Part shown: positions 1 to 64,000 of the stretch, one piece after another
Numbering within the stretch: the stretch's first letter is position 1
Layout of the letters: each line of letters opens with the position of its first letter
Assembly (NCBI GenBank): GCA_001799675.1
Contig: MGTX01000022.1
Location: forward strand, 1 to 64,000
Origin: Elusimicrobia bacterium GWA2_66_18
GTDB taxonomy: Bacteria > Elusimicrobiota > Elusimicrobia > UBA1565 > UBA9628
Direction: 5' to 3'
Length of the DNA stretch: 64,000 bases
Made by a program: the position numbers and the translations under genes
The notes under the pieces: model-generated
Database searches by the model: none
What the model was told of the DNA's origin: nothing
Seen by the model: the letters and a program-made list of their open reading frames with translations, nothing else

Positions 1-2
1 TC

Positions 3-86
3 ATCGGCCCAGTCGCTATGAGTCACCCGGAAGTTCTGGAGTGGATTGGGCCTGTCGCCCAGGCTCATCCGGAAGTGTTAAGGTTT
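3..86 (+). repeat. Two tandem 42-bp coding repeats (14-residue unit), cut by the window edge
   Basis: Units 3-44 and 45-86 encode IGPVAMSHPEVLEW and IGPVAQAHPEVLRF. More copies may lie upstream. Confidence 0.7.
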
Positions 87-302
87 AAAATTCCTTATGC
101 CTGGACCGCCAAAGAACCCGTTGGTCAAAAGAAGATATGGGTTCTCTTCCGTCATTGGATCGGACCCGCCGGTATTTTTGTCGCCGGCGCTGGCTGCCTA
201 GCTTCGATTTACTTCGGCATGTACCCTCTGGTGCTCGTTTTTGCCCTCATAGGAGTGATGTGTGAAGTGTTTATTAAGTTCCTTTATATGAGGAAAACAT
301 AA
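3..302 (+). CDS. Small membrane protein with tandem 14-residue repeats, 5' end outside the window
   Basis: The frame is open to the left edge, so the first in-frame ATG (18) is probably not the true start. Codons 3-44 and 45-86 encode two copies of a 14-residue unit, IGPVAxxHPEVLxx, and the upstream copy lies partly before that ATG. The two DNA copies differ mostly at silent positions, so the repeat is kept at protein level. The remainder has a basic stretch and two hydrophobic segments (about bases 160-290), suggesting a small inner-membrane protein or the C-terminal anchor of a longer repeat protein. I do not recognise the family. It ends 12 bases before coaD. Confidence 0.55.
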   Translation: MGPVAMSHPEVLEWIGPVAQAHPEVLRFKIPYAWTAKEPVGQKKIWVLFRHWIGPAGIFVAGAGCLASIYFGMYPLVLVFALIGVMCEVFIKFLYMRKT

Positions 303-314
303 TAAACTCCGCAG

Positions 315-803
315 ATGAGTCGAATCGCGGTCTATCCCGGCAGTTTCGACCCGCTGACGCGCGGTCATCTCGACATCATCCAGAGGGCTTCCAAGCTCTT
401 CGATCAGGTGGTCGTGGCGGTGTCGAACAACGCGACGAAGAAACACGTCTTCTCCGTCTCCGAGCGCCTGGAGATCGTCGAGGAAGCCACCCGGCCCCTG
501 CCGAACGTCGATGTGGACACCATCTCGGGACTCCTCGTGGACTACCTGAAGACGAAAAAATCCAAGATCCTCATCCGCGGCCTGCGGGTGGTCTCGGACA
601 TGGACTACGAGTTCCAGCTCGCCTCGTTCAACCGTCGGCTCTATAAGGATGTCGAGACCGTCTTCCTTATGCCGGACGACCAGTACACTTACCTGGCCTC
701 CTCTATGGTGCGAGAGATCGCCCGCCTGGGCGCCGGCACCGAGCAGTTCGTCACGCCCTTCGTCGCCCGCAAGCTGAAGCTTAAATTCAGTGCGAAGAAA
801 TAG
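315..803 (+). CDS. coaD: Phosphopantetheine adenylyltransferase
   Basis: CoaD transfers AMP from ATP to 4'-phosphopantetheine, the penultimate step of coenzyme A synthesis, in the cytoplasm. The protein has 162 residues, the normal family length. YPGSFDPLTRGHLDII (residues 7-22) carries the GxFDPxxxGH nucleotidyltransferase signature, RGLR lies at 88-91, and the C-terminal SSMVREIARLG helix (129-139) is a family hallmark. The ATG has no obvious Shine-Dalgarno and lies 12 bases after the preceding stop. The next gene overlaps its end by 14 bases, so it heads a four-gene overlapping run ending at 4612. Confidence 0.97.
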   Translation: MSRIAVYPGSFDPLTRGHLDIIQRASKLFDQVVVAVSNNATKKHVFSVSERLEIVEEATRPLPNVDVDTISGLLVDYLKTKKSKILIRGLRVVSDMDYEFQLASFNRRLYKDVETVFLMPDDQYTYLASSMVREIARLGAGTEQFVTPFVARKLKLKFSAKK

Positions 804-1254
804 ATTCCTCGCCGCGGTGTTCCTCGCGGCGGCATGCGCAGCCGGCTGCCGGCGCGCGCCCGAAGAACCGGACTCCTCGGGCGGCGGCGCCGCGTTGGAG
901 CCCCCGCCGCCCTCGTCTATGACGGTGACGATCCCTCTGACGGCGGAAAGCGCAGGCTATGACAACGAACGGCAGGCCCGCCATCTCCAGGAGGAATCGG
1001 AGCTCCTGGGCATCGAACGACTGGCCAAGCCCTCCGCCCAAAGCGAAGAGAGCGCCGAGAGCGGGGAAGCGCGCGAGATCGTCACTTATGAGCATGGCCT
1101 CCAACGCACCAAGGACTACGCCCGCCAATTCGCGGCACAGCGCCGCGCCATCGACAAGGGCAAGAACAAAGCCCTGGACCTGCCCGGGGCCACGCCGCTC
1201 CTCCTGCCCGGCAAGAGACAGGGCGGACCCATCGAGAACGCCGATCCCCCATGA
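790..1254 (+). CDS. Predicted lipoprotein of unknown function
   Basis: The 154-residue product has a basic N-terminus (MRRNRF), a hydrophobic core and a lipobox-like AAGC with Cys20 as the predicted lipidated residue. The mature part is rich in Pro, Ala, Glu and Arg, has no recognised domain, and looks extended. The start is GTG at 790, inside the last codons of coaD. The stop overlaps the ATG of the next gene by four bases (ATGA). lgt, whose product would lipidate it, is encoded nearby at 4609-5448. Role unknown. Confidence 0.75.
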   Translation: MRRNRFLAAVFLAAACAAGCRRAPEEPDSSGGGAALEPPPPSSMTVTIPLTAESAGYDNERQARHLQEESELLGIERLAKPSAQSEESAESGEAREIVTYEHGLQRTKDYARQFAAQRRAIDKGKNKALDLPGATPLLLPGKRQGGPIENADPP

Positions 1255-2582
1255 GAAATCTCTCCCTCTTCGCGGCCATCCTATGGACCGCCGTCAGTGC
1301 CCCAGCCGCCCCCGACCCCCGCTTCGACGGGCAAGGCTCGGGACAGACCGCCCCGGAGGCCCTCGAAGCCCCTTGCGCGCCGGAGGCGCCGGCCACCTTC
1401 CCGGCGGACCAGCGTTTATGGGTCGTCATCGACGCCGGCGACGCCAAGACGCGGACCGCCGCCGCCACCGCCGGCGTCAGCATCGAAGAGGTCCGCCCCG
1501 GCCGGGTGTCGGGCTTCGCCACCACGGCCGCGCTCGCCCGAGCCAAGGCCGCGGGTCTGAAGATCCTCTCCGCCGACCCGATTCCCCGGCGCCTGAGGCC
1601 CCTTGATTTCCCCGCAAAGGACGCGGCCTACCATAACTTCGCCGAGACCGCAGCGGAGCTCAAGAGCCTGGCGGATAAGGCCCCGGACCTGGCATCACTC
1701 TTCTCCATCGGCAAAACCATGCAGGACCGCGACATCTGGGCCCTGCGCCTGTGCCCTGACGCGAAGGGGACGGCGGCCAGCAAGAAGCCCGGGATACTCT
1801 TCCTCGGCATGCACCACGCCCGCGAACATCTCTCCACCGACGTCCCCCTCCTCCTGGCCAAACGCCTCCTGGAAAACCGCAAGGACCCCGAGGTGGCGAG
1901 CCTGCTCGCCGGGCGCGACATCTATGTCATCGCGATGGTCAACCCCGACGGCGGGGAATACGACATCTCCGGCGACCGCTATCACATGCACCGCAAGAAC
2001 ATGCGGGTCAACGCGGACGGCTCCTTAGGCGTCGACCTCAACCGCAACTACGGTTGGGGCTGGGGAGGCAAGGGCTCTTCCGCCTACCCGGGCGACGACA
2101 CCTACCGCGGACCCTCCGCCTTCTCCGAGCCGGAGACCAAGGCGGTCAAGGCCTTCGTCGAGTCGCGCGCGAACCTCACGACGCTCCTCTCCTATCACAC
2201 CTTCAGCGAGTTGGTCCTCTATCCATGGGGCGGCTCGAACGACCCCATCGACGACAAGGTCGCGCTCAAGGCCTACCAGGTCATGGCCGAGGAGATGGGC
2301 CGCATGACCGGATATCGCCCGATGCAGTCGAGCGGTCTTTATATCGCCACGGGAGACCTGACGGACTGGTCGTGGGGCGAGCGCGGCATCTTCTCCTGGA
2401 CCTTCGAACTGACCCCGAAATCTATATGGGAGGGCGGCTTCTACCCCGGCGCGGGGGCCATCGCCGCCGCCGTCCAGGCCAACTGGCGCCCCATGCTCTA
2501 TCTCATCGACCTGGCCGACGACCCGCGCCGCGCCGCCCGAGCGCCCGACTCGGCGGCCTTTGCCTTAAGGAGATCACCATGA
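1251..2582 (+). CDS. Exported M14-family zinc carboxypeptidase
   Basis: M14 metallocarboxypeptidases remove C-terminal residues from peptides with a single zinc. This 443-residue protein starts with a Sec signal peptide ending near APAAP. Zinc ligands are visible as HHAREH (His189, Glu192) and the later His316 in SYHTFSELVLYPW. The substrate-binding DLNRN lies at 262-266, and the catalytic Glu386 in FSWTFELTP. All key residues are present, so it should be active, probably in the periplasm or outside the cell. It overlaps the lipoprotein gene before it and the M3 peptidase after it by four bases each, suggesting a joint role in peptide degradation. Confidence 0.93.
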   Translation: MRNLSLFAAILWTAVSAPAAPDPRFDGQGSGQTAPEALEAPCAPEAPATFPADQRLWVVIDAGDAKTRTAAATAGVSIEEVRPGRVSGFATTAALARAKAAGLKILSADPIPRRLRPLDFPAKDAAYHNFAETAAELKSLADKAPDLASLFSIGKTMQDRDIWALRLCPDAKGTAASKKPGILFLGMHHAREHLSTDVPLLLAKRLLENRKDPEVASLLAGRDIYVIAMVNPDGGEYDISGDRYHMHRKNMRVNADGSLGVDLNRNYGWGWGGKGSSAYPGDDTYRGPSAFSEPETKAVKAFVESRANLTTLLSYHTFSELVLYPWGGSNDPIDDKVALKAYQVMAEEMGRMTGYRPMQSSGLYIATGDLTDWSWGERGIFSWTFELTPKSIWEGGFYPGAGAIAAAVQANWRPMLYLIDLADDPRRAARAPDSAAFALRRSP

Positions 2583-4612
2583 AAATTCCCCTCTTCCTCC
2601 TGTTGTTTTGCGCCGCCGCCCGCGCCGGGACCTTCGTGCCGGCGCCGGCGCTGAACTACGATCCGACTCCGGCGGCCCTTCTTCAAGATTGCCGCGACGC
2701 GCAGAAGCGCGCGGCCTCGGCCCTGGCCGGACTCTCCTCCCTGTCCCAGACGAGCCGGACCTTCGACAACACCCCATGGGCCTTCGACGGGATCCTCGCC
2801 CAGCTCAACGAGGACACGGCCTCCGGCCAGTTCCTGAAGAGCGTTTCGGTTTCCTCCGCCGTGCGCGCCGCAGGCAACGACTGCGAGACCGAGATCGGCA
2901 AGTTCTCCATCGACGTCTTCTCGCGCGAGGACCTCTACAAGGCGCTCAAGGATTACGCGGCCAAGGGGGAGCCCCTCAGGGGCGACGCCGCGCGCCTGCT
3001 GGAGAAGCAGCTGCTGGATTTCCGCCGCTCGGGCCTGGAACTCCCCCGGGAGGAGCGCGAGCAGTTGACTCTGACGCGCAAGCGCCTGACCGAGCTCGAG
3101 AGCCGTTTCTCGCGCAACATCAACGAATCCAAGGACTCCGCCCTCTTCACCCGCGCGGAGATGGACGGCGCGCCCGAGGACTTCGTCTCGCGTCTAGAGA
3201 AGGCGGATGGGAAGTACAAGGTCACCCTCGACTACCCCGACTACTTCCCGTTCATGGACAACGTCCGCGTCGGGGCCTCGCGCAAGGTTCTGGAAGGCAA
3301 GTTCAACAACCGCGCCTCCCGGGAGAACCTCCCCCTCCTCGGCGAGATCCTTACCCTGCGCAAGAAGGCCGCGCGCATCCTCGGCTATCAGACCCACGCG
3401 CATTACGTCCTCGAGCAGCGCATGGCCAAAGACCCGGCGACGGTGAAGGCGTTCATCGACCGCCTCAAGAAACGCCTTCGCCCCCTGGCCGAGGACGAGC
3501 TCCAGACGCTGCTCGCCCTTAAGCGCGTCTTCGAAGGCAAGGACGCCGACCCCGTCTTCCGCGCCTGGGACTGGCGCTTCTACGACAACCAGCTCAAGCG
3601 CGTGCGCTATTCCGTCGACGAGCAAAAGATCCGGGAATACTTCCCGGCCGACCTGGTGACCGAGCAAATGCTGGAGGTCTACCAGAAACTGTTGGGCGTG
3701 AAGTTCAAGCGCATCGAGAACGGCGCCCTCTGGCATCCCGACGTGCGGTTCTACGCCGTCTCAGATGCCGCAAGCGGAGCGAGCGGCGAGCCCTTCGCCT
3801 ATTTCTACATGGACCTGTTCCCGCGCGAGGGCAAGTACAAGCATGCCGCCGCCTTCGACCTCATCAAGGGCCGCTCATTGCCCGACGGGACCTACCGCAA
3901 GCCGGTCGCTGCCATCGTCGCCAACTTCGACAAGCCGGCCGCCGACCGGCCGTCGCTCCTCACCCACGGCGAGGTGGAAACCTTCTTTCATGAGTTCGGC
4001 CACATCATGCATCAGACCCTGACCCGGGCGCGCTTTTCCCGCTTCTCGGGCTCGGAAGTCGCGCGCGACTTCGTCGAGGGCCCCTCGCAAATGCTGGAGA
4101 ACTGGGTCTGGGACCCCGCGGTGCTCTCCTCGCTCTCCGGCCACTACCAGGACCGCTCGAAGAAGCTCCCCAAGGAGATGCTCGACAAGATGATCGCCGC
4201 CCGCAACGCCGACTCCGGGCTCTTCAACCTGCGCCAGTTGAACTTCGGCTCCATCGACCAACTCTACCACACGACCCCGCCCTCGGACACGAGCGCCGCC
4301 TACGCCAAGGTCATGAAAGAGGTGTTCCTCATCCCGATGTCCGAGGGAACCCACCCGGAGGCCGGCTTCGGCCATCTCATGGGCTACGACGCGGGCTACT
4401 ACGGCTACATGTGGTCCAAGGTCTACGCCCAGGACATGTTCAGCCGCTTCGAGGCCGAAGGGGTCATGAACCCGGCCATCGGCGCGGACTACCGGCGCAA
4501 GATCCTGGAGGTCGGCTCCTCGCATGAAGAGATGGAGTCTCTCAAGTCCTTCCTCGGGCGCGAACCGAAGGAGGACGCCTTCTTGAGAAGCATCGGCTTG
4601 AAGGCCGATTAG
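2579..4612 (+). CDS. Exported M3-family (thimet oligopeptidase-like) metallopeptidase
   Basis: M3 enzymes are zinc oligopeptidases cutting short peptides internally. The start is the ATG at 2579, preceded by AAGGAG and overlapping the M14 stop (ATGA), giving 677 residues. A signal peptide (MKIPLFLLLFCAAARAG) indicates export, less common than cytosolic M3 enzymes such as OpdA. The catalytic FFHEFGHIMHQ has His471 as first zinc ligand, and downstream FVEGPSQMLENW is the conserved second motif carrying the Glu ligand. With the M14 enzyme upstream it would form an extracytoplasmic peptide-degrading pair. The stop overlaps the stop of convergent lgt. Confidence 0.94.
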   Translation: MKIPLFLLLFCAAARAGTFVPAPALNYDPTPAALLQDCRDAQKRAASALAGLSSLSQTSRTFDNTPWAFDGILAQLNEDTASGQFLKSVSVSSAVRAAGNDCETEIGKFSIDVFSREDLYKALKDYAAKGEPLRGDAARLLEKQLLDFRRSGLELPREEREQLTLTRKRLTELESRFSRNINESKDSALFTRAEMDGAPEDFVSRLEKADGKYKVTLDYPDYFPFMDNVRVGASRKVLEGKFNNRASRENLPLLGEILTLRKKAARILGYQTHAHYVLEQRMAKDPATVKAFIDRLKKRLRPLAEDELQTLLALKRVFEGKDADPVFRAWDWRFYDNQLKRVRYSVDEQKIREYFPADLVTEQMLEVYQKLLGVKFKRIENGALWHPDVRFYAVSDAASGASGEPFAYFYMDLFPREGKYKHAAAFDLIKGRSLPDGTYRKPVAAIVANFDKPAADRPSLLTHGEVETFFHEFGHIMHQTLTRARFSRFSGSEVARDFVEGPSQMLENWVWDPAVLSSLSGHYQDRSKKLPKEMLDKMIAARNADSGLFNLRQLNFGSIDQLYHTTPPSDTSAAYAKVMKEVFLIPMSEGTHPEAGFGHLMGYDAGYYGYMWSKVYAQDMFSRFEAEGVMNPAIGADYRRKILEVGSSHEEMESLKSFLGREPKEDAFLRSIGLKAD

Positions 4613-5448
4613 GGCTTGCCGTCGGTGAAGAGAGAGCGGCCCTTGGCGTCGATCTCGACGACGCCGCGTGTCCAGAGCGCCGCGGCCGCCGCGAGCGCGC
4701 CGAAAAAGGACATCCACTGCGAGGGTGAGAGGACCGGCCAGAGGAACACGCCCCGGTCGTCGCCACGGAACAGCTCCACGACGAAGCGCAGGATGGAGTA
4801 GTAGAGCAGGTAGCCGAAGAAGGCCGTGCCGTAGCGCAGCCGCGCGCTCCGCGCGGCCGGCAGGACGAAGCGGATGAGGAAGAAGGCGGCCGCGGACTCG
4901 CCGAAGGCCTCGTAGAGCTGGGTGGGGTGGAGCGGCACGCCGCGCAGAGAGGGCTCGACGCTCGAGGCGATGCTCGTGAAGACGATCCCCCACGGCATGG
5001 CGGTGGGACGGCCGTGGCAGCAGCCTTCCATGAAACAGCCCAGGCGCCCCAGGACATGCCCGATGGCGAGCGCCGCGACGCAGTCGTCGGCCACGGGGAG
5101 GTAGGCGCGCGGACGATACTCCCGGTTGTGCCACCACTGGTAGGCCAAGCCCGAGAGGATGCCCAACAGCAGACCCGACCAGAATACCCAGCCGGTATTC
5201 CAGTCCGAGATCATCTGCCAGGGATCATCCAGGAAGTCGGCGCGCTCGACGACGAAAAAGCCCAACTTGCCGCCGAGGACGGCCCCGGTCAGGACCGTGG
5301 CCACCATGCCCCACAGCTCCTCCGGCGCGGCCCGATGGTGTTTGAGCCGGGTCCTGAGCCACCACACGCCGCTGATATAGCCGAGGACGACGAAGACGGA
5401 GTAGGCCGCGTGCGGTTTGCCGTTCCACCAGAAGAGGATGGGATGCAT
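4609..5448 (-). CDS. lgt: Prolipoprotein diacylglyceryl transferase
   Basis: Lgt moves a diacylglyceryl group from phosphatidylglycerol to the lipobox Cys of prolipoproteins in the inner membrane. The protein is 279 residues, as usual, with about seven hydrophobic segments. The signature GHVLGRLGCFMEGCCHGRP and the downstream PLHPTQLYEA and LRFVVELFRGDDRG motifs match the family. It lies four bases downstream of the methyltransferase gene on the same strand, so both are probably cotranscribed as a membrane-lipid pair. Its stop codon overlaps the stop of the convergent peptidase gene. Confidence 0.96.
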   Translation of the reverse strand: MHPILFWWNGKPHAAYSVFVVLGYISGVWWLRTRLKHHRAAPEELWGMVATVLTGAVLGGKLGFFVVERADFLDDPWQMISDWNTGWVFWSGLLLGILSGLAYQWWHNREYRPRAYLPVADDCVAALAIGHVLGRLGCFMEGCCHGRPTAMPWGIVFTSIASSVEPSLRGVPLHPTQLYEAFGESAAAFFLIRFVLPAARSARLRYGTAFFGYLLYYSILRFVVELFRGDDRGVFLWPVLSPSQWMSFFGALAAAAALWTRGVVEIDAKGRSLFTDGKP

Positions 5449-5452
5449 CGGC

Positions 5453-6622
5453 CTAGGGCTTCTCGCAGAGGATCTGCTTAAGCACCGAGTTCGGCCCGTC
5501 CACGACCGAGGCGTAGGTCAAATAGAGGTGCCAGGCCCTCTCGATGGTCGGCGTGATCATGGGACGCGTCCGCGGCAGGTTCTCCACATAGCGCTTGTAC
5601 CAGTGCCGCAGGGTCTTCGCGTAATGGCCGTAGCGGAAGTGGATCTTCTTCACGCGGAATCCCAGCTTCTCGATGATCTTGAGATGGACGTGGAGCGGAA
5701 ATTGGAAGTGGTCGGGAAAGACATACTTTTGGCTGAAGGTCCCCGAGATCGTCGTGTAGTTGGTCAGGCCCGCATCATTGGCCGGCGGGATGATGGCGTG
5801 AAACCAGACCTTGCCGCCGCTCCTAAGCATCCCGTAAACGTGCCGGTAATAGCGCTCCACCTCGGAACGGTCGAGGTGGCTGATCATGCCGCAGGTGTAG
5901 ATTTTGTCGAACTGGCCCGCGGCCGGGACCTGCATGTAGTGCAGGAGCTTGAGGTTCCTCGAGAAACCGGCGTCCACCTGATTCTGCGAGAGCGTGATGC
6001 CCAGGGCGCCCTTGCAGCCGTACTTCGTCTCGGCGAGGCGCACCATGTAGCCGTAGCCGCAGCCGATGTCGAGGAACTTGTCGTCCGGCTGGAGTTGGAG
6101 CTCATCGGCCGCCATCGCGAACTTATTGTGTTGGGCATCCTCCAGAGTCTGGTCGTCCAGGCTTCCGATATTGAGCGGATCGTCCCACATCGCGCAGGAG
6201 TACGCCTTCGTGCGCCGGTCGAGATAGGAGAGGATGAAGTCGTTGGGCAGATCGTAGTGAGAGGAGACCGCCCGCAGCTTGCGGCGTTCCGAAGACGGGA
6301 AGAGCGCCGTCCATAGGAAGCGCAGCTGATACTTCCACTTGATACGCCAGAGCTCGTCTTGGCGCACGTGGCTGCGCGCGCCCACGAAGGAGTACATGTC
6401 GCCGATGAGGTCGGCGTCGCCCAAGGCGTAGTGGTCGAGGAAGGCCGAGAGATCGTGACGCGCGAGGGCCGCCAGCGCCTCATGGGTCTTGCAGGACATC
6501 TCGACCTTCTCCGGACCGCGGCCGATGGCGCGGCTTTGGCCCCGGTAGGAGAGGCGGATGGTCCACGGCAGCGTGGGGAACATCCAGTTCATGGCGTCGG
6601 CGGCGCGATCGATGGCAGGCAT
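5453..6622 (-). CDS. Cyclopropane-fatty-acyl-phospholipid synthase family methyltransferase
   Basis: Family members transfer a methyl or methylene from S-adenosylmethionine to unsaturated acyl chains of membrane phospholipids. The 389-residue protein has the family landmarks in order: SSHYDLPNDF, then YSCAMW, then the SAM-binding FLDIGCGYGY, then a Rossmann methyltransferase fold. No signal peptide is seen. It may make cyclopropane or branched-methyl lipids; the exact product cannot be told. lgt follows after four bases. The divergent neighbour is hsp20, so the 110-base spacer holds both promoters. Confidence 0.88.
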   Translation of the reverse strand: MPAIDRAADAMNWMFPTLPWTIRLSYRGQSRAIGRGPEKVEMSCKTHEALAALARHDLSAFLDHYALGDADLIGDMYSFVGARSHVRQDELWRIKWKYQLRFLWTALFPSSERRKLRAVSSHYDLPNDFILSYLDRRTKAYSCAMWDDPLNIGSLDDQTLEDAQHNKFAMAADELQLQPDDKFLDIGCGYGYMVRLAETKYGCKGALGITLSQNQVDAGFSRNLKLLHYMQVPAAGQFDKIYTCGMISHLDRSEVERYYRHVYGMLRSGGKVWFHAIIPPANDAGLTNYTTISGTFSQKYVFPDHFQFPLHVHLKIIEKLGFRVKKIHFRYGHYAKTLRHWYKRYVENLPRTRPMITPTIERAWHLYLTYASVVDGPNSVLKQILCEKP

Positions 6623-6732
6623 GGGATCTTCGACTCAAAGGGTAGCGGGAGCGGAGGCCCGCGTCAAGCACTCCGGCATCTTTGTTGCGAAGTTATAAAT
6701 ATAAGCTGAATACCAATTATTGGGGAGGGGTT

Positions 6733-7221
6733 ATGGAACGCAATAATAAATCGATGGCGACCGCGGAGAACCGAGAGACGGCGGCGTGGGATCCTATGCG
6801 CGACCTGCGGGGACTCACCGGCATGTCGGAACTCTTCGATGAGTTGTTCACGGGGATCGGGCGACCGATTCAATTTCCCACCGCGCCGCGAGCCTGGACG
6901 CCGCGGGTGGACATCCAGGAGACCGAGAAGGAGTACGTCCTGACGGCCTCCCTGCCGGGAGTGCGAAAGGAGGACGTGAAGGTCGCGGTGGAGGAAGGAG
7001 TGCTCACCATCAAGGGGGAGCGCCGCGCCGAAAAAGACGAGAAGGGCAAGAATTGGGTGCGCCGAGAAACGGTCTACGGCCAGTTCCAGAGGAGTTTCGT
7101 GCTCCCCAGCGGCATTCATCCCGAGGAACTGAAGGCCTCCTACAAGGACGGCCTGCTCACCATGACCCTGCGCAAGCCCGAAGCGCCGAAAAGCCGGGAG
7201 GTGAACGTCAAGGTCGACTAG
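6733..7221 (+). CDS. Small heat-shock protein, Hsp20/alpha-crystallin family
   Basis: Hsp20 proteins are ATP-independent holdases that form oligomers around unfolded clients. The chosen ATG (6733) follows GGGGAGGGG closely; an in-frame upstream start would include the promoter region. The product has 162 residues: a variable N-terminus, an alpha-crystallin domain from WTPRVDIQETEKEYVL to the AxxxxGLLTMTL region, and a short tail. The conserved GVLTIKGER strand is present. The spacer upstream is AT-rich (TTATAAATATAAG). No clear sigma-32 or CIRCE site is visible. Confidence 0.95.
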   Translation: MERNNKSMATAENRETAAWDPMRDLRGLTGMSELFDELFTGIGRPIQFPTAPRAWTPRVDIQETEKEYVLTASLPGVRKEDVKVAVEEGVLTIKGERRAEKDEKGKNWVRRETVYGQFQRSFVLPSGIHPEELKASYKDGLLTMTLRKPEAPKSREVNVKVD

Positions 7222-7241
7222 GGGCTGCGACTCATCGCTTC

Positions 7242-7271
7242 ACCCGGGACGAACTCGGCCCCGTCCCGGGT
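7242..7271. terminator. Hairpin between convergent genes
   Basis: ACCCGGGACG (7242-7251) and CGTCCCGGGT (7262-7271) are perfect 10-base inverted arms around a 10-base loop. A second alternative stem (CGGCCCC/GGGGCCG) overlaps. No T tract follows, so it may be a weak or bidirectional terminator between hsp20 and the Cys-rich gene. Confidence 0.5.
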
Positions 7272-7278
7272 GGGGCCG

Positions 7279-7470
7279 TCAAGCGCCCCAATGCGGCGTC
7301 GGGGACGGAGGCTTGAACTTCTTGCAGGCGCAGCGGTGGATGACCTCGCCGAGCTTGAGCTTCTCGCCGGTCTTCTCGCAGATGCGCTTTGCCTTAGCCT
7401 TTTCCTTCTCGATTTCGAGTTGACAGTAGCGGCATTCGACGCAGACGCAGGCCTTCTCCGCCATATCCAT
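7279..7470 (-). CDS. Cys-rich 63-residue putative metal-binding protein
   Basis: The product has seven cysteines in 63 residues: Cys8, Cys10, Cys13 and Cys16 form CxCxxCxxC near the N-terminus, Cys31 stands alone, and Cys47 and Cys49 form CAC next to His45. A highly charged Lys/Glu stretch separates the clusters. This spacing suggests bound zinc or iron; no signal peptide is seen, so it is probably cytoplasmic. A G-rich run precedes the ATG, and a second ATG two codons later is possible. It lies eight bases downstream of the transketolase-like gene on the same strand. Family not recognised. Confidence 0.6.
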   Translation of the reverse strand: MDMAEKACVCVECRYCQLEIEKEKAKAKRICEKTGEKLKLGEVIHRCACKKFKPPSPTPHWGA

Positions 7471-7478
7471 GCCCCCGT

Positions 7479-9812
7479 TTAGAAACGAGACTCGACGCTC
7501 TTGATCCAGGCCGCGATGGCGGGCAGTTGTCCCGCGCCGTCGAGCCCGGCCTGCTCCAGCACCTTATCCCAGGAGCCGCTGCCCAGGTAGCCGTGGTCCT
7601 TGAACGGATACAAGCTGGCGGCCAGACCTTCATCGGAACGCACCCAGCGCCAGAGCGTGGGCAGGGTGAAATCCGTGATGCCCATGGAGCGCTGGGCCAA
7701 CTCCGGAGGAAAGAGCTCCCGCCGCTCCGCGGCGGGAAGACGCTCGAAAAGCTCGGCGCTGGTCACGTAGAATACGTTCAACTTTACGCCGTCGGCGTCC
7801 AGCTTGGGCAGGACGTCGCGCACGAAACAGTGCGCCGCGGCGTGTCCCTGGAGTACGACCGCGGCCTTGCCGCCGCGCCGCAGGGCGTAGACGCCCTTCG
7901 TCGCCGCGTGCGCGGCAGGCAGGCCCAGCTTCGCCCGGTCGGGGACGGGGAAAGCCGGACGCGTCACGAAGGGGGCCAGCACCGCCGGACGCGCCTGGAG
8001 CGCGGCCGTGAGCAGAGGCCAGACCTCCTGCGGGTCCCAGGGCGTGAGCGTGATGAGCGAACCCTTGGCGAAGTTGTCCTGCAGGAGTTGCAGCGGCTGC
8101 GGGCAGGCGTGGGTCGGCCCGTCCTCGCCCGTCATGGGGCCCGCGTGGGCGTTGACCATGATCCAGGTCCGGTTGGGTTCCCCCGTGGCCTCGTGGCGCA
8201 TCTGCTGGCCGATGCAGTGCAGGCGCGCCGGCACATGCTCGAGCGCGGCGATGAAGGCCGAGTAGGAGCTCGACACGCCGATGTGGAAGCCGAGGCTGGA
8301 CGCGCCCCCCATCACGCCGCCCATGGCATCCTCGCAAATCCCGCCCACGGAGATGAGGCGCGAGAGCGGGTTGTTCTTGGCGTGGAACCAGCCCTTGCCG
8401 AAGCCCTGGTTGATGGGCGAGACGCTGGTGGACTCGGCCAAGTCCGCCGCGCAGGCCAGGATGGCGCCCTTGGTGACGGTATTAAGATAGCCCAGCGCGT
8501 CGCCCAAAGCGCCCCGCAGGGTCGCTGGTTTTCCGGCCGTCAACCGCAGCTGCGCCGGAACGATCTCGGGCTTGAAGTCGGACTCATAGAGGGCCTCCAG
8601 GTCGGGCCCGCCTGCGCGCACGGGCCGGTCCTTCGGCGTGGCGCGACCCGCCTCGGCCACGCGCTCCGCCGCAAAAAGCGCCACGTCGGGCCTCTTCGTC
8701 TCGAAGGCCTTGCGCATGGCGAGCAGGGTCTCCCAATACGCGGCCTCGACTCGCTCCGGGGTCTTCTCCCCCTCGAAGCGCGGCAGCTTGACGCCGAAAG
8801 CGGTCTCGAAGGGCTCGACGCTGGCGTAGAACGCGTCCGAGCAGAAAGCGTGTCCCGCGCCGTGCGAACCCTTGCCCTCGATGCCGTACTTCCAGCCCTT
8901 CGTCGTGCGGTAGACGATCGCGGTGGGTTGGCCGTTGTCGAGCCCCAACGCCGCCTTCTGCGCCGCCAGAACCCTCCTGAAGTCGCTGCCGTCGCCGGCC
9001 TCGACGAGGTTCCAGTCGTTGACGTACAAGAGTTCGCGCGGGTCCCACTGCACGTAGTCGCCGGGCTTGTCGCCCTCGGCGGTGACGCGGTCGGAATCGA
9101 TGGAGGCCTGGTTCCAGTCCAGGTGCATGATCGCGTTGGACAGGCCCGCGGTGGCGGCGGTCGCCAGCGCCTCGTGGACGCGGCCGGCCGTCATGCCGCC
9201 CTCGCCCTCCAGGATGTGGATGCGCGGGCCCTGGGGCCCGAAGACGTCCATCGCGGCCAGGGCCAGGCCCACGGCCGAGGTGTCGCCCACGCCGCTGGCC
9301 CCCGTGGCGACGGGCACGAAGGGCGTCATGGGGGTCGGATGGCCGTCAAGGGCCGCGCACTTGAACCGGCGGAAGAACGGCGTGGACTGCGTCGGGTTGC
9401 GACGGAAGCCCAGCAGGTCTTCCAGGCGCAGGCGCCGGCGCTCGGGGGGCAGGAGGTCGGGGCGCGCGATGCGCACCCACTCGTCGCGCAGGGCGTACAT
9501 GCCGTAGAGGCCCATCGCCTTGTGGCCCGCCGCGTAGACGAGCGCGTCGTTGTCGCTCGTGTCGGGCCGCGAGAAGTCGTAGCGCAGGTTCTTGTAGAGC
9601 AGGGAGGAGACGATGCGCCCCGAGGAGATGCTGCCTCCCGGGTGTCCCGAGTTCGGCACGAAGTTGAAGAGGATGGCGCAGAGCGCGCGATAGGCCGCGT
9701 CCATCGTCTCGAGCGTCTCGATGCCCTCGCAAGAGGCGGGCTCGGGTTTCAGGTAGACGGCGCGGCGCGCGCGCAACTGGAATAGCTCGGAAGTCGGGGC
9801 GGCGGTGGGCAT
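7479..9812 (-). CDS. Transketolase-like thiamine-diphosphate enzyme
   Basis: Transketolases move two-carbon ketol units between sugar phosphates using ThDP. The ATG at 9812 follows GGAG and gives 777 residues, longer than typical transketolase (about 660). The N-terminal NSGHPGGSISSG and GEGGMTAGRVHEAL segments form the ThDP half. CEDAMGG carries the Glu equivalent of the REHAMG motif, and HAGPMTGEDGPTHACPQP is a near-match to the transketolase GEDGPTHQP motif. The extra length and divergent middle mean the substrate may not be a standard pentose phosphate. It is divergent from the GNAT-LuxE-LuxC operon; the Cys-rich gene follows closely. Confidence 0.85.
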   Translation of the reverse strand: MPTAAPTSELFQLRARRAVYLKPEPASCEGIETLETMDAAYRALCAILFNFVPNSGHPGGSISSGRIVSSLLYKNLRYDFSRPDTSDNDALVYAAGHKAMGLYGMYALRDEWVRIARPDLLPPERRRLRLEDLLGFRRNPTQSTPFFRRFKCAALDGHPTPMTPFVPVATGASGVGDTSAVGLALAAMDVFGPQGPRIHILEGEGGMTAGRVHEALATAATAGLSNAIMHLDWNQASIDSDRVTAEGDKPGDYVQWDPRELLYVNDWNLVEAGDGSDFRRVLAAQKAALGLDNGQPTAIVYRTTKGWKYGIEGKGSHGAGHAFCSDAFYASVEPFETAFGVKLPRFEGEKTPERVEAAYWETLLAMRKAFETKRPDVALFAAERVAEAGRATPKDRPVRAGGPDLEALYESDFKPEIVPAQLRLTAGKPATLRGALGDALGYLNTVTKGAILACAADLAESTSVSPINQGFGKGWFHAKNNPLSRLISVGGICEDAMGGVMGGASSLGFHIGVSSSYSAFIAALEHVPARLHCIGQQMRHEATGEPNRTWIMVNAHAGPMTGEDGPTHACPQPLQLLQDNFAKGSLITLTPWDPQEVWPLLTAALQARPAVLAPFVTRPAFPVPDRAKLGLPAAHAATKGVYALRRGGKAAVVLQGHAAAHCFVRDVLPKLDADGVKLNVFYVTSAELFERLPAAERRELFPPELAQRSMGITDFTLPTLWRWVRSDEGLAASLYPFKDHGYLGSGSWDKVLEQAGLDGAGQLPAIAAWIKSVESRF

Positions 9813-9869
9813 AATGATCTCCATCGTTCTAGGTATGAGTGAGTCAATCATATCAATTGCAAGATTCGC

Positions 9870-9875
9870 TAGAAT
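9870..9875 (+). promoter_or_regulatory. -10 box (TAGAAT) for a probable leaderless transcript
   Basis: TAGAAT lies seven bases before the ATG at 9883, which has no Shine-Dalgarno. It overlaps a possible ATG at 9874, arguing against that start. No good -35 is visible. Confidence 0.4.
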
Positions 9876-9882
9876 GGCGGCA

Positions 9883-11088
9883 ATGGACTCCCAAGCGACG
9901 ACGGACTCCCAAACGGAGATGAGCTTCGCGCTCGAAGACGGGCGCCGCATGACGATCGGACCCGCCCGCCCGGACGACGCCTTGCAGATCCGCTGGCTGT
10001 ACCATTTGATCTACGGCGGTTCCTACCCGTTCTCTCTCGTCTACAACGCGGAGGAATGCCTGAGGGCCATCGCCAGCGACAAGCACCTCTGGCTGCTGTC
10101 GCGCTGCGACGGAAAGGTCGTCGGCAGCGTGATCTTCACCATCGACCGCGCGATAGGGCTCGGCAAGGTCTTCGGAGCGGTCGTGGCCGAGGAATTCCGC
10201 GGGCGCGACCTCACCGAGCGCGCGATGGATTTCGGACTCGAGCTCCTCATGCGCCGAGAGCGGCTCGTCCAAAGCGTCTACGCGACGACCCGCACGATCG
10301 GGCTCGCGCCCCAGCGCCTCACCGAGAAGCTCGACTTCAAGAAGCTCGGGGTGTTCCCGAACGTCCACAAGGTCAACAGCGCCGAGACGCACACCCTCGC
10401 GGTCCTGCACGCCGAGGGAGCATTGGCGCGCCGCGCCGCCACGCCGCGCTTGCCGCGCCTGCTGGAGCGCTTCTACGCGATCGCGGAGCGCGAGGCGGGT
10501 TTGGGCCCCGCCGAGTTCGTCGATGGGGCCGTGTCGTGGGAGCCGCCGCATGGCCCCGCCCTCGCCTTCGAGACGGTGACCGCCGCGCAGTTCGTCCTGC
10601 GCCGCTTCCACGACGTTAAATCCGACGGCAAGCTCGGGCTGGACTTCTTCCCGTTCCAGGAGCCGAACCTGCTCTTGATCTCGCCCGACGGCAAGACCGA
10701 GCTCTACTGCTACCGCTCGATGAAAGACGGACACTGCGTGCTGACCGGCGCGCGCTCGGAGAACCTGGAGACGCGCGAACTGCTCGATCACGGCGCGCGC
10801 TTCCTGGAAGCGGCGGGGGTGCGCTACCTCGAGGTCCTCATCGAGGCCACCGCGACCGAACAACTCCGCCAGGCGCTGTGCGCGGGATTTCTCCCCTCGG
10901 CCTATTACCCGAGCATGCGTTGGGACACGCCCGGCGGCGGACGAGACTACGTCGTGCTTTCGCGCTCTCTCGCCATGCTCGATTTCCACGGCATCTCCCT
11001 GCAGACGGGGTATCTCGACTACCTGCAGGAATATTTCCGGCTCTGGCGCGCGCTCTACGTCGACGTCGCGCTGTCCGGGGCGCGCTGA
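9883..11088 (+). CDS. GNAT-family N-acetyltransferase-like protein in LuxC/LuxE operon
   Basis: The start at 9883 is chosen because a -10-like TAGAAT sits seven bases upstream; ATGs at 9835 and 9874 are alternatives. The roughly 401-residue product begins with a region resembling a GNAT acyltransferase fold (about residues 22-165), including GKVVGSVIFTID and the AcCoA-loop-like VAEEFRGRDLTERA. A C-terminal half of about 200 residues is of unknown type, possibly a second degenerate GNAT domain. Eight bases downstream starts the LuxE-like gene, followed by a LuxC/PaaK fusion, so it may transfer an acyl group in the same pathway. Substrate unknown. Confidence 0.7.
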   Translation: MDSQATTDSQTEMSFALEDGRRMTIGPARPDDALQIRWLYHLIYGGSYPFSLVYNAEECLRAIASDKHLWLLSRCDGKVVGSVIFTIDRAIGLGKVFGAVVAEEFRGRDLTERAMDFGLELLMRRERLVQSVYATTRTIGLAPQRLTEKLDFKKLGVFPNVHKVNSAETHTLAVLHAEGALARRAATPRLPRLLERFYAIAEREAGLGPAEFVDGAVSWEPPHGPALAFETVTAAQFVLRRFHDVKSDGKLGLDFFPFQEPNLLLISPDGKTELYCYRSMKDGHCVLTGARSENLETRELLDHGARFLEAAGVRYLEVLIEATATEQLRQALCAGFLPSAYYPSMRWDTPGGGRDYVVLSRSLAMLDFHGISLQTGYLDYLQEYFRLWRALYVDVALSGAR

Positions 11089-11096
11089 CGCGCGCG

Positions 11097-12215
11097 ATGT
11101 CCGCAATCGACGGGCTCTTCAAGACGCCCCCGTTCACGCGCAAACCCGCGCACCGCGCTCTGTTCATCCGCGCCTTGCGCGATTGCGCCGCGCTCCAGGC
11201 GCGGCGCTTTCCCGCGCTGTCCAGGCTTTATTCGCGCGCCGGCTTCCGCCCCGAGTCCCTTCGCCGCGAATCCGACGTCGCGCGCCTTCCTTTTCTTTTC
11301 ATCAGCGTCTTCAAAGAGTTCGACCTCCGCCCCGTGCCCCCCTTGCGCGCCGCGCTCGAACTGACCAGTTCGGGTACCTCGGGCCAGAAAAGCCGCATCC
11401 GCCTTGACGCCGGCTCGCTGCGCCGCGTCGTCAGCTCGGCGCGAAGCGTCTATGGCGCGCTAGGCATGGTCGATCCCGCGCTCAAGACTCATTATCTATG
11501 CATGACCTACGACCCCCGCGCGGCCAAGGACCTCGGCACGGCGTTCACCGATGAACTGCTGACTTCCTTCACCGCGCGAGGAGAAGTCTTCTACGCCCTG
11601 CGCTGGGATCCGCGGCGGCGGGATTTCTTCTTCGACCTTGACGGCGTGATCTCCGCGCTGCGCCGAATGGCGGCGACCAGTCTGCCGCTGCGCGTATTGG
11701 GTTTCCCCGCTCACGTGCGCTTCGCTCAGGAGGAATGGGCGCGCCGCAGACTGCCGCCGCTCCATTTCGGCCCGAAATCCTGGGTGCTGACCGGCGGGGG
11801 TTGGAAAGGTCGCCAAGGCGCCGCGATCACTCGGACTCGTTTCCGCGCCGACATCTCCAGCTGGCTCGGACTGCCGTCGTCGAACCTTCGCGACCTCTAC
11901 GGCCTCGTCGAGCACGGCATCCCCTACGTCGAATGCCACCTCGGTCGCATGCACGTTCCCAACTACTCGCGCGTGCTCGTGCGCGATCCTGAAACCCTGC
12001 GCATTCTGCCGCCGCGCGCCAAGGGACTTCTTCAACTCATCACGCCCTACCTCACCAGCTTCCCCTCGTTTTCCGTGCTCACCTCCGATTGGGGGGAGCT
12101 TAAATCCCGCTGCTCCTGCGGGACGCCGGGGCAAGTTCTCATTCTGCGCGGGCGCGCCGTGAAGGTCGCCGCCAAGGGCTGCGCCCTGAGCGCCGTGGAG
12201 CACCTCGCGCGATGA
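11097..12215 (+). CDS. LuxE-like acyl-protein synthetase
   Basis: LuxE activates a fatty acid as acyl-AMP and passes it to the LuxC reductase. This protein has 372 residues, matching LuxE length. LTSSGTSGQKSRI (about 89-101) is the adenylate-binding signature, followed by LuxE-type regions such as LCMTYDP and VLTGGGWKG. A CSCGTPGQVL segment lies near the C-terminus. The stop overlaps the start of the LuxC fusion gene by four bases. No luxA or luxB is present, so light production is not implied; the likely output is a fatty aldehyde. Confidence 0.87.
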   Translation: MSAIDGLFKTPPFTRKPAHRALFIRALRDCAALQARRFPALSRLYSRAGFRPESLRRESDVARLPFLFISVFKEFDLRPVPPLRAALELTSSGTSGQKSRIRLDAGSLRRVVSSARSVYGALGMVDPALKTHYLCMTYDPRAAKDLGTAFTDELLTSFTARGEVFYALRWDPRRRDFFFDLDGVISALRRMAATSLPLRVLGFPAHVRFAQEEWARRRLPPLHFGPKSWVLTGGGWKGRQGAAITRTRFRADISSWLGLPSSNLRDLYGLVEHGIPYVECHLGRMHVPNYSRVLVRDPETLRILPPRAKGLLQLITPYLTSFPSFSVLTSDWGELKSRCSCGTPGQVLILRGRAVKVAAKGCALSAVEHLAR

Positions 12216-14773
12216 AAGAGTACCGCTGGGGACGCTTCGCCGAGCGCGGACTTCTGGGCATGGCTTCGGCGCGCGCGCTCTGCCGCCAAGCGCAGGCTCG
12301 TCGCGCGCTCGCCGCCGAACGCCCTCTCTGGAAGACTCTGGCCGCGCTCGACAAGACGGGGCGTCTGTGGGCGGAGCGCGGGGGTTCCCGCCGCCGCCGC
12401 GCTCGAGCGCTTCTCGTCGCAAGCGGCGCCTTCTCGGCGCCCATGATCGAACGGACTCTCGACATCATCCCGGCCCTGCTCGACCGCCGCGCGCTGGCCG
12501 CGCGACTGCGCGCGGAACTCGGCCGCGCCGACGCGCTCGAGCGCTGGTCCATCGAGCCCGCGGCCGACTTCGCGGTGCGCGCGGCTCCTCTCGGCGCGGT
12601 GCTGACCGTCGCGGCCGGCAACATCTTCCTGGGCTGCATCGACTCGGTGCTGATGGGCCTGCTGACGAACAACGTCGTCCTGTTGAAGACCTCCGCCGCC
12701 GACCGCGAGTTCCCTCTGCTGTTCGCCGAAAGCCTGCGCGCGGCCGATCCCGAGGGCTCGGTCGCAAGAACGCTTGCCGTCGTCTCCTGGAAAAGCGGCG
12801 ACGCGGCGGTTGAAGGCGTCTTCAAGGCGTCCCTGCAGGGCATCGCGGTGTGGGGCGCGGAAGAGGCGTTGCGCGCCTACCGCAAAGACCTCGGCCTCGG
12901 TTGTCGACTGCTCGAATTCGGACCCAAACTCTCGTTTGCGGTCGTCAGCCGCCGCGGGCTCAAGCGTTGGGGAACGCGCGAAGCCGCGCGGCGCGCGGCC
13001 GTCGACATCGCGCGCTGGGATCAGGCCGCCTGCGCCTCGCCGCAAGCCCTGTTCATCCAAGGCCCCGAGCGGCCTTTTCTTGCCGCGCTGGCCTCCGAAC
13101 TTCAAAAAATATCCCGGCTCCTGCCCAAGGGTCCGATCCGTCCGGAGGAGGCCGTCGTCTCGCTGGAAGCGCGCCATCGCGCGCTGGCCGCCGAACTGCT
13201 CGGTCAAGGGGAGATCCTGGCCTCACCGCGCGGCCAGGATTGGACCGTCGCCTTCCGCAAGCGGCCGGGGCTGCGGACATCGCCGTTGGGCCGCTTCATC
13301 CAGATCAGCCCCTACCGCGACCTCGAACAGCTGGCCGCGCTCGTAAGTCCGGCCTCGGCCCATCTCCAAAGCGCCGGCCTCCTCGTCGCTCCCGCTCAAA
13401 CCGGTGATTACGCGCGCACCCTCTCCCTTCTCGGCGTCACGCGCTGCGCCGAGCTCGGCGGCATGCTCAGCGCCGAAGCCGGCGAGCCGCACGACGGGCG
13501 CCGGCCCCTGGCGGAGCTCGTGCGCTGGGTCTCGGCCCCGCAGTCGGTTCTCTCCATGCCGGAGGAGAGCGCCGCCCGCTCCCTGCTGGACCAGGCCCGC
13601 GCCGAGTCGCCCTTCTACCGCCGACGCCTCAAGCGCCTGGGACGCGACGCCGGCCTTTCGCGCGTGCCGCCGCTGACCAAGCGCGACCTCTACGCGAACA
13701 CGCCTCCGAAGTCGAAGGCCCTTCTCACCTGGGAGGGGACCGGACTCGTCTTCGCCAGCGGCGGTTCGACCGGCAAGCCCAAGTTCTCGCTCTTCACGCA
13801 GGACGAGTTCGATGAGACTTGCCGCTGGCTGGCGCTCGGACTGCGCCGCTCGGGACTCAAGGAAGGCGATGTCGTCGCCAACCTGTTCATGGCCGGCAAT
13901 CTCTGGTCCTCGTTCACCGCGATCTCCCGCGCCTTGCGCCAACTCCCCGTGACCGAGCTGCCCATCGGAGGCAACGCCTCGCCCCAAGACGCGCTCGAGG
14001 CTCTGCGCGTCTTCCACGCGACCGCCGTCGTCGGATTGCCTGCGACCCTGCTCGATATCGCTCGCCTGGCGCGTGAGAAGAAAGTCCGCGGCCTTTCCGT
14101 GCGCAAGGTGTTCTACGCGGGCGAGGGGCTGAGCCCCGCCGCGGCTGAGGAACTGCGCCGAAGCCTCGGCGCAAGCCTCATCCGCTCGGCGGGTTACGCG
14201 AGCGTGGACGCGGGGCTCATCGGCTACCAGTGCCGCGACTGCGGCCCGGGCGAACACCATGCGGCCGGCCTCCAGCATATGGAGATCGTGGACGGCGAGA
14301 TCCTGGCCACGAACCTGGTGCGTCGCTGGATGCCGATCATCCGCTACCGCACCGGCGATCTCGGCCGCTGGCTTGCGCCCTGCCGGTGCGGCGACCCCGC
14401 GCCGCGCTTCCTCCTGCGCGGCCGCCGCGACGACCGCCTGAACGTCGGCGGCGCGCACTTCGATCTCGAGGACGCCTCACGCGCGGTCGGCGACGTGAAA
14501 GGTCTGAGCCCCCTGCACCAGGCCGTGATCTCCATTAAAGGAAACCGAGACTGCCTGATGATCCGCGTCGAGCGCCGGGGCCGCGACGCCCGACGCGACG
14601 GCGCGCTGGCCGCGGCGCTCGGCCGCGCGCTGCTCGCGCGCTCGCTCGAGCTGCGCGATTGCGTCGCGCGCGGCTGGCTTGCGCCGCCCGCGGTGGAGGT
14701 CCTCGCGCCCGGCGGCCTGCCGCGCAATCCCCGCACCGGAAAAATCCGCGCCGTCGCCGACCTGCGAAAATAA
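12212..14773 (+). CDS. LuxC acyl-CoA/acyl-protein reductase fused to a PaaK-like AMP-ligase
   Basis: The 853-residue protein is a two-domain fusion. Residues about 1-450 resemble LuxC, which reduces an acyl thioester to an aldehyde with NADPH; WDQAACASPQ places the catalytic Cys at about 274, and AAGNIFLG is a nucleotide-binding region. Residues about 455-853 resemble PaaK/AMP-dependent ligases: FASGGSTGKPK (515-524), YRTGDLG and the C-terminal RDDRLNVGGAHFD. LuxC and LuxE-type proteins are normally separate, and a discrete LuxE homologue is already encoded upstream, so this protein brings a second adenylating domain. The gene is translationally coupled to it. Confidence 0.85.
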   Translation: MKEYRWGRFAERGLLGMASARALCRQAQARRALAAERPLWKTLAALDKTGRLWAERGGSRRRRARALLVASGAFSAPMIERTLDIIPALLDRRALAARLRAELGRADALERWSIEPAADFAVRAAPLGAVLTVAAGNIFLGCIDSVLMGLLTNNVVLLKTSAADREFPLLFAESLRAADPEGSVARTLAVVSWKSGDAAVEGVFKASLQGIAVWGAEEALRAYRKDLGLGCRLLEFGPKLSFAVVSRRGLKRWGTREAARRAAVDIARWDQAACASPQALFIQGPERPFLAALASELQKISRLLPKGPIRPEEAVVSLEARHRALAAELLGQGEILASPRGQDWTVAFRKRPGLRTSPLGRFIQISPYRDLEQLAALVSPASAHLQSAGLLVAPAQTGDYARTLSLLGVTRCAELGGMLSAEAGEPHDGRRPLAELVRWVSAPQSVLSMPEESAARSLLDQARAESPFYRRRLKRLGRDAGLSRVPPLTKRDLYANTPPKSKALLTWEGTGLVFASGGSTGKPKFSLFTQDEFDETCRWLALGLRRSGLKEGDVVANLFMAGNLWSSFTAISRALRQLPVTELPIGGNASPQDALEALRVFHATAVVGLPATLLDIARLAREKKVRGLSVRKVFYAGEGLSPAAAEELRRSLGASLIRSAGYASVDAGLIGYQCRDCGPGEHHAAGLQHMEIVDGEILATNLVRRWMPIIRYRTGDLGRWLAPCRCGDPAPRFLLRGRRDDRLNVGGAHFDLEDASRAVGDVKGLSPLHQAVISIKGNRDCLMIRVERRGRDARRDGALAAALGRALLARSLELRDCVARGWLAPPAVEVLAPGGLPRNPRTGKIRAVADLRK

Positions 14774-14788
14774 TAAGATAGGCGTGAC

Positions 14789-14862
14789 GCCCCCGTAGCT
14801 CAGTTGGTCAGAGCAGCCTGCTCATAACGGGTTGGTCGCTGGTTCGAGCCCAGCCGGGGGCA
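14789..14862 (+). tRNA. tRNA with CAT anticodon (Met, or lysidine-modified Ile)
   Basis: A complete cloverleaf folds: acceptor GCCCCCG/CGGGGGC with discriminator A, D stem GCTC/GAGC, anticodon loop CTCATAA (CAT), T stem GCTGG/CCAGC with loop TTCGAGC. CCA is not encoded. G1-C72 pairs and the anticodon stem lacks the three G-C pairs typical of initiators, so it is not the initiator. The variable and T-arm sequence GGTTGGTCGCTGGTTC resembles E. coli Ile2 tRNA, so tRNA-Ile(CAT) is possible alongside elongator Met. It lies 15 bases after the LuxC fusion gene. Confidence 0.92.
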
Positions 14863-14870
14863 ACGATCTT

Positions 14871-15935
14871 TCAGGCGGCGACGGGCGCGAGCGGCACGCC
14901 GGCGGCGGGAAGGGGATGGGTCATGCGCCCCCAGCAGTCCGCGCTCTCGCAGGCGACGATGCCGGCCGCGCGGGCGAGGTCCTCTTCGCGCTTGGCCAGG
15001 CTCTTCTCCACGACGCCCTTGAGGTCGTCGATGTCGTACAGATAGATGCCCTCGGCCTGGGTGACCTCGGGGGCCACGTTGCGGGGCATCGCGATGTCGA
15101 TGATGAAGAGTGACCGGCCGCCTCGGCGCCGCGACAGGGCAAGAGCGGCCTCCCCGTCAAGCAGGCAGCGGTCGGCTCCCGTGGAGAAAACCGCGATATC
15201 CGCCTGGTCCAGCCGGTCGAAACCTTCCGCGAGCGTGATGGGCTTTCCGCCGAGCTCGGCGGCCAGGGCCTGAGCCTTGTCGAGGCTGCGGTTGCTGACG
15301 AAGAGCTCGCCCGCGCCCTTGGAGCGCAGATGGCGCACGGAGGAGGAGGCCATGGTCCCCGCTCCGAAGACCACGATGACGCGTTCCTTGAGCTCGTTGA
15401 AGATGCTGCGGGCCAGGACCGCCGCCGCCCCGCCGATCGAAGCGATGCCGCCGACGATGCGGGTCTCGTTGCGGACCTTTTTGCCTACCATGAGGGCGCG
15501 CTGAAAGGCCAGATGGCCGTAACGGGTGGCCGTCTTCTCGGCGCAGGCGCCCTGGTAGGCGGCCTTGCATTGCCCCAGAATCTCGGTCTCGCCGACCACC
15601 CAGGAGTCCAAACCGGCGGCGACGCGGAAAAGATGGCTGACGGCCTCGGGACCGCGGCGGACATAAAGGGACGAGGAGATGTCGCGTCCGGCGCGGCGAA
15701 CCAGCCATTCGACCACGGCCTGCTCGCCGTCCTTGTCGGGCTGGCAATAGACCTCGAAGCGGCTGCAGGTGGAGATGACGACGACGCCTTCCTGACCGGT
15801 GGCCTCCCTGACGAGGGTGTTGATGCGTCCCGCCTCATGCGGCTTAGGGGAAATGGCCTCACGGATCTCGACGGGGGCCGTCGCGTGATTGAGTCCGACC
15901 ACCAGCCATTCTGGGCTCGTCATGCCTAGGCGCAT
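14871..15935 (-). CDS. hemA: Glutamyl-tRNA reductase
   Basis: HemA reduces glutamyl-tRNA to glutamate-1-semialdehyde, the first committed step of C5 tetrapyrrole synthesis. The product has 354 residues from the first ATG (a second ATG lies four codons later). Landmarks are GLNHATAPVEIRE, the catalytic Cys57 in ISTCSRFEVY, VVGETEILGQ, and the NADPH-binding VVFGAGTMASS. It is somewhat shorter than the usual 410 or more residues, with an abbreviated C-terminal dimerisation region. It lies downstream of a tetraheme cytochrome on the same strand, a fitting position for supplying heme to the adjacent cytochrome locus. Confidence 0.95.
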   Translation of the reverse strand: MRLGMTSPEWLVVGLNHATAPVEIREAISPKPHEAGRINTLVREATGQEGVVVISTCSRFEVYCQPDKDGEQAVVEWLVRRAGRDISSSLYVRRGPEAVSHLFRVAAGLDSWVVGETEILGQCKAAYQGACAEKTATRYGHLAFQRALMVGKKVRNETRIVGGIASIGGAAAVLARSIFNELKERVIVVFGAGTMASSSVRHLRSKGAGELFVSNRSLDKAQALAAELGGKPITLAEGFDRLDQADIAVFSTGADRCLLDGEAALALSRRRGGRSLFIIDIAMPRNVAPEVTQAEGIYLYDIDDLKGVVEKSLAKREEDLARAAGIVACESADCWGRMTHPLPAAGVPLAPVAA

Positions 15936-16019
15936 AGCAACAAAACTACCATCCCGCCAAACGACAACGAACGATTATACGACGACTTCAGGAATATCGC
16001 CTTCACTTATGCGTTTATG

Positions 16020-16039
16020 GGTGCGCGATTTCGCGCACC
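16020..16039. promoter_or_regulatory. Dyad TGCGCG-N4-CGCGCA (possible regulator site)
   Basis: GGTGCGCG and CGCGCACC are perfect arms around ATTT. The inner 16 bases match the dyad at 21613-21628 upstream of another cytochrome gene. No T tract follows, so a DNA-binding site is as likely as a terminator. Confidence 0.4.
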
Positions 16040-16051
16040 ATCGTCGAAGGC

Positions 16052-16663
16052 TCAGCGCCGGTGGCAGTCCATGCAGGCCTCGTCGCGCACGTTGGACGCG
16101 GAAACCGCGTTGAGATCATGGGTGACGTGGCAGGAAGGGCAACCGACCTTCCCCTCCTCCAGAATGATCTTGGGGTTGAGGGCCGGATCGTTGTAGTCGT
16201 CCGGGCTGCGATGGAAGGCGGCGAGATAGTCCACGCCCACTGGGTGACCGGCGCCAAAATCGATGGCCTGGAATTGCCGACGCGAGCCCGCGGCAAGCGA
16301 CGAGTGAGACTTGAGCGCGGGAGCGATGCTGCCGTCATGGCAGGACAGGCAGAGACCGGTCTTGGCCCCTCCGACCCGCAGAGACTCTCGCCCAAAGGCC
16401 GAGGAGTCCAAGCGCCCTTCTTTCATCCACAAGGGGCGCTGGATCTTGGTTTGGTGGGAGAAATGGCAGAACACGCAACTGCTTGCCCCTTTCCCAAGAG
16501 AGGCATGGCCCGCGCTCAGCATCGAACCATGATCGCTCATGGAATCGCGAAGGTCCTTGAAATCGTTCTCGGGCCACGGCGCTCGCAAGAGCAGCGCTCC
16601 AAGAATCGATAGTATAACGAGTAAAAAAGACGATGCAAGGCGTCGGGGCCACGGGGTCTTCAT
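16052..16663 (-). CDS. Membrane-anchored or exported tetraheme c-type cytochrome
   Basis: The 203-residue product has a basic N-terminus and one hydrophobic segment (about 10-27), either an uncleaved anchor or a signal peptide. Four CxxCH heme-c sites follow: CVFCH, CLSCH, CPSCH and CMDCH, plus extra His residues for axial ligation. CLSCHDGS and the spacing resemble the paired-CxxCH cytochromes encoded at 21761 and 22508. A good sigma-70-type promoter lies upstream (16687-16715), unlike the sigma-54-type promoter of the divergent kinase gene. It would carry electrons in the periplasm. hemA lies downstream. Confidence 0.88.
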   Translation of the reverse strand: MKTPWPRRLASSFLLVILSILGALLLRAPWPENDFKDLRDSMSDHGSMLSAGHASLGKGASSCVFCHFSHQTKIQRPLWMKEGRLDSSAFGRESLRVGGAKTGLCLSCHDGSIAPALKSHSSLAAGSRRQFQAIDFGAGHPVGVDYLAAFHRSPDDYNDPALNPKIILEEGKVGCPSCHVTHDLNAVSASNVRDEACMDCHRR

Positions 16664-16686
16664 AAAAAAAGCAGGCTTGAGAAAGG

Positions 16687-16715
16687 AGTGTAGACCCGCC
16701 GCCTGGATTTGTCAA
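16687..16715 (-). promoter_or_regulatory. Sigma-70-type promoter for the tetraheme cytochrome
   Basis: On the minus strand TTGACA (16710-16715) is followed after 17 bases by TACACT (16687-16692). Predicted transcription start is about 16680, 17 bases before the ATG. Confidence 0.7.
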
Positions 16716-16729
16716 CAGTGTCAGTTATT

Positions 16730-16745
16730 TGGCTTAAACGTTGCA
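16730..16745 (+). promoter_or_regulatory. Sigma-54-type promoter for the sensor-kinase operon
   Basis: TGGC at 16730-16733 and TTGCA at 16741-16745 place GG and GC ten bases apart, as in the -24/-12 consensus TGGCAC-N5-TTGCA. The predicted start is near 16756, six bases before the ATG at 16762. Confidence 0.6.
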
Positions 16746-16761
16746 AAGGGCAAGTAACCCG

Positions 16762-18243
16762 ATGAGACGAACGCGCCCCGATCGATGGCTCCGGCGTCTT
16801 CGCATCGCTTGGCGCAGCGCCCCACTGGCCCGGCAGACGTTCATCGCCTTCTATTCCTCGACGGTGGTGATCACGGCCGCCACCTTTATCCTCTACATCC
16901 AAGACACGCGGCGCAGCGTTCTCGACATGGAACGCGTCACGATGACCAGCATGTTCCCCATCGTCGAGAGGGTCATCACGGACGCCATGCTCCGCGAATC
17001 GCGCGACCCCATCAAGCATCTTTTCGCCCTCCACAACCACCGCGGCGAAGAGCGCATGCTGCTCCTCACCCACGACAAGCTGGCCGTCAACACCGATGAC
17101 TTGGCCAACGGCGTCAAGCCGCGGCGCGAGGAGCCCCGGGCCTTCGACCCGGACAAGCACATCATCATGGATTTCCCAATCCGGAACTGGAAAGCCTGCT
17201 CACGCTGCCACGCGCCCCATGAAGACCCCATCGGCTACATCCGACTCGTCTCGCCCAAGCGTGACCGTCAGGCCGTCGCCGAAGCCAATCTTAAGGGCCG
17301 CCTCATCATCCTTTTCTGTTCGTTTGCCGCCGTGGGCCTGTGGACCCTTCTCATCGTGCGGCGCGTCATCGATGAGCCCATGGGCCGCATCATCGAGGCG
17401 ATGGGGCGAGTCGCCCACGGCGAGTTCCACACCCGCGTCGACAACCTCCCCTCCGGGGAGCTGCGCTCCATCGCGCACGGCTTCAATTCCATGGTCCGCC
17501 GTCTGGAAAAGGACCGCAAGGAGATCGTGGACCTGCACCGCCGACAGGTAGCGCACATGGAACGCCTGGCGGCTCTGGGCGAACTTTCCGCGCATCTTGC
17601 CCACGAGGTTCGCAACCCCATCACCGGGATCAGCTCCGCCATGCAGATCATGCAGGCCGAGGCCCCGGAGGGCAGCCCGCGCCGCGAGATCCTGGGCAAA
17701 GTCCTGGGCCAGCTCAACCGCATGGATCAGACCATGGGCAGCTTCCTGCGGTTTGCCCGCATGCCCGAGGCCGTGGTTCGGCCCTTCCACCTGCACGAAC
17801 CCATCGGCCGGGTCCTGGACCTCCTTGAGAGCCGCCTGCGCTCCCAAAAAGTCCGTCTCGAGCGCTCCATCCCCAAGGACCTGCCGGGTTTGCGCGGCGA
17901 CCCGGGCCAGATCGAGCAGGTCTTCCTCAATCTCTGCCTCAACGCCGTCCACGCCATGCCGGCGGGCGGAACCCTGGCGGTCGCCGCGCGCGCCGAGGCC
18001 GCCGGAACGGTCTTGATCGAGGTGAGCGACACCGGCCGAGGCATCCCCAGCGCGGACCTCGAGCATGTCTTCCGCCCTTTTTTCACGACGCGCGAGAACG
18101 GCAGCGGCCTGGGATTGCCGCTGTCGCGGCAGATCGTCATGGCGCATGACGGCACGATCTGGATCGATAGCGTCCCCGATCGAGGGACCAGCGTCTTCGT
18201 GCGGCTGCCCGCGGCGGAAAGCCCGGAATCGGCGGAGGTCTAG
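16762..18243 (+). CDS. Membrane sensor histidine kinase with a periplasmic heme-c (CxxCH) motif
   Basis: Layout of this 493-residue kinase: TM1 about 27-46, periplasmic domain 47-179, TM2 180-200, HAMP about 201-250, HisKA with phosphorylated His281 in HLAHEVRNP, and an HATPase domain with NLCLNAVHAMP, DTGRGIP and GSGLGLPLS. The periplasmic domain contains KACSRCHAP (Cys146-His150), a covalent heme-c attachment motif, so it probably senses redox state, oxygen or a gas ligand. The ATG at 16762 is preferred because an upstream TTG (16741) lies inside the sigma-54-type promoter. The response regulator gene follows after one base. Confidence 0.93.
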   Translation: MRRTRPDRWLRRLRIAWRSAPLARQTFIAFYSSTVVITAATFILYIQDTRRSVLDMERVTMTSMFPIVERVITDAMLRESRDPIKHLFALHNHRGEERMLLLTHDKLAVNTDDLANGVKPRREEPRAFDPDKHIIMDFPIRNWKACSRCHAPHEDPIGYIRLVSPKRDRQAVAEANLKGRLIILFCSFAAVGLWTLLIVRRVIDEPMGRIIEAMGRVAHGEFHTRVDNLPSGELRSIAHGFNSMVRRLEKDRKEIVDLHRRQVAHMERLAALGELSAHLAHEVRNPITGISSAMQIMQAEAPEGSPRREILGKVLGQLNRMDQTMGSFLRFARMPEAVVRPFHLHEPIGRVLDLLESRLRSQKVRLERSIPKDLPGLRGDPGQIEQVFLNLCLNAVHAMPAGGTLAVAARAEAAGTVLIEVSDTGRGIPSADLEHVFRPFFTTRENGSGLGLPLSRQIVMAHDGTIWIDSVPDRGTSVFVRLPAAESPESAEV

Positions 18244-18244
18244 A

Positions 18245-20536
18245 ATGTCGGCGAAGATATTGATCGTGGACGATGAAGAGCTCATCCGCTGGTCGCTCTC
18301 CCAGGACCTCGCCAACTCGGGCTACAAGACCGTGGCGGCCGCCGATCTCGAGCAGGCCGAGAAGGCTCTGGAGACCGAGAACCCGGACGTCGTTCTGACC
18401 GATCTCCGCCTGGGAACCGAGAGCGGCCTCGACGTGCTTAAGCTCGCCCGCCGCGGCAACCCCGACTTGCCCGTCATCATCATGACCGCCTTCGCCGACC
18501 TCGAGAGCGCCGTGTCCGCCCTGCGCGAGGGCGCGGCCGACTACATCTCCAAGCCCCTGCAGCTCGCCGGCCTCAAGATCACGCTCAAGCGGGTGCTGGA
18601 GACCGCCCAGCTCAAGCGGCGCCTGGACCGCGCCCACCAGAAGGGCCGGGATAAGTACAGCTTCGAGACCATCGTGGCCGAGAGCCCCTCCATGAAGGAA
18701 TCTCTGGCCATGGCCCGCAAGATCGCCGCCACGCCCTTCGGCACCGTCCTCATCCTGGGCGAGAGCGGCTGCGGCAAGGACCGCTTCGCCCGAGCCATCC
18801 ACTACGGCAGCGTGCGCGCCAGCGAGCCCTTCATGGAGATCTCCTGCACGGCCATCCCCGAGAACCTCTTAGAGAGCGAGCTCTTCGGCTACGAGAAGGG
18901 CTCTTTCACGGGCGCCGCGGGCCAGAAGAAAGGACTCTTCGAGATCGCCGACGGAGGCACGGTCTTCCTCAACGAGATCGGCCACATGCCGCTGAGCCTG
19001 CAGGGGAAGGTCCTGCGCGCGCTGGAGGACAAGACCTTCAAGCGCGTCGGCGGCCGCGACGACATCACCGTGGACGTGCGCGTCATCGCCGCCACCAACG
19101 AGGACCTGCCGAAGGCCGTGGCCGAGGGCCGCTTCCGGCAGGACCTCTATTACCGCGTCAACGTATTGACCATCTCGCTTCGGCCATTGCGCCAGCGCAA
19201 GGAGGACATTCTTCCTCTCGTCGACCGCCTCGTCGAGAAGCTCTGCGTGGATCTGCGTAAACCAAAACCAGTCCTCCCCCCCGAGACATTGGCCGCCTTC
19301 CAGTCCTACCCATGGCCGGGCAACGTCCGCGAGCTGCGCAATGTGCTGGAAAGAATGATGATCCTCGACGAGACGCAATTCCGGCCCGTCTCCCCCGCGC
19401 ACATCGCGCAGGCGAGAAATGACTCCTTCACTCTGCCGACCGACGGCGTCCGCCTGGACGACGTGGAGAAGAATCTCGTCATGCAGGCCCTTAAACGCAG
19501 CAGCGGCAATCAGCAGAAGGCCGCTCAATGCCTCGGCCTGTCCCGCGACGCCCTGCGGCGGCGCATGGAGAAATTCGGACTCAAGGAGGCGCTGGGGGCA
19601 TTAGCGCTCCTCGCTTGGCTGGCCGGCGGCGCCTCCGCCGGCTTCTTCGGCGAGTCGAAGAAATCCGACGATCCCTTCAAGACGGCCAACGCGCAGAAGG
19701 CGAAAGAGTACTCCGAGAAGACGGCCGCGCACGCCCCGGTCAAGGCGGGCGAGTGCTCCAAGTGCCACGGCGATCCCAAGGACGCGGCCAAGCTGACGAT
19801 GGAGGCCAAGCCCCTCTGCCTCTCTTGCCATGCTAACCGGGCCGAGGACTTCAAAAAGCCCGCGGTCCACTCCGCCTTCAAGGACATGGACTGCGGCGCC
19901 TGCCACCAGCCCCACTCCTCGAACCAGCCGCATCTGCTCAACGCGCCGGTCGGCGAGCTGTGCGCGGGATGCCACGATATCAAGTCGGATCCCATCAAGG
20001 GGGCGCACCACGGCGTCACCGTCTTCGAGGGCGACTGCACGGCCTGCCATAGCCCCCACGCCTCGAAAAACGCCAAGCTCATCATCGAAGGCAAGGAGCA
20101 TGTCCCCTTCGACTCGCGCTCCTGCGAGATGTGCCACGCCAAGACCGGCGCGGACGGCAAGGCGGCGCTCAAGAAGATACCGGAGGAAACCTGCTTCGCC
20201 TGCCACTCCAACTTCCGCAAGCTTGACAAGAACCCGGTCGTTCACCCTCCCTTCGCCTCCGGCGACTGCACGATTTGCCATAACCCCCACGTCAGCGCGC
20301 GAGGCTCCCTCATCCGAAAACCCTTGGCCGACATCTGCTTCGGCTGTCATGACGAGACTCTTAAGAACAACCATCCCGTCGCGCGCCACAAGACCGCCAA
20401 TGAGAACAAGGCGGACCCCCGCCGCGAGGGCAAGCCCTTCAACTGCGCGTCCTGCCACGAGCCGCACGCGGGTAAGAACCCCAAGCTCGTGCGCGCCGAC
20501 ATCTCGATCCTCTGCGAGGAGTGCCACAGCAAATGA
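18245..20536 (+). CDS. Sigma-54 response regulator continuous with an 11-heme cytochrome c (fusion)
   Basis: One 763-residue frame from an ATG with a good Shine-Dalgarno (GGAGG). Residues 1-120 are a receiver (Asp53, Thr81, Lys103). Residues about 140-380 are an AAA+ sigma-54 activator: Walker A GESGCGKD (172-179), GSFTGA loop (219-224), arginine-finger region FRQDLYYR. Walker B reads FLNE, with Asn243 where Asp is usual. A Fis-type HTH ends near 440. Without a stop, EALGALALLAWLAGGASA (448-465) forms a hydrophobic segment with a signal-peptidase-like site. Then come 11 CxxCH motifs of paired-CxxCH type. Either this is a membrane-tethered regulator with a periplasmic cytochrome, or the cytochrome is also made from Met441 (19565), which would give a classic signal peptide. 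Confidence 0.85.
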   Translation: MSAKILIVDDEELIRWSLSQDLANSGYKTVAAADLEQAEKALETENPDVVLTDLRLGTESGLDVLKLARRGNPDLPVIIMTAFADLESAVSALREGAADYISKPLQLAGLKITLKRVLETAQLKRRLDRAHQKGRDKYSFETIVAESPSMKESLAMARKIAATPFGTVLILGESGCGKDRFARAIHYGSVRASEPFMEISCTAIPENLLESELFGYEKGSFTGAAGQKKGLFEIADGGTVFLNEIGHMPLSLQGKVLRALEDKTFKRVGGRDDITVDVRVIAATNEDLPKAVAEGRFRQDLYYRVNVLTISLRPLRQRKEDILPLVDRLVEKLCVDLRKPKPVLPPETLAAFQSYPWPGNVRELRNVLERMMILDETQFRPVSPAHIAQARNDSFTLPTDGVRLDDVEKNLVMQALKRSSGNQQKAAQCLGLSRDALRRRMEKFGLKEALGALALLAWLAGGASAGFFGESKKSDDPFKTANAQKAKEYSEKTAAHAPVKAGECSKCHGDPKDAAKLTMEAKPLCLSCHANRAEDFKKPAVHSAFKDMDCGACHQPHSSNQPHLLNAPVGELCAGCHDIKSDPIKGAHHGVTVFEGDCTACHSPHASKNAKLIIEGKEHVPFDSRSCEMCHAKTGADGKAALKKIPEETCFACHSNFRKLDKNPVVHPPFASGDCTICHNPHVSARGSLIRKPLADICFGCHDETLKNNHPVARHKTANENKADPRREGKPFNCASCHEPHAGKNPKLVRADISILCEECHSK
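19565..20536 (+). CDS. Possible separate translation product: exported 11-heme cytochrome from an internal in-frame ATG
   Basis: Starting at Met441 of the regulator frame gives about 323 residues with a Sec-like signal peptide: Lys residues at 3 and 7, hydrophobic core ALGALALLAWLA, and cleavage after GGASA. The heme motifs are CSKCH, CLSCH, CGACH, CAGCH, CTACH, CEMCH, CFACH, CTICH, CFGCH, CASCH and CEECH. There is no Shine-Dalgarno before this ATG. A perfect AAGGAGG lies 16 bases after it (19583-19589) with no start codon at proper spacing. Listed as an alternative to the fusion, not an additional certain gene. Confidence 0.4.
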   Translation: MEKFGLKEALGALALLAWLAGGASAGFFGESKKSDDPFKTANAQKAKEYSEKTAAHAPVKAGECSKCHGDPKDAAKLTMEAKPLCLSCHANRAEDFKKPAVHSAFKDMDCGACHQPHSSNQPHLLNAPVGELCAGCHDIKSDPIKGAHHGVTVFEGDCTACHSPHASKNAKLIIEGKEHVPFDSRSCEMCHAKTGADGKAALKKIPEETCFACHSNFRKLDKNPVVHPPFASGDCTICHNPHVSARGSLIRKPLADICFGCHDETLKNNHPVARHKTANENKADPRREGKPFNCASCHEPHAGKNPKLVRADISILCEECHSK

Positions 20537-21606
20537 AAACAAGGGCCCTGACTCTCATTTTGATCCTAGGAACCGTCCTAGCCGCTTCCGCGGCCGAGGC
20601 CCCGGTGCAAGCTCCCGAGGGCTCGACCATCACGGTCTCGGGAGAACTCGTCTACCCTTCCCCGCCGGACAAGCCGCGCATCCGTTTCGTGAAGTCCCTC
20701 CATACCATGAGGGACCTCAGCGGCAAGAAAAGAGGCCTGTTCGCCAAGCTTCTCGCCTTGCTGGCGGGCGGCGAAGCCGATCTTCCTCTCGTCGCCAGAC
20801 CCTACGGCGTGTGGAAACAAGGCGACAAGCTTTACGTCTCGGACACGACCGCTCCGGCGCTCACCATCCTGGACCTCAAGAAAGCGACCGTGACCGACAT
20901 CGGCAAGAAAGGCGAGGGGCAACTGTCATCACCGGTCGGCGTAACGGTCGACGCGGACGGCGCCATCTACGTGACCGACACGGGGGACCACTCGGTCAAG
21001 GCCTATTCGAAAGAGGGAAAGATCCGCTGGCAAAAAGTCTCCCTGGGGGAGGCGGGAGGCAAGCTCAACCGCCCGGGCGGCATCTCCCTGACCCCAACCG
21101 GCGAACTATTGGTCCTCGACACGGGCAATAAACGGGTCGTCCTCCTCTCCAAAGACGGCGCTTTCATCAAAGAGATGTGCCGAAACATGAAGGATCCCTT
21201 CGCCCTGCCGGTCCCCGCCAACGTTTGGGTCGAGAAGAACGGAGACTTCATCATCTCCGACCCGCTTTCCGCCCGGGTCCATATCTTCAACTCGACGGGG
21301 GGCTACGTCTCGGGCTTCGGGGAACAGGGCGACTCCGCCGGCTATCTCGCCCGGCCGCGCGGCGCGGCCACCGATTCGGACGGCCACATCTACGTCGTCG
21401 ACGCCGTCTTCAGCCGCGTCCAGATATTCAATCGGCAAGGGGAGCTCTTCTTGGACTTCGCCAGCCCCGGCCAGGGACCCGGGGAACTCTCGTTGCCCGC
21501 CGGGATATTCATCGATTCCGACGACATGATCTACATCGTGGACTCCAAGAACCAGCGCATACAGGTCTATCAATACCTCAAGTACCTCGAAGAAAAGAGC
21601 CCCTGA
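20533..21606 (+). CDS. Exported NHL-repeat beta-propeller protein
   Basis: The 357-residue product begins with a Sec signal peptide (ending near AASAAEA) and contains repeated NHL blades such as GVTVDADGAIYVTDTGDHSVKAY and GAATDSDGHIYVVDAVFSRVQIF, enough for a six-bladed propeller. NHL propellers are usually binding scaffolds, and such proteins often accompany multiheme cytochromes in electron-export clusters. The start overlaps the cytochrome stop by four bases (ATGA), so it is translationally coupled. A paralogue lies at 23622-24641. Confidence 0.9.
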   Translation: MKTRALTLILILGTVLAASAAEAPVQAPEGSTITVSGELVYPSPPDKPRIRFVKSLHTMRDLSGKKRGLFAKLLALLAGGEADLPLVARPYGVWKQGDKLYVSDTTAPALTILDLKKATVTDIGKKGEGQLSSPVGVTVDADGAIYVTDTGDHSVKAYSKEGKIRWQKVSLGEAGGKLNRPGGISLTPTGELLVLDTGNKRVVLLSKDGAFIKEMCRNMKDPFALPVPANVWVEKNGDFIISDPLSARVHIFNSTGGYVSGFGEQGDSAGYLARPRGAATDSDGHIYVVDAVFSRVQIFNRQGELFLDFASPGQGPGELSLPAGIFIDSDDMIYIVDSKNQRIQVYQYLKYLEEKSP

Positions 21607-21612
21607 ACGCCC

Positions 21613-21628
21613 TGCGCGTTATCGCGCA
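21613..21628. promoter_or_regulatory. Dyad TGCGCG-N4-CGCGCA, candidate upstream activator site
   Basis: TGCGCG and CGCGCA flank TTAT. It is 96-111 bases upstream of the start predicted from the -24/-12 element at 21699-21712, the normal distance for a sigma-54 activator. It shares arms with the dyad at 16020-16039. Confidence 0.45.
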
Positions 21629-21690
21629 CCCGAGCGCAGACCCGCGCAGAGAATCATCCTAAAAAGCGTTATAACCCATCCTCCGAGAGG

Positions 21691-21723
21691 AACTCCCGGG
21701 ACATAATGTTGCCCATGGGAGTT
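21691..21723 (+). promoter_or_regulatory. Sigma-54-like -24/-12 element inside an inverted repeat
   Basis: GG (21699-21700) and TTGC (21709-21712) are spaced as in sigma-54 promoters, with weaker agreement to CAC after the GG. Inverted arms AACTCCC (21691-21697) and GGGAGTT (21717-21723) enclose it. Start predicted near 21724, about 37 bases before the ATG at 21761. Confidence 0.45.
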
Positions 21724-21760
21724 CGGCGAGAAGTCGACGCCGAATCTCAGGAGGAGAAAA

Positions 21761-22432
21761 ATGAAAGTGTCGATAACAGCAGTCGGCCTGATAGCCGCCT
21801 TAGGGCTATTCGGCCAAACTGCCCGCGCGGCGGATCATAAGCTGATCGTCGGTTCAGCCCATGACTTCACGGCGACGGGCAAGGCGGGGGCGGGCGGCTA
21901 TGTCGGTGAGAACGGAGTCGCCTATCTCTACAACTACGGCAAGTGCTCGACCTGCCACGCCTCGCATAAACCCGCGCGGAATAAGTACCTGTGGAAGCGC
22001 ACGCTCGGCGCGGGCAGCAGTTGGACGGTGTGGGACGGCGCGGCCGGGAAGGTCCTCGACGGCGTCAACGACGGCGAGTACCTCAGCGAAACCGAGTTCG
22101 CCCAGACCGGCACCGCGATGTGCATGTCCTGCCATGACGGTGTGACCGCGATCGGCGGCACGACCATGAAGCTGTCCTTCCGCGGCACCTGGGGTCGGAA
22201 CCTGTCGGACATCCACCCGGTCGCTCATAAGGTCCCCTTCGGTTCCGAAGGCTGGCAGCCCGACCTGACTACGGGAAACTCCGCGGCGTTCGCAAACTCG
22301 AACGTCGTGGTAGACGTGATCGGCGGCTCTTCCTACGTCGGCTGCACGAGCTGCCATTCCATGCACAGCAGCGAGAACTCCTCGAAGATCCTTCGGGGCG
22401 GCGATCGCTGCCTGGCCTGCCACAATAGATAA
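21761..22432 (+). CDS. Periplasmic tetraheme c-type cytochrome, copy 1
   Basis: The 223-residue product has a clear signal peptide (cleavage near TARAAD) and four heme sites: CSTCH, CMSCH, CTSCH and CLACH. The sequence GSAHDFTATG at the mature N-terminus and HPV, SMHSS-type His residues suggest bis-His ligation. AGGAGGAG sits seven bases before the ATG. It is paralogous to the next gene along nearly its whole length and more distantly related to the 16052 cytochrome. Proposed role: periplasmic electron carrier feeding the beta-barrel/multiheme conduit encoded downstream. Its own promoter is proposed at 21691-21723. Confidence 0.92.
   Translation: MKVSITAVGLIAALGLFGQTARAADHKLIVGSAHDFTATGKAGAGGYVGENGVAYLYNYGKCSTCHASHKPARNKYLWKRTLGAGSSWTVWDGAAGKVLDGVNDGEYLSETEFAQTGTAMCMSCHDGVTAIGGTTMKLSFRGTWGRNLSDIHPVAHKVPFGSEGWQPDLTTGNSAAFANSNVVVDVIGGSSYVGCTSCHSMHSSENSSKILRGGDRCLACHNR
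22031..22077 (+). repeat. 47-bp identical repeat shared by the tandem cytochrome genes, copy 1
   Basis: These bases are identical to 22781-22827 in the paralogue, 750 bases away, including silent sites. This indicates recent duplication or gene conversion and makes a substrate for deletion by recombination. Confidence 0.75.
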
Positions 22433-22438
22433 TCGCAA

Positions 22439-22478
22439 CCCATTAAAGACCCCCGGTTTCCCGGGGGTCTTTAATGGG
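22439..22478. terminator. Perfect 18-bp hairpin between the two tetraheme genes
   Basis: CCCATTAAAGACCCCCGG and its exact complement enclose TTTC. The GC core followed by TTTAAT on plus, and symmetrical on minus, fits a bidirectional intrinsic terminator or an mRNA-stabilising element that separates expression of the two cytochrome genes. Confidence 0.75.
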
Positions 22479-22507
22479 AACCGGCCGAAGTAAAGGAAAA
22501 CGAAGTA

Positions 22508-23182
22508 TTGAACTCCTCCGCGAAAAAAGCGATTTTATCGTTGGTCTTCGCGCTCGCCGGACAGCTTGCCCAATCCGCCGGGATCGGCTACAAGCTGATC
22601 GCTGGCTCCGCTCATGACTTCTCGGCGACGGGAGCCGGAGGCGCGGCGGGCTATGAGGGCGAGAACGGGGTCACCTATCTCACCGCCAACAAATGCACGA
22701 CCTGCCATGCCGCGCACAAACCCGCCAAAACCGCCTTCCTCTGGAAGCGCACGCTCGGCGCCGGCCCCGGCTGGACGGTCTGGGACGGCGCGGCCGGGAA
22801 GGTCCTCGACGGCGTCAACGACGGCGAATATCTGAGCGTCGCCGAGTTCGCGCAGACCGGCAGCGCGATGTGCCTCTCCTGCCACGACGGCGTGACCGCC
22901 ATCGGCGGAACGACCATGAGGCTGGCTTTCCGGGGAGCGTGGGGACGCAACCTGCCGGATATGCATCCGGTCGCCAAGCGGGTTCCCTTCGGCAGCGACG
23001 GCTGGCAACCCGACCTGACCGCGGGCAATTCCTCGGCTTTCGGCAATTCCAACGTCGTCGTCGATACGGTCGGCAATTCTTCGTACGTCGGCTGCACCAG
23101 CTGCCATTCCATGCACAGCAGTCCGAGCGCGGCGACCTATCTTCGCAAAGGAGAAAGCTGCCTCGTCTGTCACAACAGGTAA
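22508..23182 (+). CDS. Periplasmic tetraheme c-type cytochrome, copy 2
   Basis: The start is TTG at 22508, with AAGG about ten bases upstream; no suitable ATG exists. The 224-residue product has a signal peptide (cleavage near LAQSAG) and four heme sites: CTTCH, CLSCH, CTSCH and CLVCH. It is a clear paralogue of the gene at 21761, with long identical blocks (GKVLDGVNDGEYLS, SYVGCTSCHSMHSS). No promoter was found in the 75-base spacer, so expression may depend on read-through of the hairpin at 22439-22478. Same proposed periplasmic electron-carrier role. Confidence 0.9.
   Translation: MNSSAKKAILSLVFALAGQLAQSAGIGYKLIAGSAHDFSATGAGGAAGYEGENGVTYLTANKCTTCHAAHKPAKTAFLWKRTLGAGPGWTVWDGAAGKVLDGVNDGEYLSVAEFAQTGSAMCLSCHDGVTAIGGTTMRLAFRGAWGRNLPDMHPVAKRVPFGSDGWQPDLTAGNSSAFGNSNVVVDTVGNSSYVGCTSCHSMHSSPSAATYLRKGESCLVCHNR
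22781..22827 (+). repeat. 47-bp identical repeat shared by the tandem cytochrome genes, copy 2
   Basis: Identical to 22031-22077. Confidence 0.75.
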
Positions 23183-23241
23183 GCCGCATTTTTTTTGAAT
23201 TCATTTTTCCGTTTCGAGGTGTGCCGGTTCAAGTTGAAAAT

Positions 23242-23625
23242 ATGATCATGAATTCTTCTGAAGCCGATCTAATGGCGAAACTCCAGACCTATCGCTGGAA
23301 AAAGGGCCTGCGCTGCCCCCGCTGCGGCCAGGCGCGCTGCTCGGTCCACGCGCGCGGCCGCGACGGGCGGCGCAAGCTTCGCTGCGGCGGCTGCGGGAGG
23401 ACCTTCAACGACTTGACCGGCACGCCGTTGGCCCGCACGCACCTGCCCCTGACGCTCTGGGCGAAGGCCGCCCGCCTCATGGCCGCCGGCCGCCCGACCT
23501 GCTCGGCTCTGTCCGTCAAGCTCAGAGTGAAGCTTGCCACGGCCTGGCGAGTGCGAAAAATTTTGACCGAGGCATTGAAAGACGCGGACCTCCGTCAGGC
23601 CCTCGTCGGTGAGGACATCCCATGA
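23242..23625 (+). CDS. Zinc-ribbon/HTH protein derived from an IS1595-type transposase N-terminus
   Basis: The 127-residue product (ATG at 23242 or 23248) has a zinc ribbon made of CPRCG and CGGCGRTF. It is followed by the TGTPLARTHLPLTLWAKAARLM stretch typical of IS1595-family transposases, and by an HTH-like segment ending AWRVRKIL. The DDE catalytic domain is absent and no inverted repeats were noticed. The stop overlaps the start of the NHL gene by four bases, so it is integrated into the operon. It looks like a domesticated DNA-binding protein, perhaps a local regulator. The 59-base spacer before it carries a T8 run and the palindrome TTCAAGTTGAA. Confidence 0.75.
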   Translation: MIMNSSEADLMAKLQTYRWKKGLRCPRCGQARCSVHARGRDGRRKLRCGGCGRTFNDLTGTPLARTHLPLTLWAKAARLMAAGRPTCSALSVKLRVKLATAWRVRKILTEALKDADLRQALVGEDIP

Positions 23626-24641
23626 AGCGTTCACTCTCGTCGCTGATGATTATGGCGGCCTTGATCGGCGCGGCGCCGCCCACGGCGACGCTGCCGCCGC
23701 AATGGCCGCCGTCGCCCGAGGCGGCCCGTCTGCGCTTCCTGGAGGCGATCTCCGGGCCGCGAGTGGCCGCGGCGGGCAAGCTCGGGGGCTTCCTGCGCGC
23801 TCTCGTCGGGCTCGACCAGGCCGGCGAGCTCGCCAAGGACCGCCTCATCAAGCCTACCGGCTTGTACGCGCGCAATGGCACGCTCTTCGTCGCCGATCCC
23901 TCCGCGCGCAGGATCCTGCGATACGATGAGGCGAGCGGCCGGGGCGATTGGTGGCCCCACGGCGCGCGCGCCAAGCTCCTCAGCCCGGTGAGCGTCGCGC
24001 AAACGCCGGACGGCCGCCTCCTCGTCGTGGACTCCATTCTAAAGAAAGTATTCATCCTCGACGGCGAGGGACGAATCAAAGGAGAACTCGAGGGCGACCC
24101 TCAGGGCATGGGCCAGCCCGCCGCCGTGGCCGTCTCGGACAAGCGCGTCTATGTCAGCGACGTCAAGAACCACCGCATCTCGATCTACGGCCTCGAGGGG
24201 GTATTCCTCCAATCTTTCGGTCGGCGCGGCGGGGGAGCGGGAGAGTTCAACTTCCCCACTTATCTTTGGTACGACCGGTCCGCGGGTCAACTCTGGGTCT
24301 GCGACTCGGGCAATTTTCGCGTCCAGTGGTTCGACCCCGACGGCAAGGCCTTGGGACGCCTCGGCGAAAACGGCAACCGTCCCGGCTATGTCGCCAGGCC
24401 GCGCGGCCTGGCGCGGGATTCTCAAGGTCATGTCTACCTCGCCGACGCCGCCTTCGACGCCTTCCAGGTCTTCGACTTGCAGTCGCGCCTTCTCCTTTTC
24501 GTGGGACGCGCCGGCACAGGTCCCGGGGAGTTAAACCTGCCGGGCGGCATTTTCATCGACGAGCGCGACCGCGTCTATGTGGCCGACACGCAGAACGGCC
24601 GCATCCAAGTCTTCCAGTACCTCAAAGAGAGCAAGCCATGA
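23622..24641 (+). CDS. Exported NHL-repeat beta-propeller protein (second copy)
   Basis: The 339-residue product has an N-terminal signal peptide followed by NHL blades, for example AVAVSDKRVYVSDVKNHRIS and GLARDSQGHVYLADAAFDAF, closing with RVYVADTQNGRIQVFQYLKE. That ending closely matches the paralogue at 20533 (NQRIQVYQYLK). It overlaps the zinc-ribbon gene before it and the 11-heme cytochrome after it by four bases each. Probable role: periplasmic or outer-membrane scaffold for the adjacent cytochromes. Confidence 0.9.
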   Translation: MKRSLSSLMIMAALIGAAPPTATLPPQWPPSPEAARLRFLEAISGPRVAAAGKLGGFLRALVGLDQAGELAKDRLIKPTGLYARNGTLFVADPSARRILRYDEASGRGDWWPHGARAKLLSPVSVAQTPDGRLLVVDSILKKVFILDGEGRIKGELEGDPQGMGQPAAVAVSDKRVYVSDVKNHRISIYGLEGVFLQSFGRRGGGAGEFNFPTYLWYDRSAGQLWVCDSGNFRVQWFDPDGKALGRLGENGNRPGYVARPRGLARDSQGHVYLADAAFDAFQVFDLQSRLLLFVGRAGTGPGELNLPGGIFIDERDRVYVADTQNGRIQVFQYLKESKP

Positions 24642-26500
24642 AAAACAGCCTATCCATCCTGTTTATTCTCCTAACGGCGGCGCCAGAGACCCGGGCTCTC
24701 ACCATCCGGAATTCCAAACACGACCTCTCGGCCCACAGCCAGACCACGGGGCCCAAAGCGGTCGCCGAGCAGGATACCTGTCTGTTCTGCCACGCCGCGC
24801 ACAAGCCGGCGATAAACAGCCCGCTCTGGAACAGGGCGGACTCCCCCGTCCAGTTCACCTTCTACTCCTCGAACTACCTCAACAACTACCTGGGCCAGAC
24901 CGCGCCCACGATGTCGGACCTCAACGCCTCGAAGACGAAGCTCTGCCTGTCCTGCCACGACGGAGTGACCGCGCTCGGCTCCGTTTTCAACATCGCCCCC
25001 AACATCGTGCAGATGACCGGCTCGATGAGCGCGGCCGCCATCCTGGGCGCCGACCTTTCCAACGACCACCCGGTGCTCTACGACGTCAAGCCCGGCGCGG
25101 GCCCCCCCACGCAGCCTGGAACCGACCCCGAGATACAGCTGCCCGCCGCGACCGACAAGGTGAAGGTCTATGGGACTACGAACCGCGTGGAGTGCACTTC
25201 CTGCCACGACCCTCACGACAATCAATTTGGAGATTTCCTGGTGAAGTCGAATGCCAACTCGGCGCTGTGCACGACCTGCCACCAAAAAACGAACTTCGCC
25301 TCCAGCGCCCACGCGACCTCGAACGCGGCCTACACCCCGTCCGGCGGCGCGCCGACCACCGTGGCGGAGTACTCCTGCCGCAACTGCCACAGGGCCCACG
25401 GAGCCTCCTCCGCCCAGGCCTACATCCTGCGCGGCTCCGAGGAGGACACCTGCTACAACTGCCACGGCTCCCCCGCCCTGACCGGCGCCAAGGATATCAA
25501 GACCCTATTGGCGAAGGCCTCCAAGCATCCAACGGAGACCGTCGCAGGCGTCCACAAGAACCCCGAGCTCGACGCGACAAACCTGGGCATGAGCAAGCGC
25601 CACGCCGAATGCTGGGACTGCCACAACCCCCATAAGGCCAAGACCGGCACGCACGCCAGCCCTGGAAACAATATAGGCAACGTCCTCCTCGGCGCCTGGG
25701 GCGTGGAGCCGACCTACGGCACCGCCAGCGCCTGGCAGGCCGCGACCTCCTTCGTTCGCCAGATATTCAACGACACGACGAACTACAAGGAGTACCAGCT
25801 CTGCTTCAAGTGCCACACCTATTACGCCTTCGGCGCCACGCCGCCCGCGGGCTACACCGACGTGTCCGTCGAGTACAACCCGTACAACCGCTCGGCCCAC
25901 CCCGTGCGCAGCACCGCCAACGCGCAGGCCGGCAGCACGGCGCCGAAAGCGCTGGCCGCGTCCCAGATGTCTTCTCCCTGGAACGCAAGCGCGAACATGG
26001 GCAATCAGAACATGACCTGCTCGGACTGCCACGCCTCCGACGTGACGAGCGACCCCAAGGGCGTGCACGGCTCGGCTTCCCAATATCTCCTCAAGGGCCC
26101 GCGCCGCTACTGGCCCAAGAACGCGGCGGGAACCCTCTGGACCCTGGCCGACGTCAAGAACAACGCGAATTCCTGGTCCACGAACCTCTTCTGCGTCAAC
26201 TGCCACCCGCTCTACGTCAACGGAGCCTTTACCAACAACGTCCATGAAAGAGACGATCACAGGAAGACGGGCGTCGTCTGCATCACCTGTCATGTCGTCG
26301 TCCCGCACGGATCCAAGCGCTCGCGCCTGATCGGCTACAAATCCGATCCGACGCCGTACAACTACGGGGGCGCGAGGACCTACGACAAGCTCGTCATCGA
26401 GGGCTTCCGGAAAGCCTTGAGCCGGACCGGCTACGACAAGGACAACTGCAATTCGAAGGCGACGGGCTGCCACACCGGCTCGGGAACCTTTGAGCCCTAG
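24638..26500 (+). CDS. Exported multiheme c-type cytochrome (11 CxxCH plus one atypical site)
   Basis: The 620-residue product has a signal peptide (MKNSLSILFILLTAAP...) and eleven CxxCH motifs: CLFCH, CLSCH, CTSCH, CTTCH, CRNCH, CYNCH, CWDCH, CFKCH, CSDCH, CVNCH and CITCH. Near the C-terminus CNSKATGCH is a CX6CH arrangement that could hold a twelfth heme or form a disulfide. The first part (CHAAHKP, CLSCHDGVTALG) resembles the tetraheme cytochromes nearby. It precedes a beta-barrel gene by six bases, the arrangement expected of a porin-cytochrome conduit across the outer membrane. Confidence 0.92.
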   Translation: MKNSLSILFILLTAAPETRALTIRNSKHDLSAHSQTTGPKAVAEQDTCLFCHAAHKPAINSPLWNRADSPVQFTFYSSNYLNNYLGQTAPTMSDLNASKTKLCLSCHDGVTALGSVFNIAPNIVQMTGSMSAAAILGADLSNDHPVLYDVKPGAGPPTQPGTDPEIQLPAATDKVKVYGTTNRVECTSCHDPHDNQFGDFLVKSNANSALCTTCHQKTNFASSAHATSNAAYTPSGGAPTTVAEYSCRNCHRAHGASSAQAYILRGSEEDTCYNCHGSPALTGAKDIKTLLAKASKHPTETVAGVHKNPELDATNLGMSKRHAECWDCHNPHKAKTGTHASPGNNIGNVLLGAWGVEPTYGTASAWQAATSFVRQIFNDTTNYKEYQLCFKCHTYYAFGATPPAGYTDVSVEYNPYNRSAHPVRSTANAQAGSTAPKALAASQMSSPWNASANMGNQNMTCSDCHASDVTSDPKGVHGSASQYLLKGPRRYWPKNAAGTLWTLADVKNNANSWSTNLFCVNCHPLYVNGAFTNNVHERDDHRKTGVVCITCHVVVPHGSKRSRLIGYKSDPTPYNYGGARTYDKLVIEGFRKALSRTGYDKDNCNSKATGCHTGSGTFEP

Positions 26501-26506
26501 GAATCC

Positions 26507-28159
26507 ATGCCGAGCGCGCACCGACTCCGGGCCGCCGCGCTGGGACTGCTGCTGACGCTGGCGGCGGGCCCGGCGCGCGCCTTGGAGCATACCGGTACGC
26601 TGCGCTGGCGCTTCGACGACATCACGGTCAAGGACCCCTCCGGGAGCCGGCGGCGTTCCTCCTGGTTCCAGGGCTACAATCTGGACCTGGACGGGACCCT
26701 CCTCCATCGCGCCGTGGGCGCCTTCAAGACCGGGGGCGCCTATTCACAGGGCGCCGACATCAATCAGGCCGTCAATGTCAGCGCTCCCGAGCAGCGCGTC
26801 ATCGACTACAAGGCCTCGGCCCAGATCTTCAGCCCTTTCGTCCGGCGCTACGTCCGCTTCGACCCGAACTATTCCGTCCAACACCTGAGACTCGCCGGCA
26901 GCGACTACGCCGCGACGCACACCCTTACGAACACGGGCTGGGGTTTTAGTTCCGGCCTGTCGCTGCCGAAGCTCCCCGCGCTCAACATCTCCCGACAATA
27001 CAACATGGTCCAGGACCCTAATGGGGCGAACCCGACCGATCAGCGCCTCAACCTGCAGCGCGAGGACCTCGCTTACGGTCTCGGCGGCCTGCTCCTCAGG
27101 CTCGGCCATGAGCGGCGCAAGACGCAGGACAGGAACAACCCTCTTCCCGTTCCCGAAGACGACACCCAGAGCGGCTCCTTGGAATACAACTATTACGGCC
27201 TCAAACGGCTCGGCCTGCGGTCTGTCTCGATGCGCGCGGATTACTTGCGCCAGGCCAGCGGCGGGACCCTGGGCCAAAAGTCTTTGTCGAGCCTTTTCAG
27301 CTTGTCGAGCCGGGAATTCCAAACGGGCGCCTGGACCCACTCGGCGTCTTATTCAAACGACACGCAGCGTGATCTACTCGCGGAATCATCGATCCTATCG
27401 CACAATGCCCAATTCAACAGCAACCGCCCCGTCGAGCGAGGGAGCTTCACTCACGGCCTCGCCGGGAACCTCACGACCGGGCGCGGGGGGACGAGCCGCG
27501 GCGTGAGCTCGGCTCCCGGTCTCAACTTAAACTTCTCCAATGGACGCGTCACGACGAATACGAACGCGGTCGCGGGATGGAGCCGCAGCGGAGCCGGCGC
27601 CTCCTTTTTCAACGACTCCCTGGAGGGCCGACTGGCCTTAAATCCCCATCCCTCTCTCAACCTGTTCACGGAAGCCCGCACCAGCGGCTCGGAGCCTCTC
27701 GATATCGGCGGCATAGGAGGACAGCGCACCAACCGCTACGGCCTCGGCGGGACCCGAAGGCTGGTGAACGGGGAAACGTCCCTTCGCTACGACCGCACCG
27801 AGCAGCGCGACCTCTCCCGAGGGAGCAGTTCGGTCAACGACCAGGTCAATATCCTCGGCTCAGCTTCCCTGATCGAGCGCCTCAACACCACGGCGGGCTT
27901 CAACTTCAGCGCCACCCGAACCGATAAGGGCGGCCGGTACGATTCCAAGAACTTCAGGCTCGGAGCTGACTATTCTTTCCTCTGGGGCCTCCAGGTCTCC
28001 GTGGACGCCAGCTTCGCGGAACGCGACCAATATACCTCCAACTTCAACGCCTCCTACTCACTGGGCAAGACCCAACTGGCCTTGAAGTTCCAGCGCCGGG
28101 AGATGCCGACGCATTCTTCTTTCTCCTATCTGAGCATCTCCCTAACCCGATTGCTATGA
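26507..28159 (+). CDS. Outer-membrane beta-barrel protein, probable cytochrome conduit porin
   Basis: The 550-residue product has a signal peptide ending at PARALEH. The rest alternates polar and hydrophobic residues with many amphipathic strands, such as GSLEYNYYGLKRLGL, TETSLRYDRTEQ-type and LQVSVDASFAERDQY, and terminates in aromatic/hydrophobic strands (YLSISLTRLL). This matches a large beta-barrel of about 20 or more strands. No family is recognised by motif. Its position right after an 11-heme cytochrome suggests the sheath of an electron conduit, like the MtrB or OmbB role, though I cannot show homology. Confidence 0.78.
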   Translation: MPSAHRLRAAALGLLLTLAAGPARALEHTGTLRWRFDDITVKDPSGSRRRSSWFQGYNLDLDGTLLHRAVGAFKTGGAYSQGADINQAVNVSAPEQRVIDYKASAQIFSPFVRRYVRFDPNYSVQHLRLAGSDYAATHTLTNTGWGFSSGLSLPKLPALNISRQYNMVQDPNGANPTDQRLNLQREDLAYGLGGLLLRLGHERRKTQDRNNPLPVPEDDTQSGSLEYNYYGLKRLGLRSVSMRADYLRQASGGTLGQKSLSSLFSLSSREFQTGAWTHSASYSNDTQRDLLAESSILSHNAQFNSNRPVERGSFTHGLAGNLTTGRGGTSRGVSSAPGLNLNFSNGRVTTNTNAVAGWSRSGAGASFFNDSLEGRLALNPHPSLNLFTEARTSGSEPLDIGGIGGQRTNRYGLGGTRRLVNGETSLRYDRTEQRDLSRGSSSVNDQVNILGSASLIERLNTTAGFNFSATRTDKGGRYDSKNFRLGADYSFLWGLQVSVDASFAERDQYTSNFNASYSLGKTQLALKFQRREMPTHSSFSYLSISLTRLL

Positions 28160-28186
28160 TGTCGTGACGGATCCACGGAGGAATCC

Positions 28187-28852
28187 ATGCACCCGGCTTT
28201 AAGCCTGCTCGCCGTCAGCCTCGCCTTTGCCGCCGCGCCCGCGACCGCCCCGTCCAGCGACCTGAAGGGAACGGTGCTGGAAACCATCGACGCCGGGACC
28301 TACACCTATCTGCGGCTCCAGACCCCCGCCGGCGAAAAGTGGGCCGCGGTGCCGCAAACGACGATCAAGAAGGGCGCCTCGGCCCATGTCGTCGGTTCCA
28401 TCGACATGGCGGGCTTCGAGAGCAAGACCCTCAAGCGTAAGTTCGACCACATCGCTTTCGGAACTCTGGAAAGCCCCGAAACCCCGAGCGACGCCCCCCA
28501 CGGCGTCCGAGCGCTCGATGTCGGCCCCATCAAGGTGGGAAAGGCGGACGGTCCGGACGGCAGGACCATCGCGGAGATCTATGCCCAGAAGAAAACGCTC
28601 AAGGGCAAGGAAGTCGTCGTCCGCGGCAAGGTCGTCAAGTACAACGCGGCCATCCTCAACCGCAACTGGGTCCACCTGCGCGACGGCTCGGGCTTCGCCA
28701 AGGATGGCAGCGACGACCTGACGGTGCTGCTTAAGGACTCGGCCGAGGTCGGGCAGATCATCGCCGCCCGCGGCAAGGTCTTCCTCGACAAAGACCTGGG
28801 CGGCATGTATAAGTTCGCCGTCGTTCTCGAGGACGCGACGCTCGTCAAGTAG
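28187..28852 (+). CDS. Exported OB-fold-like protein of the cytochrome locus
   Basis: The 221-residue product follows a good GGAGG. A signal peptide is followed by two related beta-rich halves: [29 protein letters not shown] and the later [26 protein letters not shown], which resembles the OB-fold (tRNA-anticodon/NrfJ-like) domain found in exported proteins beside cytochrome genes. It has no Cys or heme motif. It is the last gene in the cytochrome run; rmlA starts six bases after it. Function unknown, possibly assembly or ligand binding. Confidence 0.7.
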
Positions 28853-28857
28853 CGGAA

Positions 28858-29748
28858 ATGACAAAAAAAAAGCTCAAGGGAATCATCCTCGCAGGCGGGT
28901 CGGGCACTCGCCTCTATCCCGTCACGCGCGCCATCAGCAAGCAACTGGTGCCCGTCTACGACAAGCCGATGATCTATTACCCCCTATCGACGCTCATGCT
29001 GGCGGGAATCCGGGACATCCTGGTCATCACGACACCCGAGGACCAGGAAAGCTTCCAACGCCTGCTGGGGGACGGTTCGGGCATCGGTCTGCGCCTGTCC
29101 TACGCGGCTCAGCCCAAGCCCGAGGGCCTGGCGCAAGCCTTCCTCATCGGCCGGGACTTCGTCGGAGACGACCGCGTGGCCCTGATCCTGGGCGACAACA
29201 TCTTTCACGGGCACGGCCTGCCCCGGTTCCTGCAGACCGCGGCCGCTCGCCGGGCGGGAGCGACGGTCTTCGCCTACCAAGTGCGCGATCCCCAACGCTA
29301 CGGCGTGGTGGAGTTCGACGCCCGCGGCAAGGCCAAGAGCCTGGAGGAGAAACCCTCCAAGCCGAAGTCCAACCACGCCGTCACGGGACTCTACTTTTAC
29401 GATAACATGCTCCTTGATATCGTCGCCAAGCTCAAGCCCTCCGCGCGCGGAGAACTTGAGATCACCGACGTGAACAAGGCTTATCTGAAGAAAGGAGGCC
29501 TCCATGTCGAGCGCATGGGCCGCGGCATCGCCTGGCTCGACACGGGCACGCACGAGGCCCTGCTGCAAGCCTCGACCTTCATCCAGGTCATCGAGGAACG
29601 CCAGGCTCTCAAGGTCGCCTGCCTCGAGGAGATCGCCTTCAATATGAAGTACATCGGCGTCGAGCAGCTTCGCGCCTTGGCCAAACCGATGATGAAGAAC
29701 GAGTACGGCCGGTACCTCCTGCGCGTGGCCGCCGAAGGAACGCGCTGA
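28858..29748 (+). CDS. rmlA: Glucose-1-phosphate thymidylyltransferase
   Basis: RmlA makes dTDP-glucose from glucose-1-phosphate and dTTP, the first step of dTDP-rhamnose and related sugar pathways. The product has 296 residues (family about 290). [16 protein letters not shown] is the nucleotidyl-binding signature; [11 protein letters not shown] carries the metal-binding Asp; [20 protein letters not shown] and [18 protein letters not shown] complete the family pattern. It follows the OB-fold gene by six bases, but no other dTDP-sugar genes are in the window. Confidence 0.95.
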
Positions 29749-29749
29749 G

Positions 29750-30505
29750 ATGCCGGTCCGCCCAGAGGTCGTCGACTACCTCCGAGAGAATCTCATCAAA
29801 TTCCCCGTGAACGACCTGCGTCGCCAGCTGTACGGAGAAGGCGTCTCGGAACTCGACTTCGAGGACTGCCTCGCCGCCGCTCGACACGGTCTCCAGACTC
29901 AAACCTCGACCAAGAGGATCTCGGGCGGCGGCGCCAAGGTCTTCCTCGGGGTGGGCCTGGCCCTCATCCTCGGCGTCGGCTTGTACACCCTCTTACAGAA
30001 GCCGCCGTCGGCGGCCCCCCCCAGCCTCCCGGAAACTCCGACGGGCGAATCGGGTTTCGTCGGGCATCGCGGATGGGTCGTCCGCCTGCCCAAGGAGTAC
30101 GTCGGCGTCTCCGAGTTTCGCGACAAAGCCAAGACCGACGAACTCGTGCATTTCTGCAAAAAAGGAGCCGACCCGACCAACTTCCTCGACGAGGGGCTCT
30201 TCGGGCAAATGGGAATCGTCCGCCTCGAGGTGTCCCCCCGCCCCTTCCCCGCCAACCCCACGGGCCTGGCGAATCTCTCCGCCGCGGTCTCGCGCAAGAC
30301 CTCCTCGCACGGCGAAAAGTTCATCCTCAAGAACATCCAGGTCGGAACCCTGCCCGGGGTGCAGGTCAACATCCAGTCCCCCTTCCCCCGCGTCGAGGCC
30401 TACATCCTGGGCCAGAACGAACTGTATTTCTTCTACGGCGGACAGGAGGACGACGTCTGGCGCGATATCGTCCTCAGCCTGCGCGACGCCCACTCCGAGA
30501 ACTGA
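29750..30505 (+). CDS. Single-pass membrane protein of unknown function
   Basis: The 251-residue product has an N-terminal soluble segment of about 55 residues, predicted helical (VVDYLRENLIKFPVNDLRRQLYGEG), a single hydrophobic segment at about 61-82, a Pro-rich linker, and a C-terminal domain of about 150 residues probably outside the cytoplasm. There are no recognisable motifs. It begins one base after rmlA ends and is probably cotranscribed with it. The N-terminal pattern recalls short helical modules used for oligomerisation. Confidence 0.65.
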   Translation: MPVRPEVVDYLRENLIKFPVNDLRRQLYGEGVSELDFEDCLAAARHGLQTQTSTKRISGGGAKVFLGVGLALILGVGLYTLLQKPPSAAPPSLPETPTGESGFVGHRGWVVRLPKEYVGVSEFRDKAKTDELVHFCKKGADPTNFLDEGLFGQMGIVRLEVSPRPFPANPTGLANLSAAVSRKTSSHGEKFILKNIQVGTLPGVQVNIQSPFPRVEAYILGQNELYFFYGGQEDDVWRDIVLSLRDAHSEN

Positions 30506-30512
30506 CCACCCC

Positions 30513-30541
30513 TTGCGTAAACGGGAAACACCCATTACACT
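30513..30541 (+). promoter_or_regulatory. Sigma-70-type promoter for the 73-residue protein gene
   Basis: TTGCGT (30513-30518) and TACACT (30536-30541) are separated by 17 bases. The leader is about 50 bases and ends in AGGAGG before the ATG at 30598. Confidence 0.5.
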
Positions 30542-30597
30542 GACCCTGCCCCCGCGCCCATACCGAGGTCCCGCGGAAGGGCTAGGAGGTTTCCTTC

Positions 30598-30819
30598 ATG
30601 CGAAAGCCGCGCCTCTCGTCTGTGAAGTCCACGGAGTTGTCGCCCGAAGAGGTGACCAGCCTCGAACAGATCTCGCAGCGCTACGAGCAGAGCGAACGCG
30701 CCTGGCAACTCTTGGCTGCCCCCCCGGGCGGTGACGAGACTTGGCACCAGGTGGAAGAGCATATCATGTCCCGAGAAGGTCAGAACCGGGAGCGCCGCTG
30801 GAAATACTTCTCGAAATAG
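30598..30819 (+). CDS. Small soluble protein of unknown function (73 residues)
   Basis: A strong Shine-Dalgarno (AGGAGG) lies eight bases before the ATG. The protein is charged, helical in character, with no Cys, no signal peptide and no recognised motif; it includes LSPEEVTSLEQISQRYEQSE and ends RRWKYFSK. It is flanked by its own promoter (30513-30541) and a strong intrinsic terminator (30841-30877), so it is a self-contained transcription unit, which supports a real gene despite its size. Confidence 0.65.
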   Translation: MRKPRLSSVKSTELSPEEVTSLEQISQRYEQSERAWQLLAAPPGGDETWHQVEEHIMSREGQNRERRWKYFSK

Positions 30820-30840
30820 CCGCGCCGTCCGTAGTTCGTC

Positions 30841-30877
30841 ACCCGCCCCTTGGCCCCCGAGGGGCGGGTCCTTTTCT
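30841..30877 (+). terminator. Intrinsic terminator
   Basis: ACCCGCCCCT and AGGGGCGGGT form a perfect 10-bp stem with a nine-base loop, followed by CCTTTTCT. Confidence 0.88.
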
Positions 30878-30882
30878 ATAAT
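30877..30882 (+). promoter_or_regulatory. Consensus -10 box (TATAAT) close to a start codon
   Basis: TATAAT ends five bases before the ATG at 30888, which has no Shine-Dalgarno; a leaderless transcript is likely. The -35 position falls inside the terminator hairpin. Confidence 0.45.
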
Positions 30883-30887
30883 ACGCA

Positions 30888-32315
30888 ATGCGCGAGTCAC
30901 GCCGGACTAACCTGATCATCCTCTCCGCTCTGCTCATGATCGCGGCCGTTTTCGCGGCCTATGCGACCCTGGTCATGCGCTGGTTCGCCACCCCCGCCCG
31001 CACCGAGAACCCGGCCACGCGCAAGGCCTCCGCGAATCTGGCAGAGGCGCGCAAGGAGTTCCGCACGCGCCTGCTCGACTGCCGCGCGCACCTGCGCCTA
31101 TCGGAGGCGCTGTGGAAGGCCGGGCGGCCGACGGATTCCTTCTACGTCCTCTACGCCGCAAGGCAGCTCTTCTCCAAGGAGACGTTCCGCGCCGCCCACG
31201 CCGAGATCGTCCTGGGCGCCGGCGGCCCGGCCGCAGGCGTCCGCACCCGTCTGAAGGGCTTGAATGATCCCGCGCTGAGCGTGCCCATCCACGCCCAGAC
31301 GGCCCGCGAGGACCCCGCGAGCCCGGAAGGGCGAAACTCATTGGAGCAACTCTCCCTCATGGCAATGGGAGACGAGAATCGCTCCGGAGGCGACGCCGCA
31401 CGCCTGGCGCGCGCCGCTCTTGAGGAGCTCTACCGCGAGGACCCGCGCCAGCCCGAAAAACTGGCAGCCCTGGCAGGCGCGGCCTTCGGGCGCGGCGACG
31501 TGGCGCTGGCCTATGCTCTGGCCAGCGAGGCCTTAAACAAGCATTCTGATCACGCGGGCGCTTCGCGCATCATGGGCATGATCGCCCTCAAGGACCGGGA
31601 CCTGGACGCGGCCGTGAGGTGGCTGACGGCCGCCTGGGAACACAATCCCGACGACCTCTACAGCGCGGCCAAGCTCGCCCAAATCTACGACAAACGCCGC
31701 GCCGACCCCGAGGCGGCTCTCTTGTTCCATCTGGCCCTCTATCGTCAGAATCCCGATTACGATGACAACGGCCCGATCGAACGCCGCATCCACGAGATCC
31801 TGGACTCGCGCCGAGAGAACCTCCTCAAGGACGCCCCGATCGAGAGTCTCGCAGACCGCATGAAACTCGATGACGCATCCCTACGCGCCGAGGCCTGCCT
31901 GCGCGCGGCCGCCTTCAAAGATCAGCGCTGGATCGACGCCCTGGGCGAGCTCCTTGACGACGATACGGAGATCGTGCGCCGCAACGCCGACTATGCCCTC
32001 TTCCAGATCGCCCGGCAGAAGCCGGACGCGGTGCGCGCGCGCCGCGACCAGTGGCTGGGCGGCCCCCAGCCCCTCGTGCGCATCCGCGCCCTGAACCTCT
32101 TCGCGGACCTCGACGGCAAGAACGCATTCCCACTGGCGGCGGCGGCCCTGCGCGACCCCGTCCCCGCCGTGCGCGCCTACGCCGCGGTCATGGTCCTCGA
32201 GCATTATTTCATGGCCATTCCTGAAGCCGTCAAGCTGCGCGCTCGCTACCTGGCCGAGGAACGCGACCCGGACGCTCTGGCCTTCGTGCACCGCTTCTCC
32301 AAGCTCGCGCAATGA
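30888..32315 (+). CDS. Membrane-anchored TPR/HEAT-repeat protein
   Basis: The 475-residue product has an N-terminal anchor (about residues 8-32) and then helical repeats. The middle contains TPR-like units (LAALAGAAFGRGDVALAYALASEALNKHSDHAGA and following), and the C-terminal part contains HEAT-like units (WIDALGELLDDDTEIVRRNADYALFQIARQ, LVRIRALNLFADLDG). These folds serve as protein-protein scaffolds; no catalytic motif is seen. The stop overlaps the tatD start by four bases. Specific role unknown. Confidence 0.78.
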   Translation: MRESRRTNLIILSALLMIAAVFAAYATLVMRWFATPARTENPATRKASANLAEARKEFRTRLLDCRAHLRLSEALWKAGRPTDSFYVLYAARQLFSKETFRAAHAEIVLGAGGPAAGVRTRLKGLNDPALSVPIHAQTAREDPASPEGRNSLEQLSLMAMGDENRSGGDAARLARAALEELYREDPRQPEKLAALAGAAFGRGDVALAYALASEALNKHSDHAGASRIMGMIALKDRDLDAAVRWLTAAWEHNPDDLYSAAKLAQIYDKRRADPEAALLFHLALYRQNPDYDDNGPIERRIHEILDSRRENLLKDAPIESLADRMKLDDASLRAEACLRAAAFKDQRWIDALGELLDDDTEIVRRNADYALFQIARQKPDAVRARRDQWLGGPQPLVRIRALNLFADLDGKNAFPLAAAALRDPVPAVRAYAAVMVLEHYFMAIPEAVKLRARYLAEERDPDALAFVHRFSKLAQ

Positions 32316-33112
32316 GAGGCTTCATCGACACGCACACGCATCTCGGCGATGCCCAGTTCGACTCAGATCGCGAGGCCGTGCTCGCACGCGCGGCCGTGGC
32401 CGGCGTCGGCCGCCTCGTGGAGATCGCCGACGAGCCTGCGCAATGGGACCGGGCGATCTCTCTGGCCCGGGCGCACCCGGGCCGGATGCGCTGCGCCTTG
32501 GGACTCCATCCTTATTACGCCGACCGCTACGACGACGGCTTTCTCGCTCGGTTGAAGGCGGCTTTGGACGCGACGCCCGAGGCCGTGGCCGTCGGGGAGA
32601 TCGGGCTCGACTACGCCAAATCTCAAATCCCCCGCGAGGTCCAGCGCCACGCCTTCTCCGCCCTGCTCAAGGCCGGCCGTGACTGGGGGGCGCCGCTTGT
32701 CATCCACTGCCGCGACGCCTACCTCGACCTGGTCTTGATGCTGAAGGAACGCTTCCCCGTCGTTCCGCCGAAGGGCCGCCGGTTCTGGGGCGTTGTTCAT
32801 TGTTTCTCCGGGACCCCGGAAGAGGCCGAGGCCTGCGCAGCCCTCGGATTTGCCCTCGGCGCCGACGGGCCGGTGACTTACAAGAAGAACGACTCTCTAC
32901 GCGAAGCCTTCCGCCTCACGGGGCCCGGGGTCACGGTGCTGGAAACGGACAGCCCCTACCTGCCGCCGCAGAGCTCGCGCGGCAAACGAAACGAACCGGA
33001 GTCCGTCGCGGAGATCGCGGCGAGGCTGGCTGAGGTCTGGAACATCCCCATCGAGGAAGTCGCGCGGCTGACGAGCGCCAACGCCGACGATCTCTTCCGT
33101 TGGTCCCGCTGA
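32312..33112 (+). CDS. tatD: TatD-family metal-dependent hydrolase
   Basis: TatD proteins are metal-dependent DNases of the amidohydrolase superfamily. The product has 266 residues, the usual length. FIDTHTHLGD (His8, His10) is the first metal site, AVGEIGLDYAK the second, then HCRDAYLDLV, VHCFSGTPEEAE and ETDSPYLPP with the catalytic Asp. All residues are intact. It is coupled to the TPR/HEAT gene by an ATGA overlap. The convergent SDR gene starts 18 bases beyond. Confidence 0.93.
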   Translation: MRGFIDTHTHLGDAQFDSDREAVLARAAVAGVGRLVEIADEPAQWDRAISLARAHPGRMRCALGLHPYYADRYDDGFLARLKAALDATPEAVAVGEIGLDYAKSQIPREVQRHAFSALLKAGRDWGAPLVIHCRDAYLDLVLMLKERFPVVPPKGRRFWGVVHCFSGTPEEAEACAALGFALGADGPVTYKKNDSLREAFRLTGPGVTVLETDSPYLPPQSSRGKRNEPESVAEIAARLAEVWNIPIEEVARLTSANADDLFRWSR

Positions 33113-33130
33113 CCGGCCGCGTAGGCTCGC

Positions 33131-33904
33131 TCAGAAGTAGTTCGAAGTGATGCCTCCGTCGACGACCAGAGAGGCGCCGTTGGTCCAGGAGGACTCGTCG
33201 CTGGCGAGGAAGAGAGCCATATTGACGATGTCCTCGGACTTGCCGAAACGGCCCAGAGGGATGCGGTTGAGGCGCTTGGTCTTCTCGGCAGGCTCCTTAA
33301 ATAGCCAAGCGGCCAAGAGCGGCGTCTCGATGGGACCGGGGCAGATGGCGTTGGAACGCACACCCTTAGGCCCGAACTGGACCGCCAGGGACTTCGTCAA
33401 CGCCAGGACCGCGCCTTTCGACGCCGTGTAGGCATCCTGGGGCACGGAACAGCCGACGAGGGCCACGAAGCTGGCCACGTTGATGACGGACCCCCCGCCG
33501 GACGCCAATAGTTCGGGGATGCCGTGCTTGCAGACCAGATAGACCCCTTTGACGTTGACGGCAAAGACTTTGTCCCAAACGGCTTCATCCGTGTCCGTCA
33601 CGGAATGATCGGCGGCCGGGAATATCCCCGCGTTGTTGTACAACACATCGATCTTGCCGTACGCCTTCACGCCGGCTTGTATGCCTACGCGCACCTCGGC
33701 CTCTTTGGAGACATCCATGCGCACGGCAAAGGCCTTGCCTCCAGCGGTCTCGGCCAGGGCGACGGACTCCCGGACCGCGGCCAGATCGACGTCCGCGGCG
33801 ACGACGCGCGCTCCCTCGCGGGAGAAGCGCACGACCGCGGCGCGGCCCATGCCGGAACCGGCTCCCGTAACGAGGCAGACCTTCCCGTCGAGTCGTCCGC
33901 TCAC
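33131..33904 (-). CDS. Short-chain dehydrogenase/reductase
   Basis: The start is GTG at 33904, overlapping the stop of the upstream gene (GTGA), giving 257 residues. The classical SDR pattern is complete: TGAGSGMG (cofactor-binding glycine motif), NNAGIFP, a catalytic Ser in the VINVASF region, YTASK (Tyr and Lys), and ICPGPIETP. It resembles the FabG/3-oxoacyl reductase group. ADVDL after strand 2 suggests NAD rather than NADP, which argues against fatty-acid synthesis. Substrate unknown. Confidence 0.9.
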   Translation of the reverse strand: MSGRLDGKVCLVTGAGSGMGRAAVVRFSREGARVVAADVDLAAVRESVALAETAGGKAFAVRMDVSKEAEVRVGIQAGVKAYGKIDVLYNNAGIFPAADHSVTDTDEAVWDKVFAVNVKGVYLVCKHGIPELLASGGGSVINVASFVALVGCSVPQDAYTASKGAVLALTKSLAVQFGPKGVRSNAICPGPIETPLLAAWLFKEPAEKTKRLNRIPLGRFGKSEDIVNMALFLASDESSWTNGASLVVDGGITSNYF

Positions 33905-34206
33905 GGAAGGACTTCGAAGCCGGCCTTGGACACGGCCTCGACGAGGCGGGTGCGAATGAGATCGGTCGAACGGCCCTGGTCGGTCATGACGGTCAGGCTG
34001 CGCACCACGCGGTTGGCTCCCTGGAGCCTGCCGACAAGGTGTTGGATGTCCTTGGCGGCGCGGCGCACGTTGGTCACGCCGTCCTTGGCGAACCAACGGA
34101 TGGGGACGGTCGCGCTCTTGCGGCTGGGCAGGAGCTTGAGGGTCAGGGCGGTTTCGGTGACGAATAAATCTCCGACCTCGAACTCCTGGCTGGGCTTCTC
34201 GGACAT
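33901..34206 (-). CDS. Conserved-looking 101-residue protein of unknown function
   Basis: The product is soluble, mixed alpha/beta, with no Cys and no signal peptide; it includes FVTETALTLKLLPSRKS and ends SKAGFEVLP. I do not recognise it. The ATG lacks a Shine-Dalgarno and has TAAAAT six bases upstream, so it may be leaderless. The stop overlaps the GTG of the SDR gene, implying a two-gene operon. Confidence 0.6.
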   Translation of the reverse strand: MSEKPSQEFEVGDLFVTETALTLKLLPSRKSATVPIRWFAKDGVTNVRRAAKDIQHLVGRLQGANRVVRSLTVMTDQGRSTDLIRTRLVEAVSKAGFEVLP

Positions 34207-34212
34207 ATTTAT

Positions 34213-34218
34213 ATTTTA
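34213..34218 (-). promoter_or_regulatory. -10 box (TAAAAT) for a probable leaderless transcript
   Basis: On the minus strand TAAAAT ends six bases before the ATG at 34206; no Shine-Dalgarno is present. Confidence 0.4.
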
Positions 34219-34270
34219 GGGAACAGCCTCCTCGGCGAACTGCGACTTTAGCGCATGCACGGCGGGGCTG

Positions 34271-35341
34271 TCAACGCGCGAAGGAAGGCTGGACGAGCCA
34301 GCCGCGTTCTCCCGCCTTCTTGACGAGGTCGCGGTCTCGGTCAAAGACGAATCTTAAGCCGTCCCCGTAGGAAAGGAGGTCGAAATCGGCCGAGTCACGG
34401 CCGATAACCAAATCCGCGGGGCGTCCCAGAGAGGACTGGACCACCTCGGTCTTGCCCCCCCGCGTGGGCACGGGCTTGAGCACGCCTGCGCCGAGGCGCG
34501 CCCCCTCGGTGGAAGCGCGCACGCCGTAGGCGCGAGTGGGATCGATGCGGTAGTCCGCCGCCGAGACCTCCAGCATGAACTGCGGCAGATCATCGATGAC
34601 CCACACGTCGAAGCCGGCGGCGCGCAGTTTGGCGGCCAGATCGCGCATCTCCGGGATGAGACGCAGCCCGCGCCGCGCCTTCAACGGGGCGGGGTCGCCG
34701 GGCTCCCCGAAGACGAGTTCGGTCGTGGCGGAGGAGTTCTTTTCCCCATCAAGTACCGCCTTGGAGTAGCCGCGCGCGTCGTCCTCGCGCCAGCCCGACC
34801 AGAGGCGCGCGAGATAGGAGCGGCATTCCTTGCGTCCGACGCCGCGGCACAACTCCAGGTAACTCGAGAGCATCCCCTTGCGGTAGCGGTGGTAGGTGGG
34901 CTCCGAGGTCCAGACGACGCTGGAGACCGCGATGAACTGCTCGTAGGCGGCGCGCGTCTGCTGGCGGCCATAGGCGATGGGGACGATCTCCCAGAAGGCG
35001 TCGTCGAAGCGGAACCTCGCCTCCGTGACCAGGCGCAGGAACACTAATTCCGCCGGATCTCCCGAGACGGAGGCGTCGCTCCAGGGCAGAACGGCCACGG
35101 GAGGACTCTTTACGTCGTAACCCGGCGCTCCGCGGCCTTTCTGCGCGATCAACGTCTCGAGCGCGGCGCGCACCTCGGGCTTCCAGCGTCCGGACATAAG
35201 GGTCACGGGCTCGGGCCGGGCCGGGGCGGTGGATCGTTCCACCGCGTCCGCTTTGGGCCGAAGCCGGTAGTTCAAGGGCCGCTTCTTGGCCGGGGCCGGG
35301 ACCGCGAGCAGCAGGATAAAAAAAACCGCCGCGTTCCCCAT
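34271..35341 (-). CDS. Exported HAD-like protein with a degenerate catalytic motif
   Basis: The ATG at 35341 follows AGGCGAGAG and gives 356 residues with a signal peptide. The fold matches PSP-like HAD phosphatases: LIPEMRDLAAKLRAAGFDVWVIDDLPQFMLEV, GVRASTEGARLGAG, the Lys in GGKTEVV, and GRDSADFDLLSYGDGLRFVFD. Motif I, normally DxDxT, reads VAVLPWSDAS, so both catalytic aspartates are missing from their usual places. It is probably a non-catalytic relative or uses altered chemistry. It is divergent from the deoxyhypusine-synthase-like gene. Start alternatives: ATG at 35356. Confidence 0.72.
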   Translation of the reverse strand: MGNAAVFFILLLAVPAPAKKRPLNYRLRPKADAVERSTAPARPEPVTLMSGRWKPEVRAALETLIAQKGRGAPGYDVKSPPVAVLPWSDASVSGDPAELVFLRLVTEARFRFDDAFWEIVPIAYGRQQTRAAYEQFIAVSSVVWTSEPTYHRYRKGMLSSYLELCRGVGRKECRSYLARLWSGWREDDARGYSKAVLDGEKNSSATTELVFGEPGDPAPLKARRGLRLIPEMRDLAAKLRAAGFDVWVIDDLPQFMLEVSAADYRIDPTRAYGVRASTEGARLGAGVLKPVPTRGGKTEVVQSSLGRPADLVIGRDSADFDLLSYGDGLRFVFDRDRDLVKKAGERGWLVQPSFAR

Positions 35342-35372
35342 ATACTCTCGCCTCATGACGCGGCTAATGTTA

Positions 35373-35378
35373 TAAAAT
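35373..35378 (+). promoter_or_regulatory. -10 box (TAAAAT) for a probable leaderless transcript
   Basis: TAAAAT (or TATAAA at 35371-35376) lies six bases before the ATG at 35385; no Shine-Dalgarno is present. Confidence 0.45.
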
Positions 35379-35384
35379 ATCAAA

Positions 35385-36443
35385 ATGGCCAACTTGAAAA
35401 AATTAGAACTGCTGAAGGAGCCCATCGAGCACATCGACATCACCAAGCACGACATGCGTCCCGTCGTCGAGGCCTTCTCGAAGATGGCGTTCTCCGCGCG
35501 CGACCTGGCGCGGGCGAGCGACATCTACGACAAGATGCTCGCCGACAGGGAATGCAGCGTGATCTTGTGCCTGGCGGGCTCGCTCTTCTCCGCCGGCCTC
35601 AAGAAGATCGTCTGGCAGATGGTCGAGTCGAACATGGTGGACGCCATCGTCTCGACGGGCGCCAACATCGTCGACCAGGACTTCTTCGAGGCCCTGGGCT
35701 TCAAGCACTACAAGGGCTCGAAGTGGGTCGACGATAAGGCCCTGCGCGGCGCGCGCATCGACCGCATCTACGACACCTTCATCGACGAGGACGAGCTCGG
35801 CGAATGCGACAACACGATCGCCGACATCATCGGCGCCTTGAAGCCGCGCCCCTACTCATCGCGCGAGATCGTCGAGGAAATGGGCAAGTACCTGGTCAAG
35901 AAGTGCAAGGTCAAGGACTCCATTGTCCTCTCCTGCTTCAAGAAGGGCGTTCCGATCTTCGTGCCGGCCTTCTCGGACTGCTCGGCCGGCTTCGGCTTCC
36001 TCCACCACCAGTGGCACAACCCCGACTCTCACGCCTCGATCGACTCGGCCAGGGATTTCCGGGAGTTGGTGCGCATCAAGCTGGCGACCGCGGACACGGG
36101 ACTCCTGATGATCGGCGGCGGCGTGCCCAAGAACTTCGCCCAGGACGTAACGGTCGGCGCCGAGATGATCGGCCACGACCCGAAGATGCATAAGTACGCG
36201 ATCCAGATCACCGTCGCCGACGAGCGCGACGGGGCCCTCTCCGGCTCGACGCTGCGCGAGGCCTGCTCCTGGGGCAAGGTGGACACCGTGCATGAGCAGA
36301 TGGTCTTCTCCGAAGCCACCCTCGCCATGCCGATCCTGGCCTCCTACGGCTATCACAAGGGCAGCTGGAAGAAGCGCCGCGAGCGCCGCTTCAACGCCCT
36401 GCTCAACGACGTCAACGCGCCGGTACCCACAGCGCTGCGCTGA
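35385..36443 (+). CDS. Deoxyhypusine-synthase-like protein
   Basis: True deoxyhypusine synthase moves the aminobutyl group of spermidine to a Lys of eIF5A, which bacteria lack; bacterial relatives are thought to act on other amines. The product has 352 residues. The family pattern is clear: CLAGSLFSAGLKKIV, DAIVSTGANIVDQDFFEALG, GGGVPKNFAQD (NAD site) and STLREACSWGKVD, where Lys298 matches the catalytic Lys of DHS. It lies 22 bases before an agmatinase-like gene, and a PuuA-like gene is close by, so a polyamine such as homospermidine or aminopropylagmatine is a likely substrate or product (inference). Confidence 0.87.
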   Translation: MANLKKLELLKEPIEHIDITKHDMRPVVEAFSKMAFSARDLARASDIYDKMLADRECSVILCLAGSLFSAGLKKIVWQMVESNMVDAIVSTGANIVDQDFFEALGFKHYKGSKWVDDKALRGARIDRIYDTFIDEDELGECDNTIADIIGALKPRPYSSREIVEEMGKYLVKKCKVKDSIVLSCFKKGVPIFVPAFSDCSAGFGFLHHQWHNPDSHASIDSARDFRELVRIKLATADTGLLMIGGGVPKNFAQDVTVGAEMIGHDPKMHKYAIQITVADERDGALSGSTLREACSWGKVDTVHEQMVFSEATLAMPILASYGYHKGSWKKRRERRFNALLNDVNAPVPTALR

Positions 36444-36465
36444 GCAATACGGCGTCCATCCGACC

Positions 36466-37518
36466 ATGCTCGACTTCGACCCCAACGCCGCCCCCGACGC
36501 CGGCTCCGGAGTCTTCGGACTCCCCCATAAGGAGAAAGACGCCGCTTTAGTCCTCCTCCCCGTGCCCTGGGAGGCCACGACTTCCTACGGCGGCGGCGCT
36601 TCACGAGGGCCCGCCGCCATCCTCGCGGCCAGCGGCCAGATCGACCTCTTCGACGGAGATGTGATCAAGCCTTACGAGCCAGGAATCTTCATGCGGCCGC
36701 AATCCAAGGAGGTCCGCTCCTGGGACAGGGCGGCGAAGACCGCCGCCCAGAAGGTCATCAAGGCCGGCGGCATGGTCACGGATCGCCCGGCGCTCCAGAA
36801 AGCCCTCCAGACGGCCAACGACCTCGGCGGCAGGCTCAACGACTGGGTCGGCCGCGAGACGAAGTCCCTGCTGGACGCGGGCAAGATCGTGGGCTTAGTC
36901 GGAGGAGACCACTCGACACCCTACGGAGCCTACCAGGCCGCAGCCGATAAGTACGGGAACTTCGGCCTTCTCCACTTCGACGCCCACAGCGACGCGCGCG
37001 TCGCCTACGAGGGCTTGGTCTGGTCCCACGCCTCCATCATGTACAACGCCCTGGAAAACATCCCGCAGATCACCCGCATCGTCCAGGTGGGCGTGCGCGA
37101 CTACTGCGAGCAGGAGCACGAGTTCCTGCACGCCCTGGGCCAGCGCGCCAAGGTCTTCCACGACCGAGATATCGCCGCCGCCCGCTTCGAAGGGCGGTCC
37201 TGGACCGCGATCGCGACGGCAATCGCGGACATGCTTCCCGATAAGGTCTGGGTCAGCTTCGACATCGACGGGCTGGACCCCAAACTCTGCCCTCATACCG
37301 GCACCCCCGTCCCGGGCGGACTCGAATTCTCGCAGGTCTCCCATCTCCTGGGACTCCTCGCCCGCTCCGGCCGGACCATACTGGGCTTCGACCTAGTCGA
37401 AGTGGCCCCCGCTCCGAGCGGGCGCGACGAATGGGATGCCAACGTGGGAATGCGCCTGCTCTATAAGCTCGCCGCTTGGACCTTTGTCAGCCGAGGCTAC
37501 TGCAAGCCCCGGGCCTGA
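36466..37518 (+). CDS. Agmatinase-like ureohydrolase
   Basis: Ureohydrolases split guanidino compounds such as agmatine to urea and an amine with two Mn ions. The product has 350 residues, longer than typical SpeB (about 305), with an insertion after the first 70 residues. Metal ligands are present: GGDHST (His149), HFDAHSD (Asp172, His174, Asp176) and SFDIDGLDP. It sits directly after the deoxyhypusine-synthase-like gene, probably in one operon. Agmatine or an N-substituted agmatine is the likely substrate. Confidence 0.88.
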   Translation: MLDFDPNAAPDAGSGVFGLPHKEKDAALVLLPVPWEATTSYGGGASRGPAAILAASGQIDLFDGDVIKPYEPGIFMRPQSKEVRSWDRAAKTAAQKVIKAGGMVTDRPALQKALQTANDLGGRLNDWVGRETKSLLDAGKIVGLVGGDHSTPYGAYQAAADKYGNFGLLHFDAHSDARVAYEGLVWSHASIMYNALENIPQITRIVQVGVRDYCEQEHEFLHALGQRAKVFHDRDIAAARFEGRSWTAIATAIADMLPDKVWVSFDIDGLDPKLCPHTGTPVPGGLEFSQVSHLLGLLARSGRTILGFDLVEVAPAPSGRDEWDANVGMRLLYKLAAWTFVSRGYCKPRA

Positions 37519-37530
37519 CCCTCCTAAATT

Positions 37531-37536
37531 TAGTAT
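37531..37536 (+). promoter_or_regulatory. -10 box (TAGTAT), possible leaderless promoter
   Basis: TAGTAT lies nine bases before the ATG at 37546, without a Shine-Dalgarno. Weakest of the set. Confidence 0.3.
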
Positions 37537-37545
37537 ACCGTTGTC

Positions 37546-38454
37546 ATGGTTAAACCCGTTGACGTTTGGAGTCTGCTGACCCTAAGTCTATTCGTGTTGA
37601 CCGTCCCGTCTTATGCCGATGACCATGGGAATTTTTTCGACGGAGCCGGCGGTTCGATCATCGCAGTCCCGGCCGCGGACTTACAAACCCTGCGCTCGAT
37701 CTCGGCGAACGCCGCCCCGGTTCCAGAAGATCACGTTCGGCAATCCGGCGCCGACCTGTTCTATTTCACGAGGGAGGAGGCGCTTATGGCCCGCAAGCGC
37801 TTCGGCGCCCGGAGAGAGGGAGGACAAACGAACGGATACGAGTTCGATCGCAACGTACCCGCCGATATCCAGAAGCGGATGCGCGACGATCTGGCTTTCA
37901 TGCAGGGCATATCAGGCTGGCAAGCCACGCCGCTCCATCAGCAGATCTTCGGGATGGTGAACGGTCCGGCTTACTTTAAGTTTTTTTCCGACCGGGTCAC
38001 CGGAATCGGGATGAACAACTGCGGGAGCGCAAACGCGGTCGCTTGCGTGATACCCTATCTGAACCCATCGAAGATGTGGCTGACGAAAAACTTCATCAAA
38101 TTCAACCACCCGCAGATCTCCCGCATGATGGTGGTCTACCACGAGGCCCGCCACACGGAGACCGAGAACGGCAACTGGCCGCACCTGACTTGTCCGACTC
38201 CGTTCCTGGACGCGAACGGCAAGGATATTCAGAGCATCTGGACCGGCGCGATCCTGGCAGGCGAGCCGGCTTGCGAGGAAACCCCGTTCGGCGCGTACGG
38301 GTCCTCGACCATCATGCTTAAGAATATATCCAAATACTGCACGAACTGCACCAACAAGGTGAAGATGGACGCCGACCTTTACGCCGACGACCAACTGGGC
38401 CGCATCATCGAACCGGACGCCAAGAAGCAGATGCTGGACGATTTCGGCGAGTAA
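37546..38454 (+). CDS. Exported protein with an HExxH-type motif
   Basis: The 302-residue product has a Sec signal peptide (cleavage near SYADDH). VVYHEARHTE contains HExxH, the zinc-metallopeptidase motif, and a further conserved-looking His lies in GNWPHLTCPTP. Cysteines occur in likely disulfide pairs (CGSANAVAC, ACEET, YCTNCTNK); CTNC lacks the following His, so it is not a heme site. Possible secreted or periplasmic metallopeptidase; family not identified. Codon use is slightly less GC-rich than the neighbours. Confidence 0.65.
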   Translation: MVKPVDVWSLLTLSLFVLTVPSYADDHGNFFDGAGGSIIAVPAADLQTLRSISANAAPVPEDHVRQSGADLFYFTREEALMARKRFGARREGGQTNGYEFDRNVPADIQKRMRDDLAFMQGISGWQATPLHQQIFGMVNGPAYFKFFSDRVTGIGMNNCGSANAVACVIPYLNPSKMWLTKNFIKFNHPQISRMMVVYHEARHTETENGNWPHLTCPTPFLDANGKDIQSIWTGAILAGEPACEETPFGAYGSSTIMLKNISKYCTNCTNKVKMDADLYADDQLGRIIEPDAKKQMLDDFGE

Positions 38455-38472
38455 CCGGAAACAAGAAGCGCC

Positions 38473-39828
38473 TCACACGCGTTCGAAGTTGCGCCCTTTC
38501 TCCCAGTCGGTCACGGCCCGGTCGTGGGCCGCTTGTTCGGCCTTGGCCGCGTGCAGATAATGCTCGAAGACCTCCTGGCCGAAGGCCTTCCGGGCCGCCT
38601 GGGAACCCTCCAAGAGGGTGATCGCCTCGGCGAGGGTCTTGGGGACGGGCTGGACCTGTGATTCGTAGGCGTTGCCCTTAAGCTCCGCCGGGGGATCGAT
38701 CTTATTCTCGATGCCGTACAGACCCGCCGCGATGGTCGCGGCGAAGGCCAAATAGGGGTTGGCATCGGCCCCGGGGATGCGGTTCTCGATGCGAAGGGAA
38801 TGGCCCTCCCCCACGACGCGCAAGCCGCAAGTGCGATTGTCCTTCGCCCAGGCGATGCGCGTGGGCGCGAAAGTCGCGGCCTGGTACCTTTTATAAGAGT
38901 TCGTCGTCGGAGCATAGAAGAAGGAGAACTCGCGCGCCAACGACATCATTCCTCCCAGAAACCAGCGGAACTTCTGTGAGGGTTTTCCCCCCTCCCAAAA
39001 AATCGGCTTTTTCCCGGCCCGGTCCCAGAGGCTGACGTGGATGTGGCACGACGAGCCCGCCAGCCTCGAGTCGAACTTAGCCATGAAGGTCAACGCGAAG
39101 CCCTTCTGCATCGCGATCTCCTTGGCTCCATGCTTGTAGATGGTGTGGCGGTCGGCCATCTCGACGGGGTTCGAGTACTCGAGATTGATCTCGTGCTGGC
39201 CGGGTCCCCACTCGCCCTTGGAGCACTCGACGGGTACGCCCGCGGCCTCCATTTGGTTGCGGATTGCCCCCACCACGGGCTCGACGCGCGTACCTTGTAG
39301 GATGTGGTAGTCCTCGATGTAGGTTCCGCCGTGCTCGAGACCGGTCCAGTTCTTCTTCGATGCCGACTCATAGGTTTCGCGGAAGAGATAGAACTCCAAC
39401 TCGGAAGCCATCTTGAGCGAGCAGCCGAACTCCCAGGCGCGGATCACCTGCTCCTTAAGGACCCGCCGTGGCGCGACCTTGACCGGGTGGTGTTTGTCGT
39501 CGACGGCGTCGCAAACGACGAACGCCGTTCCGGGCTGCCACGGCAGCGAGCGCCAGGTCCCGTAGTCGGGCGCCAGCGTGAAGTCCTGGTAGCCCTTGGT
39601 CCAGCTCGTCAGGCTGTAGCCGGGGACCGGGTCCATCTCCATGTCGACGGTCAGAAGGTAGGCGCAGGCGTGCGTGCCATGCTCGGCCACGGTCTGCGCG
39701 AAGTGCCGCGCCGTCATCCGCTTGCCCACCCAGCGCCCCTGCATGTCCGGCATCGCGAGGATGACCGTGTGGAAAGTCCCTTTTTTGATCCCGGCGAGGA
39801 GCGCGCTGTATTTTTTGATGTCGGCCAT
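38473..39828 (-). CDS. Glutamine synthetase family protein, PuuA-like
   Basis: GS-fold enzymes ligate glutamate or glutamine-like acids to ammonia or amines with ATP. The start at 39828 gives 451 residues. Catalytic motifs: ASELEFYLF (metal-binding Glu residues), GPGQHEINLEY, SSCHIHVSL, TTNSYKRY and KDNRTCGLRVVG. No C-terminal adenylylation Tyr motif is evident. The sequence style and length fit gamma-glutamylpolyamine synthetases more than housekeeping GlnA, and the polyamine genes at 35.4-37.5 kb support that. The 180-base AT-rich spacer upstream is shared with parA. Confidence 0.85.
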   Translation of the reverse strand: MADIKKYSALLAGIKKGTFHTVILAMPDMQGRWVGKRMTARHFAQTVAEHGTHACAYLLTVDMEMDPVPGYSLTSWTKGYQDFTLAPDYGTWRSLPWQPGTAFVVCDAVDDKHHPVKVAPRRVLKEQVIRAWEFGCSLKMASELEFYLFRETYESASKKNWTGLEHGGTYIEDYHILQGTRVEPVVGAIRNQMEAAGVPVECSKGEWGPGQHEINLEYSNPVEMADRHTIYKHGAKEIAMQKGFALTFMAKFDSRLAGSSCHIHVSLWDRAGKKPIFWEGGKPSQKFRWFLGGMMSLAREFSFFYAPTTNSYKRYQAATFAPTRIAWAKDNRTCGLRVVGEGHSLRIENRIPGADANPYLAFAATIAAGLYGIENKIDPPAELKGNAYESQVQPVPKTLAEAITLLEGSQAARKAFGQEVFEHYLHAAKAEQAAHDRAVTDWEKGRNFERV

Positions 39829-39880
39829 GGCCAAGTGTAAGAAATACGACACGCAATGTCGAGCCGATGACTTACGATCT

Positions 39881-39901
39881 GGTATTTTAAAAAACAATAC
39901 C
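39881..39901. promoter_or_regulatory. Inverted repeat GGTATT-N9-AATACC in the divergent spacer
   Basis: Six-base arms lie upstream of the glutamine-synthetase-like gene; AATACCAT recurs at 39945-39952 next to the parA -35 box. Possible operator. Confidence 0.3.
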
Positions 39902-39951
39902 ATATAATACTTAATAATAAAAATAAACTCTAAATGGATTTAAGAATACCA

Positions 39952-39980
39952 TTGACTACCTTAGATGCAGATGATATGAT
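39952..39980 (+). promoter_or_regulatory. Sigma-70-type promoter of parAB
   Basis: TTGACT (39952-39957), a 17-base spacer and TATGAT (39975-39980). Predicted start is about 39987. Confidence 0.72.
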
Positions 39981-39987
39981 CAATTAA

Positions 39988-40003
39988 GTTTCCACGTGAA
40001 AAC
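39988..40003. promoter_or_regulatory. parS-like site overlapping the parA transcription start
   Basis: GTTTCCACGTGAAAAC is a 16-base near-palindrome centred on CACGTG. Compared with the bacterial parS consensus TGTTTCACGTGAAACA it matches the core and inner A/T positions but differs at the outer bases. Its position at +1 to +16 suggests ParB autoregulation. Confidence 0.5.
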
Positions 40004-40008
40004 AAAAA

Positions 40009-40827
40009 ATGGCTGAAATAATCGCTATAGCGAACCAAAAAGGGGGGGTGGGGAAAACCACCACCGCCGTCAACCTGTCCTCCGCCCTGTCCATATTGGG
40101 CCACGAGACGCTTCTCATCGATATGGACCCCCAGGGAAACGCCACCTCCGGAGTCGGCTTCGATAAACGAGAATTCGAGCCGAACATGTATGACGTGCTG
40201 GTGGATCTATTGCCGTTGGAAAAAACCATCAAAGCTTCTAGGCTTAAAAAACTGTTTGCGGCGGGGGCAAACAGCGAACTGGCCGGAGCGGAGATCGAAC
40301 TGGTTTCGGCTCTCGCGCGAGAGAGCCGGTTAAAGGGGGCGCTTTCTGCGATCAAAAATCGTTTTTCCTTCATCATCATCGATTGTCCTCCTTCTTTGGG
40401 TCTTTTGACAGTCAATTCGTTGAATGCGGCCGGTAGGATAATAATACCAATCCAAGGTGAATATTACTCCATGGAAGGATTGGCCCAATTCACAAGCGCT
40501 GTGGATAGAGTGAAAAACGCCTTAAACCCTAAATTGGAGTTAGAGGGGGGGGTTTTGACCATGTTCGATTCCCGGATGACCCTTTCCAACCAGGTCAAGG
40601 AAGAAGTCGTAAAATTCTTTGGACCAAAAATGTTCGAGTCCATCATTCCCCGAAACATCCGTCTGGCTGAAGCTCCCGGATTCGGCCAGAGCATTTTCCA
40701 ATATGACGCCAAATCACGTGGAGCCGAAGCCTATATGAGTTTTGCCCGCGAGTTCCTTTCTCGCCGAGGCCTAGCTCCGCTCCACGTACCAGCTGCGAAC
40801 TCAGAAACTTCGGAGAATCCTGCATGA
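40009..40827 (+). CDS. parA: Chromosome-partitioning ATPase ParA/Soj
   Basis: ParA is a deviant-Walker ATPase that moves ParB-parS complexes and influences DnaA. The product has 272 residues. IANQKGGVGKTTTAVNLS is the deviant Walker A motif, LIDMDPQGNATSG the A' motif, IIIDCPPSLG the Walker B motif. No N-terminal HTH, so it is the chromosomal Soj type. The ATG has no Shine-Dalgarno; the leader of about 22 bases carries a parS-like site. parB follows with a four-base overlap. It lies about 16 kb from the proposed oriC. Confidence 0.96.
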   Translation: MAEIIAIANQKGGVGKTTTAVNLSSALSILGHETLLIDMDPQGNATSGVGFDKREFEPNMYDVLVDLLPLEKTIKASRLKKLFAAGANSELAGAEIELVSALARESRLKGALSAIKNRFSFIIIDCPPSLGLLTVNSLNAAGRIIIPIQGEYYSMEGLAQFTSAVDRVKNALNPKLELEGGVLTMFDSRMTLSNQVKEEVVKFFGPKMFESIIPRNIRLAEAPGFGQSIFQYDAKSRGAEAYMSFAREFLSRRGLAPLHVPAANSETSENPA

Positions 40828-41720
40828 CACGCAAAGCTCTCGGCCGCGGCCTGTCCGCTCTGATCCCATCCACTGTGAGTTCCTTCAGCGCCGGCGGACA
40901 CCCAACGGATGGGGGGATCGTCAAGGTTCCAATCGAGCAAATACGCCCCAACCATCTGCAGCCACGTCGTCATTTCGACCCCGAGTCTCTCAGTGAGCTG
41001 GCCGCCTCCATTCAACAGCACGGCCTGGCCCAGCCCATCGTGGTCTCCTATGACGTAGCCACCCGTTCCTACGAGCTCATCGCGGGGGAACGCCGTTGGC
41101 GCGCCAGCCAACTGACCGGCGCCAAAGAGATCGAGGTCGTCGTCCGCCAGCCGAAGGACGACCGCCACCGCATGGCTCTAACCCTCATCGAGAACCTCCA
41201 GCGCACGGATCTTAACCCCATCGAGGTCGCGCTAGGCTATCTCCGCCTGATGAAGGAGTTCGGCATCAATCAGACTGAACTCGGCACGGAGGTGGGGAAG
41301 TCAAAGTCGACCATCTCCAACACCCTGCGCTTACTCGAACTGGCCGAAGAGATCCAGAAAGCCATCCAGTTCGGCCAGGTCTGCGAGGGTCATGGACGCG
41401 CGCTCCTCACCATCACCGACCCGAACCTCCGTCATGCCGTTTTCAAGAAGGTCCTGGAGGAGAAGCTTTCTGTTCGTGATACCGAATCACTGGCGAAGCA
41501 GGTCGAGTCCGGCGAGCTCCCGACCGAGGCGAAGTCCAAGTCGAAGAAGCCCGCCCCACCCAAGCCGGCGGATCTGCGGGCCCTCGAGGAAAGTATTCAG
41601 ATTTCCCTGGGGATGAAGGTCGTCATCCGCGCTAATAAAAATCCATCCAAGGGCGCCATCATCCTTCACTATTTCTCCTTTGATGATTTCGAAAAATTGG
41701 TAAATATACTTAAAAAATAA
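40824..41720 (+). CDS. parB: Chromosome-partitioning protein ParB/Spo0J
   Basis: ParB is a CTP-dependent clamp loaded at parS. The product has 298 residues. ALGRGLSALIP at the N-terminus contacts ParA; IRPNHLQPRRHF and LIAGERRWRA form the CTP-binding domain; the ENLQR motif and a KSKSTISNTLRLLEL HTH follow; a C-terminal dimerisation domain ends KLVNILKK. All standard parts are present. Its start overlaps parA and its stop shares one base with the next gene. Confidence 0.96.
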   Translation: MTRKALGRGLSALIPSTVSSFSAGGHPTDGGIVKVPIEQIRPNHLQPRRHFDPESLSELAASIQQHGLAQPIVVSYDVATRSYELIAGERRWRASQLTGAKEIEVVVRQPKDDRHRMALTLIENLQRTDLNPIEVALGYLRLMKEFGINQTELGTEVGKSKSTISNTLRLLELAEEIQKAIQFGQVCEGHGRALLTITDPNLRHAVFKKVLEEKLSVRDTESLAKQVESGELPTEAKSKSKKPAPPKPADLRALEESIQISLGMKVVIRANKNPSKGAIILHYFSFDDFEKLVNILKK

Positions 41721-42724
41721 TGATTTTTTTAAAATTGATTCTCGTCGCTTTACTCCCCGCCACGGCCGCAGCCGTGGACAGTCTCCCCTCCACGATCTCT
41801 ACAAGTTCTATCGTGCCGACCTACATCACCCTGGCTCCCACGGTCCATGACTACAACCGTTTCGCGGACGGTGGTCCGGACGCAAACTGGTATGTCGGCT
41901 TCAATAATTCTTGGATCGTGAAGCTGCCGGCGGCTCCCGCCGGTGATTTCACCCGCGCCTTCATCGGCGCGCGTACGGGACGAGCCAAGACCCGAGCCAA
42001 CCCTGGAAAGCCCTGGATTCGCGAGACCATTCCAGGCAAGATTTACATGGGAATATCCCAGACCCCGGCCTGGACCTCCGAACAGAGCTTCTTCCTCGCT
42101 GATACCAGCGAGATCCCGGCCGAGGCCGACCCCCAGGCCACTGTCGAAGGCGTCGGAGCTGCGGAGTGGTTCTGGGCCGAGGTCCCTCTGTCCATGGTGA
42201 GCCTCACCGCCTCCAACTACCTCATCATCTGGTCGCCGACCAACCACATGACGCGCGCTGTGAGCGCGCCCATCCTGGCTGCGGCCGACGCGGATGAATC
42301 TTCCTCGCGAGAAACCCGCGCTTGGAACAACCGGTCTATCCTGGGCGTGCCGCCCCGCTCCTCGGCGAACTCTCTAGAGACGGCCATCAGCAACATCATG
42401 CCCGCCCTGGCGATCAAGCTGGTCCCGCCGGGTCCCGACGAGCCCGCCGTCTCGGTCAACGACCTGACCCTGGCGCGCGCCGGACGACGGCTCATCGCGC
42501 GCTTCTCGGCTGCAGGCGAGGATATCGCCGACGCCTGGGTCGAGGTTTCCCGCGACCGTCTTGACTGGGAGCGCGTCTCCAAACATCAGCGCCGCCCGCC
42601 CTTCATCTTCTCCATCGACAAGAACCTAGTCCCCGGGCTGTGGCTGAGGGGGGCCGCGCGCGACATCTCCGGCGCCATCGGTTACTCCGAGTCGAGCATG
42701 ATCCCTTATGCCCTCCGCCCGTAA
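41720..42724 (+). CDS. Exported protein of unknown function
   Basis: The 334-residue product has a signal peptide (MIFLKLILVALLPATAAA). The mature part is beta-rich and includes WYVGFNNSWIVKLP and a C-terminal region with an Ig/FN3-like feel (SVNDLTLARAGRRLIARFSAAGEDIADAWVEVSRD). No catalytic motif is recognised. It is coupled to parB by a TAATG overlap, and asd starts inside its last 17 bases, so it sits within the par operon by position only. Confidence 0.6.
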   Translation: MIFLKLILVALLPATAAAVDSLPSTISTSSIVPTYITLAPTVHDYNRFADGGPDANWYVGFNNSWIVKLPAAPAGDFTRAFIGARTGRAKTRANPGKPWIRETIPGKIYMGISQTPAWTSEQSFFLADTSEIPAEADPQATVEGVGAAEWFWAEVPLSMVSLTASNYLIIWSPTNHMTRAVSAPILAAADADESSSRETRAWNNRSILGVPPRSSANSLETAISNIMPALAIKLVPPGPDEPAVSVNDLTLARAGRRLIARFSAAGEDIADAWVEVSRDRLDWERVSKHQRRPPFIFSIDKNLVPGLWLRGAARDISGAIGYSESSMIPYALRP

Positions 42725-43760
42725 AGACCCTGTCGTCGGCGTCGTGGGTGCGACCGGCTTGGTGGGCCGCGAGCTCGTGGAGCTCATCAAGCGCCGCCGC
42801 TTGAGAGTGGGAGAGCTTAAGTGCTTCTCCTCCGGGCGGACGCGCGCCTTCGTCTCCTTCCACGGGCGACGTCTGGCGGCCCCGGCGCCTTCCGAGCGGG
42901 CTCTGGCGGACTGCGACCTGATCTTCCTGGTCAGTTCCGACGAGGTCGCGCGCATGTACGCGCCGGCCCTGGCCGGGCGCGGGGTCTGGGTCATCGATGA
43001 TAGTGCCGCCTTCCGACTCGACCCGAAGGTCCCCCTGGTCATCCCTGAGGTGAACGCCGACGCCCTGCGCCTGGACCGGCGCCTGATTGCAGGGCCAAAC
43101 TGCACCCTGACGGGCTTAGCCGTGGCTGGGGCCGCCCTGCACCGCGCCCTGGGTGTGCGCGAGGTGCGCGTCGCCTCCTATCAGGCCGTCTCCGGAGCGG
43201 GCAAGGCGGCGCTGGGAGAACTCTTCTCCCAGTCGCGGGCTCTGGCGCACATGGGTTTGCGCGCGGACGGCCGCGCCCCGATCCTCCGAGAGGGGTCTTG
43301 CCTGGTCCTGCCCCGCGCCATCGCCTTCAACGCCGTGCCCCAGATTGGGCGCTTCGGCTCGGACGGTTATTCCGGCGAGGAGACGAAGGTCGCGGCCGAA
43401 CTGCGGAAGATTTGGTCGGCGCCGAACCTGAAAATCTCGGTCACGGCCGTGCGCGTGCCAACCATCCGCGCACACGCCATGGCAGCCTGGTTGACTCTGG
43501 CCCAGCCCCTCTCCCCGGCGCGCGCCCGCGCTCTGATGTCGAAGACGCGGGGGCTCACGCTCCACGCTTCGGGCTCCTACCCCACGCCGCGCTCGGCGGG
43601 GGGGAAGATGGGCGTCTTCGCAGGGCGTCTGCGGCAGGGGACCGGCCCGCGTGAACTGGCGCTCTGGATCGTTTCCGACAACCTCCTGAAGGGCGCGGCC
43701 CTCAACTCGGTGCAGACCGCCGAGGTCCTCCTAAAAAAGGGCTGGCTGAAGCACCGATGA
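42708..43760 (+). CDS. asd: Aspartate-semialdehyde dehydrogenase
   Basis: Asd reduces aspartyl phosphate to aspartate semialdehyde, precursor of lysine, diaminopimelate, threonine and methionine. The product has 350 residues. VGVVGATGLVGRELV is the NADP-binding motif; GPNCTLTG holds catalytic Cys132; SYQAVSGAGKAAL binds substrate; the VPTIRAHAM region supplies the catalytic His, where many homologues read RGH. SSGRTRAF fits the Gram-positive-like/class 2 branch. It overlaps the upstream gene by 17 bases and the downstream gene by four. Confidence 0.93.
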   Translation: MPSARKDPVVGVVGATGLVGRELVELIKRRRLRVGELKCFSSGRTRAFVSFHGRRLAAPAPSERALADCDLIFLVSSDEVARMYAPALAGRGVWVIDDSAAFRLDPKVPLVIPEVNADALRLDRRLIAGPNCTLTGLAVAGAALHRALGVREVRVASYQAVSGAGKAALGELFSQSRALAHMGLRADGRAPILREGSCLVLPRAIAFNAVPQIGRFGSDGYSGEETKVAAELRKIWSAPNLKISVTAVRVPTIRAHAMAAWLTLAQPLSPARARALMSKTRGLTLHASGSYPTPRSAGGKMGVFAGRLRQGTGPRELALWIVSDNLLKGAALNSVQTAEVLLKKGWLKHR

Positions 43761-44635
43761 ATTTCGCCGTCCTCCTGTTGTCTATCGCAACCCTCTTCTC
43801 TTTCGCCGCTCCACTTCCCGACGCTCTCGACGCCAAGGCCGCGGAATGGGCCGCCAAAGGCTACAAACTCAAGGACCGCGTCTCGCGGACCATAGACGGG
43901 GTCCTGGTGGCGGCCGCGGTCTACGCACCCTCGAACGGATCGGGGGATCGACTGGAGGCCTACGCGGTGCTCAAGGGCAAGGCTTACCTCGGCTATACCC
44001 ACCCGGGCGCCGCCGAGCGCCTGGAGTTCGACGACACTCCCTCGGGACGCGGCTTCCAGGACCTCTTCAAGGACGGATCGAGCGTGCTCACCTACCGCTC
44101 CATGATCCCCGTGCTTCACGCATCCTCCCTTCAGGTCCTGCGCTACAAGCGCTTTAAGTTCGAGCGCGTCGCCGAATTCCCGGAAGGCCGCTTTGAACCT
44201 GCGGCCGGCAAGACTCTGCTCGTCTCCCGCGACCTCCCCCTGGGGCGCTTCCTCACGGTCGGTTGCGAGGACTTCGCAACCGTGTCCCAGACCGCCTTCC
44301 GCACGCGTCTCCATGCCCCGAAAAAGGGGGGCTTCGCCGACGTGTCGGCCAAGCACCCCGACTATTACGCCCAGGAAATCGAGCGTAAGACTCAGGTCAT
44401 GAATCGCCTCAAGGCCGACCTTCAGAAGAACGCGGGGGAATATCTCGGCCTCGCCCTCTCCGTCTACTACGATTATTCCTCCCGGGGAGAGGCGCGCAAG
44501 GGTTGGTCCCGTCAGAAGGAGTTCTTCACCGTTGCGCAAGTCCCGGCCTACGCTCAAGGCAAGGTGCGCGCGTGCTTCAACTCGATGCGCCAGGACCTCC
44601 GCAAGCGCCTGGCCGTCCCCGCCGATTGGCCCTAA
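43757..44635 (+). CDS. Exported protein of unknown function
   Basis: The 292-residue product begins with a signal peptide (MNFAVLLLSIATLFSFAAP). The mature protein is mixed alpha/beta, with RLEAYAVLKGKAYLGYTHPG and a later helical part (HPDYYAQEIERKTQVMNRLKADLQKNAGEYL). One Cys lies in VGCEDFA and one near the C-terminus. No motif recognised. It overlaps the asd stop (ATGA) and is probably the last gene of the parA operon. Confidence 0.6.
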   Translation: MNFAVLLLSIATLFSFAAPLPDALDAKAAEWAAKGYKLKDRVSRTIDGVLVAAAVYAPSNGSGDRLEAYAVLKGKAYLGYTHPGAAERLEFDDTPSGRGFQDLFKDGSSVLTYRSMIPVLHASSLQVLRYKRFKFERVAEFPEGRFEPAAGKTLLVSRDLPLGRFLTVGCEDFATVSQTAFRTRLHAPKKGGFADVSAKHPDYYAQEIERKTQVMNRLKADLQKNAGEYLGLALSVYYDYSSRGEARKGWSRQKEFFTVAQVPAYAQGKVRACFNSMRQDLRKRLAVPADWP

Positions 44636-44664
44636 AGTCCTGGATTGGTCATAGGTCTTTCGGG

Positions 44665-44670
44665 TACAAT
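44665..44670 (+). promoter_or_regulatory. -10 box (TACAAT) for a probable leaderless transcript
   Basis: TACAAT lies six bases before the ATG at 44677; the bases between (CAAACC) contain no Shine-Dalgarno. Confidence 0.5.
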
Positions 44671-44676
44671 CAAACC

Positions 44677-45228
44677 ATGATCAAACTCCTGGCCTCGTCC
44701 CTGCTCGCACTCGCCTCTTCGCCGTCCACCGCGACGCCGCTCGAGCGCGCCGCCGTCATCGCCGCCCAGATCGGCGCCCCGGTTCCGGCCGCTGCGCCCC
44801 TCGTGCTCGTCATTCCGTTCACCGCGCCCTTCGCGGCCCCACGGACTGAGAGCGTTTCGTTCGGCTACGCGTACGGCTCGGGATGGGTCTCCGGCAATGC
44901 CTTTATGGGATGTTCCAATGGCTGGATGAACGGCAGCGCGAAACTCGATGGGAACATCCCGGTGGACGGCCCCAACGGGGCCGCCGGCGGCATCCGCATC
45001 GTGGGACTCGTCTTGCTGAGCGGCTCCTGCGGGAACGGCCAGGGCTTCGTCTCGGGAAGCGCCCTGCTCAACGGCCAAGGGACTCTCTATGGCCGCGACG
45101 GCAAGGCCGCCGGCACGGCGCGCGTTTCCGGCACGGTCTTCATCAACCAGTACGCCTTCAAAAACTCGTTGCTCTTCATCAACAAGAACGTCTCGGTCTC
45201 TGGAAACTTTGACTCCTCAGGAAGTTGA
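44677..45228 (+). CDS. Exported Gly/Ser-rich protein of unknown function
   Basis: The 183-residue product has a signal peptide and a mature part rich in Gly, Ser and Asn with short repeated beta motifs: GSGWVSGNAFMGCSNGWMNGSAKLDG, GSCGNGQGFVSGSALLNGQG, GTARVSGTVFINQ, NVSVSGNF. This suggests a small beta-sheet or beta-helix surface or periplasmic protein. Two Cys could pair. It ends two bases before convergent speE. Family not recognised. Confidence 0.62.
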   Translation: MIKLLASSLLALASSPSTATPLERAAVIAAQIGAPVPAAAPLVLVIPFTAPFAAPRTESVSFGYAYGSGWVSGNAFMGCSNGWMNGSAKLDGNIPVDGPNGAAGGIRIVGLVLLSGSCGNGQGFVSGSALLNGQGTLYGRDGKAAGTARVSGTVFINQYAFKNSLLFINKNVSVSGNFDSSGS

Positions 45229-45229
45229 G

Positions 45230-46078
45230 CTAACGTCCGACGGCCTTGCGGAGGAACTCAGGCAGGGCGAAGGCGCCGGCGTGGACTTCGGCGTTGTACC
45301 ACCGCAGGGGCAGGCGCGCCGACTTCACGCGCCCCGAGTTGAAGTGCCTCACCGGGTGGACTCCCTTCGAGGCATAGGCGAAGGCCCATAATCCTCCGGG
45401 ATAGGTCAGATTGGTGAAGAGGTATGCGTCGGAAACCGGGAAGACGGCCTTGAGAATCTTCGCCAGGTTCTTGATGGTCCCCAACTCGTAGAAGGGAGAG
45501 CCCGCCTGGCTGACCACGATGCCGTGCTCCGTCAGGATGCGACGCACGTCCTTGTAGAAAGAGGCGCCGAAGAGTTCCTTGGCGGGGCCGAAAGGCTCGG
45601 TCGAATCCACGAGAATCACGTCGAAACGCTCGCTGGTCTCGCGCACGAACTTCACGCCGTCCTCGATGATCACCCGCGCGCGGCGGCTGGAGAGCGCGGC
45701 GGCGGTCTGAGGGATGTATTTCTTCGAGGCCGACACGACCTGGCCGTCGATCTCGACCAGCACGCAGAGCTCCACCGTCTTGTGGCGCAGGACCTCGCGC
45801 ACGGCGCCGCCGTCGCCGCCGCCGATGACCAGCACGCGCCGGGGGCGGGGGTGGAGGAAGAGGGGGACGTGCGCCATCATCTCGTGATAGACGAACTCAT
45901 CGCGCTCGCTGACCATGGTCATGCCGTCGATGAGAAGGAGCTTGCCGTGGCCGGAGGTTTCCACGATTTCGATGGTCTGGAAGGCGCTCTTGGCCTTGAA
46001 CAGGCGCCGCTTGAGCCGGAAGCCCGTGCGGACCACGCCCTGGTAAGACTCGTCGATCCAACGGTTCGAGTCGCTCAT
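45230..46078 (-). CDS. speE: Spermidine synthase
   Basis: SpeE transfers an aminopropyl group from decarboxylated AdoMet to putrescine (or a related amine). The product has 282 residues. Landmarks: GKLLLIDGMTMVSERDEFVYHEMMAHVPL, VLVIGGGDGGAVREVLRH (dcAdoMet site), VEIDGQVV, DGVKFV, and ILVDSTEPFGPAKELF with the catalytic Asp. Its start overlaps the speD stop, so the two enzymes of the pathway are coupled. Confidence 0.95.
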   Translation of the reverse strand: MSDSNRWIDESYQGVVRTGFRLKRRLFKAKSAFQTIEIVETSGHGKLLLIDGMTMVSERDEFVYHEMMAHVPLFLHPRPRRVLVIGGGDGGAVREVLRHKTVELCVLVEIDGQVVSASKKYIPQTAAALSSRRARVIIEDGVKFVRETSERFDVILVDSTEPFGPAKELFGASFYKDVRRILTEHGIVVSQAGSPFYELGTIKNLAKILKAVFPVSDAYLFTNLTYPGGLWAFAYASKGVHPVRHFNSGRVKSARLPLRWYNAEVHAGAFALPEFLRKAVGR

Positions 46079-47013
46079 ATGACTATCTCAAAGGCTCCCG
46101 CCGCGCCAGCGGCGGGCTTGAAATGGTGGTCGAAGCTCACGCGGTAGCCGCAGGCCAGCTTCTGGCGCACCGCGCGCTTGATGGGGTAGCGGCAGCGGAT
46201 CTTCTTGCGCAGGTCCTGGGGTTGGAAGAGGACCACGTCGCAGGACTGGGGCTTGAAGATGTCCAGCACGCGACTCACGGTTTCGTTGACGCCGAAGTCG
46301 ACGCAATTGGTTTCGAAACTCACGTAGGAGCCTATCTTCTGCGGCGTCACATGGATGGTGTAGTACTTGGGCCCGCGCAGCGCGTTAAGGGAGTAGCCCA
46401 TGGGTTCGAAGAGGTGGTCGTTGACCTGGAAGCCGGGCAGGAGCGTCCAGACCCCGGACTTCTCTCGAATGTAGTCCTTCTTGTGCTGAGGGCCGGACAT
46501 GAAGACGCGCGCCGCCTGGGGGTCGATGCCGTGCATGAGTATCTCGAGCGTCATGTCGTCTATGGCCGGCAGGTAGGGCTTGTCCAGGTGGAAGAGAAAA
46601 ATATGATGGTCGTCGCCGTCGCCGAAGCGGTAGGACTTGCCCGGCATCCTCTCGGAGAGGCGCCGGACGTCGTCGAAGAAGTTGCCGGGCTGGTACTCCT
46701 GGAAGTGGGCGTTCTTGCGCTCGTAAACGAGGTACTGGAAATTCTCGTGCCCCATGTCCTCGATGAGTTGGAGGACGGCCGCCACCAAGTCCGTGCGGCC
46801 GCAGGTGATCATCGTCAGCCAGTTGTCGGCCACGAACAGGCTCGACTCGGAAAGGAGGTGCGCGTCGAGGGACTCGTTGGAGATGGTGGAGAGAACCTGG
46901 GCGCGCGATTTGGCCGCGATGGACTTCCAGTAGCCGAGCCCGCGCGAACGCAACGACGGCTGCCCCGGCGCCAGCGCCAATTCCAGCTTCTTCTCCGGCC
47001 CCTCGAAGAACAC
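46075..47013 (-). CDS. speD: Eukaryotic-type S-adenosylmethionine decarboxylase proenzyme
   Basis: This pyruvoyl enzyme makes the aminopropyl donor for speE. Bacteria usually have a short SpeD (about 120-265 residues, class 1); this one matches the eukaryotic class. It has 312 residues starting MFFEGPEKKLEL, the hallmark FEGPEK N-terminus; LLSESSLFV places self-cleavage between Glu56 and Ser57, and MITCG holds the Cys71 equivalent of human Cys82. The GTG at 47013 is chosen because the family always starts near FFEGPEK; the mazG stop lies three bases away. It likely came by transfer from, or shared ancestry with, eukaryotic-type enzymes. Confidence 0.9.
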   Translation of the reverse strand: MFFEGPEKKLELALAPGQPSLRSRGLGYWKSIAAKSRAQVLSTISNESLDAHLLSESSLFVADNWLTMITCGRTDLVAAVLQLIEDMGHENFQYLVYERKNAHFQEYQPGNFFDDVRRLSERMPGKSYRFGDGDDHHIFLFHLDKPYLPAIDDMTLEILMHGIDPQAARVFMSGPQHKKDYIREKSGVWTLLPGFQVNDHLFEPMGYSLNALRGPKYYTIHVTPQKIGSYVSFETNCVDFGVNETVSRVLDIFKPQSCDVVLFQPQDLRKKIRCRYPIKRAVRQKLACGYRVSFDHHFKPAAGAAGAFEIVI

Positions 47014-47015
47014 CC

Positions 47016-47450
47016 CTAAACCCCTTTCTCGGCCCGGCGCCGCGACTCGAGGCGAGCCACGTCGCGGCGGCGAAGCTCGCGCTCGCCGGTCTTGATCTCC
47101 TTCCAATGCTTGCGCACGTCCGAACCGTCCTTGAAGCGCCGGGTCCGGCCGAAGACATGGGGATGCCGGCGCATCAGCTTGAGCGCCTGGCTCTCGGCGA
47201 CGGCGTCCAGGTCGAAATGACCCTCCTTCTGGGCGATCATGGAATGGAAGAAGATGTGAAACAGAAGGTCTCCCAACTCGTCTTCGATCTCGTGCCACCG
47301 GCCGCCGGTTAGGGCGACCTCCAATTCCTTGGCTTCTTCGCGAAGGTAGGGGATGAGGCTCTTGTGCGTCTGCTCGCGGTCCCAGGGGCATCCTCGCGGC
47401 GACAGGAGCCGCCCCACGACCGCCTTTAGACGCCCCAGGCCCCGCGCCAC
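47016..47450 (-). CDS. mazG: MazG-type nucleoside triphosphate pyrophosphohydrolase
   Basis: MazG hydrolyses NTPs to NMP and pyrophosphate, clearing aberrant nucleotides. The product has 144 residues, a single-domain form. GCPWDREQTHKSLIPYLREEAKELEVAL contains the CPWD and EExxE motifs; EDELGDLLFHIFFHS completes the Mg site. The start is GTG at 47450, one base after the serS stop, and it is followed closely by speD: serS-mazG-speD-speE are one run. Confidence 0.9.
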   Translation of the reverse strand: MARGLGRLKAVVGRLLSPRGCPWDREQTHKSLIPYLREEAKELEVALTGGRWHEIEDELGDLLFHIFFHSMIAQKEGHFDLDAVAESQALKLMRRHPHVFGRTRRFKDGSDVRKHWKEIKTGERELRRRDVARLESRRRAEKGV

Positions 47451-47451
47451 T

Positions 47452-48753
47452 CTAGGAAACCGCGATGCGCTCGGTCCCGAAATAGGAGACGAGAGTCTTC
47501 GGTAAGAGGACGGAGCCGTCGGCCTGCTGAAAGTTCTCGAGGATGGCGGCCGCCAGGCGGCCGACCGCCACGCCCGACCCGTTGAGCGTGTGGACGAACT
47601 CGGGCGCGCCCTTGGCGTCGCGGCGAAAACGCGCGTTCATGCGCCGGGCCTGGAAATCAGAACAATCGGAACAAGAAGAGATCTCCCGGTACTTCGACTC
47701 CGAGGGCATCCAGACTTCCAAATCGTAGGTCTTCCGCGCGGAGAAGCCCATGTCGCCGGTGCAAAGCTGTATCACGCGATGCGGAAGATCCAATTCTTCT
47801 AGGACGCCCTCCGCGTCGCGTACCAGTTGCCCCAACGACGAGAGGGAGTCTTCCGGTTTGGTGATCCAGACCAATTCGACTTTGTCGAATTGATGATTGC
47901 GCATCACCCCACGGACGTCTTTGCCGTACGATCCCGCCTCCTGGCGAAAGCAGGGGGTGAACGCCGCCATCTTCAACGGGAGCTTCTCCGCGCTCAATAT
48001 CTCCTCGCGCACCATGTTGGTCAGCGAGATCTCCGAGGTGGAGATCAGATACATCGTCGTGGTCTTGTCTCCCTCGATGTTCATCGTCTTGTACATGTCC
48101 GACTCGAACTTCGGCAGCTGGCCGGTTCCCTCCATGACCTCGGGACGCACGAGATAGGGGGGGGCCACTTCCAGGTAGCCGCTCTTGGCGTGGCGGTCGA
48201 GCAGGAAGGACCCGAGAACGCGGATGAGCCTGGCGCCGGGGCCCTTCCAGAGCGCGAAGCGCGAGCCGGAGAGTTTAGCCGCCGCGACGAAGTCGAGCAT
48301 GCCCAGCTTCTCGCCGATCGTCTGATGGTCGAGCGGTTTGAAATCGAATTTGGCCGGAGCGCGACCGCAGTGTACGACGGGATTGTCGTTCTCGTCCTTA
48401 CCGACCGGGACCGACTCGTGAGGGAGATTGGGAAGATCAAGAGAAACATCACGCAGCCGCATCTCGCGCAGAGCCAGGGTCTTTTCTTGACCCGGCATTT
48501 CGACTTTAAGCTTTCCGACCTCCTCCATCAACGCGACGGCTTTCTCGGCATCCTTGGCGGCCTTGGCTTTCCCGATCTCCTGCGAGAGAGAGTTGCGGCG
48601 CGCGCGCATGTCTTCGACTTTCTTCAAAAGAGCGCGATAGTCCTCGTCCAGCTTAAGCAGCGAGTCCAGGGCCTCGCCCCAGCGCGGCTGCCTCTTGGCC
48701 AACGCCGCGCGGGCCTTGGCCGGATCACGACGGATAGAGGCGAGATCGTTCAT
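47452..48753 (-). CDS. serS: Seryl-tRNA synthetase
   Basis: SerRS charges tRNA-Ser. The start ATG at 48753 has GGAGGTGAG upstream and overlaps the preceding stop; it gives 433 residues. An N-terminal coiled-coil arm (about residues 30-100) precedes the class II core: motif 2 PCFRQEAGSYGKDVRGVMRNHQF region and motif 3 GVAVGRLAAAILENFQ. FVHTLNGSG is the usual Ser-binding neighbourhood. Standard housekeeping gene. Confidence 0.97.
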   Translation of the reverse strand: MNDLASIRRDPAKARAALAKRQPRWGEALDSLLKLDEDYRALLKKVEDMRARRNSLSQEIGKAKAAKDAEKAVALMEEVGKLKVEMPGQEKTLALREMRLRDVSLDLPNLPHESVPVGKDENDNPVVHCGRAPAKFDFKPLDHQTIGEKLGMLDFVAAAKLSGSRFALWKGPGARLIRVLGSFLLDRHAKSGYLEVAPPYLVRPEVMEGTGQLPKFESDMYKTMNIEGDKTTTMYLISTSEISLTNMVREEILSAEKLPLKMAAFTPCFRQEAGSYGKDVRGVMRNHQFDKVELVWITKPEDSLSSLGQLVRDAEGVLEELDLPHRVIQLCTGDMGFSARKTYDLEVWMPSESKYREISSCSDCSDFQARRMNARFRRDAKGAPEFVHTLNGSGVAVGRLAAAILENFQQADGSVLLPKTLVSYFGTERIAVS

Positions 48754-49274
48754 CGTCTCACCTCCAACACGTCCTCCACGGTTTGGATGGAAGACCCTCC
48801 CTGATGAGGCTCCAACATCACCTGCAGGCGGATGCGGTCCGGCCACCAGCCCGAGCGCAGCAGGCGGCGCATATAGAGCTCCAGCGCCGGGCCGGTCTCG
48901 AGAGGGACTTCCACGGTCTTGCCCGGGCCGACCTTGGGCACGCGCCGCTCGTCGATCATGAAGGGGATGGTCCAGGTTCCCTCGACGGCAAAGCCGTCGA
49001 TTCTTGATAGGCGCGAGGTCATGCTGTAACGCAGGAGGATGCCCTCGACGGGATCGGCGCCGCCGTTCTTGAGGAGCAGACGCGCGCGCAGGCGCGTGTC
49101 CAGCTTCGGAGGTCCGTCCTCGATGATCCTCACGTCGTGCCAGGAAGCGACGCGGCCCTTCTCGACGCGCCCCACCTGCCAGTGGATGCTCTGGAGAACG
49201 AGTTCGGCCGACGCACGGCCCCGCCCCGCCGCCGCGAGGAGGGCGGCGAGGAGCAGGGCCTTTCGCGCGGTCAT
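48750..49274 (-). CDS. Exported protein of unknown function
   Basis: The 174-residue product has a signal peptide (cleavage near GRASAE). The mature part is beta-rich with LVLQSIHWQVGRVEKG and LRARLLLKNGGADPVEGILLRYSMTSRL, resembling a single Ig-like domain. No catalytic motif. It lies between gyrA (one base) and serS (four-base overlap). Confidence 0.65.
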   Translation of the reverse strand: MTARKALLLAALLAAAGRGRASAELVLQSIHWQVGRVEKGRVASWHDVRIIEDGPPKLDTRLRARLLLKNGGADPVEGILLRYSMTSRLSRIDGFAVEGTWTIPFMIDERRVPKVGPGKTVEVPLETGPALELYMRRLLRSGWWPDRIRLQVMLEPHQGGSSIQTVEDVLEVRR

Positions 49275-49275
49275 C

Positions 49276-51792
49276 TCACTTCTTGCCGCCGTCGATGGGA
49301 GTCTCGGGATTGACCGGCGGCTCGGCGGCGATGGGCGCGACGCGCGCCACCTTGTCGCCTTCCTCGAGACGGACCAGCCGCACGCCCTGCGTGTTGCGCG
49401 AGATGGTCTTGATGTCCTTGCAGCGCAGGCGGATGGCCTTGCCCTGCTCGGTCATCACCATCAGGTCGTCGTCGTTGGTGACGAGCTTGACGCCGATGAC
49501 GGAGCCGTTGCGTTCGGTCGCCTTGATCGTGATGATGCCGCCGCCGCCGCGGCGCTGGCCGCGGTACTCGCCGAGCTCGGTGCGCTTGCCGTGGCCGTGC
49601 TCGCAGACGCTCAGCAGGGTCTTCTTTGAGTTTGGAGGGAAGACCTCCATGCCGACGACTTGGTCGCCCTTGTCCACGCGGATGCCGCGCACGCCGGCCG
49701 CCGCGCGGCCCATCGAGCGGATGTCGGCCTCCGGAAAGCGGATGGCCATGCCGTCCTTGGTCGCGACTAGGAGCTCGTCCTTGCCGGACGTATGCTGGAC
49801 CTCGACGAGAACGTCTCCCTCGTCGAGCGTGATCGCGATGATGCCGCTCCTCCGGATGTTCTCGAAGTCCGACAGCGGCGTCTTCTTGACGGTGCCGTTG
49901 CGCGTCGCCATCGCCAGGAACGTCTCCTGGCCCTTCTTCTCCTCGAACGAGCGGATCGCGATCGCGGAGGTCACTTTCTCCTCGCCGGTGAGGGCGAGAA
50001 GGTTGACGACGGCCTTGCCGCGAGAGGTGCGGTTGCCCTCGGGAATCTCGTACGCCCGGAGCGCGAACACGCGGCCGCGGTTCGTGAAGAACAGGAGTGC
50101 GGCGTGCGTGTCGGTCACGAAGAAGTGCTCGATGAAGTCCTCTTCTTTGACGTCCGCGCCGGTGATGCCCTTGCCGCCGCGCCCCTGCGCCTGGTAGGTG
50201 GCGACGGGGATGCGCTTGACGTAGCCCGTGTTCGAGAGGGAGATGACGATTTCTTCCTTCTGGATGAGATCCTCAAGCGACATCTCGGCGGCCTCGGAGG
50301 TGATCTGGGTCTGCCGGGACTTGCCGAAGGCTTCCTTGACGCCTTCAAGCTCCTTGACGATGATGGCGTAGACCTTCTTGACGTCGCCGAGGATCGCCTT
50401 AAGCTCGGATATCTTCTTGACCAGGCCGTCGTACTCGTCCTGCAGATCTCCGACGGAAAGTTTGGTCAGGTTGGCTAGGCGCATCTCGAGGATGGCGTTG
50501 GTCTGGGCCTTCGAGAGGTCGAAGGCCTCCATCAACTCGGTGCGCGCGGCGTCAGTGTCCTTGGAGCCGCGGATGATCTTGATGACGCGGTCGATATTCT
50601 TGACCGCGATGATGAGGCCCTCCAAAATATGGGCCCGGTCGAGAGCCTTGCGTAATTGGAATTTCGTCCGACGCACGACGACCACTTTGCGATGCTGGAT
50701 GAAATGGCCCAGCATGTCGCGCACGCCCAGAACGCGCGGGCGTCCGTCGACGAGAGAGAGGAGAATGACGCCGAAAGAGGTCTCCATCTGCGTGTGTTTA
50801 AGCAGCTGGTTTAAGACTACGTTCGCGTTTCCGTCGCGCTTGATCTCGATGACCACGCGCATGCCCTTTCGGTCGGACTCGTCGCGAATGTCGGAGATGT
50901 CGGGGATCTTCTTGTCGCGCACATACTCCGCGATGGTTTCAAGGAGGGCGGCTTTGTTGACTTGGTACGGGAGTTCCGTGATGATGACGGCCTGGCGGTT
51001 GCCCTTGATGTCCTCGATCTCGGTTTTGGATTGGATGCGCACGGAGCCGCGGCCGGTCTCGAAGTAGTCCCTGATGCCCGCGCGTCCGCGCACGATGCCG
51101 CCGGTGGGGAAGTCGGGGCCCCTGATGATCTTCATGAGGTCCTTGCTCTCGGTCTTCGGGTCCTTGATGAGGGTGATGGCGGCCTCGCAGACCTCGGAGA
51201 GGTTGTGCGGGGGGATGTTGGTCGCCATGCCGACCGCAATGCCCGAGGAACCGTTGACGAGGAGGTTGGGGACCTTCGCGGGCATGACCGACGGCTCGGT
51301 GGTGGTGCCGTCGAAATTCGGCGTGAAATCGACCGTGTCCTGGTCTATGTCGGCCATGACTTCTTCCGCGACCTTGGCCAGGCGCGCCTCGGTATAACGG
51401 TAGGCGGCCGCCGGGTCGCCGTCCACGGAGCCGAAGTTGCCCTGCCCATCGATGAGCGGATGCAGGAGGGAGAAATCCTGGACCATGCGGACCATCGCGT
51501 CGTATACCGCGGAGTCGCCGTGCGGATGGTACTTCTTTAGGACCTCGCCGACGACGCCGGCGCACTTGGAGTACTTCTTGTTGGAAGCTAGGCCCTCGTC
51601 GTGCATCGCGTACAGGATGCGACGGTGCACGGGCTTTAGTCCATCGCGGATGTCGGGCAGGGCCCGACCGACGATCACCGACATGGAGTAATCGATGTAG
51701 GAGCCGCGCATCTCGGCGCCCAGGTCGCGCGGGATGATGTTGGCGTTCGCAGGCTCCGGAGTCGGTTCGGGCTGCTGATCGGGTTTAGACAT
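49276..51792 (-). CDS. gyrA: DNA gyrase subunit A
   Basis: GyrA cuts and religates DNA in the supercoiling gyrase. The product has 838 residues, normal length. The N-terminal part has [38 protein letters not shown] (Ser and Asp quinolone positions unmutated relative to E. coli Ser83 and Asp87) and the RYTEARL catalytic Tyr. The C-terminal wheel includes QRRGGGG, close to the GyrA box QRRGGKG that distinguishes gyrase from topoisomerase IV. GGAG precedes the ATG. Confidence 0.98.
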
Positions 51793-51843
51793 GATTATCT
51801 CCGGATAGTGAGTTTAAACGAGAGGCTCGCTTCTTCATTGTGA

Positions 51844-54715
<2,872 letters not shown>

Positions 54716-54719
<4 letters not shown>

Positions 54720-55834
54720 AACCTCATCGGCATCACGACAAAGCGGTAATCGCCCTCACTATTCTCCGGCTCGAATAAAGCAGGATTGATCGCGCTCGTC
54801 ATAGCGACGACCATCTTATCGGTATCGATATGTTTTAAAGCGTCCACGACGAATTGAGGGTTAAAAGCGACCGTGAAGTCCGCGCCGGGATACTCGACCG
54901 CGAGGTCCTCGGCAAACTCATTATTTTGACTCGAGGAGGTCACATGTAGAAGACCTTTCTTTAAAGAATATTTAACCGAACCCCCGCGGTCTACCGCGCA
55001 CAAAGAGGCGCGTTTGGTCACGGCCAAAAGGTCTTTGGTCTGAGTTGTGAAGATGACTTCGCGTTTGGTTGGGATGACCTGCTCATAATTTGGGAAAGAC
55101 CCGCCCACTAAGCGGGAGAGAAGAGTGGTTCCTTTTATTTGAAAAGTGATTTGATTGTCGGTCACGCTCACCAGCATCTTCTCCTTAGATGAATCCTCGA
55201 TGCCGAGCACTCCCATTAAGCGTAGGAACTCCGCGAGGACCTTGGTTGGAACGATGACGGAGAACTCCTTGTCTTTTGGGAGTATACTCTTGGCGATGAC
55301 GGCCAGGCGCCGCCCGTCGGTCGAGACCATCTCTAAAATTCCCTTCTTGGCGGACCAAAACACACCATTAAGAACATGACGCGTCTCATCGGAAGAGGCC
55401 GCGAAGATGGTCTTATGGATCATTCCTCCCACCACCGCCGCCGGCAGTTCAAAAGCCGTCGCCTTATTAAAATCGGGCAGGACGGGGTATTCCGACTTAG
55501 GAGCGCCCACCATGCCGAAACGGGATCGGCCGCACTTAAGCGAGACCTTGCCGCCCGCGTCCACCGCCAACTCAACTTCCTCCACGTCAGGCAAACTATG
55601 AAGTATGTCTGAGAATTTCTTGGCGGGTATCGTGATGGATCCATCGCTCTCGATTTCGGCTTTTAGGAAGTGCTTGACCCCCATCTCCAGGTCGGTAGAA
55701 ACAACCTTCACCCTGCCGCCCTCGGTCTCCATGAGGAAGTTAAGGAGAATGGGCAGCGTGGTCCTGGCCGACAAGGCAGACTGGATGGTTTGGACGCCTT
55801 GTGCCAGTTCTTCCTTGTTGATGGTTATTTTCAT
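54716..55834 (-). CDS. dnaN: DNA polymerase III sliding clamp beta
   Basis: The beta clamp holds Pol III and many partners on DNA. The product has 372 residues, the usual length, with three repeated clamp domains. Landmarks include RTTLPILLNFLMET near the N-terminus, TDGRRLAVI in domain 2, SFPNYEQVIP, and the C-terminal hydrophobic-pocket end FVVMPMRL. A GAGGATGG precedes the ATG. The dnaA stop lies 168 bases upstream; that spacer contains several DnaA-box-like sites. Confidence 0.97.
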
Positions 55835-56002
55835 TTCAATCCATCCTCTTCTTCATCATGCGGGGGATAAAGCTTACAACCCAGCGTGCTCCCGACTGTG
55901 TTATGGGAGATCTTGTGGGTAATCCCATGGACTTATCCGTGTTGTTCACAACCCTGGATATTATCCACGTTTGCGCGCGGTGCTCCACAGGTATTCCCCC
56001 GG
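55835..56002. other. dnaA-dnaN spacer with DnaA-box-like sites (possible part of oriC)
   Basis: Sites compared with TTATCCACA: TTACCCACA (55914-55922, minus), TTGTTCACA (55942-55950), TTATCCACG (55961-55969) and TGCTCCACA (55981-55989). A weaker TTATCCGTG lies at 55933-55941. The cluster suggests one half of a bipartite origin. Confidence 0.5.
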
Positions 56003-57352
56003 TCACCGCTCAGCCGCCTTGATGTCGGCTTGAAGCTTATTTATAAGCTCCAGGAAAAATGGGTCTTCCTCCACCTTCTTCTCTATTTTCTTGCGGGCGT
56101 GCAGGACGGTTGAGTGATCCTTGCCGCCGAAGGCTCGACCGATGTCGGTGGAGGATTGATCCGTCATGACGCAGGAGAGGTACATGGATACCTGCCTCGG
56201 CAGGGTGATGGACGCGGTGCGCTGGTGGCCTTTTAGGTCTTTGGTGTCCACGGAATATTTAAGGGCGACTAGGCGTTGAATGGTCTCGATGCGCACTGGA
56301 TTTGAATCATCCACCGTGATGGTGTCCTTTAGAATGTCACGGGCGTCGTCCACGGAGAGCGGAGCGCCGGTCATGGACTGGAAGGCTTTGAGACGTATGA
56401 GAGAGCCTTCCAGGGAACGCACGTTGGTCTTAACCGAAGACGCCACATAGAGGATTACGTCGTCGGGAACCGAGAAATGCTCTATTTCCGCTTTCTTACG
56501 CAGGATGGCGATGCGCGTCTCTAGGTCCGGCGGCTTAATATCCGCTATGAAGCCCCACTCAAGTCGCGAGATGAGGCGCTGCTCCAATGGGGACATCTCC
56601 TTGGGTGAGCGGTCGGAGGAGACCACGATCTGCTTGCGCGAGTCGAAGAGGGCGTTGAAGGTGTGGAAGAATTCCTGTTCCGAGCGCTCCTTGGCGATGA
56701 GGAACTGGATGTCGTCAATGAGGAGGCAATCGAGTGAGCGGTAGCGGGCCCGGAAGGCCTCGAGCGCGTTGTTCTGCACCGCGCCGATGTACTCGTTGAC
56801 GAATTGTTCGCTGGTCGTATAGAGGACGCGCGCCTTAGGGTGCTGGCGGCGCATGGCGTTGCCGATGGCATGCATGATGTGGGTTTTACCTAAGCCCACG
56901 CCGCCGTAGATGACGTACGGGTTGTATTGGGTGCCCGGACTCTTCGCGATGGACTCGGCCGTGGCGCGGGCCAGACGGTTGGACTCGCCGATGACGAAGG
57001 ATTCAAAGGTGTAGCGCGGATTGAGGTCCGAGAGGGCGAAGTCGGACTGGGGGGACGCCTCGGGCACCGGGTCCGAGGGAGGCAGCACGCGCGTCAAGTC
57101 GCGCTCCACGCGGAAATCTATGCCTATGTCCGAGCTCGAAACGTCGCGCAGGATGGCGAGCAGGCGCTTCTGGTAGCGCTCCTTGATTCCGTCGGAAAAG
57201 AACTTATTGGGGACCTTCAGGAGGAGGACTCCGCCTTCCAACGACATGGCTTCCACGGGTTTTAGCCAGAGCTCGGAATTCTCCTCTCCTATCTCTAAAC
57301 TCAGACGCTCCACGGCTTGTGTCCAGAGATCAGTCGCTTCGATGATTTTCAC
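56003..57352 (-). CDS. dnaA: Chromosomal replication initiator DnaA
   Basis: DnaA binds DnaA boxes and melts the origin. The product has 449 residues from a GTG start. Domain I about 1-80; the AAA+ domain starts at LNPRYTFESFVIGESNRLA with Walker A GGVGLGKTH and Walker B LLIDDIQF. The DNA-binding domain IV ends with the signature CVMTDQSSTDIGRAFGGKDHSTVLHA. All parts are present. Spacers on both sides hold DnaA boxes. Confidence 0.98.
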   Translation of the reverse strand: MKIIEATDLWTQAVERLSLEIGEENSELWLKPVEAMSLEGGVLLLKVPNKFFSDGIKERYQKRLLAILRDVSSSDIGIDFRVERDLTRVLPPSDPVPEASPQSDFALSDLNPRYTFESFVIGESNRLARATAESIAKSPGTQYNPYVIYGGVGLGKTHIMHAIGNAMRRQHPKARVLYTTSEQFVNEYIGAVQNNALEAFRARYRSLDCLLIDDIQFLIAKERSEQEFFHTFNALFDSRKQIVVSSDRSPKEMSPLEQRLISRLEWGFIADIKPPDLETRIAILRKKAEIEHFSVPDDVILYVASSVKTNVRSLEGSLIRLKAFQSMTGAPLSVDDARDILKDTITVDDSNPVRIETIQRLVALKYSVDTKDLKGHQRTASITLPRQVSMYLSCVMTDQSSTDIGRAFGGKDHSTVLHARKKIEKKVEEDPFFLELINKLQADIKAAER

Positions 57353-57355
57353 AAG

Positions 57356-57432
57356 ATGTCCACATGCGTGGATAACCTGTTATCCACAGATAAAATCTAT
57401 ATATTTATTAAACTATTAAGATTAAATTTAAC
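57356..57432. other. Candidate oriC: DnaA boxes plus AT-rich unwinding region
   Basis: ATGTCCACA (57356-57364), TTATCCACG (minus, 57367-57375) and a perfect TTATCCACA (57380-57388) are followed by an AT-rich tract at 57389-57432 with only a few G/C. Gene orientation flips here: dnaA and gyrase genes run left, hpf and PTS genes run right, as expected at an origin. Confidence 0.65.
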
Positions 57433-57515
57433 GCGGTGTATAAGTCTCCAGCGTAGAATGTTCGATATTACTATTTCTTATTTACATAGTCAATCTCAGG
57501 GGAGCATCGCTTGCG

Positions 57516-57545
57516 TTGACTCATGACCGTCGCAATGGCTAGAAT
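57516..57545 (+). promoter_or_regulatory. Sigma-70-type promoter of the hpf-PTS operon, probably leaderless
   Basis: TTGACT (57516-57521), an 18-base spacer and TAGAAT (57540-57545). The -10 box ends eight bases before the ATG at 57554, and no Shine-Dalgarno lies between. Confidence 0.65.
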
Positions 57546-57553
57546 TCCGCACT

Positions 57554-58078
57554 ATGGAGATCCAGCTCACCGCCAAGCAACTCAAGATCACGCCCGCCCT
57601 GCGCGACTACGTCCAGCAGAAGATGGGTAAGGCCCAGAAGTATTTCGACCACATCGTCTGGGGCCAGGCTTTCCTATTCGTGGAAAAGCGCGCCCACAAG
57701 GCCGAAATGATCGTTCACGCTCCGGGGCAGACCTTCCGTGTCATCGCCACTGCCGCGGATCTCTACTCCGCCATCGACCTCGCGTCCGATAAGATCGACG
57801 CCCAGCTCAAGAAGCACAAGGAGCGGGTCAAGGTCCGTCATAAGGCGAAGGCCTCCGAGTTGGCGCCCGAGGCGCCGCTACCGGACGCCGCCACGTTTTC
57901 GGTCGTGCGGCAGACCGTCCTGCCGATGACCCCCGAACAGGCCGCCGCGGAGATGGAAGCAGAAGGGCATGTGTTCTTGGTCTATCTAGACCGCGATACG
58001 GATCAGATCCAGGTGGTCTTCCGGCGGAGCGACGAGACCTTCGGCATCGTTCGCCCGATTCGCAATAATAAACGCTGA
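57554..58078 (+). CDS. hpf: Long-form ribosome hibernation promoting factor
   Basis: HPF binds the decoding region of idle 30S subunits; the long form drives 100S dimers. The product has 174 residues: an N-terminal S30AE domain (MEIQLTAKQLKITPALRDYVQQKM, FLFVEKRAHKAEMIVHA, DLYSAIDLASDKIDAQLKKHKERVKVRHK) and a C-terminal dimerisation domain (VVRQTVLPMTPEQAAAEMEAEGHVFLVYLDRDTDQIQVVFRR). It heads the hprK-rapZ-PTS run, an arrangement also seen in Desulfobacterota. Confidence 0.95.
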   Translation: MEIQLTAKQLKITPALRDYVQQKMGKAQKYFDHIVWGQAFLFVEKRAHKAEMIVHAPGQTFRVIATAADLYSAIDLASDKIDAQLKKHKERVKVRHKAKASELAPEAPLPDAATFSVVRQTVLPMTPEQAAAEMEAEGHVFLVYLDRDTDQIQVVFRRSDETFGIVRPIRNNKR

Positions 58079-58081
58079 GTC

Positions 58082-59032
58082 GTGCAGGCCGCTGAACTCA
58101 CCGTCGGCGACCTCCTTAAGGAGCAAGGCGAGAGGCTGCGCCTCGAGCTTCTGTCGGGGGAGAAGGCACTCACGCGCCGCATCACGGTCGGCGACCTTAA
58201 TCGCCCAGGACTTGCCCTCTCGGGGTTCCTGGACCGCTTCCGCGCCGAGCGCGTCCAGGTCTTCGGCAACGGAGAGCAGGCCTACTGCCAGAAGGCCGAC
58301 GCGAAGAAGTTGGCCGAGGCGCTCTCAGCCATGCTGTCCGCCGCGGAGGTCCCGTGTGTGATCGTCACCCACAACGCTTCCGTGCCGTCGGCGCTGTCCC
58401 AGGCCTGCAAGAAGCACGGCGTACCACTCCTGCGTTCGATTCACGATACGACCACGCTGACCGGAGAGTTGTCCGAGGCGCTCGAGGCGCGGCTGGCGCC
58501 GACGGCGACGGTCCACGGCGTTCTGGTGGACGTCTACGGTCTCGGCGTGCTCATCCAGGGCGAGGCCGGCATCGGCAAGTCCGAATGCGCTCTGGAACTC
58601 CTCAAGCGCGGACACCTCTTGGTTGCAGACGATGCGGTCCAAATCCAGCACCGCCGCGGCGGGGTCCTCCGGGGCTACTGCCCGGAACCTCTCAAGAACC
58701 ACATGGAGATCCGCGGCCTCGGCGTCATCGACGTCAAGCTCCTCTTCGGCATCGGGGCGATTCGCGAGCGAACGCGCGTCGAGCTCTCCATCAAGCTCGA
58801 GCCCTGGACCGCTCAGACCACCTGCGACCGCACGGGCCTGGAGGTCCGCAAAGTCTCCATCCTGGACGTGGAGGTCCCTCTCATCCGCATCCCGGTCAGC
58901 CCCGGCCGCAACCTCGCCGTGCTCATCGAGGTCGCCGCACTCAACCAGCGCCTGCGCTCGCAGGGCTATTTTTCCGCTGAAACCTTCAATAAGCGCCTCA
59001 TCGAGCGCATGAAGTCCAAGGAGCACTCTTGA
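58082..59032 (+). CDS. hprK: HPr kinase/phosphorylase
   Basis: HprK phosphorylates and dephosphorylates HPr on Ser46 according to energy status. The start is GTG at 58082; 316 residues, normal. The C-terminal catalytic domain has Walker A GEAGIGKSE (160-168, Lys166), the HPrK signature EIRGLGVIDVKLLFG, and the VEVPLIRIPVSPGRNLA end region. Its substrate HPr, with the conserved Ser46, is encoded at 62230-62496. The stop overlaps the rapZ TTG start. Confidence 0.95.
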   Translation: MQAAELTVGDLLKEQGERLRLELLSGEKALTRRITVGDLNRPGLALSGFLDRFRAERVQVFGNGEQAYCQKADAKKLAEALSAMLSAAEVPCVIVTHNASVPSALSQACKKHGVPLLRSIHDTTTLTGELSEALEARLAPTATVHGVLVDVYGLGVLIQGEAGIGKSECALELLKRGHLLVADDAVQIQHRRGGVLRGYCPEPLKNHMEIRGLGVIDVKLLFGIGAIRERTRVELSIKLEPWTAQTTCDRTGLEVRKVSILDVEVPLIRIPVSPGRNLAVLIEVAALNQRLRSQGYFSAETFNKRLIERMKSKEHS

Positions 59033-59898
59033 AACGCAAGGGCGAGACGGAGGCCAAGCGTCTTTTCGTCATCACCGGGGTCTCCGGCGCCGGCAAGAGC
59101 CAGGCCCTCAAGGTCTTCGAGGACTTCGGCTATTTTTGCGTGGACAATCTCCCCGTCGCCCTGGTCGACAACTTCGCCGACTACGTGATCAAGTCTCCGT
59201 CCATGACCCGCGTGGCTCTCGGCATGGACATCCGCGAGGGACGACTGCTCTCGATAATGCCGGAGCTCCTGCGCGAGATCAAGGCCAAAGGCCTCGGGGT
59301 GCGCGTTCTCTTCCTGGACGCGATCGACGAGATCATCGTGAGGCGCTTCTCCGAGACGCGCCACCGCCATCCCCTCGGCGGGAAGATCGCCGAGGCGGTC
59401 AACCAGGAGCGCCGTCTCCTCTCTCCCATCAAGAGCGTGGCGGACAAGACGATCGACACGTCCCACCTGACTCTCGGGGAGCTCAAGGAAAAGATTTCCG
59501 AGACCATCGGGCTGACGCAGACGCACGAAATGACCCTTCAGGTCGTGAGCTTCGGATACAAGCACGGCATCCCCATCGACGCCGATATCGTCATGGACGT
59601 GCGCTTCCTACCCAACCCTCACTACGCTCCCGGTCTGCGCAAGTTCACAGGGCTCGACGAGAAGGTCCAGAAGCACATCCTGGCCCAGCCCATCGCCCGC
59701 CGCTTCCTGCGCGACTGGCTCAAGCTCATCGAGGAACTCCTGCCGCACTACGTCAGCGAGGGCAAGGCCTATCTCACTATAGCGATCGGCTGCACTGGAG
59801 GCCGCCACCGCAGCGTTTTTTGCACGCGCTGGCTGGCGCAGAGCCTGCGCAGTTCCGGCCATCCCATCCAGGAGTTCCACCGGGATATCTCGCTGTGA
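59029..59898 (+). CDS. rapZ: RNase adapter protein RapZ/YvcJ
   Basis: RapZ-family P-loop proteins bind RNA or nucleotides and in enterobacteria control amino-sugar synthesis. The product has 289 residues from TTG at 59029, overlapping the hprK stop. FVITGVSGAGKSQALKVFED is Walker A; YFCVDNLP, FLDAIDEIIVRRFSETRHRHPL and the C-terminal IAIGCTGGRHRSVFC are diagnostic. Its usual association with PTS genes is kept. The stop overlaps the EIIA start. Confidence 0.95.
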   Translation: MKRKGETEAKRLFVITGVSGAGKSQALKVFEDFGYFCVDNLPVALVDNFADYVIKSPSMTRVALGMDIREGRLLSIMPELLREIKAKGLGVRVLFLDAIDEIIVRRFSETRHRHPLGGKIAEAVNQERRLLSPIKSVADKTIDTSHLTLGELKEKISETIGLTQTHEMTLQVVSFGYKHGIPIDADIVMDVRFLPNPHYAPGLRKFTGLDEKVQKHILAQPIARRFLRDWLKLIEELLPHYVSEGKAYLTIAIGCTGGRHRSVFCTRWLAQSLRSSGHPIQEFHRDISL

Positions 59899-60314
59899 TC
59901 AACTTCATCGTCGTCACGCACGGCGAGTTCGGCGCCTATCTCGTGGAAGCAGCCGAGGGCATCGTAGGCCGCCAGGCCAGGGGAGTGCGCGTCATCGCCA
60001 CCTCCTCGCGGCTTTCGGTGCCGGAGATCAGATCGAAGATCGCGCGCGCGCTGCGCGAACTGGCTAACCCGGACGGAGTGATCCTCTTCACCGACATGCC
60101 CGGCGGCACCCCGAACAACCTCTCCTTCCCTCTCGTTAAGGGCGCGGCGCGCGTCGAGATGGTCAGCGGCGTCAACCTCTACATGTTGGTCTGCGCCTTC
60201 AGCCACCGCGACCGCCTGCCCCTGGAAACCCTAGTCGAGAAGATCGTGGCCGACGGGCAGAAGTCCATCCGGGACGTGCGGCGCATGTTCGTGGCCGTCG
60301 CGGGGGCGCGCTGA
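59895..60314 (+). CDS. Mannose-family PTS component EIIA
   Basis: EIIA-Man accepts phosphate from HPr on a His and passes it to EIIB. The GTG at 59895 overlaps the rapZ stop (GTGA); 139 residues. INFIVVTHGEFGAYLVEAAEGIVG holds the phosphorylated His9; LFTDMPGGTPNN and EMVSGVNLYM are typical. A complete EIIB, C and D set follows, so it probably transports a sugar rather than being purely regulatory. Confidence 0.92.
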   Translation: MINFIVVTHGEFGAYLVEAAEGIVGRQARGVRVIATSSRLSVPEIRSKIARALRELANPDGVILFTDMPGGTPNNLSFPLVKGAARVEMVSGVNLYMLVCAFSHRDRLPLETLVEKIVADGQKSIRDVRRMFVAVAGAR

Positions 60315-60796
60315 TGCCCATCATCCTGCTGCGCGTTGACGACCGCCTGGTGCACGGGCAGGTCGTGGAAGGCTGGCTTCCCCGGCTCGGGGTCGACTTG
60401 GTGGTCGTGGTCTGCGACGCCGCGGCCCAAGACGAGGTGCAGGCCTCCCTGATGAAGATGGCCATGCCGGCCGGCATCGGGATAATCGTCTCGAGCGTGG
60501 ACGACGCGCCGCGGGTGCTGGCGTCGCCGCAGGTGAGCGCCCGGGCCATCCTCATCCTCGTGCCGAGCCCCGCCGAGGCTCTAGCCCTCCTCAAGAACGG
60601 CGTCCGCGTCGACCGCGTTAACGTCGGCGGGCTCCATTACCTGGTGGGGAAGGTCCAACTCGGGCGTGCTTTGTTCCTCGACGAGCAGGACAAGGGCGCT
60701 CTGAAGGCGATTTCCGCGTTGGGAGTGCGGCTGGAAGGTCGCGCGCTACCCTCCGACCCCGAAGAGGATCTCACGCCCATCCTGGATGGTCAATGA
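60314..60796 (+). CDS. Mannose-family PTS component EIIB
   Basis: EIIB-Man is phosphorylated on a His and hands phosphate to the sugar in EIIC/D. The product has 160 residues. LLRVDDRLVHGQVVEGW holds the active His14; RVNVGGLHY is the typical later motif. It shares one base with the EIIA stop (TGATG). The overlap with EIIC (60793) is four bases. Confidence 0.92.
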   Translation: MPIILLRVDDRLVHGQVVEGWLPRLGVDLVVVVCDAAAQDEVQASLMKMAMPAGIGIIVSSVDDAPRVLASPQVSARAILILVPSPAEALALLKNGVRVDRVNVGGLHYLVGKVQLGRALFLDEQDKGALKAISALGVRLEGRALPSDPEEDLTPILDGQ

Positions 60797-61419
60797 TCGA
60801 CATGACCGCGCTCACCCAGGACGCGCTCGGAGCGGCGGCGCTCGCGGTGCTGGAGTTGGAGGCAGCCTCCGTGGGCCCGTTTCTTCTCTCTCGCCCTTTT
60901 GTGGTTGGCCCGCTTGTCGGCGCCTTCTTTGGTCACCCTCTGCTCGGGGGCGGTCTCGGCGTCGCGATCGAGGCCGTGACGATCGAGGAACTGCCGTTGG
61001 GCGGTCGCCTGGATCTCTCGGCGCCGGTCGCAGCCGGCGTCGCCGCGTGGCTGGCCGCCGGTCCCGAGGCGCTTGCCGTCGAGGCCGCCTTCCCTGTCGG
61101 GCTCGCCTCGGGCTGGGTCCACGCCCGCGTCGAGCGAGCCCTCCGCGCGCGCCGCGGCGTCCATGCGCGGCGTGTGGAAGCCTCCCTCGCCGCGGGCCGC
61201 GGCCACCGTCTGGGGCGCGAACTCGCGAGCAGTATCGGCCTGCAGACCGCGGCGACCTTCGCGGTCACGCTTGCGGCCGTCTGCGTCCTCGGTCCCTTGG
61301 TCGCCCGCCTCTGGCCCGTCCTTCCGGAGATGGCCCGCGCCGGAGCGCAGGCCGTCTTCCTCACGGCGCCGTGGCTCGGGGCGGGGGGACTGGCGGCGTC
61401 CCTCTGGAGTCGCGCATGA
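60793..61419 (+). CDS. Mannose-family PTS permease component EIIC
   Basis: EIIC forms the membrane channel with EIID. The product has 208 residues, slightly short of the usual 250 or so, with several hydrophobic segments. SRPFVVGPLVGAFFGHPLLGG and VAIEAVTIEELPLGGRLD are the family's conserved substrate-binding regions. ATGA overlaps link it to EIIB and EIID. Substrate not predictable. Confidence 0.88.
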   Translation: MIDMTALTQDALGAAALAVLELEAASVGPFLLSRPFVVGPLVGAFFGHPLLGGGLGVAIEAVTIEELPLGGRLDLSAPVAAGVAAWLAAGPEALAVEAAFPVGLASGWVHARVERALRARRGVHARRVEASLAAGRGHRLGRELASSIGLQTAATFAVTLAAVCVLGPLVARLWPVLPEMARAGAQAVFLTAPWLGAGGLAASLWSRA

Positions 61420-62180
61420 GCAGGGATCTGGGAGGTCTTCGCGGGCGTCTCTTCCTACGCTCCCTGCTCCTGCAGGCGGGTTTCAGCGACGAGCGCCGGC
61501 AGGCGCTGGGATTCGCCTGGGCCCTAGACCCCGCCCTGCGGTCCGCCTACGCGCTCGACCCGGCGGGCCTGTCCGCCGCGCGGGCCCGACATCTTGTTTC
61601 GTTCAACACCCAGCCTTGCGCGGCGGGACTCATCCTGGGGACCATTGCCGCGCTCGAAGCACGCGCGGCGGCGGGCGAGTTCGCGGCGGCCGCGCGCGCG
61701 GCGACCTTGAAGTCCGCGGCGGGAGCCGCGCTGGCCGGCTCGGCCGACGCCCTGTTCTGGGGCGCCCTGCGGCCCTTGGCTGCGGCTTCCGCCGTCTTTG
61801 TCGCGGTGGCGGGATGGTGCCTTGGTCTGCCCCATCCCCTTGTCTGGGGGGAGATCGCCGGCCTGGCCGCCTTCAACGCTCCGGCCCTGGCCGCGCGCTG
61901 GGCCGGCATTGGCGCGGGGCTGGCCCGGGGAGACGCCGCCATCGCCGCTGCGGCCAGGCTGCCGGTTCAGGCGTGGATCCGCCGTGCGCGCTTGACCGCC
62001 GCGGTCCTGACGATCGCGTCCGCGCTCCTCGCCACGGTCTTGGGTCATGTCGCACCAGCCTACCTGGCCGGCGGCTGCCTGGTGGCGGGAGCGGGGTTCT
62101 CACGGCGGGTGGGCGGGCCTCTGCGCCTGGCCGCCGGGGCCGGGATCCTGGCAGCGGCCGCTGCGGGGTGGGTCCGGTGA
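61416..62180 (+). CDS. Mannose-family PTS permease component EIID
   Basis: EIID completes the mannose-type permease. The product has 254 residues. The N-terminal FLRSLLLQAGFSDERRQALGFAWALDPAL matches the EIID start, and VSFNTQPCAAGLILGTIAALE is the family FNTHP motif; the C-terminal half is hydrophobic. It is extremely Ala-rich. Its stop TGA (62178-62180) overlaps the GTG of a short leader frame (62177). Confidence 0.87.
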   Translation: MSRDLGGLRGRLFLRSLLLQAGFSDERRQALGFAWALDPALRSAYALDPAGLSAARARHLVSFNTQPCAAGLILGTIAALEARAAAGEFAAAARAATLKSAAGAALAGSADALFWGALRPLAAASAVFVAVAGWCLGLPHPLVWGEIAGLAAFNAPALAARWAGIGAGLARGDAAIAAAARLPVQAWIRRARLTAAVLTIASALLATVLGHVAPAYLAGGCLVAGAGFSRRVGGPLRLAAGAGILAAAAAGWVR

Positions 62181-62233
62181 CCGAGCATAAGCGAGGAAAT
62201 GGTCGCGTCGATCTCCGTGGGAGGCGACCATGA
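62177..62233 (+). CDS. 18-codon leader peptide frame before HPr
   Basis: GTG at 62177 overlaps the EIID stop and opens a frame encoding [18 protein letters not shown], whose TGA overlaps the ATG of HPr (ATGA at 62230-62233). An almost identical frame precedes EI. Its very basic sequence, conserved twin and double coupling suggest a real leader peptide or a structured coupling element; expression is unproven. Confidence 0.5.
   Translation: MTEHKRGNGRVDLRGRRP
62178..62233 (+). repeat. 56-bp direct repeat, copy 1 (upstream of HPr)
   Basis: It matches 62512-62567 at 54 of 56 positions. Inside, ATGGTCGC and GCGACCAT form 8-base inverted arms that would pair the HPr start codon region and enclose its Shine-Dalgarno (GGGAGG). 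Confidence 0.9.
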
Positions 62234-62496
62234 CCGAGAAAGTTTTCACCATCAAGAATCGCCTCGGCCTGCACGCGCGACCGGCGGCGCTGTTTGTACA
62301 GGAGGCCGCCAAGTTCAAGAGCCACATCCTCGTCGTCAAGGATGGGCTCGAGGTCAACGGCAAGAGCGTCATGGGCCTCATGCTCCTGGCCGCCGAGGGG
62401 GGATCCAAGCTCACGGTCAAGGCCGATGGCCCGGACGAAGCCCAGGCAATCGAGGCGATCGTGAAGATTTTTGATCGGAAGTTCGATGAAGACTAG
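62230..62496 (+). CDS. ptsH: Phosphocarrier protein HPr
   Basis: HPr carries phosphate from EI to the EIIA proteins. The product has 88 residues. RLGLHARPAALFVQEA holds the phosphorylated His15; VNGKSVMGLMLLA contains Ser46, the HprK target, consistent with hprK upstream. GGGAGG lies six bases before the ATG but within the hairpin of the 56-bp element. It begins MTEKV, similar to the leader peptide's MTEHK, suggesting that the leader arose by duplicating this start. Confidence 0.96.
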   Translation: MTEKVFTIKNRLGLHARPAALFVQEAAKFKSHILVVKDGLEVNGKSVMGLMLLAAEGGSKLTVKADGPDEAQAIEAIVKIFDRKFDED

Positions 62497-62510
62497 GCCG
62501 AGAGGCGACC

Positions 62511-62567
62511 ATGACCGAGCATAAGCGAGGAAATGGTCGCGTCGATCGTCGTGGGAGGCGACCATGA
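62511..62567 (+). CDS. 18-codon leader peptide frame before EI
   Basis: GAGGCGACC precedes ATG at 62511; the frame encodes [18 protein letters not shown] and its TGA overlaps the EI start (ATGA at 62564-62567). It differs from the copy before HPr in one residue (Arg for Leu at position 13) and in the ATG start. It has a better Shine-Dalgarno than the first copy. Confidence 0.55.
62512..62567 (+). repeat. 56-bp direct repeat, copy 2 (upstream of EI)
   Basis: Near-identical to 62178-62233, with the same ATGGTCGC/GCGACCAT inverted arms around the EI start. The preceding GAGGCGACCATGACCGAG (62502-62519) also matches the HPr start region. Confidence 0.9.
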
Positions 62568-64000
62568 TCGTCATCAAAGGAGTCGCGGCCAGCCCCGGCA
62601 TCGCCATCGGCAAGGCCTATGTGGTCGAGGATGAGGACATCGTCGTCGAGCGCGTGGAGATCGGCCGCTCCAAGATTAAGGATGAGGTCCGCCGCTTCAA
62701 ACAGGCGCAGAAGGCCACGCTGCGCGACCTCGATGCCGCCGAGCAGAAGGTCCTGAAGGTCCTGGGCAAGCAGCACGCCAAGCTTATCGACGCGCACCGC
62801 CTCATCCTCAAGGACGCCCTCATCACCTCGGACGTGCCCAAGCGCATCGTGACGGAGGGGGTCAACGCGGAGTTCGCCCTTTCCGAGGCCCTGGAACTCG
62901 TCAACCGGCAGTTCGAGAAGATGGACGACGAGTTTTTCCGGGAGCGACGACACGACCTCTTCGACGTCGGCAAGCGCTTGCTCCTGCACCTCATGAAGCG
63001 GCAGAAACGCAGCTTGGCTGAGATCGACCACGAATGCGTGCTCATCGTGCGCAACCTCCTGCCCTCGGACACTCTGGGTCTCAAGGAGACCAAGATTCTG
63101 GGCTTTGCGACCGACTTGGGCGGAAAGACCTCGCACACGGCCATCCTGGCGCAGAGCCTGGAGATCCCCGCCGTGGTCGGCCTCTCGGACGTCAGCCGCC
63201 GCATCAAGACCGGCGACATGGTCATCCTCGACGGTGAGCAGGGCATGGTCATCATCAACCCCAGCTCCGAGACCGTCGCCAAGTACCAGAAGGTCCAGGA
63301 ACGGACCGCGGCCGAAGACCGTTCGCTCGAGAACTTAAAGGGGCTGCCCACCGTCACAGCCGACGGACGGGCCTTCCGGCTCGAGGTGAACCTGGATTCC
63401 CTAGAGGAACTTAAGAACGTCATCGCGCTCCAGGCCGACGGTATCGGGCTCTTCCGCACCGAGTCCCTCTTCCTGAACCGGACCGAAGCGCCGGGCGAGG
63501 ACGAGCAGAGCAAGGTCTACAGCGCCGTGGTCAAGGCTATGGATGGTCGCGAGGTCATCATCCGCACCGCCGACATCGGCGGCGACCGCCTCCCCCACAT
63601 CGGCATCGAGGGTCTCAAGAGCGAGACGAATCCCTTCATGGGCCTGCGCGGCGTGAGGCTCTTCCTGCGCCATCTCGACCTCTTTAAGACCCAATTGCGC
63701 GCGGTCCTGCGCTCCTCTCTGAAAGGCAAGGTCCGGGTCATGATCCCGATGGTCTCCTCGGTCGGCGAGGTCCTCGCCACGAAGAGGCTCCTCGACCAGG
63801 CCCAGGCGGAGTTGGCGGCCGAGGGCGTGGAGTTCAAGGAGGACATCGAGTTCGGCATCATGGTCGAGATACCCTCGGCCGCCATCCAACTCGACGCCTT
63901 CCTCCCCCACGTGGACTTCGTCTCCATAGGCACCAACGACCTCATCCAGTATGTGCTGGCCGTCGATCGAGTCAACGAACATGTCACGCATCTCTACGAC
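62564..64000 (+). CDS. ptsI: PTS enzyme I (3' end outside the window)
   Basis: EI autophosphorylates from phosphoenolpyruvate and passes phosphate to HPr. The frame is open to the window end: 479 of about 570-590 codons. [17 protein letters not shown] is the classic N-terminus; [12 protein letters not shown] holds the active His191; [35 protein letters not shown] and [12 protein letters not shown] are the PEP-binding motifs. The catalytic Cys region near the C-terminus is not included. GGGAGG precedes the ATG within the 56-bp repeat. Confidence 0.96.

What the first reader, a model, noticed from the sequence alone, without database searches (positions are those of the whole stretch)
18245..20536. 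Sigma-54 response regulator running in frame into an 11-heme cytochrome c
One uninterrupted frame encodes receiver, AAA+ and Fis-HTH domains, then a hydrophobic segment ending in a signal-peptidase-like site, then 11 CxxCH motifs. If translated whole it is a membrane-tethered transcription activator with a periplasmic multiheme domain, a ToxR/CadC-like topology I do not know for NtrC-type regulators. The partner kinase also carries a heme-c motif. Alternatively the cytochrome is made from internal Met441, giving a nested gene. A perfect AAGGAGG (19583-19589) without a correctly spaced start looks like a relic of a once separate gene.
Basis: partly seen in the sequence, partly recalled or inferred. 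Interest (0 to 1): 0.87.

Follow-up and report, generated by a model that had tools for sequence, protein, structure and literature searches.

The report
Gene regulator fused to exported cytochrome
In a group of uncultured bacteria, a gene-switching protein and an electron-carrying protein that works outside the inner membrane are encoded as one continuous chain joined by an export signal, a conserved arrangement that may tie control of respiration genes to export of the respiratory protein.

Summary
ORF 18245-20536 (763 aa) is receiver + sigma-54 AAA+ + Fis-HTH, then a 19-residue segment ending ASA|GFFG, then 11 CxxCH motifs. It is no artefact: the same zero-linker join is open and in frame in 13 Elusimicrobiota genomes (window plus 12; two families). 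The "relic gene / internal Met441" reading fails: Met441 is Leu in 5 of 13, no ribosome site precedes it in the other 8, AAGGAGG is Lys-Glu codons (exact in 3 of 13), and three genomes have no ATG/GTG/TTG from codon -23 to the signal's end. Unfused relatives exist (another family; one probably secondary split); their cytochromes have signal peptides ending at the same place. So the HTH end has replaced a signal peptide's n-region. Most likely a polyprotein: the cytochrome is exported and probably clipped by signal peptidase I, leaving the regulator with a hydrophobic C-terminal tail. An uncleaved ToxR/CadC-like redox regulator is not excluded. Extra finds: the regulator clade has a conserved Walker-B Asp-to-Asn change; the partner kinase's heme motif is conserved; sigma-54-type promoters precede the kinase operon and neighbouring hemA. 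New architecture for a known protein class; no experimental evidence.

The parts
18245..20536 (+). Fused ORF, 763 aa: NtrC-type response regulator - signal/anchor segment - 11-heme cytochrome c
18257..18577 (+). Receiver domain (res 5-111); D53, T81, K103 present
18671..19378 (+). Sigma-54 AAA+ domain and lid (res 143-378), GSFTGA loop, R298 and R304 of the R-finger motif
18965..18988 (+). Walker B variant FLNEIGHM (Asn at res 243 where relatives have Asp), conserved in the clade
19454..19576 (+). Fis-type HTH (HTH_8, res 404-444)
   Evidence: pN/pS
19565..19567 (+). Internal ATG (Met441); not conserved, no ribosome site
19583..19589 (+). AAGGAGG; Lys-Glu codons plus one base, exact in 3 of 13 genomes, not a conserved ribosome site
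19583..19639 (+). Internal signal peptide / membrane segment (res 447-465), predicted cleavage after ASA (res 465)
19640..20533 (+). 11-heme cytochrome (Paired_CXXCH_1; best solved relative by sequence 6r2q chain A)
16741..18243 (+). Sensor histidine kinase with one CxxCH before its HAMP domain (TTG 16741 or ATG 16762 start)
16730..16745 (+). Sigma-54-type -24/-12 site TGGCTTAAACGTTGCA before the kinase operon, conserved in orthologues
20533..21606 (+). NHL-repeat protein; its ATG overlaps the fused ORF's stop (ATGA)
16052..16663 (-). Divergent small multiheme cytochrome (4 CxxCH)
14871..15935 (-). hemA (glutamyl-tRNA reductase)
15936..15951 (-). Sigma-54-type site TGGTAGTTTTGTTGCT directly before hemA, conserved in 10 of 11 orthologues examined
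21761..23182 (+). Two small multiheme cytochromes (21761-22432, 22508-23182)
24674..26500 (+). Large multiheme cytochrome (11 CxxCH in its open frame; start approximate)

Best explanation
One gene makes one polypeptide: a phosphorylation-controlled sigma-54 activator whose DNA-binding domain runs directly into an internal, Sec-type signal peptide followed by a periplasmic 11-heme cytochrome. The HTH's last basic helix (RRRMEKFGLK) serves as the positive n-region, so the regulator stays cytoplasmic while the cytochrome crosses the membrane. Signal peptidase I then most likely cuts at the conserved A/S-x-A site, giving a free periplasmic cytochrome and a regulator that keeps the hydrophobic peptide as a C-terminal membrane tail, which a site-2-type protease might later remove. 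The heme-c kinase reads the periplasmic redox state and phosphorylates the receiver; the regulator activates sigma-54 promoters of its own operon and of hemA, matching heme supply to cytochrome synthesis. Shown by sequence: single conserved frame, conserved signal-peptide anatomy, conserved kinase heme motif, conserved promoter-like sites. Inferred: translation as one chain, export, cleavage, membrane residence of the regulator, its targets, the signal sensed.
For: Of 15 genomes of this order with an orthologue, 13 have the zero-linker join in frame, one is cut by a contig end inside the segment and one is split. No usable internal start is conserved. HTH pN/pS 0.07; synonymous change at the join (pS 0.39 HTH, 0.46 segment) is not below the rest (0.31-0.45), so no sign of a hidden start signal. 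Small residues at -3/-1 in 13 of 13 (11 AxA, 2 SxA), 16-18 residues after the last K/R. Unfused cytochromes L048, L138, L139 begin with signal-peptide-like sequences ending ASA|GFF, LQA|GLF and LQA|GWF at the same place. Receiver D/T/K, GAFTGA Thr, Walker-A Lys and R-finger residues are intact in the clade. RpoN, signal peptidase I, M50 protease and cytochrome c assembly families are in the genome. TGG-N8-TTGC stands before hemA in 10 of 11 genomes and before the kinase in 8 of 13 (12 of 13 if the first base is free), against 0.9% of random 80-base windows.
Against: No protein-level evidence; no signal-peptide predictor was available. The Walker-B Asp-to-Asn change (16 of 16) and switch-residue change suggest weakened ATP hydrolysis, so the regulator may not activate in the usual way. 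Zero linker between recognition helix and segment would crowd DNA binding if the tail stays in the membrane. L043 and L046 have an Arg close to the site. AlphaFold confidence is lowest exactly at the join (451-474 under 50), and the cytochrome alone gave mean pLDDT 55.5. One-to-one synthesis of a regulator and a cytochrome is unusual (general knowledge). Seven of the 13 fused genomes are of one genus, and the promoter pattern was chosen after seeing the sites. Activator binding sites were not looked for.
Confidence: 0.55

Rival explanations
1. The fusion is not cleaved. It is a single-pass membrane transcription activator (N-in, C-out) whose 11-heme periplasmic domain senses redox state or electron flow and controls the cytoplasmic activator, in the manner of ToxR/CadC.
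For: Same conserved frame and topology; fusion kept across two families; HTH strongly conserved; the heme-motif kinase suggests that periplasmic redox sensing belongs to the system.
Against: Hydrophobic stretch is only 16-18 residues and ends in a conserved A/S-x-A site; signal peptides of unfused relatives end at the same place; no linker between HTH and segment; one lineage has the parts as separate genes and keeps both.
Confidence: 0.22
2. Nested gene: the cytochrome is translated separately from an internal start (Met441, an upstream GTG/ATG in the HTH, or a start inside the segment), and the fused product is minor.
For: ATG at Met441 in 8 of 13. Shine-Dalgarno-like strings of 4-5 bases stand before some ATG/GTG codons 24-30 codons upstream in several genomes. 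In the segment itself L039 has a TTG 11 bases after AAGGAGG, and L044 and L046 a GTG with a 4-base string.
Against: Met441 is Leu (CTC in four, CTG in L043) in 5 of 13, and none of the 8 ATGs has a ribosome site; L040, L045 and L018 have no ATG/GTG/TTG from codon -23 to the segment's end; the upstream candidates are missing in L039 and L046; the in-segment starts are not shared and would begin within the hydrophobic core without basic residues; synonymous change is not reduced at the join.
Confidence: 0.09
3. The regulator half is a disabled activator (Walker-B Asp lost) that acts mainly as an unusually long leader or as a repressor/anti-activator, with the cytochrome the main product.
For: FLNEIGHM in 16 of 16 clade members and a switch residue of Ser or Gly in 15 of 16. 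In PspF, D107A drops Vmax from 39.5 to 0.23 per min and N64Q to 1.5 (PMC3419264, passages).
Against: Other catalytic, receiver and sigma-54 contact residues checked are kept, the HTH has the lowest pN/pS in the genus set, and the change is also in the unfused L140, so it is not a decay that followed fusion. PspF E108Q hydrolyses below 1% yet remodels complexes (PMC4132715, abstract and passages).
Confidence: 0.1
4. Assembly or sequencing artefact joining two genes.
For: One related genome has the two parts as separate genes.
Against: Same join in 12 other genomes, from several sampling projects by their record titles.
Confidence: 0.01

Closest known systems
NtrC/NtrX/AtoC-type group I bacterial enhancer-binding proteins
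   Same: Receiver, AAA+ sigma-54 domain with GAFTGA-type loop and Fis-type HTH in order; best solved folds NtrX 5m7o and sigma-54 activator 1ny5 (that 1ny5 is NtrC1 is recalled); best NCBIfam model AtoC, 421.7 bits against a cut-off of 714
   Different: C-terminal signal peptide and cytochrome; Walker-B Asp replaced by Asn; switch residue Ser in most members
ToxR/CadC membrane-integrated one-component activators
   Same: N-in/C-out topology if uncleaved: DNA-binding part inside, sensory-looking part outside (CadC papers PMC7888679 and PMC5430869 seen as starts of abstracts in the listing)
   Different: Different DNA-binding fold, AAA+ sigma-54 domain, a partner kinase, no linker before the segment, a conserved signal-peptidase-like site
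MtrA/DmsE-type periplasmic multiheme cytochromes
   Same: Paired CxxCH repeats; phmmer match to 6r2q chain A, E 4.2e-10 over 89 residues (that this chain is MtrA is recalled, the table labels it otherwise)
   Different: 11 hemes, N-terminal regulator; match to a curated MtrA/DmsE model not seen in the rows shown
Sensor kinases with a periplasmic c-type heme motif
   Same: The partner kinase has one conserved CxxCH before its HAMP domain
   Different: Here its neighbouring regulator is itself joined to a cytochrome

Membership tests
Group I sigma-54 enhancer-binding proteins | Receiver + AAA+ sigma-54 domain + Fis HTH | tested here: met
   Pfam
Group I sigma-54 enhancer-binding proteins | GAFTGA-type loop with its Thr | tested here: met
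   Thr in 16 of 16; L043 reads GAFTDA
Group I sigma-54 enhancer-binding proteins | Walker B hhhhDE | tested here: not met
   Asn for Asp in 16 of 16 clade members, Asp in 80 of 80 other relatives; Glu kept
Group I sigma-54 enhancer-binding proteins | RpoN and -24/-12 promoters in the organism | tested here: met
   RpoN; promoter-like sites (by sequence only)
Group I sigma-54 enhancer-binding proteins | Activates sigma-54 transcription by ATP hydrolysis | not testable with these tools
   needs biochemistry
ToxR/CadC-like membrane activators | OmpR-type winged HTH at the N-terminus | tested here: not met
   HTH_8 at 404-444, receiver at the N-terminus; the feature itself is recalled
ToxR/CadC-like membrane activators | Stable single transmembrane helix with periplasmic sensor | tested here: inconclusive
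   hydrophobic segment present but signal-peptide-like with A/S-x-A
MtrA/DmsE decaheme cytochromes | Match to the ten-heme MtrA/DmsE curated model | tested here: inconclusive
   11 hemes; partial match to 6r2q_A; TIGR03508 not among the 25 of 120 NCBIfam rows shown
Sec signal peptide cleaved by signal peptidase I | Basic n-region, hydrophobic h-region, small residues at -3/-1 | tested here: met
   13 of 13 at the join, by inspection
Sec signal peptide cleaved by signal peptidase I | Short n-region at the protein's N-terminus | tested here: not met
   preceded by about 446 residues of regulator

The most novel reading that the evidence does not exclude
An export-gated transcription factor: the DNA-binding domain of a sigma-54 activator ends in a signal peptide, so membrane insertion, heme maturation and signal-peptidase cleavage of the cytochrome decide whether and where the regulator can act, making respiration-gene transcription respond to successful export of its own product. 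It would be the first sigma-54 activator known to me that is covalently joined to a multiheme cytochrome, with an ATPase centre altered to suit.
Probability: 0.25. Interest if true: 0.9.

Novelty: new variant of a known kind. Interest (0 to 1): 0.74.

Why it matters
Sigma-54 activators are studied as soluble cytoplasmic machines (general knowledge). A conserved, selected fusion that places an export signal directly after the DNA-binding helix raises testable questions: can a hexameric activator work from the membrane, can an internal signal peptide with a 446-residue folded n-region be processed, and can export of an electron carrier directly report to transcription. The change of the Walker-B Asp together with the switch residue, conserved across the clade, is a natural experiment on the ATPase mechanism. 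The hemA and kinase promoter-like sites suggest a compact regulon coupling heme supply to multiheme cytochromes in uncultured Elusimicrobiota.

Tried and rejected
Internal Met441 start and AAGGAGG relic: rejected. Assembly artefact: rejected. Independent fusions elsewhere: no match at E<=1e-20 reaching from the HTH into the cytochrome in 8, 329 and 297 genomes drawn around loci labelled Nitrospirae, Deltaproteobacteria and Acidobacteriota; one (G349) reaches from the end of the HTH columns through the cytochrome but its open frame of 376 aa is too short to hold the regulator. In the last two searches only 8-10 candidates per genome were scored and genomes were sampled, so absence is not proved.

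Order of events: the trees do not settle it. The cytochrome tree places the split L048 among fused sequences (AU test against a fused-only clade, p 0.026, group named after seeing an earlier tree), but the regulator tree (p 0.199) and the concatenated tree (p 0.145) do not reject one fused clade. A secondary split is therefore likely, not shown. L048 also has the Arg of the RRR helix variant seen in 15 of the 16 clade members, but 14 of the 73 other relatives with a letter there also have Arg.

The 539-base stretch between the split genes in L048 looked by eye like part of a spermidine-synthase-like enzyme, but Pfam found nothing. The sigma-54 scan of the window alone was uninformative (15 found, 20 expected); only conservation in relatives made the two sites credible. 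AlphaFold of the cytochrome alone was too poor to search, so no fold search was made of it. Paper searches listed no title or abstract start that reports a sigma-54 regulator joined to a cytochrome; only the listings were seen apart from passages of four papers (PMC3419264, PMC4132715, PMC2725144, PMC7175178), and the library lacks most subscription journals. The mapping of PspF N64 and D107 to residues 200 and 243 was done by me from a recalled PspF sequence, not by a tool.

Full report
OBSERVATION. The frame 18245-20533 is open over 763 codons. Pfam assigns receiver, sigma-54 AAA+, lid, Fis-type HTH and paired CxxCH repeats in that order; 11 CxxCH motifs follow a segment ending ASA|GFFG (residue 465|466). 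The window lies in a 2.79 Mb genome of 34 contigs, 95% complete; the named records that hold the fused gene (L038-L047 and L107) are all titled Elusimicrobia or Elusimicrobiota.

CONSERVATION OF THE JOIN. In 340 genomes of the phylum, the window's own included, 20 carry the cytochrome at E<=1e-50. Sorted: 13 are fused (the window's own; G003, G017, G008, G009, G007, G004, G230, G036, G021, G038, G044, G027, read as L038, L011, L040, L039, L041, L042, L107, L044, L043, L045, L018, L046); one (G016, L047/L049) is cut by a contig end just inside the segment; one (G035, L048) is split; G197, G198 and G199 (another family of the class) have it unfused; G330 and G034 hold weaker, unfused relatives. 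Three of the 13 fused genes are cut by contig ends away from the join (L042, L046, L018). All 13 joins are in frame with no linker: RRR(M/L)EK(F/Y) is followed after three residues by the hydrophobic stretch. Seven of the 13 belong to the window's genus, three to other genera of its family, three to a second family.

INTERNAL START TESTED. Met441 is ATG in 8 of 13 and Leu in 5; no Shine-Dalgarno-like string of four or more bases at 3-12 bases precedes it in the 8. L040, L045 and L018 have no ATG, GTG or TTG from codon -23 (relative to the L of LRRR) to the end of the segment. Candidates 24-30 codons upstream, some with 4-5-base strings, are absent in L039 and L046. Inside the segment L039 has a TTG 11 bases after AAGGAGG, and L044 and L046 a GTG after a 4-base string; these are not shared and would start inside the hydrophobic core. 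AAGGAGG is exact in the window, L039 and L041 only. In seven same-genus sequences pS is 0.39 in the HTH and 0.46 in the segment against 0.31-0.45 elsewhere, while pN/pS is 0.07 in the HTH, 0.46 in the segment and 0.31 in the heme part; in three sequences of the second family the values are 0.33, 0.81 and 0.42, so selection is less striking there (uncorrected proportions).

ANATOMY OF THE SEGMENT. After the last basic residue of the helix end there are 16-18 residues to a site with small residues at -3 and -1 in 13 of 13 (11 AxA, 2 SxA; lengths, two of which the script undercounted and I recounted from the printed sequences). L043 and L046 carry an Arg within four residues of the site. In the split L048 the regulator stops at RRRVEKYGL and, 539 bases on, the cytochrome has AAAGGAG, ATG and a signal peptide ending ASA|GFF. 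In L138 and L139 the unfused cytochromes have N-terminal signal-peptide-like sequences ending LQA|GLF and LQA|GWF; the more distant L140 ends SWA|GKK. The place of the cut is thus the same in unfused relatives, which is the main reason for preferring cleavage. Signal peptidase I, M50 protease and cytochrome c assembly families are in the genome; SppA was not searched.

ORIGIN. G198 (L140) carries an unfused regulator with the same FLNEIGHM motif, ending LRYRLEKHGLRYS, directly behind a kinase and before a different cytochrome with its own start. The regulator clade therefore appears older than the fusion. Trees suggest but do not prove that L048 is a later split.

ALTERED ATPASE. Of 96 deduplicated regulator sequences with the position aligned, 16 have Asn in Walker B (fused, split L048 and unfused L140; the members are listed) and 80 have Asp. 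The position I map to PspF N64 is Ser in 14, Gly in 1 and Asn in 1 of the 16, against Asn 28, Asp 47, Thr 3, Ser 1 of 79 others. Walker-A Lys, Walker-B Glu, R-finger residues, GAFTGA Thr and receiver D/T/K are intact where covered. In PspF, D107A has Vmax 0.23 and N64Q 1.50 against 39.5 per min for wild type (PMC3419264, passages); E108Q hydrolyses below 1% but still remodels complexes (PMC4132715, abstract and passages). Whether Asn is tolerated here is unknown.

CONTEXT AND REGULATION. The kinase orthologues keep one CxxCH in 14 of 14 genomes where that part was read (the window's and L038-L048 range plus L011 and L107). A -24/-12-type site stands directly before the kinase start: strict TGG-N8-TTGC in 8 of 13 genomes (L011 was not in this set); L042, L043, L044 and L045 differ in the first base and L046 in the GG (these five read by me). 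The same strict pattern precedes hemA in 10 of the 11 genomes whose stretch held hemA, at -14 to -20 (L046 lacks it); random 80-base windows hold it in 0.9%. Seven of those 11 share a genus, and the pattern was fixed after the sites were seen. RpoN is found in the window's genome and in 53 of 58 searched. Stop and start of the fused ORF and the NHL gene overlap (ATGA). The cluster holds several further multiheme cytochromes. I infer an envelope electron-transfer system; its acceptor is unknown. No Pfam or NCBIfam family was found for 26507-28159.

STRUCTURE. In the full-length AlphaFold model ten-residue block pLDDT is 63-93 to residue 380, 36-49 at 381-400, 68-80 over the HTH, lowest at the join (451-474 under 50), 52-77 for the first part of the cytochrome and mostly below 60 after that; a helix at 434-443 (recognition helix) is followed after a two-residue break by a helix at 446-459. 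Foldseek finds NtrX 5m7o first and 1ny5 among the next. The cytochrome alone modelled poorly.

VERDICT. A real, conserved architecture, not reported in the listings. Translation as one chain: about 0.87. Cleavage by signal peptidase I given one chain: about 0.65. The exact regulatory consequence is open.

Noticed in passing
14871-15951 (-): hemA is preceded by a sigma-54-type site (TGG-N8-TTGC) conserved in 10 of 11 orthologues examined, suggesting sigma-54 control of heme synthesis beside the cytochrome cluster.
   Followed up: partly
18965-18988: Walker-B Asp replaced by Asn in all 16 sequences of this regulator clade, with the switch residue Ser in 14 of them.
   Followed up: partly
16730-16770: The -12 element lies so close to the kinase start (ATG 16762) that the predicted transcript would have a leader of only about 6 bases (my inference from the sequence).
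   Followed up: no
16640-16740 (-): The reverse strand reads TTGACA-17-TACACT, a sigma-70-like promoter for the divergent cytochrome, seen by eye; similar letters in several relatives.
   Followed up: no
12212-14773: One ORF joins a LuxC acyl-CoA reductase to a part with a weak, below-cut-off AMP-binding match.
   Followed up: no
22693-23625: Zinc-ribbon of an IS1595-type transposase in an open frame inside the cytochrome cluster.
   Followed up: no
L141, 6150-8054 of its reverse complement: G330 encodes a 23-CxxCH protein matched by this cytochrome in two neighbouring stretches, perhaps a tandem duplication.
   Followed up: no
L155 2210-8413: A genome outside the phylum has matches to kinase, sigma-54 regulator, a second receiver and multiheme cytochromes in a row on one strand, a similar order without the fusion (gene ends not checked).
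   Followed up: no
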